DNA from: an uncultured Bacteroidota bacterium | GTDB lineage: Bacteria; Bacteroidota; Bacteroidia; Flavobacteriales_F; PHOS-HE28 | Length of the DNA: 37,129 bases | Direction of reading: 5' to 3' | Assembly: GCA_902825795.1 (NCBI GenBank) | Contig: CADECG010000019.1 | Span: 1 to 37,129 of the forward strand | In this document: piece after piece, positions 1 through 37,129 of the stretch | Numbering within the stretch: position 1 is the first letter of the stretch | How the letters are laid out: every line of letters begins with the position of its first letter | Notes under the pieces: generated by a model | Seen by the model: the letters and a program-made list of their open reading frames with translations, nothing else | Database searches by the model: none | What the model was told of the DNA's origin: nothing | Position numbers and translations under genes: made by a program

Positions 1-1027
1 CCAAGTGGACGATGTTCCAGCGCTTCAACAACGCCAACACCAGCATGCCCACATTGAGGATCAGCAAGTAGGAGAAGAGCACTTTGAAGTTGCCTTCACC
101 GGAGCTCACCATGAAGGGCGCAGCAAAGCCCCCGATCAATGCGATCACCGCCAGCTCCCGTCGATCGTAGGCAATGGAGAACACCACGGCGAGCGCAGTG
201 ATGACCACCATGATCGCGAACGCCTGCGCTTGGGTGAACATATCACCATACGAGCGGTAAGCGATGGCAATGGTGAAGTACAGAACGCTGATGCCGCCGG
301 CCACAAGCACCGAACTGAAGGCGCGCAATTTCAACCGCAAGCGGTGCGCGATGAACATCAGCACGCCTCCAGAAGCAACGCCGATCAGAACGCGGCCCAC
401 TTCATTGATGTAGTTCCTGCCAATGGCATAGCGCAACAGAAAACCAAGCCCGAGCACCAACACCGCGATACCGATCTTGTTGATGAGGTTCTCACCGATG
501 AACTTCTCCAGATCGGGATTGCTGTCGAGGAACCGCTCCCATGCGCCCTTTTGCGGAGGTGGCGGCGGTGTGCGTGGTGGCGCTGGGCGTGCAGGCTCGA
601 TCACGACCTGCCGGGGTGAATCTGCGGCGATCCGTTCCGTGGGCTGGGCTGCTTGCACCGGTTCGGTGATCACAATGCGCGGCGATGGCGGAACGGATGA
701 CGGCGCTTCGACTTTCGGCTCGGGCGCGACTTCCGCAGGACCTGCTTCCGGTGCGTGGAAAACCCGTGGCTCTGGCTCCCGCATTCCAGCATACCAAGGG
801 TCGCCTGTGGCTGCTACGGGCGGAGTGGTTGGCGCTGGCGGCGCCTGCTGCCCAGCTGAAGCCGACGGCACGGTCACTCGGTCGGCAAGCGCCTTGTGCA
901 GCACGGCCACTTCCTTGCGCAGTTCATCCAGCTGGCGGCTGATGCTGCCGGTGCGCGATGCCGTGATGATCGCAAGGATCAATAGCGCGATGGGGATCAG
1001 CGCTACGAGAACAAGTGCTCCTTCCAT
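1..1027 (-). CDS. DUF2339 family predicted membrane protein (5' part, runs off window)
   Basis: The minus strand is open from an ATG at 1027 to the window edge, giving about 342 residues with the C-terminal part missing. The N-terminus is a transmembrane helix (GALVLVALIPIALLILAII) followed by a short coiled-coil-like stretch (residues about 25-45) and a Pro/Ala/Glu-rich linker of about 120 residues. After this comes a cytosolic-to-membrane transition around FIGENLINKIGIAVLVLGLG and several hydrophobic segments. That pattern, a coiled coil, a Pro-rich linker and then many helices introduced by an ENLINKIG-type motif, is characteristic of the DUF2339 family. These are large polytopic inner-membrane proteins of unknown function. 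The start is supported by a -7-like TTAGTTTG at 1041-1048, 14 nt upstream. Function is not known and none is inferred. Confidence 0.85.
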   Translation of the reverse strand, partial: MEGALVLVALIPIALLILAIITASRTGSISRQLDELRKEVAVLHKALADRVTVPSASAGQQAPPAPTTPPVAATGDPWYAGMREPEPRVFHAPEAGPAEVAPEPKVEAPSSVPPSPRIVITEPVQAAQPTERIAADSPRQVVIEPARPAPPRTPPPPPQKGAWERFLDSNPDLEKFIGENLINKIGIAVLVLGLGFLLRYAIGRNYINEVGRVLIGVASGGVLMFIAHRLRLKLRAFSSVLVAGGISVLYFTIAIAYRSYGDMFTQAQAFAIMVVITALAVVFSIAYDRRELAVIALIGGFAAPFMVSSGEGNFKVLFSYLLILNVGMLVLALLKRWNIVHL

Positions 1028-1040
1028 TGGGGGGTTGCGC

Positions 1041-1048
1041 CAAACTAA
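1041..1048 (-). promoter_or_regulatory. Putative Bacteroidota -7 box upstream of the DUF2339 gene
   Basis: The minus strand reads TTAGTTTG, one mismatch from the Bacteroidota consensus TAnnTTTG, 14 nt before the ATG at 1027. It lies between that gene and the end of the HEAT-repeat gene, so it would give the DUF2339 gene its own promoter. No clear -33 TTG partner was identified. Confidence 0.4.
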
Positions 1049-1072
1049 GCAGCACCGGCGGAAGTCGAGGGA

Positions 1073-1699
1073 TCAGCCCTTCGTCAGTTGCTTCAACACC
1101 TTTTCCACGCGCTTGATCTTGGCAGCGGTGGGCAAGTCCTGCAGCCGTAGTGAAAGGATCCCGACAAACTCCTTCACAACACCGCCCTTCGCGACCGGGG
1201 CGATCAACTCGGCGTACATCGGCAACTGGTTCACCGGTGCGCTGCGCAGTTGTTCGAGCAACAGCGGTATGGTGGTCTTCGCGAAGCGCTCTTCGCTGGC
1301 CAGCTTCACCAATGCCTTAACGGCGTGGTCGCGGGTGATGACGCTGCCCTTGTCCACTGCTGACATGATCTGCGGCAGCATCATGTATACGGCTTCGGGC
1401 TTTACGGTCGTAATGGTGTCTATCGCGCACATCGCACCCCACACCATACGGTTGTCGGGACTGGTCAGCAGGTTCTTGAACTGGGCGAGAAAGGGTGCGA
1501 TCAGTTCGGGTGCGCGACCGCCAACTTCACACAGTGCCTTAAGCGCATCGCTCTTCAGTTCCTTGTTCTTGCCGTTCAACAGGTCAACCAGTTCGCGCAC
1601 CCCGACAACGTTCTTCTCCGCTACGATAGCTTCCGCTAACGCAATGTTCGGCTGCTCATCGGTGCGGCCGAGCGAAGAGGCGAGCTGTGCGGTAACCAT
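1073..1699 (-). CDS. HEAT-repeat protein
   Basis: A 208-residue soluble protein built almost entirely of paired helices in the HEAT/armadillo style, with helix pairs recurring about every 35-40 residues. Recognisable units include the stretches around LVDLLNGKNKELKSDALKAL and MVWGAMCAIDTITTVKPEAV. There is no signal peptide or membrane segment. The frame stays open further upstream, but that part overlaps the preceding gene. The ATG at 1699 shares a base with the TGA of the TfoX-domain gene (TGATG), so translational coupling is likely and this start is preferred. HEAT proteins are usually protein-protein scaffolds; the partner cannot be read here. Co-transcription with the TfoX-domain gene is inferred from the overlap. 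Confidence 0.8.
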   Translation of the reverse strand: MVTAQLASSLGRTDEQPNIALAEAIVAEKNVVGVRELVDLLNGKNKELKSDALKALCEVGGRAPELIAPFLAQFKNLLTSPDNRMVWGAMCAIDTITTVKPEAVYMMLPQIMSAVDKGSVITRDHAVKALVKLASEERFAKTTIPLLLEQLRSAPVNQLPMYAELIAPVAKGGVVKEFVGILSLRLQDLPTAAKIKRVEKVLKQLTKG

Positions 1700-2088
1700 C
1701 ACTTGCGCTTTGCGGTGGCCTTCTTTTTCGGCGCGGGCGACGCGCCCTTCGCCGCCTTCTTCGGCAACCCCTTCACGTATTCCAGCGAGAGCTTCACCCA
1801 CCTTTCCATCGCCTTCGGATTTTCCACCGCGTCGGCATCCACGAAAAGAAACCCCTTCATGTCGCCCTTACCGAAGGTCATCGGTTTCGCGCCAGGCCAC
1901 TTACTGATCTCCGCATGACGCTCCTTGTCGAAACGCGCCATGAAGTCGCCTTTGTTGGTGATGCCAACGCTCATGTTGCCATTGACCATGAAGGCCACGC
2001 CGCCGAACATCTTTTTGTGTTCGGGGTTGGCGCCTTGGGCTTTCAGTGCTTCCGCAATGCGCTGTTCGAAGAGTGGATCATGTGGCAT
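1699..2088 (-). CDS. TfoX N-terminal domain protein
   Basis: A 129-residue protein. Residues about 5-100 match the TfoX/Sxy N-terminal domain, with the hallmark KKMFGGVAFMVNGNMSVGI segment, a following FMARFDKE strand and the GDMKGFLFVDAD hairpin. The tail (about the last 20 residues) is Lys/Ala-rich and probably disordered. Only the N-terminal domain is present; the TfoX C-terminal helix-hairpin-helix-like domain of enterobacterial Sxy is absent, as in most Bacteroidota members. These are often annotated as competence regulators, but the role of the standalone domain is unproven. The start at 2088 (MPHDPLFEQ) is preferred over an upstream ATG at 2127 because a -7-like TACCTTGG lies between them (2106-2113). 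It overlaps the next gene by one base. Confidence 0.85.
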   Translation of the reverse strand: MPHDPLFEQRIAEALKAQGANPEHKKMFGGVAFMVNGNMSVGITNKGDFMARFDKERHAEISKWPGAKPMTFGKGDMKGFLFVDADAVENPKAMERWVKLSLEYVKGLPKKAAKGASPAPKKKATAKRK

Positions 2089-2105
2089 GTCGTACGGAGT
2101 TGCTG

Positions 2106-2113
2106 CCAAGGTA
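2106..2113 (-). promoter_or_regulatory. Putative -7 box for the TfoX/HEAT operon
   Basis: The minus strand carries TACCTTGG 17 nt before the ATG at 2088, matching the TAYCTTYG form seen before several other genes in this window. It supports the shorter start of the TfoX-domain protein. No convincing -33 element was found. Confidence 0.4.
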
Positions 2114-2139
2114 GTAGCCGACCTCATGACTTGCGCCCG

Positions 2140-2159
2140 GCCCGATCTTCCGATCGGGC
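2140..2159. other. Intergenic hairpin GCCCGATC-TTCC-GATCGGGC
   Basis: A perfect 8-bp stem with a 4-nt loop lies between the divergently transcribed TfoX-domain gene and the histidine kinase gene. There is no T-run and no gene ends here, so it is unlikely to be a terminator. A related CCCGAT-CA-ATCGGG hairpin occurs at 16920-16935. Confidence 0.5.
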
Positions 2160-2205
2160 AGTTGCCACGAAGTGCGAGGACACAACGGGATGCACGGGAT
2201 GAAGA

Positions 2206-2222
2206 GGCGGATGGGATCCGCC
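2206..2222. other. Short hairpin just upstream of the kinase start
   Basis: GGCGGAT-GGG-ATCCGCC forms a 7-bp perfect stem with a 3-nt loop ending 12 nt before the GTG start of the kinase gene at 2235. An alternative pairing GATGGG/CCCATC overlaps it. If transcribed it would sit in the leader and could affect initiation; this is inference. Confidence 0.35.
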
Positions 2223-2234
2223 CATCTTTGATGC

Positions 2235-4118
2235 GTGGGCCGTAACCTGACCAACGCCATTGTCCTTTGGGCCGCGCTCATTGGAGCGCCCTTGGCGAAG
2301 GCCCAGACGAACGACACGGCGGACGACCGATCACGATGGGACCGTTGGTTGCGGAGCGCACGTTCGGCAACGGATAGTAGTGGGACCGTGGCGGCAACAG
2401 GTCTTTCGCGGACGCACCAGAACAACGGCGACCTGGACAGCGCCTTGGCGATGGCACAACAGGCGATCCTGCTCGCAAGGGCCGGACTGGATGCAACAGC
2501 AGGAAGGGGCCGAGCGCGTTGGTTGAACCACCTTCTGGTGGCGCAACGCATGATGGGCGCACAACTCTTCTTCCTGAACCGCTACCCGGAAAGCATCGAG
2601 GCGATCAATAGCTACCTGGTCACCGCTGAAGAACTTCAATTGCCGGAGGAGATCGGAGCCGCATACAATTACTTGGGCTATTGCTACACGGCCATGGAAG
2701 ATCTGCCGAGCGCGTTGGCGTGGTCGCGCAAGGCCATGGTCACCATGCGCGGCATCGGCGACGGCATCGATCTGGCGAACGCTTACACGGGGTTGGGCAA
2801 TATCCTGGACGAAATGGGGCAAGGCGACAGCGCGCTGTTCTACTTCCACAAAGCTTTGGACCTTCATCGCACCCTGGATCGGCCGAACAATCATGCGGCC
2901 ACGCTCTTTTCCACGATCGAAACGCTTCGCCACCTTGGGTGGCCAGATAGCGTTGATGCGTACTTGCTCCGCGTGCAGCCACTTGTAGCCTTGTTGGATC
3001 AGCCGCGCAGCGACATGAATTACCTCAACCTGCTAGGTCAGCGTGCCGTGGAAATGGGGAACTCCAAAGAAGGCATTGTCTATCTATTGACGGCCGACTC
3101 GATCTCCGTTGCTATCGAAGACCACCGCTCACGGCACTTTATCAACCGCAGCTTGGCATTGGCGTACGCTGCGATCGGCAATGTGAAGGAGGCATCGCTG
3201 CGCGCCGAATTGGCCGATGCGGAGATGAAAGAGGATATGGGTTTGGAGAAAGTGCGCGCCGTTGCCGCGGCGCAAGCAAAAGCCGAGCAAGAGAAAGAAC
3301 TTGCGACAGCAGCTGCAAACGCCGAGGCGTACAATAAAGGGCGCTGGTTGGCGTGGTCCGTTGCCGGTGGCGGCATCGCGATCGCCGTGTTGTTGGGCAT
3401 GTTGTATAGGCAAAGCCGTAAGAACACACGGAGGCTAACGGCCAGCAACCGGGCGCTGGTGGAAACCCAGGATGAGCTTATGCGCGTCGGCAAAGAGCGC
3501 GAAGCGGAAGTGGTGCGCACCCGGGTGGCGCGGGACATACACGATGAGCTGGGTGGCTCGCTTTCCAAGATCGCGTTGCTCAGTGATCTTGTGCAGCAAG
3601 AAGGATCTCCGGCCGAGGAGCGCGCACAACGCTTGCGCTCCATCGCCGATCATGCGCGGCAGATCCGCGGATCCCTGAATGACGTTGTGTGGGCCGCCGA
3701 CCCTTCCAGCGACAGCGCCGGTTCGTTCATGCAGTATATCGCCGACCGCGCACATCGTTTGCTTGATGGCACCGGAGTCGATCTTCAGTTGAACCTTCAT
3801 GTACAGGACCCCGACCTGCTGCTCGATCCAGCGTTCAAGCACGATCTGTCCATGGTGGTGAAGGAGGCGCTGAACAATGCCTTGAAACATGCACAACCCA
3901 AGATCATCCAGCTGCGTTTCCAAATTGATACCGATCGGTTCGGTTTGGCCATCGCGGATGATGGTCGCGGCTTGGGGCATAGCCCGACCGATGGCGGAAA
4001 TGGGCTGGTGAACATGCGCGCGCGGATCGCAGCGCATGGCGGCAGCCTATCCGTTAACCCGGCGGGGATAGGCACTGGTACATTGGTTGAAGCACATGGT
4101 CCGCTAATACCCCGTTAG
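2235..4118 (+). CDS. TPR-containing sensor histidine kinase, NarL-partner type (HisKA_3)
   Basis: A 627-residue membrane sensor kinase. Residues 1-23 form a signal peptide (ending APLAKA). Residues about 55-330 are TPR-like helical repeats, best seen as GAAYNYLGYCYTAMEDLPSA and DLANAYTGLGNILDEMGQGD. A helical linker leads to one transmembrane segment at 371-391. The cytoplasmic part has an HisKA_3 dimerisation domain with the phospho-acceptor His436 in DIHDELGGSLSK, then a HATPase_c domain with the N-box around Asn547 (KEALNNALKHA) and the DDGRGLG motif near 575-581. The start codon is GTG; an ATG four bases upstream is closed after four codons. The response regulator gene follows 9 nt downstream, giving a standard co-transcribed pair. 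The TPR region presumably senses an extracytoplasmic signal or partner; the ligand is unknown. Confidence 0.93.
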   Translation: MGRNLTNAIVLWAALIGAPLAKAQTNDTADDRSRWDRWLRSARSATDSSGTVAATGLSRTHQNNGDLDSALAMAQQAILLARAGLDATAGRGRARWLNHLLVAQRMMGAQLFFLNRYPESIEAINSYLVTAEELQLPEEIGAAYNYLGYCYTAMEDLPSALAWSRKAMVTMRGIGDGIDLANAYTGLGNILDEMGQGDSALFYFHKALDLHRTLDRPNNHAATLFSTIETLRHLGWPDSVDAYLLRVQPLVALLDQPRSDMNYLNLLGQRAVEMGNSKEGIVYLLTADSISVAIEDHRSRHFINRSLALAYAAIGNVKEASLRAELADAEMKEDMGLEKVRAVAAAQAKAEQEKELATAAANAEAYNKGRWLAWSVAGGGIAIAVLLGMLYRQSRKNTRRLTASNRALVETQDELMRVGKEREAEVVRTRVARDIHDELGGSLSKIALLSDLVQQEGSPAEERAQRLRSIADHARQIRGSLNDVVWAADPSSDSAGSFMQYIADRAHRLLDGTGVDLQLNLHVQDPDLLLDPAFKHDLSMVVKEALNNALKHAQPKIIQLRFQIDTDRFGLAIADDGRGLGHSPTDGGNGLVNMRARIAAHGGSLSVNPAGIGTGTLVEAHGPLIPR

Positions 4119-4127
4119 TTTGCGGCG

Positions 4128-4763
4128 ATGAAGCGGATCCATGTAGCCATAGTGGAAGATGATCGTGATTTCCGTGACTTGTTGCAGGCGGGGATCAAGG
4201 GCGATCCGCGCATTGTGGTCATCGCCACATTCCCTACAGGCGATCGGTTCCTAGCGGAACTGGAGCACCTTGATGCCGATGTGGTGGTGATGGACATCAA
4301 CATGCCCGGCACCAGTGGCATCGACTGCGTTTCGCAGGCCAAGCCGCGCAAACCGGCCATGCAATTCTTGATGAGCACCGTGTTCGAGAACCCCACGTAC
4401 ATCTTCCAAGCCCTGTGCGCCGGTGCAACCGGCTACTTGGTAAAAAGCGCACCGGCCGCAGACCTCATTGCCGCAGTACACGACATCCACTCCGGCGGTT
4501 CGCCGATGAGCCCGGCCATTGCACGAGCTGTTGTGGCTTCGTTCCAAGGTGCACCCGCCCCGAGCATGGAAGAGGCACTGCTCACCGCCAAGGAACGCGA
4601 AGTGGTGGATGGCTTGGCCAGCGGCCTTATGTACAAGGAGATCGCGCATAAGCTTGATGTCAATATCAGCACCGTGCGCACGCACGTCCGCAGCATTTAT
4701 GACAAGCTGCAGGTGCATTCACGAGGCGATGCGATCAAGCGGATGTACCCTGGTCGCGGTTAG
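4128..4763 (+). CDS. NarL/LuxR-family response regulator
   Basis: A 211-residue two-domain regulator. The receiver domain (1-125) has the acidic pair at Glu10-Asp11-Asp12, the phospho-acceptor Asp56 in VVVMDINMP, the switch Ser/Thr around MSTVFEN and Lys445-type equivalent in YLVKSAP. The C-terminal LuxR/GerE helix-turn-helix (about 148-205) has the typical LTAKEREVVDGLASGL and STVRTHVRSIYDKL helices. It follows its cognate kinase by 9 nt. Its last 4 bp overlap the stop of the convergent GEVED gene (stop codons TAG and TAA interlock at 4760-4763). By family it is a DNA-binding transcription factor activated by phosphotransfer from the kinase; target genes are unknown. The adjacent T9SS gene is a reasonable candidate by neighbourhood only. 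Confidence 0.95.
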   Translation: MKRIHVAIVEDDRDFRDLLQAGIKGDPRIVVIATFPTGDRFLAELEHLDADVVVMDINMPGTSGIDCVSQAKPRKPAMQFLMSTVFENPTYIFQALCAGATGYLVKSAPAADLIAAVHDIHSGGSPMSPAIARAVVASFQGAPAPSMEEALLTAKEREVVDGLASGLMYKEIAHKLDVNISTVRTHVRSIYDKLQVHSRGDAIKRMYPGRG

Positions 4764-6964
4764 CGCTTTTGCCAAACGAAGCGCTGCGCTGGCACACCGT
4801 TCAGCACGATCACGTAGACACCGTTCGCCGCATCTCTCATGGGTATGGTGGCAGTAGTCCCGGTGAACTGGCCGGACGCCATGGTTCGGCCGGTAGCCTC
4901 CAGCAGCGCATAGTGTACTGTCCCGACCTCCGTGCGGCGGATCAGTACAATGCCATCGCCCGGCATAGGTAGAATGCTCAGTGCTTGCGCAACGCTTTCG
5001 CCCACGCCCGTGTTCGCGTTGATGGAAACCGTGTAGTCTTCCGTTTCACCGTATGTCGCGTCCGCGCATGCATTCGGGATCGGTTGGAATCCGCATCGTA
5101 CACGCATTCGTTTGTCGCCAAGGACGGCAGCGGGCACGGTGAACGATATGGTCCCCGTTCCGTTCACGCCGTTTATGATGACCGACCCGATCGCCTCACC
5201 TGCATCATTCCAATCACCATCGGCATTGTAGTCGATCCACGCGTGGTAGCTATCGCCGGAATACTCGCCACCGGTGATCGACATGGTGTAGGACACGCCC
5301 ACGTTCAGGGTAGTGCCCAAGGTGGTGAAGTCAACATACGGTGCGGCGTGATCGCCACCGGATGAAATGTTGACCATGTCGCCCAGCTCAATGCCATCGA
5401 TATAGTCACCGCCACGCGTCCAATAGGGGCTGTACGGAACGCACACACCGGCCGGATCCTCAACCACCAATGGTATGTCCAGCAGTTCGCCGAACCCGAC
5501 ATCACCGCAGGCGCTGGCATTGCCATTGTTCGTGTCGTAACCCCGCACACGCAAGATGTGCTGGCCGGGTGGGCAGCTCGCTGGGATCAAGGCGACGATG
5601 CCAAGCGGCTCGAAAGCCATGGTGGCCGCAACTGAGCCGAGCGCTTCGCCCGCATCCGCGAAATCGCCATTGTCGTTCATGTCCAGCCATACATCGTATG
5701 TCTGTGGCAGGTAGGTTCCGGCAACGACATCCACGGCGATGTTCGTTCCGCGATCCACGCGATGCACCGTGTTGCCAAGTGTGTAGAATGGCCACTGCGT
5801 CGTGCCCGGATAGGTAGTGCCATCGAACGTTACGCTGGTAAAACCATCGCCTGCCTGCGTTCCTGCTGTCGGTGGCAGACAAGGAAATACGCCGTGCAAT
5901 ACGGCCAAGGTGAAGTCCTGCGTTTCGCCCCACTCAGCATAGCTACAGGCTGTTACTGCGGGATCATTGTACACACACCGTACGCGCAGGAGCGTATACC
6001 CGACTACTGCATCGGCAGGAACGGTGATGTTGAACGAGGTCGGCGAGAATATGCCAGCGATGGTGAATACACCCAGCTCCTCGCCACCATCATCGAAGTC
6101 GCCGTCCATGTTCCAATCCGCCCATGCACCGTAATGGTCGTTGGCGATGGCGCCGCTGGTGATGGTGATGGTCGCCGTCCCGTTCCTCTGCAACTGTGTT
6201 CCGTATCCCAACGAGGAGGAATAGGCGTGCGTGGGAACAGCGGATTGCGTCATGGAGAAACCGTTCATGGCAACACCTCCGATGAAGTCGTTGGCATATG
6301 GGCCGCGTGCCGTGTATGGGATGCAGGGCAGGCTGCCATTGATCAGGATCACATAGTCCTCTGCTTCGCCATAGCTCTGGTTACTGCAAGCATCAAATGC
6401 GGGATCGTTGTACACACAACGGATGCGCAAACCGGTATAGCCGGGCCGCGCATCGGCGGGTATGTAGATATCCGCCAGGATGTCCTCGAAAGCAGCTGTG
6501 GTCTGTGCGTTCAGCACTTCCTCGAACGCACCGAACTCGCCGTCCTGATCGAAATCTATCCACACCTTGTATTGCTCGAACGCAGCGCCGGGCGGGTCGT
6601 AGGGGCCCACAAGAATGGTCATCGGGTAGACGTTATCCCGATCCACTTGAGCGATGGCATCGCTGCCCTCGTAGCTGTAGTCCGTGAACCCGAGTGCCGT
6701 TTCGGTGGCAACGTAGGTGTTGGAGATGGTGCCGAAGTACACTCCGTCGATGCGGTCACCATCCGACGACCCTACCGTGTAGCCCGGGGTGCAGTACTGG
6801 TTCAAGTCCTCACGGTCTCCGGACCGGTCGAGGGGCCGCACGGGGTTGGAGGGTGAATGGATCGGCCCCATATCCCGCTGGCCAAAGACAGCAATTGCCG
6901 CGGGCAGGGCGAGAAGCAACCAGGTCGAGCGTATCGATGCAGACGTCATTGGCATATGGTTCAT
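4760..6964 (-). CDS. Secreted GEVED-repeat protein with T9SS C-terminal sorting domain
   Basis: About 734 residues. A signal peptide (IRSTWLLLALPAAIAVFG) ends near residue 28. Four GEVED repeats of about 150 residues follow. Each contains a calcium-loop-like DxNxDGD(F/W) segment (for example WADWNMDGDFDDGGEELG) and closes with the defining motif: YGEAEDYVI, WGETQDFTL, FGELLDIPL and YGETEDYTV. The last about 75 residues are a T9SS type-A sorting domain (LSILPMPGDG...GVYVIVLNG...FVWQKR). Starts at 6964, 6955 and 6949 are all possible; the frame is open to 7099, but that part lies across the inverted repeat and lacks a signal peptide at its start. GEVED domains are common in Bacteroidota surface and secreted proteins of poorly known function, probably adhesive or substrate-binding. 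It converges with the NarL regulator and diverges from the NHL-repeat gene. Confidence 0.93.
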   Translation of the reverse strand: MNHMPMTSASIRSTWLLLALPAAIAVFGQRDMGPIHSPSNPVRPLDRSGDREDLNQYCTPGYTVGSSDGDRIDGVYFGTISNTYVATETALGFTDYSYEGSDAIAQVDRDNVYPMTILVGPYDPPGAAFEQYKVWIDFDQDGEFGAFEEVLNAQTTAAFEDILADIYIPADARPGYTGLRIRCVYNDPAFDACSNQSYGEAEDYVILINGSLPCIPYTARGPYANDFIGGVAMNGFSMTQSAVPTHAYSSSLGYGTQLQRNGTATITITSGAIANDHYGAWADWNMDGDFDDGGEELGVFTIAGIFSPTSFNITVPADAVVGYTLLRVRCVYNDPAVTACSYAEWGETQDFTLAVLHGVFPCLPPTAGTQAGDGFTSVTFDGTTYPGTTQWPFYTLGNTVHRVDRGTNIAVDVVAGTYLPQTYDVWLDMNDNGDFADAGEALGSVAATMAFEPLGIVALIPASCPPGQHILRVRGYDTNNGNASACGDVGFGELLDIPLVVEDPAGVCVPYSPYWTRGGDYIDGIELGDMVNISSGGDHAAPYVDFTTLGTTLNVGVSYTMSITGGEYSGDSYHAWIDYNADGDWNDAGEAIGSVIINGVNGTGTISFTVPAAVLGDKRMRVRCGFQPIPNACADATYGETEDYTVSINANTGVGESVAQALSILPMPGDGIVLIRRTEVGTVHYALLEATGRTMASGQFTGTTATIPMRDAANGVYVIVLNGVPAQRFVWQKR

Positions 6965-6993
6965 GGTGCCCGCAAAGCAGTGCTGTTGCATTT

Positions 6994-7029
6994 CACGGGC
7001 GCCTACCATCAAGATGGTAGGCGCCCGTG
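6994..7029. repeat. 17-bp perfect inverted repeat in a divergent promoter region
   Basis: CACGGGCGCCTACCATC (6994-7010) pairs without mismatch with GATGGTAGGCGCCCGTG (7013-7029) around a 2-nt centre. It sits 30 nt upstream of the GEVED start and 51 nt upstream of the NHL start. No gene ends here, so it is not an ordinary terminator. It is either a large operator-like palindrome or a strong hairpin in one or both leaders. Confidence 0.9.
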
Positions 7030-7042
7030 CGACGATGCCATG

Positions 7043-7050
7043 AACGTTTG
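7043..7050 (+). promoter_or_regulatory. Putative -7 box of the NHL-repeat gene
   Basis: AACGTTTG differs from the TAnnTTTG consensus at its first base and lies 29 nt before the ATG at 7080. The inverted repeat ends 13 nt upstream, occupying the place of the -33 region. No TTG is found at normal spacing. Confidence 0.3.
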
Positions 7051-7079
7051 CACGGTCACAAACGCCTACACCACTAACG

Positions 7080-8432
7080 ATGCGCCACTGCTTCACCACA
7101 CTATTGTTCGCACACCTGATCCCAGCCGTCGCGCAGGACTACACGATCACCACCATTGCAGGCACTGGCTTGGCGGGCAGCACGGGCAATGGTGCACCAG
7201 CCGTGAACGCAACAGTGTACTATCCGCAAGGACTGGCCCTGGCGGCGGATGGCTCATTGTATTTCGGTCAGCCGTCCGATCATGTGCTGCGCAGGATCGA
7301 TGCCATATCGGGCAATATGGAGCACGTGGCCGGTATCGGTATGGTTGGGTACAGTGGCGACGGGGGGCCAGCCAACACTGCGGGCCTGGCCTATCCCTTC
7401 GGCCTTGCCTTCAACGCCAATGGTGATCTCTTCATCGCAGAACGGGATGCCCTTCGCATTCGGAAGGTCAGCGTTGTGGACGGTACCATCTCCACATTCG
7501 CTGGCACCATGAGCCCGGGGAACAACACCGAAATACCAGCGCTATCGGCGGCCCTTCACGCTCCGATGGGCGTCCGCTTCACTTCGGATGGCGACCTTAT
7601 ACTGAGCGTGATCGGCAATAACTACGTACGGTATATCGATGCGGATTCCTCGTTCTTGCATGCCTTCGCGGGAAACGGAACTGCTGCTTTCGCCGGGGAC
7701 AACGGTCCCGCACTTAACGCCTCCTTCAACCTTCCGTATGACATTGCCATCGCGACCAACGGCGACATCTACATCGCCGACATCAACAACGCGGCCATCC
7801 GGAAGGTGGATGCCCTATCGGGTGTGATCACCACCGTTGCAGGTATCGGCACAGGTCCTGCTGCATACAACGGCGACGGTATTCCCGCAACGACCGCAAC
7901 GCTCGGTCTTCCGCAGGGCATTGTGTTGGACAGCGCCGACAACCTGTACATCAGCGATGCCAATCATAGCCGTATCCGCAAAGTGGATGCTATAACGGGG
8001 TTGATCGCCACCATCGCTGGTACAGCAACATCCGGGTACGGCGCCGACAATGTGCTGGCCAGCACCGCAATGATCAATTCGCCGTGCGGGATCGTTATTG
8101 ATGCCCTAGGCAGGGTCATTTTCGCCGATGCTGCGAACCACCGCATTCGGATGTTGACCCCGGTGGATGACACAGGGGTTTCTGGGGCAACAAGTTCCGC
8201 AGCGCGCATCCTTGTTTATCCTTCGCCCGCAAATGATCGGGTCTGGGTGTCAACACGTGCGGGCGGAACGGGCGTGCAAGTGGAGATGCTCGACATGGTG
8301 GGTCGCACGGTGTCCCTTGCCACCATGCCCATGAGCGGCACAATATCCATTCCCGTGGACCACCTTGCAACGGGCCAGTATCATTTGCGTTTGGACGGGG
8401 GGTCTGCAGTTCCCGTACTGGTACAGCACTGA
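7080..8432 (+). CDS. Secreted NHL-repeat (beta-propeller) protein with T9SS sorting domain
   Basis: A 450-residue secreted protein. The signal peptide is short (MRHCFTTLLFAHLIPAVA, cut before QDYT). Residues about 20-365 contain five to six NHL-type repeats with the recurring pattern ITTIAGTG..GDGG.A..A.L..P.G(L/I)A.D..GNLYIADxxNxRIRKVD, expected to form a six-bladed propeller. The C-terminal about 75 residues are a T9SS sorting domain beginning ILVYPSPANDRVWV and ending in a beta-rich tail. In this family the propeller usually provides a binding surface; no catalytic residues can be pointed to. It diverges from the GEVED gene and converges with the first seven-repeat gene, 23 nt away. Confidence 0.92.
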   Translation: MRHCFTTLLFAHLIPAVAQDYTITTIAGTGLAGSTGNGAPAVNATVYYPQGLALAADGSLYFGQPSDHVLRRIDAISGNMEHVAGIGMVGYSGDGGPANTAGLAYPFGLAFNANGDLFIAERDALRIRKVSVVDGTISTFAGTMSPGNNTEIPALSAALHAPMGVRFTSDGDLILSVIGNNYVRYIDADSSFLHAFAGNGTAAFAGDNGPALNASFNLPYDIAIATNGDIYIADINNAAIRKVDALSGVITTVAGIGTGPAAYNGDGIPATTATLGLPQGIVLDSADNLYISDANHSRIRKVDAITGLIATIAGTATSGYGADNVLASTAMINSPCGIVIDALGRVIFADAANHRIRMLTPVDDTGVSGATSSAARILVYPSPANDRVWVSTRAGGTGVQVEMLDMVGRTVSLATMPMSGTISIPVDHLATGQYHLRLDGGSAVPVLVQH

Positions 8433-8455
8433 CAAGCGGTTTGGTGCCGTGCGTG

Positions 8456-11400
8456 TCAGCGCTTCACCACCACCCTTGCAGCTTTCGGTGCCTCCCCTTC
8501 AACCCGCACCATCACAAGGTACAGTCCTTCCTTCCACTCGCGCGACAGGTCGAGCGGTTGTAGCGCGTTGAAGTAGTTCACTTGTTCGACATGCACGCGG
8601 CTACCGGTGGCGTCGAACACTTCGATCACCGCGCGATGGCCGAAGAGCGTTGGATCAGCGATAATGTTGAGCAAGTCGTTCGCTGGGTTCGGGTAGACCT
8701 GCAGTTCATCACCGGAATTTACGACCTCATCCAAAGTAGGCACGTCGCCGATGCTGGTGATGCAGCCGGGATCCGTTACGCGCGCCACCACAACATCATC
8801 CAGGAAGAAGTACGAGATGCTGCCCGGGCTATTGGCCGTGCAACCTTCTGCACGCGATCGGAAGTTGCCGATGGTGATATGGTCCACCGGCGACGAGGGG
8901 ATGACGATACCGCAGATGTTCGTCCACGCGCCTCCGCAGATGAACTCCTCCTCGAGCACATCCGGCTGCACCTCGATCGGCTCGAAGAAGCCCGAGAAGA
9001 GCGGTCCTTCGCTGAGCGCGGCGCCCAGACCGCTCACGCAATGCTGCGCTTCGCGACGATGCCCTGCCACATGGAACGAGACCAGGTACGGTTCGCCTGG
9101 AACCAATGCTTCGGAGAGCTGTGCTTGGGCGTACTCGAAGTACTCCGGATAACCGAGCAACGAGCCCGTGGCGAAGAAGCCGCCCATGCCTTTGCCGCTC
9201 CGTGACAAGGTCGTGGGCGTTTCCCCCACGAGGCCCTGAGGCCCGATCCCGGGGTTATCCATCTTGGCGCCTGCGTAGGCGCAACTGTGCAGCGCATCGG
9301 TACTGCCGCCCTGCATGCGGGGCCAACCGGGCGCGACCTGCGTACCATAACCAACGGTGGACTCCGCAACATGTATCGGGCAAGTTCCTGCATCTTGCTC
9401 GATGCCCGGATTCGGTACGAGCACCGGACCGAGGCACGTCTCTTCCACGCAGCTATTGCCCGTGAGCGATGGCGTGGAGAAAAGACCGATGCGTCCACTT
9501 GCGGCAACGGCGTTGCCCCAACTATACACACGTGCGTAATACGTCTGTCCGATGGTGAGCGACGGTAGCTCCAGGATGTTGCCATCGCACGCCACGCTGC
9601 TCAAGTTGCCCGGGGAACCGCTGAACAGTTCGATCGTCACATCGGCAGAGGCATCGCCAACCACCAGACGTGCGGGTGTGGCCGAAGCCACGAAGCTGAA
9701 CCAGATGTCGTCATCGGCGAAGTCGTCCACCTGGCAATCCGCTCCTGGCAAGGTCTGCGTGGCGTTGGCCGTACTGAAGTAAGCGGCGTAGTCCATGCCG
9801 TAGGGCAGCGGACGTGCGCCATCCGGATCATCGTTGTCGCTATCGGTATACCACGTTGCGAAGCCACAGAAACCGCTCTCTGCGTTCGTCCCTGTGTACA
9901 CGCGGTAGAGGTATTGCTTGCCGATCGTAAGCCCGCTGAGCGGCACCGCGCCATTCCCGCAGCCGATCTGGCTCGCGTTTAGTACCGCCGCATCGCTGGA
10001 TAGCGTGTCGAATACTTCAATGTAAAAGGAAGCTCCTGCAATGGGTTCCTCCTCGTAGAACTTGTTCCGTTGCAGCACGCGGACGGTATGCTGCGCAGCG
10101 CTCGCATTGAAGGTGAACCACGTATCGTCATCCGCCACTCCGCCAGGGCAGTTCGTTGCCATGCTCAGCGTTGCACCGTTGTTCCAGAACTGATCGGCCG
10201 GTTGTGCGAACGTGCTGCCGACCGGTGCGGGCAGGGGCGCACCGGGGTCATCGTTCACCGGTCGGTCGAAGAGCATAGGCCTGTAACTGGTCACTTGGCT
10301 GCACGACCAGCGGATGTGGTACGCTGTTCCCGGGACCAATCCGATGAAGTTGGCCTTCACTGAATTGTTGAAGCAGCCCAAGCTGGTGAGCGCACCGCAC
10401 GTGCCTTCGAACAGTTCAATGGTCTCAGCGGATGGAGAGCCCACATCCACCACCATGAACGCTGCGCTGGTATGCAGCGCCGTGAAGCGGTACCACACGT
10501 CCTTCTGGATGTTGCAGCCCCCCGTGCCGTTGGCCGCCGTTTGGCTTGAAACACGGGTTACATCCAATACGTCAGCTGGAGTACTGAAGGGCAGTTCGAT
10601 CGCCCCCGCACAATCATCGTTCACCAAGGGTGCGCGCACTGCGATCCGGAAAGCACACGGCGTCTGCGGATCCACGCGGATATAGTACTGCTGACCGGTC
10701 ACGAGCGTGGTGAGCAAGTAGGGTGATGTTATGTCGATGTCCTGGCCAATGCTGGTGAGCGATCCGCAGGCGCCACTTTCTACATAGATCTGGGTTGGAG
10801 CGTCGCCAGCCGTTGCGTAGCCTTCGATCAGCGCGCGCGGACCAGTGGCCGTGAAGCGGTACCACGCCTCCTCCGAACCCGCGTAAGTATGCCCAGCGGT
10901 GAAGTCGACAGGGTCGCTCTGCACTTGCAGATCGATCGCATCCGCGCACGCTGCGTTCGGCTGCGGCGCGAAAACATACACGCGCATGGTGGTGCGATCC
11001 ATGACCGAGGTTCCCACCTTCAGGTAATACGTGCTACCTGCTGTCAGTCCAGTGAAGGTCACTTCCGGGTCATTGTCTCCCGCTGATGTGCAGATCAATG
11101 CGCCACAGGGTCCGCTGTAGAGTGAATGCTGCACTGTGCTGGGCGCATCGGTGGCCACGACCACTTCCGTTCCGGGCGCCGTGAAACTGAGCCACACATC
11201 GTGCGCCGTGGTGGCGCAAGGCACGGTGCTACCGCTGGCATGCTTGGTGGAGACGGTCACCACATGCGGGTCTTCACCCGCCATGGTTACGGCGATCGGC
11301 AATGCACCTGCGCACTCATCGTTCACGGCTGGCGCGAACACGTCCGCCGCCACACGCAGGGTTATCGCTGCATCGTCGCTCTCGCTATGCGCGCGGATAT

Positions 11401-12184
11401 AGTACTGCGTACCCGGTGTGAGCCCAATAGCCACAGGCGCGTTGCACGCCAAGCTGGTGAGGCTGCCACAGGTGCCGCTGAACCACTCGTACACATTCGC
11501 CTGCACCGCGTCGGAAAGCGAAGTGGTGCCCAGGATGTGCTTGTTCTCCGTGGCGGTGAAACGATACCACACGTCATCATCCGCACCGACCGTGCACGCT
11601 ACCTGCGACTGCGTGCCACCCAACGAGCTGATCTCCGTGGAAGGCCATGCCACTGTGGTCTGTGGCACCACGGATAGCGCGATGGCCCCAGCGCAATCGT
11701 CGTTCACCGGCGCAGAGACAACGCCGATCCAGACCTGGCAATAGTCATCGTTGGCAGTGCAGAAGCCAAGGTCTGACATCTGCACACGAAAATGGTAGGT
11801 GGCGCCAACGGTGAGGCCGGTCAACGCGGGCATCGCTCCGTTGGGCGGGAAGCAGCCGATGCTGCTGAGGTTTCCACAACCGCCACTGAACACCTCCATC
11901 CTCGCATCGTCGGTGCCTTGGCCATCCGTGCGTATCCAATGCTTGGTGGCCGTGGCCGTGAAGCTGAACCAAGCGGTCGTAGCTTGGGCATTGCCGCTGC
12001 ATGCGGTGATCGGGTCCGGAACCGCATTCGCGAACCAACGGCCATCCACCGGAAGGAGCGCTAACTGCAGATTACTGGGCGCCACCGGTAGCACGATCGC
12101 TGTGCTGCAGGAGGAGTTGGTCCCGGTCTGGGCAAGGCCGAAGACGGTCAGGAACAATGATGCGAGAAGGAGCGAACAGCGCAT
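8456..12184 (-). CDS. Giant T9SS surface protein with seven PPC-like repeats (tandem copy A)
   Basis: About 1242 residues. The signal peptide is MRCSLLLASLFLTVFGLAQ. Seven consecutive repeats of about 120-130 residues follow, each starting (V/P)ND(D/E)C-like, with a central (D)DxWYxFTA strand, an SGxCGxLTS turn and a closing GLTxGxxYYIRV strand. This resembles the pre-peptidase C-terminal (PPC) beta-sandwich. Repeats 6 and 7 lack the first Cys. A domain of about 210 residues starting CLGPVLVPNPGIEQ follows, resembling the NPSFE-type beta-sandwich common before Bacteroidota sorting signals. The end is a type-A T9SS domain with LQVYPNPANDLLNI. The frame is open to 12235, but ATG 12184 puts the signal peptide at the start. 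Copy B lies 88 nt upstream. Likely a surface adhesin or matrix protein; no enzymatic motif is seen. Confidence 0.92.
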   Translation of the reverse strand: MRCSLLLASLFLTVFGLAQTGTNSSCSTAIVLPVAPSNLQLALLPVDGRWFANAVPDPITACSGNAQATTAWFSFTATATKHWIRTDGQGTDDARMEVFSGGCGNLSSIGCFPPNGAMPALTGLTVGATYHFRVQMSDLGFCTANDDYCQVWIGVVSAPVNDDCAGAIALSVVPQTTVAWPSTEISSLGGTQSQVACTVGADDDVWYRFTATENKHILGTTSLSDAVQANVYEWFSGTCGSLTSLACNAPVAIGLTPGTQYYIRAHSESDDAAITLRVAADVFAPAVNDECAGALPIAVTMAGEDPHVVTVSTKHASGSTVPCATTAHDVWLSFTAPGTEVVVATDAPSTVQHSLYSGPCGALICTSAGDNDPEVTFTGLTAGSTYYLKVGTSVMDRTTMRVYVFAPQPNAACADAIDLQVQSDPVDFTAGHTYAGSEEAWYRFTATGPRALIEGYATAGDAPTQIYVESGACGSLTSIGQDIDITSPYLLTTLVTGQQYYIRVDPQTPCAFRIAVRAPLVNDDCAGAIELPFSTPADVLDVTRVSSQTAANGTGGCNIQKDVWYRFTALHTSAAFMVVDVGSPSAETIELFEGTCGALTSLGCFNNSVKANFIGLVPGTAYHIRWSCSQVTSYRPMLFDRPVNDDPGAPLPAPVGSTFAQPADQFWNNGATLSMATNCPGGVADDDTWFTFNASAAQHTVRVLQRNKFYEEEPIAGASFYIEVFDTLSSDAAVLNASQIGCGNGAVPLSGLTIGKQYLYRVYTGTNAESGFCGFATWYTDSDNDDPDGARPLPYGMDYAAYFSTANATQTLPGADCQVDDFADDDIWFSFVASATPARLVVGDASADVTIELFSGSPGNLSSVACDGNILELPSLTIGQTYYARVYSWGNAVAASGRIGLFSTPSLTGNSCVEETCLGPVLVPNPGIEQDAGTCPIHVAESTVGYGTQVAPGWPRMQGGSTDALHSCAYAGAKMDNPGIGPQGLVGETPTTLSRSGKGMGGFFATGSLLGYPEYFEYAQAQLSEALVPGEPYLVSFHVAGHRREAQHCVSGLGAALSEGPLFSGFFEPIEVQPDVLEEEFICGGAWTNICGIVIPSSPVDHITIGNFRSRAEGCTANSPGSISYFFLDDVVVARVTDPGCITSIGDVPTLDEVVNSGDELQVYPNPANDLLNIIADPTLFGHRAVIEVFDATGSRVHVEQVNYFNALQPLDLSREWKEGLYLVMVRVEGEAPKAARVVVKR

Positions 12185-12205
12185 AGCAACTGACTTTGTT
12201 GATGC

Positions 12206-12273
12206 CAAGGGAGCACGAATGCCTGCCCGGAACAAGTGGGATCGATCGAACGCGGGGAATGGCGATCGAGCGT
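12206..12273 (-). promoter_or_regulatory. Promoter region of copy A with two 11-bp direct repeats
   Basis: Direct repeats CGATCGAACGC (12243-12253) and CGATCGAGCGT (12263-12273) have a 20-nt period. On the minus strand, a TTG (12235-12233), a 19-nt spacer and CTCCCTTG (12213-12206) follow, a plausible degenerate -33/-7 pair ending 21 nt before the ATG. The whole block is conserved upstream of copy B. The geometry fits a LytTR-type activator site next to -33; binding is inference. The distal repeat touches the stop codon of copy B. Confidence 0.5.
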
Positions 12274-15200
12274 CAACGCTTCACCACTACCCGCGCCGCC
12301 TTCGGTGCCTGCCCTTCCACGCGCACCATCACCAGGTACAAGCCTTCCTTCCATTCGCGCGACAGGTCGAGCGGTTGCAGTGCACTGAAATAGTTCACCT
12401 GTTCCGCATGCACGCGGCTACCTGTGGCGTCGAACACTTCGATCACGGCGCGCTGGCCGAAGAGCGAAGCATCGGCGACGATGTTGAGCAAGTCGTTCGC
12501 GGGATTCGGGTACACGCGCAACGCATCGCCGCTGTCAGCAGCATTCTCGTCCAGCGGCGGCAAGTCACCCAAACCGGTAATGCAACCGGGATCGGTAACG
12601 CGCGCCACCACCACATCATCGTAGAAATGGTACGCAGTGGAGAAGCCGTTGATCGGGCCTTCGTGGGTGTATGACGCACGGTCGGGGAAGAAGCTGCCGA
12701 CGGTGATGTTGTCATAGGCGGCGTCGGGTACGACGATCCCGCAGATGTTCGTCCATGCGCCCTTCTCCACCATATCGTAGGTGACCACTTGCGGTTCGGC
12801 GTCGAAGGGGGCGTAGGTGCCTTCGACCATGGGCCCGACGCTCAGCAATGCACCCAAGCCGTTCACCTTCACATCGGAGCCTTCGGAGAGCACAGCGTTG
12901 AAGGAGACCAGATAGGGTTCACCGGGAATAAGCGGCTCGCTGAGCGGTGCCTGGATGTACTCCCTGTAACCTTCGACCTCCATGGCGAGGGCACCGGCCA
13001 TGCCTTTGCCGGAACGCGGCAGGTTCCGGTTCAAGGTGACCACGATGATCTGCGCAGGCGCTTCTCCATTGATGTTATGGGGCATGCAACTGCTGTATCC
13101 GTCGGACGACCCGCCGTGCAAGCGGGGCCAGCCGGGTGCCAAGGGAATTCCCAGGCCTGCGACATCCATGATGTTCGGCACACCGGCTTGGCAGTACGCG
13201 CCTTGTTCGATCGAAGGATTCGCGAGCAGGACCGGCCCCAAGCAGGCTTCGTCCACACAATCGTTCACGGTGAGCGAGGGTGTCACGAACAGCCCGAGGC
13301 GTCCTTCCACTGGGGTTGCATTGCGCCAACTGTACAGGCGCACGTAATACACTTGACCGCTTGTGAGCGCGGGCAACACCAAGATGTTGTCACTGCAAGC
13401 CATGCTAGTCAAGTTGCCGGGTGCTCCGCTGAAGAGTTCCAACGTGAGGTCGGCCGTGCCATGGCCCGCCACGATCCGGGCTGGCTGGTTGGTGGCTGTG
13501 AAGCGGAACCAGATGTCGTCATCCGCCGTGTCGTCGGTACTGCAATCAGCGCCAGGGAGGCTTTGCGTGGCGCCGCTCGTAGTGAAGTAGTGGGAGTAGG
13601 CATCGCCGTAGGTGAGTGCCACGGCACCGATCGCTTCATCGTTGCTCTGGTCCTGTACCCATGTGCTGAACATGGCCAGCGCGTAGGGAGCGGGGCCAGG
13701 CGTGTACACCCGGTACCAATAGTCGCGGCCGATCTCCAGTCCGGTGAGGCTTCGTGGTGCGATGCCGCAACTGATCATGTGCGCCTCCAAGGTGTCAGTG
13801 ATGGTGGAGAGCGTATCGTACACCTCCACGTTCATCTGGGACAAGGTTGGTTCCGTGAACAGCGTATTGCGCTGCAATGCATGCACGGTATGCGCAGTTG
13901 CGGTGGCCGTGAAGCGGTACCAGGTATCGTCGTCGGGGTCGGCTTGGCTGCAGAACTGCGGATAGCTCAGCGTGGCACCGTAGCTGCTGCCGTTGTGCAA
14001 CGGACCGGTGCTGGAACTGCCGAAAGGTGCCACCAATGCATCGGTGATCTCGTCATTGGGCACCTGCGCGAGGTGTGGCACGTAGTCCACGAACGCGAAG
14101 GTGCTTTGGGCGAAACGCACGAAGTAGGTGACGCCCGGTGTAAGGCCGGTGAACCGGTTCCGGAAGTTGGTGACGCAGGATAAGCTGGTTAAGTTCCCGC
14201 ACGTACCGCTGAACAGCTCGGTGTATGCCGTCACGTTCGATCCCTCGTAAGCCGCAACGAAGGTGGCCTCATCATCCGTGGCGGTAAAGGTGTACCACAG
14301 GTCGGGGACGTTCTGTGCGCAAGAGCCGGTGTTGATGGCGGCATTGCGGGTGTTCTCCTTGCGCTGACCGGCGATCTGATGGGGAGAAAGCACCTGCAAC
14401 GGCAACGCACCTGAGCAATCGTCGTTCACCATGCCCACGGTGATCCCGATGCGGAAGGCGGTGGTGTTGTTGCTGTTGGAATACACGCGGACGAAGTAGT
14501 CCGTTCCAGGCGTGAGCCCGCTCACCATCAACGGACTGAATGCGGCATTGTCCTCGTCGCAAATGATGCTGGTGAGGGATCCGCATGATCCCGAGAGCAC
14601 TTGGGAGAAAAGGCTCGATGTCTGAAGGGTCGGCTCGAGATGGATGTAATGCTGTGCCGCTGTGGCGGTGAAGGAGTACCACACATCGCGCGGTTGTGTG
14701 TTCTGGCAGGCCTGTGCACCGGTCGCTGCGCCGCCGGTATGCCCATGCACGAAGCCCTCGCCACTTTGATAGGGCTGCACGTCCAGCCCGACGGCATCGC
14801 TGCACTCGTCGTTCGCTGGTTGCGCCACCACCCGGATGGTGCTCTCGCGCAGGGTGTTGTTCTCACCGAGCTTGAGGAAATACGACGTGCCCGGTGTAAG
14901 GCCGGTAACGTTCCACGGCGTGTTCAGAGCATCTTCATCGTAGCAGGTAAGCGATCCGCAGGTGCCACTATAGATCGCAGCGGACTCATTGTTCGTGCTA
15001 GTGATCGTTATCCCTGCGGTGGGGGCGACGAAGCTGTACCACACATCGCTGTTCTGCACATCGCATGGTACCGTGCTGCTCGTGCCGGTGCGCGTGGTGA
15101 TCGTTACTTCTTCCGGTTGTTCGCCGGTGAGTGCAACTACGATGGGAATGGCCCCGCTGCATTCATCATTGCTGGCGCTCTCGCACACATCGCCCAGCAG

Positions 15201-16037
15201 GCGCAGCGTGTGGTCGGTGCCTTCGCTGTGCAGGCGGATGTGGTACTCCTGGCCGGGTGTAAGTCCCGTGGCCTTGGTGGTGTTGCACGCCACGCTGGTG
15301 AGCGCACCACAAGAGCCACTGAACCATTGGATCACAGGTTCCACATCATAGAGCAGGTCATACACGAAGTGTTGCGTTGTCGCCGTTGCGGTGAATCGGT
15401 ACCACACATCATCATCGGAATCGCCGGGGGCTACCGAGCATCCGGGTTGCGATGCGGTGGCACCGATGGTCGCCATATCCGTCATCGGGCGCACGACGTG
15501 CGCGGCGGTCAGTGAGGTGAGCTGCGTGGCGCTCCCACATTCGTCGTTGGGTGCAGCGCTCACCACCGCCAAGCCCATAACGCAATTCCCGTTCGACGCA
15601 TCGCAGCCCAGGGAGCTGTTCATCGCCCGGATGAAATAGACCGACCCGATCGTGAGGCCGGTGAGCGCCTGATAAGGTTGCCCCTGCAAGGTGTTGAGAC
15701 CATCGAAGCATTGCAAGGAGATGAGCGAACCACATGTTCCGCCAAGCACTTCGATGATACGGGAGTCCGTCTCGGGCCCTTCGGTGCGCACCCAATGCGT
15801 GGTGGCTACAGCGGTGAACTTGTACCAGCCAGTGCGCCGGTTGAGGGTGCCGCTGCACGTGGTGGTGGGCACTGGTGGTAGACTGGGGAACATCACACCG
15901 TTCACGTAGGTGAACGACGCCAGGTTGGTGCTGGACACCGGTATCTCGAAGGCGCGTTCGCACGTGTAGTTGTCCGGCGTTTGGGAGGAGGCCACAACCG
16001 GTAGAGCGGCGAGCAGGAAGAGAAGCGAAGGGCGCAT
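12273..16037 (-). CDS. Giant T9SS surface protein with seven PPC-like repeats (tandem copy B)
   Basis: About 1254 residues, with the same architecture as copy A. The signal peptide is MRPSLLFLLAALPVVASSQ. Seven PPC-like beta-sandwich repeats begin at YTCERAFEIPV, PNDECGSATQL, SNDECSGAIPI, ANDECSDAVGL, VNDDCSGALPL, PNDEITDALVA and SNDEAIGAVAL. The NPSIEQ-type domain follows (CLGPVLLANPSIEQ), then a T9SS sorting domain with LRVYPNPANDLLNI. The last about 75 codons are nearly identical to those of copy A at DNA level, whereas the N-terminal repeats have diverged strongly. The start at 16037 is chosen for the signal peptide; the frame is open to 16088. It lies directly downstream of the LytTR regulator and its kinase, in the same direction. 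Role likely adhesion or surface layer; not determined. Confidence 0.92.
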   Translation of the reverse strand: MRPSLLFLLAALPVVASSQTPDNYTCERAFEIPVSSTNLASFTYVNGVMFPSLPPVPTTTCSGTLNRRTGWYKFTAVATTHWVRTEGPETDSRIIEVLGGTCGSLISLQCFDGLNTLQGQPYQALTGLTIGSVYFIRAMNSSLGCDASNGNCVMGLAVVSAAPNDECGSATQLTSLTAAHVVRPMTDMATIGATASQPGCSVAPGDSDDDVWYRFTATATTQHFVYDLLYDVEPVIQWFSGSCGALTSVACNTTKATGLTPGQEYHIRLHSEGTDHTLRLLGDVCESASNDECSGAIPIVVALTGEQPEEVTITTRTGTSSTVPCDVQNSDVWYSFVAPTAGITITSTNNESAAIYSGTCGSLTCYDEDALNTPWNVTGLTPGTSYFLKLGENNTLRESTIRVVAQPANDECSDAVGLDVQPYQSGEGFVHGHTGGAATGAQACQNTQPRDVWYSFTATAAQHYIHLEPTLQTSSLFSQVLSGSCGSLTSIICDEDNAAFSPLMVSGLTPGTDYFVRVYSNSNNTTAFRIGITVGMVNDDCSGALPLQVLSPHQIAGQRKENTRNAAINTGSCAQNVPDLWYTFTATDDEATFVAAYEGSNVTAYTELFSGTCGNLTSLSCVTNFRNRFTGLTPGVTYFVRFAQSTFAFVDYVPHLAQVPNDEITDALVAPFGSSSTGPLHNGSSYGATLSYPQFCSQADPDDDTWYRFTATATAHTVHALQRNTLFTEPTLSQMNVEVYDTLSTITDTLEAHMISCGIAPRSLTGLEIGRDYWYRVYTPGPAPYALAMFSTWVQDQSNDEAIGAVALTYGDAYSHYFTTSGATQSLPGADCSTDDTADDDIWFRFTATNQPARIVAGHGTADLTLELFSGAPGNLTSMACSDNILVLPALTSGQVYYVRLYSWRNATPVEGRLGLFVTPSLTVNDCVDEACLGPVLLANPSIEQGAYCQAGVPNIMDVAGLGIPLAPGWPRLHGGSSDGYSSCMPHNINGEAPAQIIVVTLNRNLPRSGKGMAGALAMEVEGYREYIQAPLSEPLIPGEPYLVSFNAVLSEGSDVKVNGLGALLSVGPMVEGTYAPFDAEPQVVTYDMVEKGAWTNICGIVVPDAAYDNITVGSFFPDRASYTHEGPINGFSTAYHFYDDVVVARVTDPGCITGLGDLPPLDENAADSGDALRVYPNPANDLLNIVADASLFGQRAVIEVFDATGSRVHAEQVNYFSALQPLDLSREWKEGLYLVMVRVEGQAPKAARVVVKR

Positions 16038-16058
16038 GGCAACGGACTTTGGTGATGC

Positions 16059-16126
16059 CAAGGGAACCTGAACGCCCGCCCTGAACAAGGCGGATCGATC
16101 GAACGCGGGGATTGATGATCGAGCGT
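16059..16126 (-). promoter_or_regulatory. Promoter region of copy B with two 11-bp direct repeats
   Basis: CGATCGAACGC (16096-16106) and TGATCGAGCGT (16116-16126) have a 20-nt period. The minus strand continues with TTG (16088-16086), a 19-nt spacer and TTCCCTTG (16066-16059), 21 nt before the ATG at 16037. Spacing of every element equals that upstream of copy A. The LytTR regulator gene ends about 50 bp further upstream. Confidence 0.5.
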
Positions 16127-16134
16127 AAAGAGAT

Positions 16135-16165
16135 CCACCACAGAGGCACGGAGGTCACAGAGAAA
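16135..16165. repeat. Dispersed short-unit repeat of the CACAGAGG type
   Basis: CCACCACAGAGGCACGGAGG followed by TCACAGAGA is made of three degenerate 8-10-nt units (CACAGAGG, CACGGAGG, TCACAGAG). Sequences of the form ACCACAGAGGCACAGAGGACACAGAG recur in intergenic regions of many environmental bacteria and often give the spurious peptide HRGTEDTEK, as here. It lies between the LytTR stop and the promoter block of copy B. Confidence 0.6.
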
Positions 16166-16178
16166 TGCAACCGCAGGT

Positions 16179-16910
16179 TCACCCCGCCAAGGCCCTCGCC
16201 ACATCCTCCTTTCTCCTGCTCGCCACTTCCACACGTTTCCCGTTGCGCAACACCACGAACCCGGACCGGTCGAGGTGGTCAATGTGCGTGCGGTTCACCA
16301 AATAACTGCGGTGCGTGCGCAAGAAGCCCAGCGGCGTGAGCATGTCCTCGTAGTCCTTCAGCGTGCGCGCCGAGACGAAACGGCGCTCGTCGTTCAGGTG
16401 GAGGTTCGTGTAGTTCACGTCGGCTTCGCACCAGACCACTTCCGCCGGATCCACGAAGTAGCTACGGTCGCCGCTGGTGAGCGTGAGCTTCATGGTGCGC
16501 TCGTCGGGTTGCGCGATGTTGTGCAATAATTGCTTCTGTTCTTCCGGTGCGATAGCACGCTTGGCGATGTGCCGATCGATCGCCGCGCGCAGCTCATCAC
16601 CGAGCACGGGTTTCATCAGGTAATCCAGCGCGCTGAAGCGGATGGCTTGAATGGCGTGGTGCTGTGAACCAGTGATGAAGATGACATCGAAGTCCCAGTT
16701 GCCAAGCCGCTTCAACAGTTCGAAGCCGTCGCCGCCGGGCATCTGCACATCGAGGAAGAGGATATCCGGCTTGTGTTCGTTGAGGACATCGACCGCGAGC
16801 GCCACCGAAGAAGCCTCGGCAAGGATGTTCACTTCTGGAGCATGACGCTGCAACATGGCACGCAGCACGGTGCGCGCCTCCAGTTCATCGTCCACGATCA
16901 CCGCCCGCAT
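16179..16910 (-). CDS. LytTR-family response regulator (cassette 1)
   Basis: A 243-residue regulator. The receiver domain (1-120) has the acidic residues in IVDDE, the phospho-acceptor Asp54 in ILFLDVQMPGGDG, and the conserved Lys in ALDYLMKPV. A helical linker follows. The LytTR DNA-binding domain (about 138-240) shows the typical IVWCEADVNYTNLHL, TLKDYEDMLTPLGFLRTHRSYLVN and HLDRSGFVVLRNGKRVEVASRR segments. It lies 34 nt downstream of its kinase, with a small hairpin in the gap. A TAACTTGC -7-like element overlaps the kinase stop, so it may also have its own promoter. LytTR domains bind two direct repeats about two helical turns apart, and such repeats lie upstream of the two adjacent giant T9SS genes. 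Those genes are its most likely targets (inference). Confidence 0.95.
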   Translation of the reverse strand: MRAVIVDDELEARTVLRAMLQRHAPEVNILAEASSVALAVDVLNEHKPDILFLDVQMPGGDGFELLKRLGNWDFDVIFITGSQHHAIQAIRFSALDYLMKPVLGDELRAAIDRHIAKRAIAPEEQKQLLHNIAQPDERTMKLTLTSGDRSYFVDPAEVVWCEADVNYTNLHLNDERRFVSARTLKDYEDMLTPLGFLRTHRSYLVNRTHIDHLDRSGFVVLRNGKRVEVASRRKEDVARALAG

Positions 16911-16919
16911 ACGTCTTCG

Positions 16920-16935
16920 TCCCGATCAATCGGGA
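16920..16935. other. Short hairpin TCCCGAT-CA-ATCGGGA in the kinase-regulator gap
   Basis: A 7-bp perfect stem with a 2-nt loop, located 10 nt upstream of the LytTR ATG. No T-run follows, so it is a poor terminator; it could tune expression of the regulator relative to the kinase. CCCGAT/ATCGGG stems also occur at 2140-2159. Confidence 0.45.
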
Positions 16936-16939
16936 GGCG

Positions 16940-16947
16940 GCAAGTTA
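16940..16947 (-). promoter_or_regulatory. Putative internal -7 box for the LytTR gene
   Basis: The minus strand reads TAACTTGC; its TAA is also the stop codon of the kinase gene (16947-16945). The same octamer precedes the second LytTR gene (26998-27005). The recurrence suggests an internal promoter in both cassettes. Confidence 0.4.
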
Positions 16948-18915
16948 GGCCGAAGTGCCGGCGAGCTTCAGAACGACGCGTGTTCCCAACGCCGCCCCGG
17001 CCTCATCCTTCAGGTCCTCGATCACGAAGGCGCCTTCCTTCTCCATGCGTTCCGTGAGCAATTGCAACCGTTCACCAGTGAGCTTGAGCCCCAAGGATCG
17101 GCGACCAGTCTCAGATCTCTCCGCGGAACGTCCAACGCCGTTGTCCTCGATGATGCACCGCACACCAGCGCCTTCGATGCTGAACCGCACAGCCAGACGC
17201 TTCGCTCCTTCCTTGGGTGCCAGTCCATGCCAAATCGCGTTCTCCACGAAGGGTTGCACAAGCAACGACGGGATCAGCATCTCATCGTCGATCAGTTGCT
17301 TCTCCGCTTCCACAGACCATGAGAACTCGCCTTTCATGCGCAGGCCCTCGAGCTTCACGTAGTTGCGTAGGAAGTCGAGCTCCTCTTCCAAGGTGATGCG
17401 GTCGCGGACGCTGTGTTCCAGCACTTGCCGCAGCAATCGCGCGAAACCATCGAGGTATTCTTCGGCCTTGGGGTGTTCGCCGGCGAGCGAGAGCGCTTTG
17501 ATCGCGTTGAGGCAGTTGTGGATGAAGTGTGGATCCATCTGCGTACGCAACACCTTCAACCGCAACAGTCCGTTGATCTCTTCGATGCGCGCTTGTTTAT
17601 CGGTCAATTCGGTGTTCAATCCTTCGAGCAAAGCGGCGTGCTTGCGTCGCTGTTGCAGGTTGCGCCACACGAGCAACACCGCACCCAGGGCCAAGGCAGC
17701 GAGCGCTAGACTTCCATACAGCTGAAGGTTGCGCGCACGCAAACGCTCTATGTTCTCAAGGTCCTTGGCGCGCAAGAGTTCGTTGTCCTTCTCTGCGCGC
17801 TCGGTCTCGAATTCGGTGCGCAGGCGCATGAGCTCCGCTTCACTTCCGACGCTACGCAGGCTGTCCTTCAGTTGCACATAACGTGCGTAGTGCGCGAGTG
17901 TACCCTTGCTGTCGCCCTTGGCACTTGCGAGTTCGGCCAAGCGCTTCTCGTAGTCGAGCACCAGATCGGGTTCACCGCTGGCCGCCGCCAAAGCAGCGCC
18001 CGCCGTAATGCTGGAATCGGCCTTCGCCAATTGTTGCATGGCCAACTGCGTGGCGCCCATAGAGAGCAGCACGTAGGCCTGGTCGGTGCCGCTATCGATC
18101 TGCCGGTACTGGGCCAAAGCCTCGCGGTAGTAGGTCAATGCTTTCTGTGGATCGGTGACATCGAACAGCGCGCCGGCGTTCTCGGCGACAAGTCCGGCAC
18201 CCGCATGCTCACCGATGCGTTCGAAGATCTCCCCCGCTTGACGGTAGTGCTCCAATGCCTTCGCCGCATCGCCTTCACTGCGGTATGTATTACCGATACC
18301 CATAAGGCAATTGGCTTGCTTATCGGGTCGACCACCAAGCTGCTGCTCGTGCGCAAGCGAGCGCTGGAAGAGATCGCGCGCGCGCGCGAATTCCTCCATC
18401 TTGTTGTACGTGGTGCCGATGTTGTAAAGCAGCACAGCGGTGTTTCCGGTATCCTTCACCGCCTCGGATAACTTGAGCGCTTCCTGGAACTCCTTCAGCG
18501 CTCCCGCGCGATCGCCCTTGCGTTCGGCCAGCCAGCCCAGGTTGCTGCGTACCACGGAGATGTAAGCGGCATTGCCGATCCGAGTGAACAGTTCGAGCGC
18601 CCTGTTGAGTTCTGCTTCGCCCTTCTTCAGATCTCCCTGCATCACGGCCAGCCAGCCCAGGTTGTTGTGCGCATCGGCGATCGACTTGTCGTCCTTGATG
18701 CGCTCGGCGAGCGCTAGGCCCTGCTCACCGAAGTACCGCGCACTATCCGGCTGGGAACGGGTGAGATTGAAGCAGAGCTTCACGAGGACCTGCGCGCGGG
18801 TAGTGTCGGGAAGATCCCGGGACAGGGCGACCCGCAGATCAGGAGCGAGCGTGGGGTCCTGCGCGACAACGCCGCTAGCAATAAGGGTCAACGCAACAAT
18901 GGAAAGAAGGCGCAT
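16945..18915 (-). CDS. TPR-containing LytS/YehU-type sensor histidine kinase (cassette 1)
   Basis: A 656-residue sensor. The signal peptide (MRLLSIVALTLIASGVVAQ) is followed by about seven TPR repeats across residues 40-330 (for example IADAHNNLGWLAVMQGDLKK and VLLYNIGTTYNKMEEFARAR), then a coiled coil and one transmembrane helix at 399-419. A second coiled coil leads to the His_kinase (LytS-type) domain with His463 in QMDPHFIHNCLNAI. The usual Asn of NPHF is Asp here. A HATPase_c domain follows, with FVENAIWHGL near 556 and EDNGVGR near 590. The TPR part is exported and would face the periplasm. It is clearly paralogous to the kinase at 27046-28836, including the LYGSL..LALGxVxLVWRNL membrane segment. 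It is the partner of the LytTR regulator 34 nt downstream. Signal unknown. Confidence 0.94.
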   Translation of the reverse strand: MRLLSIVALTLIASGVVAQDPTLAPDLRVALSRDLPDTTRAQVLVKLCFNLTRSQPDSARYFGEQGLALAERIKDDKSIADAHNNLGWLAVMQGDLKKGEAELNRALELFTRIGNAAYISVVRSNLGWLAERKGDRAGALKEFQEALKLSEAVKDTGNTAVLLYNIGTTYNKMEEFARARDLFQRSLAHEQQLGGRPDKQANCLMGIGNTYRSEGDAAKALEHYRQAGEIFERIGEHAGAGLVAENAGALFDVTDPQKALTYYREALAQYRQIDSGTDQAYVLLSMGATQLAMQQLAKADSSITAGAALAAASGEPDLVLDYEKRLAELASAKGDSKGTLAHYARYVQLKDSLRSVGSEAELMRLRTEFETERAEKDNELLRAKDLENIERLRARNLQLYGSLALAALALGAVLLVWRNLQQRRKHAALLEGLNTELTDKQARIEEINGLLRLKVLRTQMDPHFIHNCLNAIKALSLAGEHPKAEEYLDGFARLLRQVLEHSVRDRITLEEELDFLRNYVKLEGLRMKGEFSWSVEAEKQLIDDEMLIPSLLVQPFVENAIWHGLAPKEGAKRLAVRFSIEGAGVRCIIEDNGVGRSAERSETGRRSLGLKLTGERLQLLTERMEKEGAFVIEDLKDEAGAALGTRVVLKLAGTSA

Positions 18916-18920
18916 CGGGG

Positions 18921-18928
18921 TGAAGATC
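18921..18928 (-). promoter_or_regulatory. Putative -7 box of the cassette 1 kinase
   Basis: The minus strand carries GATCTTCA 5 nt before the ATG at 18915. The paralogous kinase gene has GACCTTCA at the corresponding place (28841-28848). Both are variants of the TAYCTTCG boxes in this window. Confidence 0.35.
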
Positions 18929-18987
18929 GGTCGCTTCCGACAAGCAGCGACGTCGAACGTCGATCTACCGCGACCATTTCAACGGGA

Positions 18988-19752
18988 TCACGCCCCCTGC
19001 TTCTTCCACTTCTTCAGGATGAAGACCCACGCAACTACGCAACAGCCAATGACCACGCCCAACATCAGCGGATCGAAGGCCTTGTGGAAGAACACGTTGA
19101 AGAAGGTGATGTTCACCACAAAGTGTACACACGCGCTAGCACCGATGGACCGCGTGAGCACCGCCACCTGCCCGATGCCCCAACTGCCCAAGACCAGCGT
19201 GCCGAGGAACAGCACGTTGGCCAACACGCTCGGGTTCTCCAAGAACGGAAGGTGCCACAGGTACCAAAGCACACTGATGACGAGGTACTTCGTGAGTTGT
19301 TGAAGTCCGCTCAACTCCTGTTGCAAGTAGCCGCGCCAACCGTATTCCTCCATGACGCAATAGACGAGTACTGCGAGCGTTGCCACGGCCCCGAACAGAT
19401 GAACGTTGATGCCAAAGCTGTTCCTGACACCGATCATGGTGATGAGGACGAATGGCACCAGTGCCATGAGCAGGACCGCCCTGCGCGACGAGCCCCAGAA
19501 CGTGACCTCAACCGACCGCACCTGCTTCAGTGCATGGAGGCCGACCAGCGCACCTATGAACACGCCGCTCCCTTCCACCAGGTTCCTGATGATCAGGTAG
19601 CCCAAGCCCGACCACGAGCCAAGACGAGTGTTCAATTCGAACAGGTCGAAACGGAACAGGTTGGAGACCACGATGGCAATGCCATAGAAGAGGAGGATCC
19701 GCACCAAGCTTACCTTATGGGTACTGGGTTGATGTGAAGCGGAGACCTCCAT
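18988..19752 (-). CDS. CPBP-family intramembrane metalloprotease
   Basis: A 254-residue polytopic membrane protein with six to eight hydrophobic segments. The three signatures of the CPBP (CAAX protease/bacteriocin-processing, Abi) family are all present: EEYGWRGYL with Glu135, Glu136 and Arg140; WHLPF with His167; and HFVVN with His210 and Asn214. These residues form the glutamate/histidine active site of Rce1-like intramembrane proteases, so the protein is predicted to be catalytically competent. In bacteria members process or protect against peptides, or have unknown substrates. The start ATG at 19752 is the only good one. It stands in the same direction as the neighbouring kinase and DUF418 genes, but gaps of 72 and 186 bp argue against tight coupling. 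Confidence 0.9.
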   Translation of the reverse strand: MEVSASHQPSTHKVSLVRILLFYGIAIVVSNLFRFDLFELNTRLGSWSGLGYLIIRNLVEGSGVFIGALVGLHALKQVRSVEVTFWGSSRRAVLLMALVPFVLITMIGVRNSFGINVHLFGAVATLAVLVYCVMEEYGWRGYLQQELSGLQQLTKYLVISVLWYLWHLPFLENPSVLANVLFLGTLVLGSWGIGQVAVLTRSIGASACVHFVVNITFFNVFFHKAFDPLMLGVVIGCCVVAWVFILKKWKKQGA

Positions 19753-19938
19753 GGTTCATTGACTGCAAGGGGTTCGCGGAAAGGCCTCGGCACACTCAGT
19801 GCGCGCAAACTTCGTTCAAGCTGCTGCTTCACGAACAAGTAGTGCAAACTATCGTGATACCTGAACTCACCGACGAAGTTGACGCCGTTGCTTCGGTAGC
19901 TGGCTGGGTTGATAGCCCGAACAACAGATCATGCCTGA
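19753..19938. other. 186-bp intergenic gap, longest in the window
   Basis: It lies between the DUF418 stop and the CPBP start, both on the minus strand. No strong hairpin, T-run or TAnnTTTG box is visible. On the minus strand one frame stays open for about 70 codons from just after the DUF418 stop into the CPBP gene, without an ATG start and resembling no family I know. Confidence 0.4.
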
Positions 19939-21144
19939 TCACTTCCGCATCGCCATCGCCTTCCCATAGGTCAGCGAGCGCCACAGCCATTCCATCGGCC
20001 CGAAGTGGAAACGCTTCAGCCACCAATGGCTGTAGAGCACTTGGAGGTTGAACACAACAACGGCCAAGGACTCGAAAGTGATCGGACTTACGCGCGCACC
20101 CCAGCCGAGGCCCATGCCCGTGAAGAGCCAAAGGGCGATGATCGTTTGCATCAGGTGGTTGGTGAGCGCCATGCGACCGGCTGGTGCGAGCACATGCAGG
20201 ATGCGTTGCGCACGCTCACCAGTCCACAAGAGTGCGAAGCCTGACGCATAGGCCAACGCGAGCGGTACCACGCTGAACGCGTATGCGGCGGTATGCACCA
20301 GGCCGATCAGCTCCGGCACGTGCCCGAAGTGCAGCTCGCTCCACCACAAGAGCACGGAGCACGGCAGGCCGATGATCGCGCCGATCAACGCGACCTTTCG
20401 CAACAACGTGCTATGAGCGGATGGATCACGGAAGATCCCCCGACGTGTCACCCACAAGCCGAGCAGGAAGAGTGCGAACACTTTCGGAATGCGGTTGGTG
20501 CCGATCAATCCCTCGATCCGCCAGATCCATCCACCATGCTGCCATACCATGAACTCCTTCCACCCACCATCGGGCACATAGTGCGCAGGGATCCCACCTT
20601 CGAACCCGAACGACTTGTCTTCGGCAAGTGCGGCGGCGTGAATGGGCGCGGCCGGTGCGAAGCGCCCGTCGCTGAGCACGGTGGAGGCATCCAATAGGAT
20701 GGGCGAGAGCAACAACGCGACAGCGATGATCACCAACGAGCGATCGCGCACGTGACGGAACAGTGGAAGTAACATCCCGAGCACGGCATAGAGGAAGAGG
20801 ATGTCGCCCTCCCAGAGAAGGCGCATGTGCATGGCGCCGATCAAAGCAAGCACCAGCATGCGCCGTAAGAAGCTCGGCATGGCCTCCGCGCCTTTTCCCA
20901 AGAACAACCCGAAGCCGATACCGAAGAGCAACGAGAAGATCGAGTAGAACTTGCCGTCGATGAGCACGAAGTGGAACGCGTTCATGGTCGCGTCCAAGAA
21001 CGCACCCGGCAGCTGGGCTTGTTCCTTCTCCGGCAGGAATACCCAGTACGAGAGCCCGGTATAGTTGGCCAATGCGATGCCCAATAGCGCGAAGCCGCGA
21101 AGAGCGTCGAGGAGGTGCGCTCGATCAGCTGCGGGTGCGCTCAT
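19939..21144 (-). CDS. DUF418-domain membrane protein (YeiB-like)
   Basis: A 401-residue polytopic protein with about ten hydrophobic segments. It opens with the characteristic LLDALRGFALLGIALANY motif of the DUF418/DUF1624 acyltransferase-like superfamily. It ends with the DUF418 C-terminal region (AGRMALTNHLMQTIIALWLF...YSHWWLKRFHFGPMEWLWRSLTYG), where the FGPMEWLWR segment is the family signature. The length matches the family (about 380-420). Function is unknown; a role in transport or membrane modification has been suggested for relatives such as E. coli YeiB. It is 24 nt downstream of the deiminase-family lipoprotein gene in the same direction, so co-transcription is likely. Confidence 0.9.
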   Translation of the reverse strand: MSAPAADRAHLLDALRGFALLGIALANYTGLSYWVFLPEKEQAQLPGAFLDATMNAFHFVLIDGKFYSIFSLLFGIGFGLFLGKGAEAMPSFLRRMLVLALIGAMHMRLLWEGDILFLYAVLGMLLPLFRHVRDRSLVIIAVALLLSPILLDASTVLSDGRFAPAAPIHAAALAEDKSFGFEGGIPAHYVPDGGWKEFMVWQHGGWIWRIEGLIGTNRIPKVFALFLLGLWVTRRGIFRDPSAHSTLLRKVALIGAIIGLPCSVLLWWSELHFGHVPELIGLVHTAAYAFSVVPLALAYASGFALLWTGERAQRILHVLAPAGRMALTNHLMQTIIALWLFTGMGLGWGARVSPITFESLAVVVFNLQVLYSHWWLKRFHFGPMEWLWRSLTYGKAMAMRK

Positions 21145-21168
21145 GGTGTGAAGAACGACAATACTCCA

Positions 21169-22416
21169 TCACCGCGAACGCGGCTGTTGTTGCGTCCAAC
21201 AATGCACGCCTCCTCCTTGCCAGTTGATGGCCCGTGGATCCACTTGCACGACGGTGCGATCGGGGAAATGCCCACGAAGGATGGAACGCACACGTTCGTC
21301 CTTCTCCTTCATCGAAGCCGGTAGGCCCTCATGCCAATAGGCCGGAACGAATACGCGGCCATTGGTGACGAGCAGGTTCAGATAGCTGGCCGCAGGGATG
21401 TAGTGGATGCTGTCGCCCGGCGAGAGGTCCGCGTACTTCGTGAGCAACCAACGACCATAGCTCTTCGCGGTGTCCACTACCGTGTGATGGAACTCCACAT
21501 CCGGTGTGGGCACCTTCACCACGTTCAGGGACCGGCCATCGTGATCGCGGAACTGCTCCAGGATCCGCAGGTTCACTTCCATCCGGCTTCGAGTCAAGGC
21601 CTGTGCACTGTCACCGAGGTCGGCATCATCGGGCCAGGAGAGCAGCACCGTGCTGTCGTTCATGAAACGGCAGAACTCGTCCACGTGGCCACCCGTGCCC
21701 TGGTTGAGGACATTGCCGTGGATGCGCGGCGCCAAGTACCACATGTCATCGGCCGGTCCCTCCTTCAACCAGATGATGGACCGCACACCGAACACGCGCT
21801 TCAGTTCGTGCTCCATGCTGTCGCGGCTCCAGCCGGGGTTGCGCTGCATCGTAACAGCTTCCACTTGCAACAGCGTGCCCGCGCCGTTGACTTCCACCGC
21901 GCCGCCTTCAATGACCATGTTGCTGCGCACCACGGGAAGACCAAGCCGTCGCGCGACCATAGTGGGGAAGCTGTCCTCATAGGCCAGCAAAGCGGGTGGT
22001 GTCTCGATGATGTTCGCGTGATCGCCATAGTAGTTCCAGTCGGGATCGAGCACCGCGAGCGTTCCATCGCGCTGGCGCAGGAATATCGGACCGGCATCGC
22101 GGACGGTCGGGCCCGGCATAGTGTCGCTCAAGAGCTCGATCCGGTAACGGTTGCAGGGGATGCCCAGGCTGTCCCAACGAAGTGCGATAGACTTGGCCAC
22201 GCTGTCGCCTTCCACTGCACAAACGACAAGCGTCGCTGTATCCATTGCCAGCACCACCTTGTCCAGCGCCGTGTCCGTTACGTCGCCATAGTAGCTGAAC
22301 CAGACGGCCTCGTGCGGCTCCCATTCAGCGGGAAGGACATATTCAGGGGCCTCCCTTTCCTGTGTGCTGCAACCGAACACCAGCGGAATGAAGAGCAGCG
22401 CGGTCAGTGGTCGCAT
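21169..22416 (-). CDS. Lipoprotein of the agmatine/peptidyl-arginine deiminase (PAD_porph) family
   Basis: A 415-residue protein. Residues 1-16 form a lipoprotein signal with the lipobox LVFGC (Cys16), so it is probably anchored in a membrane facing the periplasm or outside. The rest is a guanidine-group-modifying pentein fold. It has WEPHEAVWFSYY near 32-43, TVRDAGPIF with the catalytic-type Asp107, MVIEGGAVEV with Glu170, GGHVDEF with His244 and Asp246, and the C-terminal GGGVHCWTQQQP with the nucleophile Cys406. All core residues of agmatine deiminase and Porphyromonas-type PAD are present, so an active arginine- or agmatine-like deiminase is likely. Substrate cannot be decided: cytosolic agmatine deiminases lack a lipobox, while PAD_porph proteins are exported. 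It is followed by DUF418 after 24 nt and preceded by the third giant T9SS gene after 19 nt. Confidence 0.9.
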   Translation of the reverse strand: MRPLTALLFIPLVFGCSTQEREAPEYVLPAEWEPHEAVWFSYYGDVTDTALDKVVLAMDTATLVVCAVEGDSVAKSIALRWDSLGIPCNRYRIELLSDTMPGPTVRDAGPIFLRQRDGTLAVLDPDWNYYGDHANIIETPPALLAYEDSFPTMVARRLGLPVVRSNMVIEGGAVEVNGAGTLLQVEAVTMQRNPGWSRDSMEHELKRVFGVRSIIWLKEGPADDMWYLAPRIHGNVLNQGTGGHVDEFCRFMNDSTVLLSWPDDADLGDSAQALTRSRMEVNLRILEQFRDHDGRSLNVVKVPTPDVEFHHTVVDTAKSYGRWLLTKYADLSPGDSIHYIPAASYLNLLVTNGRVFVPAYWHEGLPASMKEKDERVRSILRGHFPDRTVVQVDPRAINWQGGGVHCWTQQQPRSR

Positions 22417-22435
22417 GCGAACAATGTAGTTGGGC

Positions 22436-25400
22436 TCATCGGCTCACCACCACCCGCGCCGACATCGGCTCACGCCCGTCCACCTGCACCATCATCAAGT
22501 ACAGTCCTTCGCGCAGCTCCGCCGGAAGTTCAAGCACGACATTGCTCACCAGCGACGGCACCACGCGCGCATGCACTTGCTTACCAGTCGCATCGAACAG
22601 CTCGAGCACCGCCGCTTCACCGATCATCCCCTCTTCGATGCTGATGTTCAACCGATCGTTCGCGGGGTTCGGGAATACGCGCAGACCTTCACCAGCAACA
22701 GCTGAAGAAGTCGCGGGATCCACTTCCTCCACATCCACTGTCACGCACAGCGCGTCGATGATCTCAGCCACGGTCACATCGTCGAAGTAGTAGTAGGCGG
22801 TGCCTGCCGTGCACTCCACTTCGTCCTGCGGCTTCAACACGCCGATGGTGATGTGCTCGTACGGTTGATCGGCGATGATCTGGCCGCAGATGGTCTGCCA
22901 TTTGTTGGTGACGTTGATCGGCCCGCCCTGCCATTCGATCTGCATGGGCGGATTGAACGGCGCAAGGGCCACCGCGATCGGCTCCAGGCTCAGGTGCGCA
23001 CCGAAACCATCACAGCCGCTGATGTTCCCGCGCAGCCGCACGTTGAACGCGATGAGGTAGGGCACGCCGGGCACGAGGGGAGCGCTCAGCCTACCGCCCA
23101 GCGCTTCATGGTAATCGGACGATTGGTGGGCGAACGCACCACCCACACCACCACCGCTCCGCGGACGCACATCGGAGGCCAGGTCAGGTGTGGCACCATC
23201 CAGGTCCTCGGGCAGATGCTCAGCATCCGCAAAGTCGTTGCCGGAGGAGTAGTTGTCCGCAGTGGCCACCGCCGTATGCCAGTGCGGAGCCAGTCCGTGG
23301 CCGATGGGTACGGGAGGTCCGGTCGTTTGGAACATCGTGGCATTGAGCTCGCCCGGTTCGATGCCGGGGTTCATCACCAGGTTCGGCCCCAGGCAATCCA
23401 CGTCGGCACAGGCGCTTTCCATGGGATGTGGCGTATGGAAAATGCCGAGCTTGCCACGCAGGTCGCTGGTGTTTCGGCTGTACACCCGCAGGTGATAGGT
23501 CTGCCCATCGACCATTCCGCTGGGGAGCACGAGGTAGTTGTAGCCGCACGCGATCGACGTCAGACTTCCCACAGGACCCTGGAAGAGTTCGAGCACCGCG
23601 TTGTTGTCCAGGAAGTGGCAGGTGATCGTCGCGGCGTCGCCATCGTGGGTGAACTTGAACCAGACATCGTCGTCCGGGCTGTCGCCCATCACGCCGCAGC
23701 CGTTGCTGGGCAGACTCTGCGTGGCGTTGTTCGTGTTGAACTCCACCGCGTACACATCGCGTTCGGAGATCAGCACAGCACCGCTCGCTTCATCGCTTGT
23801 GCCACTGCCGCCCACCCACGGGTGGAAGGTGCGGATGACGTGTGGGCTGGTGGTGCTGGAGAACATGCGCACCATCACCGTATCGCCGACAGCGAGCCCT
23901 GTGACGTTGATGCCGTTGGTGCTGGTGCCGCAGACCAGCTCATTGGCCAGCAGCGTATCGGGTATGGTAGAGAAACCGCTGAAGGTCTCGATGCGCAATG
24001 TTGTTGCGGTCTCTTCGTACTGGATGCTGCCCACGTCAGCGCCTACCGTGTGCGTTGCGTTGGTGGCCACGAAGTAGAACCATACATCATTCTGGGGAGT
24101 GCCGGTGCACGCCACCTGCGAGAAGGACATCGATGCGCCATAGTTCGAAAAGGGCTTCATCGGATGCGCGAAGGCATCGCCAGCAGGCATGAGCTGGATC
24201 GCGCCGGCCATGTCATCGTTCGCCGGCGGTGCATAGAACTGATGGTTGAAGAGATGGGTGTCGCCGCCGGCGTTGGTGTAGATGCGCACGAAATAGGTCT
24301 CGCCGGGAACAAGGCCCGTGTAGTTGGTCTGCCGTTCGTCCGTGCAAAGGATGCTGGTGAGCGACGCGCAGGTGCCCGAGAAGATCTCACTCGAGAGGGG
24401 ATAGTCGACGTAGTGGGGTTGCAGGACCAAGGCTGCAGTGGGCGCCGTGGCCGTGAAGGTGTACCACAGGTCCATGGTACCGAGCGCATTGCCACATTGG
24501 GGAAGCGATGATGTTGCAAAACGGAACTCGGTGCGTTGCGCGGCGTCGAAGTCATCCAAGGTCATCGGTAGCAGCGGCAGCGCACCGGCGCATTCATCGT
24601 TCGACAGCGTCTTTGTCAAGGCCACCCGCAGCGGCTTCGGCGATGAGCCGTTCGTCCACAGGCGGAAGGTGTAGTTGGTGCCGATCACAAGGCTGTCCAA
24701 CACGGTACCGAAATTGAAGTCCACCGCGCCGCACTCCATGGCCGTGAGCGATCCGCAAGCACCAGCGTTCAGTTCATACCGCAATGCCGTCCCATCCGCG
24801 ATCGCGCTCAACAGAATGGTCGGTGCCGTAGCGGTGAAGGTGAACCACACATCATCATCAGTTCCGGACACGCAAGCCGTGGCGCTTTCGGTGGCGCCAT
24901 AAGTAACGGCATGCGTGTACACCAGCGGGTCGTCCTCGTTCTGCACAGGAAGGCTGATCGCATCCACACAATCATCGTTGGTGGTGAAGCCCCGCGTGCG
25001 GAGGCCCTCCGTGGTTCCACTGCCCGCCTTCAGCTTGTAGGTGGTTCCGGGCACGAGCGCATCCAGCACCAAGGGGATGTACACGCCTTCCGAAACGATG
25101 CCATCCACGCAGTTCTCATCGAAGAGCGCCAGGCTGAACGAGCCCACTTTCTCCACCACGAGGTTGGTGGAGGGTGCGGTGAACGAATACCACACGTCCT
25201 CCAGCGTCGTGAAGTTGTTGACAGCCGAGCTCGTCGCCGTTTCGAGGTCGAAGCCATAGACCTGTCCTGGCTCCGGACCTTCGTTCACGGAAATGGTGAT
25301 CGCGTTCGCGCACTCGTCGTTCGCCGGTGGACTGCCGATGCCCGCGCGGAACCATACGTAGGACTGAACCATATTGCTCTCTGAGTATACCCGCAGGAAG

Positions 25401-26167
25401 ATCTCTTGGCCGACCGTCAGGCCCGTGAGTTCTGCGTCCAGCACCCAGTTGTCCTCGCACCACAAGCTGGTCAGACTTCCACAGGTGCCAGAGTACGCTT
25501 CCACTACAACGCCGATATCCGTGACGATCACCGCCGTGTGCTTGGGGGCCGTGGCCGTGAAATGCAACCACACGTCATCGTCGCTGGCGGCGGCCACGCC
25601 GCAACCGGGCAATGACTGCGTAGCGCCAACGGTGGTAAACTGCTGTCCAAGACTTATTGGGCCGATGTTCGGAGAAGGAATAAGCTCCATGGCTCCGGCG
25701 CACTCGTCGTTCGTGATCGGATGCACCACGCCCCAACGCCGCGTGTTGCCACCGCCCGGGTATGTCTGGAAACTGCGGAAATAATAGGTGTTGCCCACCA
25801 CCAAGCCCGTGAGTGGCAACGCACCATTGCTGATCGGCCCCGCCGTGCAACCGATGCTGGTGAGCGTACCACATGTCCCGCTGAACGCCTCGATGCACAC
25901 GGCGTCCACCGAACGGCCATCATGCACGATCGTGAGCGTGCTCGCGGTCGCCACGAAGCTGAACCACACATCACTGTAACCGTTGCCGCTGCACGCCGCC
26001 GGGCTGATGGCGTTGGGTTCATCGCCGGTGTTGCTCAAGACCCACTCGTCCGGCACCGCGCCGCTGCTCACCGCAATGGGATAGGCGTTGGCGCAATCGG
26101 GGTTGTTGGCGTTCTGGGCGAAAGCGATCGTTGGGGCCAGAGCGAGGATAAAAACAGCTGTGCGCAT
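22436..26167 (-). CDS. Giant T9SS surface protein with seven PPC-like repeats (copy C, cassette 2)
   Basis: About 1243 residues. The signal peptide is MRTAVFILALAPTIAFAQ. Seven PPC-like repeats begin at NPDCANAYPIAV, TNDECAGAMELI, ANDECANAITIS, TNDDCVDAISLP, SNDECAGALPLL, ANDDMAGAIQLM and TSDEASGAVLIS. Each has the (D)DVW(F/Y)xFTA and YYxRxYS strands, and repeats 6 and 7 again lack the first Cys. The NPGIE-type domain (CLGPNLVMNPGIEPGE) and a T9SS sorting domain (LRVFPNPANDRLNI) follow. It has the same order and number of domains as copies A and B but lower identity. The frame is open to 26200; ATG 26167 is chosen for the signal peptide. A CAAGGGAA box lies 21 nt upstream as in copies A and B (26188-26195). 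It follows the second LytTR regulator in the same direction with an 87-nt gap. Confidence 0.92.
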   Translation of the reverse strand: MRTAVFILALAPTIAFAQNANNPDCANAYPIAVSSGAVPDEWVLSNTGDEPNAISPAACSGNGYSDVWFSFVATASTLTIVHDGRSVDAVCIEAFSGTCGTLTSIGCTAGPISNGALPLTGLVVGNTYYFRSFQTYPGGGNTRRWGVVHPITNDECAGAMELIPSPNIGPISLGQQFTTVGATQSLPGCGVAAASDDDVWLHFTATAPKHTAVIVTDIGVVVEAYSGTCGSLTSLWCEDNWVLDAELTGLTVGQEIFLRVYSESNMVQSYVWFRAGIGSPPANDECANAITISVNEGPEPGQVYGFDLETATSSAVNNFTTLEDVWYSFTAPSTNLVVEKVGSFSLALFDENCVDGIVSEGVYIPLVLDALVPGTTYKLKAGSGTTEGLRTRGFTTNDDCVDAISLPVQNEDDPLVYTHAVTYGATESATACVSGTDDDVWFTFTATAPTILLSAIADGTALRYELNAGACGSLTAMECGAVDFNFGTVLDSLVIGTNYTFRLWTNGSSPKPLRVALTKTLSNDECAGALPLLPMTLDDFDAAQRTEFRFATSSLPQCGNALGTMDLWYTFTATAPTAALVLQPHYVDYPLSSEIFSGTCASLTSILCTDERQTNYTGLVPGETYFVRIYTNAGGDTHLFNHQFYAPPANDDMAGAIQLMPAGDAFAHPMKPFSNYGASMSFSQVACTGTPQNDVWFYFVATNATHTVGADVGSIQYEETATTLRIETFSGFSTIPDTLLANELVCGTSTNGINVTGLAVGDTVMVRMFSSTTSPHVIRTFHPWVGGSGTSDEASGAVLISERDVYAVEFNTNNATQSLPSNGCGVMGDSPDDDVWFKFTHDGDAATITCHFLDNNAVLELFQGPVGSLTSIACGYNYLVLPSGMVDGQTYHLRVYSRNTSDLRGKLGIFHTPHPMESACADVDCLGPNLVMNPGIEPGELNATMFQTTGPPVPIGHGLAPHWHTAVATADNYSSGNDFADAEHLPEDLDGATPDLASDVRPRSGGGVGGAFAHQSSDYHEALGGRLSAPLVPGVPYLIAFNVRLRGNISGCDGFGAHLSLEPIAVALAPFNPPMQIEWQGGPINVTNKWQTICGQIIADQPYEHITIGVLKPQDEVECTAGTAYYYFDDVTVAEIIDALCVTVDVEEVDPATSSAVAGEGLRVFPNPANDRLNISIEEGMIGEAAVLELFDATGKQVHARVVPSLVSNVVLELPAELREGLYLMMVQVDGREPMSARVVVSR

Positions 26168-26187
26168 GATCGTTGGAATTGCACGAC

Positions 26188-26195
26188 CAAGGGAA
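26188..26195 (-). promoter_or_regulatory. Conserved TTCCCTTG box upstream of copy C
   Basis: The minus-strand octamer TTCCCTTG is shared with copy B and, apart from one base, with copy A, at 21-22 nt from the ATG in all three. The 11-bp direct repeats of copies A and B are not found here; only GAACGG at 26209-26214 and 26249-26254 (40-nt period) is repeated. Confidence 0.35.
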
Positions 26196-26254
26196 GGCAA
26201 GGCTGGGCGAACGGAAAGAAAGACCGAGGCTACGGGGCGGGATCGAGGGAACGG

Positions 26255-26992
26255 TCAGCCGCGCAGTGCGAGCGTCACCTCCTCCAACCTCCTCCTGCTG
26301 ATCTCCACACGCGTGCCATTGCGCAGGCGCACGCGCCCTTCGCCATCGATGCCGTCCACATGGCGGCGGTTCACGAGCGCGCTCTTGTGCACGCGGATGA
26401 AGCCGAGCGGCGAAAGCATCTCGTCGTAGTCCTTCAGCGTGCGCGCGGATACAAAGCGACGCTCATCGGCGAGGTGCAGCGCGGTATAGTTGTCGTCGGC
26501 CTGGCACCAGGCGATGTCGGCTGGTGCAACGGCGTGTGTGCGATCGCCGTGCGTGAGGGTGAGCTTCAGGGCCTGCTCGTCGCGCTGCGCGAGGTTGTGG
26601 AGGAACTGCTGCTGCACATCGGTGGAAGCGTGGCCCTTGCGCTCCACATGCCGATCGATCGCCGCGCGCAGTTCATCGGCTTGCACGGGCTTGAGCAGAT
26701 AATCCAGCGCACTGAAGCGGATGGCTTGTATGGCGTAGTGCTGGTGACTTGTCGTGAAGATGACATCGAAGTCCCAGCGACCGATGCGCTTCAGCAGCTC
26801 GAAGCCATCGCCGCCGGGCATCTCCACATCCAGGAAGACGAGTTGCGGTTGGGTGTCCGCGATCAAGCGCGCAGCCTCGTCGATGTTCTTCGCTTCGCCG
26901 AGCACATGGACTTCCGGTGCTACATCGCGCAGGCGTCCCCGCAGGAATTCGCGGGCGCCCGCTTCGTCATCCACCTGCACCGCCGTGATCAT
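26255..26992 (-). CDS. LytTR-family response regulator (cassette 2)
   Basis: A 245-residue paralogue of the regulator at 16179-16910. The receiver domain has the phospho-acceptor Asp55 in LVFLDVEMPGGDG and the conserved ALDYLLKPV. The LytTR domain (about 140-243) has IAWCQADDNYTALHL, TLKDYDEMLSPLGFIRVHKSALVNRRHV and RVRLRNGTRVEISRRR. It lies 53 nt downstream of its kinase and 87 nt upstream of the third giant T9SS gene. A TAACTTGC -7-like element (26998-27005) precedes it. By family it is a transcription factor phosphorylated by the adjacent LytS-like kinase; the T9SS gene is the obvious candidate target, but no repeat pair as clear as that of cassette 1 was found. Confidence 0.95.
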   Translation of the reverse strand: MITAVQVDDEAGAREFLRGRLRDVAPEVHVLGEAKNIDEAARLIADTQPQLVFLDVEMPGGDGFELLKRIGRWDFDVIFTTSHQHYAIQAIRFSALDYLLKPVQADELRAAIDRHVERKGHASTDVQQQFLHNLAQRDEQALKLTLTHGDRTHAVAPADIAWCQADDNYTALHLADERRFVSARTLKDYDEMLSPLGFIRVHKSALVNRRHVDGIDGEGRVRLRNGTRVEISRRRLEEVTLALRG

Positions 26993-26997
26993 GGGAG

Positions 26998-27005
26998 CAA
27001 GTTAT
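26998..27005 (-). promoter_or_regulatory. Putative -7 box for the cassette 2 LytTR gene
   Basis: The minus strand carries TAACTTGC 5 nt before the ATG at 26992. The same octamer precedes the cassette 1 LytTR gene, although the surrounding DNA differs. Confidence 0.4.
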
Positions 27006-27006
27006 G

Positions 27007-27041
27007 CCTCACCCCCAACCCCTCTCCCAAGGAGCGGGGAG
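27007..27041. repeat. Dispersed CTCACCCCCAACCCCTCTCC-type repeat
   Basis: The gap between the kinase stop and the LytTR start holds CCTCACCCCCAACCCCTCTC followed by CCAAGGAGCGGGGAGC. Its two halves can pair imperfectly (CTCCC with GGGAG). This phrase is a widespread intergenic repeat in environmental bacterial genomes and gives the spurious peptide LTPNPSPKERG, as here. No coding role. Confidence 0.6.
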
Positions 27042-27045
27042 CCGC

Positions 27046-28836
27046 TCAACCCAGCACGACTTCCACACGTGTACCCATCGGCGCTCCACCTTCCACCAGA
27101 TCAGTGAACGTGATGCGCCCCGTTCCCTCCAGCTTGAAGGCAAGCAGCTGCAAGCGTTCGTTCGTGAGCTGCAGGCCCACGCTCGCACTACCGTCGGGGT
27201 GTGTGCGCTTCGGCGCTGCCTCACGACCCACGCCATTGTCCTCCACGGTGCAGACCACCTGCTCCCCTCGCATCGCGAAGCACACGTTCAGTTTCTTCTC
27301 CCCTTGTTTTGGCGCGAGCCCATGCCACACCGCATTCTCTAGGAAGGGCTGCACAAGCAAGGTGGGCACGAGCAGATCCTCATTATCCAGCAACGCGCGA
27401 TCGGCGTCGACGACATAGTCCAGTCCGTCCTCGAAGCGCATCGCTTCCAGCTTCAGGTACTGGCGCAGGAAGGCGATCTCGTCGGCGAGCGGTACGCGCT
27501 CCTTCACGCTATGGTCCAGCACCATGCGCAACAAGCGCGCGAAACCATCGAGGTAGGCGCTTGCTGCTGCTGCTTCACCCTTGCGCACCAGGTTGTGGAT
27601 GGCGCTGAGGCTGTTGTAGATGAAGTGCGGGTTCATCTGCGTGCGCAACACCTTCAGCTGCAGTAGCCGGTTGATCTCTTCGATGCGTGACTTCTGTTCG
27701 CCCAGTTCGGCGTTCAACTTCTCCAGGGTGGCGGAGTACTTCCGCTTCTGTCGCAGGTTGCGCCACACGAGTGCCACGCCACCGAGGGCCAGCACGGCGA
27801 GCACGAGACTTCCGTAGAGCTGCACATTGCGCAAGCGAAGCCGCTCCACGCCCTCACGGTTCTCGGCATCCAGGCGTTGGATCTCTTCTTCCTTCAATTG
27901 CGTCCCGAACCTCGTCTCAAGCTCCAGCAGTTGTTCGTTCATGGACCGATCGAAGAGCGTGTCCTGCAGATCGCGCGCGCGTTTGATCATGGCGTAGGCC
28001 GCCGCCGGATCGCCCATGGCCTCAAGGCATTCGGCGCGCAGTTCGGCCAGGTCGATGGCCAGGTCGAGCGCGTTTCCGCTCGCTGCGTTGAGCGAGTCCC
28101 CCTTACCGAAAGCAGCAATGGCCTCGTCGTACCGTTCCGCATACATCAACGACCGACCGAGGTTGCTCAAGGTCCAGGCCTTGTTGTGGAGGTCGGTGCT
28201 GTCCAGTTCAGCAAGGACCTGTTCGTGGAGCTTTGCCGCAGCTGCGTGTTCGCCTCGCGCGCTCAGCGCGCTGGCCAGGTTGCCCAGCAGGGCTTGTTTC
28301 ACCATGTGCTTGCGAACGCCAAGCAACCTCAGGCCTTCGCGATAGCAGTGTTCTTCGGAATCCGGAAGCGCGATTCGGCTGTACATGCTGCCCATGCTGT
28401 TCAGCGCGAGTGCATGCTGGATGGTATCGCGTCCGTATGCCCGCGCCAGCCCCAAGTGCTCACGGCGAAAGCGATCAGCCTCTTCGAAGTGGCGCCCTTC
28501 CACATTGAACTTGGTGAGCTGGTAGAGCGAGGCGAGGATGCGGGAAGTGTCCGCAAGCTCATGGGCGATGAGCAACGCGTTTTGCGCATGCTCCACTGCA
28601 CCAAGAGGGTCGTCCTTTCCGCTGCGTGCGAAAGCCCAGTAGTACAGGGCTTCGTATAACATGTCGTTCGTTGTGGCGGCATAGACCAGGCGCTTCGCTT
28701 CGGCTTCAAGCGAATCGTGCTCCCCGTTGGAACGCAGCTCCATCAAGCGCTGGACATCATCCGCCTTGAGGCCCGCTTGGCCATACGTGCCAAGCGAGAG
28801 CAGCGGCGCAAGGGCAACAAGGAGCAACCGGCGCAT
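27046..28836 (-). CDS. TPR-containing LytS/YehU-type sensor histidine kinase (cassette 2)
   Basis: A 596-residue sensor. The signal peptide is MRRLLLVALAPLLSLGTYGQ. TPR-like helical repeats span residues about 40-270 (for example HALALNSMGSMYSRIALPDS and AWTLSNLGRSLMYAERYDEA). A coiled coil and a single transmembrane helix at 340-360 follow. The LytS-type kinase domain has His404 in QMNPHFIYNSLSAI, and the HATPase_c domain has FLENAVWHGL near 498 and EDNGVGR near 532. It is about 60 residues shorter than the cassette 1 kinase, the difference lying in the TPR part, so the two probably sense different inputs. Co-directional with its regulator 53 nt downstream. Diverges from the outer-membrane-like gene at 28875. 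Confidence 0.94.
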   Translation of the reverse strand: MRRLLLVALAPLLSLGTYGQAGLKADDVQRLMELRSNGEHDSLEAEAKRLVYAATTNDMLYEALYYWAFARSGKDDPLGAVEHAQNALLIAHELADTSRILASLYQLTKFNVEGRHFEEADRFRREHLGLARAYGRDTIQHALALNSMGSMYSRIALPDSEEHCYREGLRLLGVRKHMVKQALLGNLASALSARGEHAAAAKLHEQVLAELDSTDLHNKAWTLSNLGRSLMYAERYDEAIAAFGKGDSLNAASGNALDLAIDLAELRAECLEAMGDPAAAYAMIKRARDLQDTLFDRSMNEQLLELETRFGTQLKEEEIQRLDAENREGVERLRLRNVQLYGSLVLAVLALGGVALVWRNLRQKRKYSATLEKLNAELGEQKSRIEEINRLLQLKVLRTQMNPHFIYNSLSAIHNLVRKGEAAAASAYLDGFARLLRMVLDHSVKERVPLADEIAFLRQYLKLEAMRFEDGLDYVVDADRALLDNEDLLVPTLLVQPFLENAVWHGLAPKQGEKKLNVCFAMRGEQVVCTVEDNGVGREAAPKRTHPDGSASVGLQLTNERLQLLAFKLEGTGRITFTDLVEGGAPMGTRVEVVLG

Positions 28837-28840
28837 GCGG

Positions 28841-28848
28841 TGAAGGTC
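28841..28848 (-). promoter_or_regulatory. Putative -7 box of the cassette 2 kinase
   Basis: The minus strand carries GACCTTCA 4 nt before the ATG at 28836, corresponding to GATCTTCA upstream of the cassette 1 kinase. Confidence 0.35.
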
Positions 28849-28874
28849 GAGAATACGATCGTTGGCGCGGAGCT

Positions 28875-29708
28875 TTGACCAAGGTGCGGCATCCCATCGC
28901 GAAGCCCTCCGTCTTTGCCTTGGTCCAACCCGGCCTTCTCGTTCAACGCGTCCGTCGCTTCACGTGTCCGTGGAAGTTGGTGTTCCTTGTTCTCTTACTT
29001 CCGGCCGTCCTTGGTGCACACGCGAGCGAATGGGTCCGTCGCCAGGGCGGTACCAAACGACTGGCGAACCACCACGCCACGCACTACTTCATGTTGCCCA
29101 GCGCTATTCCTCTGGAGCGCGGCGAAGGTTATTTCAAGAGCACCTTGATCGCGCTGAACTCGGCCGCATACGGTTGCAGCGACAAGTTCTCACTTGGCGC
29201 GGGCATCCACCTTCCGTCCATTTTCAGCAAGCGCGATGGTGGACCGGTGTGGTATGCGAACGCGCGCTTGAGCGGGCCTGTTTCTGATCTGTTGCACATC
29301 GGTATCACGGGCGCTTACCTGCGCGCGGTGTTGCCCGTATCGCGCACCGAACCCGACGCGATCGATGGTGTGCCGCTCGGTTTCGGGACGGCGATGGCCA
29401 TGGCCACTATCGGCAGCGTTGATCACCAACTGACCGTTGCCGTTGGTGCTACGCATGATGGCCAGCAACTCGGTCGCGGGCCGCTCGTAACCATCGGAGG
29501 AAGCACCCGGCTTTTCCCGAATGTGTGCATCATCACGGAGCACTGGCTCTTCATTGATCCCGATGCCACATGGCCGCTGCACAGCTTGGGTTTGCGCGTG
29601 CTTGGCGAGGATATGGCTCTCGACTTCGGGCTGGCTTATGAGCGAACGTTGGCCAAGAAGACGCTCGGCATCGGGTTGCCGTTCGCGAGCATCGTCTTCA
29701 ACTTCTGA
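28875..29708 (+). CDS. Uncharacterised outer-membrane-like protein, exact start uncertain
   Basis: An open frame of up to 277 residues. A hydrophobic export signal (KLVFLVLLLPAVLGAHA) lies around residues 34-50. The mature part (about 225 residues) alternates short beta-strands rich in Gly, Phe and Tyr with polar turns. It starts HYFMLPSAIPLERGEGYFKS and contains a GCSDKFSLGAGIHLPS strand typical of an uncharacterised Bacteroidota family predicted as outer-membrane beta-barrels. It ends GLPFASIVFNF, with a terminal Phe as in many barrels. No in-frame ATG precedes the signal peptide; only TTG and GTG codons do (TTG 28875 and later ones), so the true N-terminus is unresolved. Its stop abuts the stop of the convergent nitroreductase gene with no gap (TGATCA). 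Function unknown. Confidence 0.7.
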   Translation: MTKVRHPIAKPSVFALVQPGLLVQRVRRFTCPWKLVFLVLLLPAVLGAHASEWVRRQGGTKRLANHHATHYFMLPSAIPLERGEGYFKSTLIALNSAAYGCSDKFSLGAGIHLPSIFSKRDGGPVWYANARLSGPVSDLLHIGITGAYLRAVLPVSRTEPDAIDGVPLGFGTAMAMATIGSVDHQLTVAVGATHDGQQLGRGPLVTIGGSTRLFPNVCIITEHWLFIDPDATWPLHSLGLRVLGEDMALDFGLAYERTLAKKTLGIGLPFASIVFNF

Positions 29709-30299
29709 TCAGAGCGCCGTCACGGTCTCGCTCAGTACCCGGCGGGTGCGTGGTGTGTGCTCACGTGTCTTGAACGGCTCTGCCAACTGCTCGGCATCGC
29801 CGAGATGGCCGAGCGCAATGAAGCACGCGACTTCCTCCGCCAGTTCGCTCAACCCCAAGGTGGCCTTGGCCTTGTCGTGGTCGAAGCCGCCCATCAAATG
29901 GCCGTAGATGTCCATGCTTGCCGCTTGTATCAGCAAGTTGGCATTGGCCAAGCCCACATCATGCAACCAATAATGGTTCGGCTGTCCGTTGCGTTGCAGG
30001 TTGGTACGGCCCAGACAAACGACCAGCGCAGCTGCGCCCTTTGCCCATGGCTGGTTACCGACCGTCAAGCAGTTCCATAACTCCTCGAACGCAGGTGTCC
30101 CGCGCAGTGCATAACGGTACCGCCAGGGTTGCTCGTTCATGCTGCTCGGCGCCCAAGCAGCGGCCTCGAACAAGGTGTTCATTGTCTCCGGTGCTAGTGG
30201 CCGATCACTGAAGCCGCGCGCGCTGAAGCGTTGGCGGATCAAGGCATGAACGGCGTGTTCGGTGTGCGCCTCTTTCAAGGCCTTGATATCGGTGCTCAT
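29709..30299 (-). CDS. Nitroreductase family protein
   Basis: A 196-residue cytosolic protein of normal length for the family. FMN-binding signatures are visible: the N-terminal RQRFSARGFSDRPL (RxSxRxF-type), AAWAPSSMNEQPWRY (APSxxNxQPW-type, contacting the flavin), and a C-terminal FIALGHLGD segment (ALGxP-type). Expected to be an FMN-dependent NAD(P)H oxidoreductase acting on nitro-aromatics, quinones or similar electrophiles; the substrate is unknown. The start ATG 30299 (MSTDIKALKEAHTEH) is chosen; upstream sequence in the same frame overlaps the pirin gene and is not protein-like. It follows the pirin gene by 23 nt in the same direction, so co-transcription is likely. Confidence 0.9.
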   Translation of the reverse strand: MSTDIKALKEAHTEHAVHALIRQRFSARGFSDRPLAPETMNTLFEAAAWAPSSMNEQPWRYRYALRGTPAFEELWNCLTVGNQPWAKGAAALVVCLGRTNLQRNGQPNHYWLHDVGLANANLLIQAASMDIYGHLMGGFDHDKAKATLGLSELAEEVACFIALGHLGDAEQLAEPFKTREHTPRTRRVLSETVTAL

Positions 30300-30322
30300 C
30301 AGTTGGTCGTGCACGGCGAAGG

Positions 30323-31180
30323 TCAGGGTTGCATCGGTACTTCCATCAACAGCACCTCGGCACCGACGCTGTCCGCCTTCAGCGAAATGCTTTCCGTGTC
30401 CCATACACCCAAGCCATCGCGCTGGTTCAATGCAACGCCGTTCACGGTGATATCGCCCTTGATCACGAAGGCATACACGCCATTGCTCCGGTCCTTCAAC
30501 GCGTACGTGGTGCTGAAGTCCTTGTCGAATGTTCCCAAGTGGAACCATGCGTTCTGGTGGATCCACACGCCTTCGTCATCGGTATTGGGCGATAGGATCT
30601 GCTGCAGTTTGTTGTGTCGCTTGCTTGCGTCGAGCGCGATCTGGTCGTACCGCGGCGACACCCCGCGCTTGTTTGGGAACACCCAGATCTGCAGGAACTT
30701 GACCAACGACTCTTTGTTGCGGTTGTACTCGCTGTGGCGGATGCCTGTGCCGGCGCTCATCACTTGCACATCGCCGTTACGGATCACCGCCGTGTTGCCC
30801 ATGCTGTCCTTGTGCTCCAGATCGCCTTCCAACGGGATGGAGATGATCTCCATGTTATCGTGCGGGTGAGTGCCGAAGCCCATGCCCGGCGCCACGGTAT
30901 CGTCGTTGAGCACGCGCAGCACACCGAAGTTCATGCGCTCCGGGTCGTAGTAGTTGGCGAAGCTGAAACTGTGATGGCTATTGAGCCAGCCATGATCGGC
31001 ATGGCCGCGCGTAGCGGCTTTGTGCAATACGGTGTTGGCCATGATGGTCGGTTTTTCGGAAGGCAGGTGGTTGAAGCCCACCACCTCGGGCTTGTCGTTC
31101 ACTTCACCGAGCACCCTGCCCGCCACAACGGCGGCACCGGCGCCCAGTATGCTTTTGCGGAGGAAGTCTTTGCGGTCCAT
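30323..31180 (-). CDS. Pirin family protein with an N-terminal export-like extension
   Basis: A 285-residue protein. From about residue 47 it is a typical bicupin pirin (MANTVLHKAATRGHADHGWL). The metal-binding set is present: THPHDNMEI provides two His, and GIRHSEYN provides His and Glu. Pirins bind iron or other metals, some with quercetin dioxygenase activity, and protect against electrophiles. Unusually, about 46 residues precede the usual start: DRKDFLRKSILGAGAAVVAG, a Lys/Arg pair followed by a hydrophobic stretch, resembling a Tat-like signal with RK instead of RR. A -7-like CACATTTG (31202-31209) lies upstream of this start. The alternative is initiation at the internal ATG (31042). 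It stands between the Crp/Fnr regulator and the nitroreductase gene, all co-directional. Confidence 0.9.
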   Translation of the reverse strand: MDRKDFLRKSILGAGAAVVAGRVLGEVNDKPEVVGFNHLPSEKPTIMANTVLHKAATRGHADHGWLNSHHSFSFANYYDPERMNFGVLRVLNDDTVAPGMGFGTHPHDNMEIISIPLEGDLEHKDSMGNTAVIRNGDVQVMSAGTGIRHSEYNRNKESLVKFLQIWVFPNKRGVSPRYDQIALDASKRHNKLQQILSPNTDDEGVWIHQNAWFHLGTFDKDFSTTYALKDRSNGVYAFVIKGDITVNGVALNQRDGLGVWDTESISLKADSVGAEVLLMEVPMQP

Positions 31181-31201
31181 GTGGTTCGTGTTTCGACGGC
31201 A

Positions 31202-31209
31202 CAAATGTG
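31202..31209 (-). promoter_or_regulatory. Putative -7 box of the pirin gene
   Basis: The minus strand reads CACATTTG, close to TAnnTTTG, 21 nt before the ATG at 31180. It supports the longer pirin start and a promoter separate from that of the Crp/Fnr gene. Confidence 0.4.
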
Positions 31210-31251
31210 CACGCGGCTCGCAAGCGCGTTCATTGAACTAGGACAAGAACC

Positions 31252-31842
31252 TCACTTCGCGACGCGCCGTGCGCGCAGCTTGCTCAGGAACTCCGGAGTG
31301 ATGCCGAGGTAGCTGGCGATCATGTGCTGCGGCACGCGGTTCGGCAGCTCGGGGAAGCGTTTCAGGACGGCTGCGTAGCGTTCTTCAGCAGGCCAGGCCA
31401 TGGTAGCGAAGAGGCGGTCCTGTAGTGCGCCAAGGTTGCGCAGCAACATCATCCGGAACACGCGTTCCAAGCCGGGTATGTCGCGGTACAGATCCTCCTT
31501 CTTGCCGCGGTGTATGCACAGCAGCTCGCTGTCCTCCAAGGCTTCGATGAAGATCCGCGAGGGCTTGCCTTCCGCCATGCTCACCACATCGCTCACCCAC
31601 CAATCCTCCGTGGCGAATTGCAGCGTCACTTCGTGTCCGTGCTCGTCGAGGAAGTAGCTGCGCATGCAGCCCTTGTTCACATACGCCTCGAAGTCGCACA
31701 CCTCTCCAGCGCGCAGCAGTTGCGTCTTCTTCGGCACTTGCTTCACCTCGAGCGCGGCGAGGAACTTCTGCTGCTGCTCATACGGCATTGCTGTGCAACG
31801 CGAGATGTTGCCGATGATGCGGGCGTAGCGCTCTTCGTTCAT
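31252..31842 (-). CDS. Crp/Fnr-family transcriptional regulator
   Basis: A 196-residue regulator. Residues about 20-135 form a cyclic-nucleotide-binding-type beta-roll (KKTQLLRAGEVCDFEAYVNKGCMRSYFLDEHGHEVTLQF...). A dimerisation helix follows (FRMMLLRNLGALQDRLF). The C-terminal winged helix has the HTH at VPQHMIASYLGITPEFLSKLRAR. This short Bacteroidota subfamily usually lacks the phosphate-binding RxS loop of true CAP; here the corresponding stretch does not match it, so cAMP binding is doubtful. Preceded by CATCTTCG, 5 nt from the ATG. The pirin and nitroreductase genes follow downstream in the same direction, so it may control them in response to redox or electrophile stress (inference). 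Confidence 0.93.
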   Translation of the reverse strand: MNEERYARIIGNISRCTAMPYEQQQKFLAALEVKQVPKKTQLLRAGEVCDFEAYVNKGCMRSYFLDEHGHEVTLQFATEDWWVSDVVSMAEGKPSRIFIEALEDSELLCIHRGKKEDLYRDIPGLERVFRMMLLRNLGALQDRLFATMAWPAEERYAAVLKRFPELPNRVPQHMIASYLGITPEFLSKLRARRVAK

Positions 31843-31847
31843 GGTGA

Positions 31848-31855
31848 CGAAGATG
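31848..31855 (-). promoter_or_regulatory. Putative -7 box of the Crp/Fnr gene
   Basis: The minus strand carries CATCTTCG ending 5 nt before the ATG at 31842, matching the TAYCTTCG boxes elsewhere in the window. It lies within the last codons and gap of the DUF3179 gene. Confidence 0.35.
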
Positions 31856-31863
31856 GGGAGCGA

Positions 31864-33021
31864 TCAGCGCTTGGGGGTGTACCGCGTGGTGTTCGGATGG
31901 AACGTGCGCCAGCTATGCCAGAATTCCTGGTAGGCGGGGATCGTTCTGCGCCTTGCCGGCATCCACATTGTGTCTGCTGCGCCATTGACGGTTAGGAAGA
32001 TCGGATAGTCTGCGGTAAGAAAGTGAGACGAGGCAACGCTAGCAATGAACTCCGCTCCGGAAGCCTCGATTGCAATAGAGTCGCCGGAAAGTGTGTCCCA
32101 TGTTATCCCCGTCTGGACCAGATCATTCCAATCATACGCACGTGCATGTCCATTGTGCAGCACACCCACCACCCAGCTCTTCATTTGCCAACTCGCCGTG
32201 TCTCGGCATTCAAGGTCACTGTTGATCGTGCCATTATCAAATCCCGCCAGACCTTCATACTCTTCCATGAAGTTAGTGTCCGGTTGCATCACAAGTCCTT
32301 TCGGAGAGCGCTCCATGAACTCGCCAAGGGTCAATTGTTCTGAGCGCACCTCTGCCAACTGCTGTCCTTTCAACGGCCCTACAATGCACTCCCCGCTCAC
32401 CTGCCGCCACCAGCTTTTGGTTCGACTATCCTCGAACATGGCGTTGAAGTGATCCATGCCCACCAGTCGGAATGTCTCCTGCTCGCCGTTCACTTTCGGG
32501 CTCCACGCGCGGCCGGTGCGACATACCGTGCAATAGGTTACCAGCACCGGCTCGCCACCAATGGTGTCCAACACTTGGTGGTGGTAACCGATCAGTTCGA
32601 TAGGGTAGGCGCGCGCATCGCCGTTGATCTCCACCGCGATGACAAGGCTGTTCGCCGTGCTGTCGTTCACCACTGGAGAGCCCATCAGCTTTTCTTTCGG
32701 CGGGTAGAACATCTTGTCCGCCATGAACTTGTAGTTGAAGGCGTAGAAAACCAGCACACACAACGCGGCAGGTATCACAACCGCTATGCGCTTCCACCAG
32801 TTGCCCACGCGCAGGTAGTGAATGAACGAGCTGATGATGAGCGCGAGCCCGATCAACCGCACCCACCAGATGTTGTTGTGCAGCCAGTACGCAATGCTCA
32901 CTCGGCTATCGTCTGTCGGCATGTCCTCCTGACTTCCCGGGAATGGCATGATGAAATACACGCGCATGATCTCGGGCACCAGCAGCAGGAGGATGCCGAG
33001 CAGAAAGAGCCATGGTCTCAT
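31864..33021 (-). CDS. DUF3179-domain membrane protein
   Basis: A 385-residue protein with three N-terminal transmembrane helices (about residues 4-25, 52-70 and 78-97). They are followed by a large DUF3179 domain of about 270 residues, probably extracytoplasmic. Family hallmarks are GDARAYPIELIGYHHQVLDTIGG (split here across residues 135-157), VLVTYCTVCRTGRAW with a conserved CxxC, and RQVSGECIVGPLKGQQL. The domain is widespread in bacteria and archaea and functionally uncharacterised; the CxxC suggests metal or redox chemistry. The ATG at 33021 is preceded by TAGCTTCC (33026-33033). The gene follows the desaturase gene after a structured 73-bp gap and precedes the Crp/Fnr gene by 21 nt. Confidence 0.9.
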   Translation of the reverse strand: MRPWLFLLGILLLLVPEIMRVYFIMPFPGSQEDMPTDDSRVSIAYWLHNNIWWVRLIGLALIISSFIHYLRVGNWWKRIAVVIPAALCVLVFYAFNYKFMADKMFYPPKEKLMGSPVVNDSTANSLVIAVEINGDARAYPIELIGYHHQVLDTIGGEPVLVTYCTVCRTGRAWSPKVNGEQETFRLVGMDHFNAMFEDSRTKSWWRQVSGECIVGPLKGQQLAEVRSEQLTLGEFMERSPKGLVMQPDTNFMEEYEGLAGFDNGTINSDLECRDTASWQMKSWVVGVLHNGHARAYDWNDLVQTGITWDTLSGDSIAIEASGAEFIASVASSHFLTADYPIFLTVNGAADTMWMPARRRTIPAYQEFWHSWRTFHPNTTRYTPKR

Positions 33022-33042
33022 GGCGGGAAGCTATGTGGGCAA

Positions 33043-33091
33043 CTCGTCCTGCCCGCGGCGGTTGTGCGGGTTGCCTGTTGTTATGGACGAG
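33043..33091. terminator. Nested hairpin between desaturase and DUF3179 genes (possible terminator)
   Basis: An outer stem CTCGTCC (33043-33049)/GGACGAG (33085-33091) encloses an inner stem CCCGC (33052-33056)/GCGGG (33066-33070). It starts 4 nt after the desaturase stop, as a terminator would, but no T-run follows. GGCAAC/GTTGCC can form an alternative pairing. It could equally be a leader structure for the DUF3179 gene. Confidence 0.4.
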
Positions 33092-33094
33092 GCT

Positions 33095-34201
33095 TCAGGC
33101 CGGGTGCTCCTCGTGACCCAACTGATACAACCGGCGGAAGTGGCTGCGCAACGCTGCGCGCAATGTCGGCTTGCAGGTGTAGGGCACATTGTGCTCGCGT
33201 GCGGTGCGCTCCACGATCGGAGCGATGGCGCTGTAGTGCAAGTGGCTGATGTGCGGGAAGAGATGATGCTCGACCTGATAGTTCAGTCCGCCCACATACC
33301 AATTCACCAAGCGATTGCGCGGTGCGAAGTTGGCCGTAGTGCGCATCTCGTGTACGGCCCAGTCGGCTTCAATGATGCCTTCGCTATTGGGCAAAGGTTG
33401 CTCGGTGCCCTCCACCACGTGCGCCAGCTGGAACACACTGCCCATGATCAGGCCGGCCACGAAATGCATCAACGCAAAGCCCAGCAACACTTGCCACCAC
33501 GTGAAGTCGGTGAGCAACAGCGGCAGGCCGATGAACATGAAGATCACGAGGATCTTCGTGATGGTCATGCTCACGAATTCCCACGGCACATTAATGCCAT
33601 GCTGTTTGGTTATGCCCTGTTTGCTGAAGCGGGCCAGTGTGAAGTAGTCGTTGATGATCTTGGTTACCGTGAGCAGGCCGTAGAGGAACCAGGCCAACAC
33701 GTGTTGTATGCGATGGATCGGCTTCAGGGGCGCATGGTCGCTGAACCGCAAGATGGCGGGCGGGTCGATGTCCTGGTCGTGTTCATCCACGTTCGTATGC
33801 GTATGGTGGTTCACATTGTGCAAGATCTTCCAGGTGAAGACCGTGCTGCCCAAGAGCACCATACAGCTACCCATGGCCTTGTTCAACCACTGCTTGTTGC
33901 TCACAGCCCCGTGCACACCATCGTGCATCATGCTCATGCCGATGCCCGCGAGGCCTATGCCCATGATGATGTTCAGCGGCACCAGCCACCACGCGCTCAT
34001 GGGCATGGTTACCAACAGCACGAGCGGCCCGAAATACATGGCCAATAGCGCAATTGTCTTTGGCACCAGGCGGATGTCGGCCTTCGTGCTGATGTTGTTT
34101 TCCTTGAAGTAGGCGTTCACGTTGCGGCGCACCGCGCTGGCGAACTGCTTTTGGAGCGGGTCGGTACCGATGTAGCGGGGTTGTGGAGGGGTCTGCGCCA
34201 T
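33095..34201 (-). CDS. Membrane fatty-acid desaturase, front-end type
   Basis: A 368-residue integral membrane protein with all three His boxes of membrane di-iron desaturases: HDGVH (93-97), HNVNHH (128-133) and QVEHH (309-313). The Gln opening the third box is typical of front-end (delta-5/delta-6-like) desaturases that act on acyl lipids or acyl-CoA. No fused cytochrome b5 domain is present, so an external electron donor is needed. Four or more membrane helices flank the boxes. The start at 34201 (MAQTPPQPRYIG) is supported by a TACCTTCG box 8 nt upstream. The frame is open to 34246, but the extension carries no family similarity. Divergent from the small GNAT gene. Confidence 0.93.
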   Translation of the reverse strand: MAQTPPQPRYIGTDPLQKQFASAVRRNVNAYFKENNISTKADIRLVPKTIALLAMYFGPLVLLVTMPMSAWWLVPLNIIMGIGLAGIGMSMMHDGVHGAVSNKQWLNKAMGSCMVLLGSTVFTWKILHNVNHHTHTNVDEHDQDIDPPAILRFSDHAPLKPIHRIQHVLAWFLYGLLTVTKIINDYFTLARFSKQGITKQHGINVPWEFVSMTITKILVIFMFIGLPLLLTDFTWWQVLLGFALMHFVAGLIMGSVFQLAHVVEGTEQPLPNSEGIIEADWAVHEMRTTANFAPRNRLVNWYVGGLNYQVEHHLFPHISHLHYSAIAPIVERTAREHNVPYTCKPTLRAALRSHFRRLYQLGHEEHPA

Positions 34202-34209
34202 GTTCGGGG

Positions 34210-34217
34210 CGAAGGTA
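34210..34217 (-). promoter_or_regulatory. -7 box of the desaturase gene
   Basis: The minus strand reads TACCTTCGCCCC, ending near the ATG at 34201 (8 nt between box and start). It is the same TAYCTTCG-C-rich arrangement found upstream of gltX and the tRNA, giving a very short leader. Confidence 0.5.
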
Positions 34218-34284
34218 GTCCCGCTCGCGGGCGAGGCTTGGTGCATGGGTTAACGCAGGGGTCACACAACGCCTCCGAGGATGG

Positions 34285-34292
34285 TATCTTCG
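34285..34292 (+). promoter_or_regulatory. -7 box of the small GNAT gene
   Basis: TATCTTCG lies 11 nt before the ATG at 34304, implying an almost leaderless mRNA. With the desaturase box it defines a divergent promoter pair about 70 bp apart. Confidence 0.5.
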
Positions 34293-34303
34293 CGGTCTGA
34301 ACC

Positions 34304-34630
34304 ATGGCCAAGCAATCCGCCCCTGATGCCATCGACTTCGCGTCGTTGCCCCTGATCGATGAAAAAGACATGCGGCAGTTCGTCCTTCAAGTCGGCGAAC
34401 ACCGGGCACGCATGGAATACGATCACCAAGGCGATCGCATCTTCCTGACGCAAACCGACATTCCTCGCCAACTGGAAGGCTCTGGGGTTGCCGATGCGCT
34501 TGTGCTGAAGGCGCTCACGTTCGTTGACGAGAAGCGTTGGAAGCTGATCCCCGTAAGTATGCACGTGAAAGCCTACCTGCGAGAGCATCCGGAGTGGAAA
34601 CGATTGCTTGTGAAGGGACTGCACGTTTAG
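34304..34630 (+). CDS. Small GNAT-like protein (Gcn5-related acetyltransferase of the YjdJ type)
   Basis: A 108-residue single-domain protein of the short GNAT family (often called acetyltransf_CG or YjdJ-like). Visible elements are a first strand pair FVLQVGEHRARMEYDHQGDRI, the strand IFLTQTDIP, the acetyl-CoA-binding turn RQLEGSGVADALVLKAL and the terminal VSMHVKAYLREHPEWKRLL. Relatives have a Cys in the P(x)CxY segment; here it is Met (VSMHV), so the reaction could differ. Substrate unknown. The ATG at 34304 follows a clear -7 box. It diverges from the desaturase gene; a stem-loop lies downstream (34658-34687). Confidence 0.85.
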   Translation: MAKQSAPDAIDFASLPLIDEKDMRQFVLQVGEHRARMEYDHQGDRIFLTQTDIPRQLEGSGVADALVLKALTFVDEKRWKLIPVSMHVKAYLREHPEWKRLLVKGLHV

Positions 34631-34657
34631 TGTTGTTGCTCCGTACTGGAGAACTCG

Positions 34658-34687
34658 CCGGTACACGATTTCGGCCTCGTGTCCCGG
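34658..34687 (+). terminator. Stem-loop after the small GNAT gene
   Basis: CCGG-T-ACACGA, an 8-nt loop and TCGTGT-C-CCGG form a 10-bp stem with one mismatch, starting 27 nt after the stop. No long T-run follows, so termination is plausible but not certain. Confidence 0.4.
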
Positions 34688-34723
34688 TTCACCGTTTCGT
34701 GGCTGTTCGGACCGGGTGCGGCC

Positions 34724-34731
34724 TACCTTCA
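34724..34731 (+). promoter_or_regulatory. Putative -7 box of the small basic protein gene
   Basis: TACCTTCA lies 7 nt before the ATG at 34739, the same box-to-start arrangement as for the desaturase gene. It supports the 34739 start over the upstream alternative at 34679. Confidence 0.4.
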
Positions 34732-34738
34732 CCGGCAC

Positions 34739-35008
34739 ATGGCAAAAGGACAACAGACCTTCGCGAAGCGGCAGAAGGAACTCGCTCGGGCGAAGCATCG
34801 TGCCGACAAGGCCGATAAGAAGCGCGAGCGTGCGGCCAATCCCGGCAGCGGTGAGTTGAAGGACATGATGGCCTACCTCGACGAGTTCGGCCGCATAACC
34901 AATAAGACCCCCGAACAGCAGGCCATTGAAAAAGCAGCCGCAGAGCGCAAGGCCATTGAGGAGCGCCGCCGTCTCAATGAACTGAACAGCGCTGCCGATC
35001 CAAAGTGA
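34739..35008 (+). CDS. Small Lys/Glu-rich conserved protein of Bacteroidota, unknown function
   Basis: An 89-residue protein. The N-terminal half is highly basic and helical (MAKGQQTFAKRQKELARAKH...). A short conserved motif follows (GELKDMMAYLDEFGRITNKTP), then a charged helical tail. It resembles a family of small Bacteroidota proteins starting MAK.Q.TF.K.E. with a MMAYVDEFGNI-like motif, some of which carry a C-terminal cold-shock domain; no cold-shock domain is present here. A nucleic-acid- or ribosome-associated role would fit its charge but is a guess. The start is chosen for the -7 box 7 nt upstream and the family-like N-terminus. It precedes gltX by 158 bp in the same direction. Confidence 0.7.
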   Translation: MAKGQQTFAKRQKELARAKHRADKADKKRERAANPGSGELKDMMAYLDEFGRITNKTPEQQAIEKAAAERKAIEERRRLNELNSAADPK

Positions 35009-35033
35009 TGTCGCTTGCTGCCCAATAGCGACA
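35009..35033 (+). terminator. Weak stem-loop after the small basic protein gene
   Basis: TGTCGC (35009-35014) pairs with GCGACA (35028-35033) around a 13-nt loop, starting directly after the stop codon. An adjacent CACTGCAGTG palindrome occupies 35032-35041. There is no T-run, so function as a terminator is uncertain. Confidence 0.3.
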
Positions 35034-35088
35034 CTGCAGTGCCGCGGTCGGCGATACGGTTGCACGCTCATTGCCGGGCTCTCCCGTC

Positions 35089-35096
35089 TACCTTCG
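35089..35096 (+). promoter_or_regulatory. Putative promoter of gltX
   Basis: TACCTTCG followed by CCGCCC, with a TTG at 35071-35073 (15-nt spacer, somewhat short) upstream. The sequence GTCTAYCTTCGCCGCCC is repeated almost exactly before the tRNA-Cys gene. The gltX ATG is 70 nt downstream, giving a leader of about 64 nt. Confidence 0.5.
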
Positions 35097-35166
35097 CCGC
35101 CCTTCATTTCATAGTGGACATGGTCACCGCGTTATGGGGATCATGAACACTTGAACATTTGGTCGC

Positions 35167-36696
35167 ATGTCCGTAAGAGTCCGTTTCGCCCCAAGCCCCA
35201 CCGGCCCGTTGCACATGGGCGGTGTGCGCACCGCCCTGTACAATTATCTCTTCGCCCGCAAACATGGTGGGCAGTTCCTCTTACGCATTGAGGACACGGA
35301 CCAAACGCGTTTCGTTCCCGGCGCTGAGGACTACATCAAGGAGAGCTTGGAGTGGTGCGGCTTAGTGCCCGACGAAAGTCCGTGGGTGGGAGGCCCGGAT
35401 GGCCCCTATCGCCAGAGCGATCGCAAGGGTCTGTACAAGCAGTACGCCGACGAGTTGATCGCGAAAGACAAGGCGTACTACGCCTTCGATACGCCCGAGG
35501 AACTCGACGCCATGCGCGAACGGTTGAAGGCAGCTGGCGTTGCGGCACCGGCCTATAATGCCGTGACGCGCGAGCACATGAAGAATTCGCTCACGTTGAG
35601 CGCGGATGAGACAAAGGAGCGCCTATCGCGCGGCGATGAGTATGTGATCCGCTTGAAGGTGCCGCGACACGCCGAGGTGCGTTTTGAGGACATTATCCGC
35701 GGGTGGGTGGTGGTACACAGCGCCAACATCGACGACAAGGTGCTGTTCAAGAGCGACGGCATGCCCACGTACCATCTGGCGAACATCGTGGATGATCACT
35801 TGATGCGGATCACCCACGTGATCCGCGGCGAGGAGTGGTTGCCAAGTGCGCCGCTACACGTGCTCATCTACGAGGCCTTCGGCTGGGAGCGTCCGCAATT
35901 CGCGCACTTGCCGCTCATCCTGAAACCCGATGGCAACGGCAAACTGAGCAAGCGCGACGGCGACCGCCTCGGCTTCCCGGTTTTTTCGTTGAACTGGACC
36001 GATCCGGTGAGCGGCGAGAAGAGCAGCGGATACCGCGAACGCGGTTATTATCCTGAAGCGTTCATCAACATGCTCGCACTGCTTGGCTGGAACCCTGGCA
36101 CCGATCAGGAGATCATGAGCATCGCACAGCTCACCGATCTTTTCGATCTGGAGCGCGTGCACAAAGGCGGCGCAAAGTTCGATCCCGAAAAAACCAAGTG
36201 GTTCAATCAGCAATACCTGCGCATGCGTCCCGATGCCGAACTCGGTTCGCAGCTGTTGGAAAAATTGCTCATGCATGGTATCGAGACATCGCATGCGCGC
36301 GCAACGCACGCTGCGGGCTTGTTGAAGGAGCGCGCAACATTCGTTGACGACATGCTCGAGGGCACGTACTTGTTCACAAGCGGTTCGCCCTTGATCGATA
36401 ACCCCACAGCGAACGAAGAACTCGCAAAGCGCTGGAAACCTGAGGCAGCTCCGGCCATCGAGGACTTCCTGCTGAAGTTGGAACGTCTCCGCGAATTCAC
36501 CCCTGCCGCCATTGAGTCCGCGTTCAATGAGGTGTTGCGTGAGAAAAGCATGAAGATCGGTCAGGTGATGCCGATCTATCGGCTGTTCGTTGCGGGTCGC
36601 ATCCAGGGCCCAGGCATGTTCGACGTAAGCGCATTGCTGGGTCGCGATGAGGTTGTGATGCGCATGAAAGCCGGGCTCCAGCATTGCCGACCATGA
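35167..36696 (+). CDS. gltX: Glutamate--tRNA ligase
   Basis: A 509-residue class I aminoacyl-tRNA synthetase that charges tRNA-Glu with glutamate in the cytosol. It has the N-terminal VRFAPSPTGPLHMGGVRTAL with the HIGH-type motif PLHMGG (14-19), the RIEDTD signature near 40-45, and the class I KMSKS-type loop KLSKR at 259-263. The C-terminal helical anticodon-binding region includes FNQQYLR. The length is normal for the family. The start ATG gives the standard N-terminus. The stop TGA overlaps the ATG of folB (ATGA), so the two are translationally coupled. The promoter is probably at 35089-35096. Confidence 0.98.
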   Translation: MSVRVRFAPSPTGPLHMGGVRTALYNYLFARKHGGQFLLRIEDTDQTRFVPGAEDYIKESLEWCGLVPDESPWVGGPDGPYRQSDRKGLYKQYADELIAKDKAYYAFDTPEELDAMRERLKAAGVAAPAYNAVTREHMKNSLTLSADETKERLSRGDEYVIRLKVPRHAEVRFEDIIRGWVVVHSANIDDKVLFKSDGMPTYHLANIVDDHLMRITHVIRGEEWLPSAPLHVLIYEAFGWERPQFAHLPLILKPDGNGKLSKRDGDRLGFPVFSLNWTDPVSGEKSSGYRERGYYPEAFINMLALLGWNPGTDQEIMSIAQLTDLFDLERVHKGGAKFDPEKTKWFNQQYLRMRPDAELGSQLLEKLLMHGIETSHARATHAAGLLKERATFVDDMLEGTYLFTSGSPLIDNPTANEELAKRWKPEAAPAIEDFLLKLERLREFTPAAIESAFNEVLREKSMKIGQVMPIYRLFVAGRIQGPGMFDVSALLGRDEVVMRMKAGLQHCRP

Positions 36697-37043
36697 GCGT
36701 GATCGAGGTAAATGGGATCCGCGTGTATGCATACCACGGATGCCTCAGCGAAGAGGGCCGCATTGGCGGACACTATCAGGTCGACATCAACGTGAAGGGC
36801 GACTTCAGCACGAGCGAACAAACCGACAGGTTGGTGGACACCATTGACTACAGCCGCATTACAGCGATCGTGAAAGAGCAGATGGCCGTGCGCAGCAAAC
36901 TCATAGAGCACGTGGGACGCCGCATTTTTGACGCCCTCAAGGCCGAATGGCCGGGCAATTTCCATTGGACCGTGCGCCTTACGAAGGAGCATCCGCCGGT
37001 CGCAGGTGCCGTGGATCACGTGGTGTACGTGCTCGAAGGGTAA
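36693..37043 (+). CDS. folB: Dihydroneopterin aldolase
   Basis: A 116-residue enzyme of normal length. It cleaves 7,8-dihydroneopterin to 6-hydroxymethyl-dihydropterin and glycolaldehyde in folate synthesis, usually as a homo-octamer. Family features are VIEVNGIRVYAYHGCLSEEGRIGGHYQVDI with the conserved YHG and E(x)xxGxxYxVD, the DTIDYSRI segment, the LIEHVGRRI helix, and RLTKEHPP with the catalytic-type Lys. The ATG at 36693 overlaps the gltX stop by four bases; a TTG nine bases upstream is a less likely start. The GltX-FolB pairing is not a pathway link and probably reflects operon packing. Confidence 0.95.
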   Translation: MSVIEVNGIRVYAYHGCLSEEGRIGGHYQVDINVKGDFSTSEQTDRLVDTIDYSRITAIVKEQMAVRSKLIEHVGRRIFDALKAEWPGNFHWTVRLTKEHPPVAGAVDHVVYVLEG

Positions 37044-37054
37044 CGCCCACCGTC

Positions 37055-37062
37055 TATCTTCG
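37055..37062 (+). promoter_or_regulatory. Putative promoter of the tRNA-Cys gene
   Basis: TATCTTCG followed by CCGCCC ends 13 nt before the tRNA. It is nearly identical to the gltX box at 35089-35096, including flanking GTC and CCGCCC. No TTG is seen at normal spacing. Confidence 0.45.
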
Positions 37063-37075
37063 CCGCCCATTCAGC

Positions 37076-37129
37076 GGTCGCGTGGCCGAGTGGCTAGGCA
37101 CAGCTCTGCAAAAGCTGCTACTGCGGTTC
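37076..37129 (+). tRNA. tRNA-Cys (GCA), truncated by the window edge
   Basis: The acceptor 5' strand GGTCGCG, TG, D-arm GCCGAGTGGCTAGGC and anticodon stem CAGCT/AGCTG enclose the loop CTGCAAA with anticodon GCA (37108-37110). The variable loop and start of the T-arm (GCGGTTC) follow; the 3' end lies outside the window. The folB gene ends 32 nt upstream. Confidence 0.9.

Follow-up and report, generated by a model that had tools for sequence, protein, structure and literature searches.

A perfect inverted repeat at positions 6994 to 7029 of a 37,129-nucleotide stretch of DNA from an uncultured Bacteroidota bacterium (contig CADECG010000019.1; hereafter the window) is probably an operator for a NarL-type activator, common to two divergent promoters and replacing the -33 boxes of both. 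We favor this reading because the geometry of the site practically equals that of the 7-2-7 site of E. coli NarL. The two arms, CACGGGCGCCTACCATC and GATGGTAGGCGCCCGTG, are complementary at 17/17 positions around a central AA, in exact agreement with the error-free 17-bp arms and 2-nt center described in the initial annotation. Within them, positions 7004 to 7019 hold two inverted 7-mers separated by a 2-bp gap (TACCATC-AA-GATGGTA), the arrangement of a NarL-type operator and the predicted site of a response regulator dimer. Neither the palindrome nor its core has a strand.

No other perfect inverted repeat with a short loop in the window is as long as the palindrome. In 100 dinucleotide shuffles of the window, the maximal perfect arm averaged 9.7 bp and reached 13 bp at most, versus the 17 bp observed. 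A whole-genome search found the 17-bp arm sequence only in this palindrome, and matches with up to three mismatches were about as frequent as those of a reversed control (18 versus 15). The repeated extragenic palindrome that the initial annotation had offered as one possibility, together with a genome search for the arm, is excluded, because the arm is present in a single copy. The exact sequence CCATCWWGATGG occurs at four places in the genome; each of the other three falls within an open frame of 214 codons or more and has no TTTG in either slot. Elsewhere in the window, positions 17147 to 17204 hold 2.1 copies of a 27-nt tandem repeat. The arms are far longer than a 7-2-7 site requires, and alignment with the four orthologous loci showed no conservation of their outer 7 bp. 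Such flanks would fit a dispersed element (REP-like or the remnant of a MITE) or a mutational or assembly artefact, given that template switching can yield long perfect arms and that the source is a draft assembly of 260 contigs. Nevertheless, the single copy in the genome speaks against a dispersed repeat, and the conservation of the core across species contradicts repeat and artefact alike for the core, making this the least probable of the readings weighed here. The outer 7 bp of each arm may stem from template switching or an assembly error, or may serve a second protein.

The genes around the palindrome point to a candidate binding protein: a kinase gene and a regulator gene are followed by a minus-strand gene, then by the palindrome and a plus-strand gene. 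The minus-strand gene (4760 to 6964, start at 6964) encodes an exported protein with GEVED domains, and the plus-strand gene (7080 to 8432, start at 7080) encodes an NHL beta-propeller protein with a T9SS sorting domain. As the initial annotation stated, no gene ends at the palindrome. It had also labeled both divergent genes as T9SS genes; this label holds in part for the NHL protein, which passed the Pfam cut-off (29.4 versus 27) but missed that of NCBIfam (20.9 versus 23), and finds no support for the GEVED protein, for which no sorting-domain model was among the matches at the thresholds used. The adjacent two-component system, on which that annotation was silent, lies 2.2 kb from the palindrome, with its two genes directly adjoining on the plus strand. 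The regulator (4128 to 4763) combines a receiver with a GerE LuxR-type helix-turn-helix, as in the NarL/FixJ type (Response_reg, 77.8 bits versus a cut-off of 30.2; GerE, 53.1 versus 23.5). Among solved structures in the PDB, E. coli NarL (1a04; E, 4.8e-25) matches it best, and the regulator is the predicted binder of the palindrome. Its predicted partner, encoded directly upstream (2235 to 4118), is a sensor histidine kinase whose domain matches are TPR, HisKA_3 and HATPase_c. A sequence resembling a half-site, GATGGGATCCGCCCATCTTTGATG, was also seen immediately before the kinase start (2209 to 2234), with a spacing of 3 nt rather than 2 nt; it was not seen at this position in four orthologous loci. 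Control of the kinase-regulator operon by its own product was considered and rejected, as a comparison of five loci revealed no conserved pairing of a 7-2-7 site and a -7 box ahead of the kinase gene.

Promoter-like sequences are placed symmetrically about the palindrome. A -7 box for the NHL gene (AACGTTTG, 7043 to 7050, plus strand) and one for the GEVED gene (CTGCTTTG, 6973 to 6980, minus strand) each begin 31.5 bp from the palindrome center, on opposite sides, and both end in TTTG. The -7 box occupies -12 to -5 relative to the transcript start, according to a published account (PMC9723704). Transcripts would accordingly begin near 7055 and 6968, which places the center at about -43.5 for both predicted starts and leaves the palindrome outside both predicted transcripts. 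On each side, the 31.5 bp that separate the center from the -7 box come close to the 32 bp to the -10 box from which E. coli NarL activates. The initial annotation had proposed that the palindrome replaces the expected -33 region of the NHL gene, and the absence of this box was confirmed: the window has GGC on both sides at the position of the TTG found at many paralogous loci. A sigma70 promoter scan gave no site near the palindrome, as expected for the phylum.

We compared 45 genomes of the genus (that of the window and 44 others). Similarity of the intergenic DNA was weak and limited to two of the other 44 genomes, so orthologous loci were reached through the proteins. Regulator orthologues with at least 80% identity were present in four of the 44 (handles G008, G009, G012 and G039). 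In all five genomes with the regulator, the window included, a GATG-type palindrome (ATC-NN-GATG) precedes the orthologous NHL gene, and alignment of the five loci showed that ATC, GATG and a following AGG are invariant. Pairing of the 7-2-7 core is 7/7 in the window, G009 and G012, 6/7 in G039, and imperfect in G008. Gene order in G008 is as in the window. In G012, G009 and G039, the order is kinase, regulator, palindrome and NHL gene, with no GEVED gene between, which ties the palindrome to the regulator and the NHL gene. G008 carries boxes ending in TTTG at 31.5 bp on both sides (GAGATTTG on the plus side, GTGCTTTG on the minus side), and a minus-side TTTG was found in 2/2 genomes with the divergent gene versus 0/3 without it. 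In G039, a -7-like box at 31.5 bp (GTACTTCG) has TTCG in place of TTTG. In G012 and G009, the TTCG box lies one base nearer the center (30.5 bp); TACTTCGC at 31.5 bp was tried as the box in these two genomes and ruled out by the alignment.

These loci also bear on whether the palindrome acts as RNA, that is, as a terminator or leader attenuator whose arms, once transcribed, would pair into a very stable stem. A strong stem is indeed predicted on either strand (z-scores of -3.1 and -4.8), and in three relatives the palindrome starts 9 nt past the regulator stop codon. However, the stems of the relatives are only about 7 bp long, and a terminator would not be expected to lie at a constant distance from a -7 box on each side. 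The terminator scan found no site at the palindrome, which lacks both the T-run that accompanies the GC-rich stem of an intrinsic terminator and a gene end. A comparison with the known RNA families of Rfam gave no hit anywhere in the window at gathering thresholds. Because transcription of both genes is predicted to begin outside the palindrome, the leader attenuator mentioned in the initial annotation is unlikely. On this evidence, we consider an RNA hairpin function very improbable.

The spacing between palindrome center and -7 box was learned from the window and then tested at paralogous regulator loci. From 46 loci, five orthologues were removed on purpose, two were too short (L103 and L128) and five were near-duplicates, leaving 34. 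The strict test demanded a 7-2-7 repeat with at least 5/7 pairs and TTTG at exactly the predicted offset, and 8 of these 34 nonduplicate loci passed. In 300 shuffle rounds the mean was 0.19 and the largest count 2, with 0/300 reaching 8; at other offsets from 10.5 to 69.5, never more than three loci passed. Eight settings were tried, and in six the observed count was unreached by any shuffle round; with six or seven pairs and a tolerance of 1, 2/300 rounds reached it. The remaining 26 loci fail the strict test. Two pairs among the eight passing loci share an identical 16-mer, so the eight represent six different palindromes, and no GATG-type palindrome is among them. A further locus, L149, was missed because its site overlaps the stop codon. 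The genes behind the paralogous sites look exported, judging their N termini by eye, and some carry beta-propeller or sorting domains. Short GCAGTAG-type units in many repeats were also noted at L155 and L156, downstream of the stop codons of two paralogous regulator genes.

Across the genus, the composite pattern TACC-N8-GGTATT-N25-TTTG gave 63 matches in 29 of the 45 genomes, with none for a reversed control and two when N28 replaced N25. The window site falls outside this pattern because GG replaces TT after its core. Four of 31 composite sites inspected stand immediately before response regulator genes (L256, L262, L270 and L278 are among the sites), which suggests autoregulation at those loci, and several others precede proteins with signal peptides, as judged by eye. 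TTTG at the mirrored position and arms like the 17-bp arms of the window were each found at 0/31 sites, and G008 has no such arms at its orthologous locus. A next-start check that allowed ATG, GTG and TTG and had no control gave 25/31 and is not used as evidence. One composite site (L257, G000:C29:29276-29322) lies between divergent genes for an amidohydrolase-like protein and, from its N terminus by eye, a carotenoid desaturase-like protein.

An alternative is that the palindrome serves a different protein or acts with a different sign, either through binding of a second NarL-type regulator encoded in this genome or as the site of a repressor that blocks both promoters. In G000, other composite sites have similar half-sites (TACCCTC), one of them right before a NarL-type regulator gene, and position alone does not distinguish an activator from a repressor. 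Conversely, the GATG-type core and an orthologue of the local regulator occur together in 5/5 genomes, the composite sites of G009 and G012 have inner bases that differ from this core, and the missing -33 boxes suggest a need for an activator. We therefore regard a different protein or sign as unlikely.

In E. coli, a single 7-2-7 site centered at -44.5, which is 32 bp ahead of the -10 box, supports activation by NarL (PMC9314961). The operator at the ogt promoter derivative ogt1052 resembles the window site in its inverted 7-2-7 heptamers, its NarL-type regulator and a site center that precedes the core promoter box by about 32 bp (at -44.5, compared with the predicted value of about -43.5 in the window). 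It differs in having a sigma70 -10 box rather than a Bacteroidetes -7 box, one promoter rather than two divergent ones, other inner bases, and no counterpart to the 17-bp arms. Paralogous kinase-regulator loci of the genus, such as those in G006, G005 and G038, likewise have a 7-2-7 repeat near the regulator stop codon, TTTG at the same offset and a gene for an exported protein after it; unlike the window, they carry other palindromes (TAACCCG and TAACATG), many keep the -33 TTG, and each has a single promoter. Relative to Bacteroidetes sigma-A promoters (-7 box, TAnnTTTG), the -7-like boxes of the window share the TTTG ending but lack the -33 TTG, whose place is taken by the palindrome. In the literature on NarL-/LuxR-type regulators in Bacteroidetes, as represented by titles and the opening lines of abstracts, no title names a rule linking operator distance to the -7 box. 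SsrB of Salmonella turned up among titles on divergent NarL promoters.

We infer the following course of events. The kinase encoded at 2235 to 4118 would phosphorylate the NarL-type regulator encoded at 4128 to 4763, and the regulator dimer would then bind the 7-2-7 core at 7004 to 7019. From about -43.5, the bound dimer may recruit RNA polymerase to two weak divergent promoters that have no -33 box, activating rather than repressing them, so that both divergent genes would be switched on together: the minus-strand gene for the exported GEVED protein and the plus-strand gene for the NHL beta-propeller protein of T9SS type. The palindrome had been suggested as an operator shared by two secreted-protein genes; its single copy, the conserved core before the orthologous gene and the equal -7 distances support that suggestion. 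Judged from sequence, the palindrome is most likely a switch of a familiar kind that occurs in a new context, placed like the site of a well-studied E. coli activator of the same family. More tentatively, NarL-type regulators of this lineage may control exported and T9SS-secreted proteins through a fixed composite promoter (7-2-7 site, 31.5 bp, -7 box), with paralogous kinase-regulator-target modules having changed their half-sites and kept the spacing; here a symmetrical operator would drive two genes, its 17-bp arms perhaps serving a second function. These results assign a likely regulator to two secreted-protein genes of an uncultured Flavobacteriales lineage and suggest that an operator at a fixed distance from a -7 box can serve as a simple rule for finding NarL-type targets across the genus. 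They also make it possible to test directly how regulator-operator specificity has evolved across many paralogous pairs.

Follow-up and report, generated by a model that had tools for sequence, protein, structure and literature searches.

LytTR regulators recognise half-sites of a form like [TA][AC][CA]GTTN[AG][TG]. According to the literature there is no consensus common to all LytTR sites; the operators consist of two direct repeats of 9-11 nt with 11-13 nt between them (PMC4847170), typically precede the -35/-33 element by about 10 nt (8-11), and include a half-site given as ACCrCTTAy (PMC6193735). In HdrRM, BrsRM and the related LytTR Regulatory Systems (LRS), as at the locus described here, two 9-nt direct repeats with an 11-13 nt spacer stand about 10 nt upstream of the -35 element (PMC6193735); an LRS, however, pairs a regulator with an inhibitory membrane protein and is autoregulated, whereas here a kinase and a response regulator are encoded upstream of T9SS cargo. 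The predicted LRS-like operators of Bacteroides (TCCGGTATTCA-11bp-ACCGGAAATCA, 11 bp, TGTA-19bp-TATCTTTG; PMC6193735, Table 3) share with our locus the phylum, the -7 TAnnTTTG promoter type and direct repeats 11 nt upstream, but have a 22-nt period instead of 20, another box sequence and a membrane-embedded regulator. At the P2/P3 operators of S. aureus an AgrA dimer covers two direct repeats that precede a weak promoter, and the sites are centred near -60 (PMC4227749) compared with a predicted midpoint of about -58 here; the FhRhHRS motif is present in our regulator as FLRTHRS, while the half-site sequence, quorum-sensing context and sigma-70 type promoter of AgrA are different. PorXY-SigP of Porphyromonas gingivalis is likewise a two-component system tied to the T9SS, but it works through an ECF sigma factor on the genes of the secretion machine and not on a single cargo gene through direct repeats (PMC4800418). 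In a literature search of incomplete coverage we found no description of LytTR control of a T9SS cargo.

The window, meaning the whole 37,129-nt stretch of DNA that was analysed, encodes on its minus strand, in this order, a TPR-containing histidine kinase (16945-18915; Pfam His_kinase), a LytTR response regulator (16179-16910) and two tandem genes for secreted T9SS cargo, copy B (12273-16037) and copy A (8456-12184). The two cargo proteins carry GBD_T9SS_assoc domains and a sorting tail (Por_Secre_tail in copy B), all scoring above curated cut-offs, and are 49% identical overall and 86% identical in the sorting tail. The regulator, which is the proposed binder, joins a receiver to a LytTR DNA-binding domain, with both Response_reg and LytTR above the Pfam cut-offs (66 bits for LytTR against a cut-off of 22.6); the earlier note had likewise taken the gene beside copy B to encode a LytTR protein. 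It is a weak sequence match to the AgrA LytTR structures; its FLRTHRS aligns with AgrA FFRCHNS, and the pairing of its ASRR segment with the region of AgrA R233 was made only by eye. A second cassette in the window, cassette C, has on the minus strand a LytTR regulator (26255-26992) 62% identical to the first and a T9SS cargo gene (22436-26167). The T9SS type A C-terminal sorting domain (TIGR04183) scores above its cut-off in the A, B and C proteins; this family-model check covered these three and the protein of genome G031. The home genome holds five related regulators at E<=1e-45, with related half-sites.

Upstream of both tandem cargo genes the earlier note had reported 11-nt direct repeats with a 20-nt period and a promoter element at constant distance from the ATG. 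The repeats are found exactly where it placed them, CGATCGAACGC at 12243-12253 and 16096-16106, CGATCGAGCGT at 12263-12273 and TGATCGAGCGT at 16116-16126; the start-to-start spacing is 20 nt in both copies, which also share the same distance to their ATGs (12184 and 16037, minus strand). Boxes of 12 nt fit better than boxes of 11. Read on the sense strand, ACGCTCGATC(A/G) is followed 20 nt on by GCGTTCGATCGA. For copy A the putative distal operator box, DR1 (ACGCTCGATCGC), lies at 12262-12273, adjoining the copy B stop codon, and the proximal box, DR2 (GCGTTCGATCGA), at 12242-12253; for copy B, DR1 (ACGCTCGATCAT) lies at 16115-16126 and DR2 (GCGTTCGATCGA) at 16095-16106, all on the minus strand. 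On the same strand follow a -33 element CTTG at 12233-12236 (A) and 16086-16089 (B) and a -7 element TCCCTTGG at 12205-12212 (A) and 16058-16065 (B). Compared with the register given in the earlier note, the alignment of relatives puts the -7 box TCCCTTGG one base further downstream. The -33 element is invariant, with CTT enriched across paralogues; the -7 element is a weak match to TAnnTTTG that is conserved in orthologues and falls on fixed columns of the family. The window has five mismatch-free occurrences of YGATCGARCGY, of which the A/B boxes make up four, and it has 6 of GATCGARCG where 1.2 are expected, a count reached in 0 of 100 shuffles. The boxes belong to a leader block of 109 nt (12168-12276 and 16021-16129) that is 83% identical between the copies and present only twice in the home genome; because the A/B pairs are tandem duplicates, they count as one and not as independent evidence.

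The arrangement agrees with the published LytTR geometry. The 9-nt boxes CGYTCGATC and CGTTCGATC are separated by 11 nt at a period of 20, TTG begins 10 nt beyond the end of the 9-nt box (position 8 when counted in the 12-nt box), and the adjacent gene encodes a LytTR DNA-binding domain. The C clade has a period of 19 and 10 nt between the 9-nt boxes, just outside the 11-13 nt range. Paralogous boxes of the form ACCGYTNNC match the LytTR half-site well, whereas the A/B CGTTCGATC does so only at its core CGTTCG; similarly, the paralogous boxes ACCGCTTGC (locus L163) and ACCACTTGC (L194) resemble the LRS half-sites ACCGCTTAT and ACCACTTAC (PMC6193735), with ACCGYT as the family half-site resembling ACCGCTTAT and the A/B variant sharing the core alone. 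By analogy, the A/B site would work like the LRS operators, though the locus is no LRS, since the regulator carries a receiver domain and is paired with a TPR histidine kinase.

The sigma-A promoter of Bacteroidota has a -7 element TAnnTTTG (-12 to -5) and a -33 element TTG/TTTG (PMC7366714, PMC9723704). When the family was aligned on the proximal box, CTT at columns 6-8 and TTNG at columns 34-37 were found family-wide at the corresponding positions; TTNG stands there in 20 of the 23 cassettes, where other offsets would lead one to expect 0.4, and the information in the promoter columns was 1.6-2.0 bits compared with 1.0 at the 99.9% level of the control. The A/B -7 box TCCCTTGG is a poor match to TAnnTTTG, as would be expected of an activated promoter. 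Assuming the flavobacterial placement of the -7 box at -12 to -5 (PMC9723704), transcription is predicted to start near 12200 (A) and 16053 (B), which would centre the boxes near -68 and -48, with their midpoint near -58.

Our comparison set comprised 45 genomes of the genus, five of which carry the A/B regulator at >=82% identity (the home genome, G040, G007, G031 and G020). The alignment of orthologous cassettes, which the earlier note had proposed as a check, shows the repeat pair kept in all carriers: the composite site CGYTCGATC-N11-CGTTCGATCGATC-N3-CTTG-N23-CTTGG precedes the target gene in 5/5, and in G040 it stands ahead of each of five tandem target copies. Mean pairwise identity among orthologues is 96% for DR2 (10 of 12 columns invariant), 83% for DR1, 100% for the -33 CTTG, 96% for the -7 CTTGG and 77% for the 8-nt gap. 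The surrounding sequence is less alike, at 46% (5' flank), 59% (promoter spacer) and 55% (leader), and between distinct species the LytTR gene shows 52-62% identity at its fourfold sites. In G007 the gene order is LytTR-kinase-target, and in G031 and G020 about 1.2 kb lies between LytTR and target, yet the element is still ahead of the target. The element travels with the target gene and not with the end of the regulator gene.

An equivalent repeat pair, usually starting at the LytTR stop codon, is found in paralogous cassettes of the genus whose regulators are 48-62% identical (for example CCGCTCGCTCGG and CCGCTGGATCA). These boxes were chosen with a soft motif; we also ran a lag scan that involves no motif choice, taking the mean best 12-nt repeat match over 37 non-redundant 80-nt regions downstream of LytTR genes. 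At lag 20 the 37 regions gave 7.73 compared with 5.83 in shuffles (z 9.8; z 4.0 for the runner-up lag), while 164 control regions after other genes gave 5.62 at that lag and no peak, and 17 more distant LytTR loci outside the genus, on which we do not draw, gave nothing beyond a weak bump at 21. In 26/32 loci the distance from DR2 to the ATG is 54-60 nt, and a PNP-type T9SS tail is recognised by pattern in 22 of the proteins encoded downstream. In cassette C, DR1 (CCGTTCCCTCGA, 26243-26254, minus strand) is directly 3' of the LytTR stop codon, and DR2 (CCGTAGCCTCGG, 26224-26235, minus strand) lies 19 nt from it and precedes CTTT and TTGG, which stand at the positions usual in the family. A clear pair is not evident in several cassettes, such as L148, L149, L157 and L167, perhaps because these have no target downstream. 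Upstream of the kinase, where a pair for autoregulation was sought, there is one half-site-like stretch that lacks the promoter geometry.

Across the 45 genomes the mismatch-free box pair is confined to cassettes with the A/B regulator, and CGTTCGATCGATC-N3-CTTG-N23-CTTGG at <=1 mismatch occurs only in the five regulator-bearing genomes. Random placement would give exactly those genomes with a chance of 1 in C(45,5), or 8e-7, a figure that is overstated given the physical linkage. The weight is carried by a third, unlinked site in the home genome, on contig C207, whose membership rests on binning because it lies in a binned genome. This site, CACCCGATC-N11-CGTTCGATCGATC-CCG-CTTG-N23-CTTGG, has the same spacing as the A/B sites with a different spacer sequence and precedes a 460-aa ORF with a signal-peptide-like start, in which a search for a sorting tail gave no NCBIfam match. 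Among the one-mismatch matches to the box pair, only C207 keeps the promoter part; the matches L045, L048 and L061 were set aside, as long open frames cross there and the promoter part is missing. As a side observation, neither the C207 pair nor the cassette C pair (26224-26254, 19-nt spacing) had been mentioned in the earlier note.

The divergence of operators can be compared with that of the regulators beside them. Operator distance correlated with the distance between LytTR DNA-binding domains (r 0.65-0.70), and continued to do so with receiver distance partialled out (r 0.48-0.59; 0/1000 permutations as high), whereas operator and receiver distances, with the DNA-binding domain partialled out, gave -0.14 to 0.11; the promoter spacer, used as a control, gave a partial correlation of 0.11-0.18. 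By these distances, operator sequence appears to follow the DNA-binding domain and not the receiver, with the reservation that regulators and operators share a phylogeny, which makes this Mantel-type test supportive and not proof.

Box conservation, the fixed distance to the promoter, the co-divergence, the co-occurrence with the regulator and the published LytTR geometry together argue for the reading of the repeats as LytTR operators that had been put forward from the sequence of the window. We consider it highly probable that the adjacent LytTR regulator uses the repeat pair as its operator and activates the cargo promoter. The neighbouring kinase would phosphorylate and thereby activate the regulator, two molecules of which, facing the same side of the helix, would each occupy one box, the midpoint falling near -58; the bound dimer would recruit RNA polymerase to the weak sigma-A type -33/-7 promoter, which would drive the large T9SS-exported protein immediately downstream. 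With an operator-promoter unit for each tandem copy, one regulator could control every copy. From the activator-like position of the site and the poor A/B -7 boxes we infer activation by a phosphorylated LytTR dimer; the parts of this scheme that we infer are binding, dimer occupancy, activation over repression, the transcription start and the signal to which the system responds. The most serious competitor, which we hold to be unlikely, accepts a real operator but has LytTR repress, or has another regulator bind physiologically, for instance through cross-talk from a paralogous LytTR. The sign of regulation is unreadable from sequence and the home genome has several related regulators with related half-sites; however, activator sites lie where this one does, immediately ahead of a weak -33/-7 promoter, the operator sequence tracks the DNA-binding domain of the adjacent regulator, and the A/B site is found only where the A/B regulator occurs.

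Two further readings deny the boxes an operator role, and we give either of them very little credence. The boxes could be functionless remnants, left when the cargo gene and its leader were recently duplicated in tandem or underwent gene conversion, as the 83% identity of the A/B leaders as one block and the 86% identity of the sorting tails would suggest; but the boxes are kept in G007, G031 and G020, conservation peaks at the boxes and promoter elements instead of extending over the whole block, and the unlinked C207 site combines this geometry with another spacer. The conservation in orthologues largely refutes this explanation. The repeats might instead belong to the 3' end of the gene before them, as a terminator or an RNA element, given that DR1 adjoins the preceding stop codon in most cassettes and that CGATCG is self-complementary. 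Against such a role, RNA folding is no better than in shuffles (z 0.54, 0.15 and -0.17), the boxes contain no terminator-like site and have no Rfam match, and upon reordering or insertion the element tracks the target and not LytTR.

If the repeats are LytTR operators, the kind of switch is known already, and what is new is the T9SS-cargo setting and the family-wide co-divergence. T9SS regulation is mostly known through PorXY-SigP acting on the machine, while in these cassettes a two-component switch appears to be dedicated to an individual cargo gene. PorX is not known to be a LytTR protein. A realistic though still tentative possibility is that these bacteria carry sets of insulated kinase-LytTR-operator-cargo cassettes whose regulator and operator diverge together once duplicated, leaving each two-component system in charge of a surface protein of its own, with the cargo body swapped and the operator, promoter and sorting tail kept; if true, this would be a modular system for the differential display of secreted proteins. 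Target prediction in uncultured Flavobacteriales becomes feasible, as was done for contig C207, and dozens of regulator-operator pairs at varied distances constitute a natural data set for LytTR site choice, for which exact bases and residues are supplied for testing. LytTR residues 165, 169 and 199 differ between operator classes, a comparison that is a pointer only because L155 and G020 were mis-sorted by a single box, and we regard the three as candidate specificity positions; residue 199 falls inside the FhRhHRS motif, beside residues known to touch DNA in AgrA.

The tandem T9SS cargo genes A and B (window 8456-16037) are diverged in the middle and conserved at both ends, with bodies that are 46% identical, last 90 residues that are 86% identical and leader DNA that is 83% identical. 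In two other genomes of the genus, G031 and G020, the corresponding loci (L043, at about 4600-6436, and L044) carry an SBBP-repeat body of 585 aa in place of the 1250-aa GBD protein. This body is unrelated to the GBD protein, the operator-promoter is the same as the A/B type, and the sorting tail is 72% identical. The cargo body has been swapped in these genomes, with the operator-promoter end and the sorting-tail end retained.

Tandem repetition of the cargo gene was also found in G040, where locus L041 (G040:C37:1-19500) holds at least 5 copies, each preceded by an operator of its own. Copies 2 and 4 are identical over 3817 nt and the other copies alternate with them, a pattern that may reflect recent amplification or an assembly effect.

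A third A/B-type operator-promoter, unlinked to the cassettes, is present in the home genome (L199:1767-1854, contig C207) and precedes the gene of a 460-aa putative secreted protein, for which an NCBIfam search recognised no family. Upstream of this site lies a short-period repeat array (L199:397-999), one frame of which translates as WDDHSRRHD repeats.

The period of the boxes is 19 nt, not 20 nt, in one cassette clade comprising L140, L141, L142, L143 and cassette C (window 26224-26254). Upstream of the histidine kinase start, window 18916-18970 contains one stretch, CGTTCGA, that resembles a half-site, with neither a box pair nor the promoter spacing found around it; weak autoregulation and chance are both possible explanations. 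Elsewhere in the window, a gene on the minus strand (4760-7099) is partly similar to a thermolysin-like M4 peptidase model, scoring under the model's cut-off.
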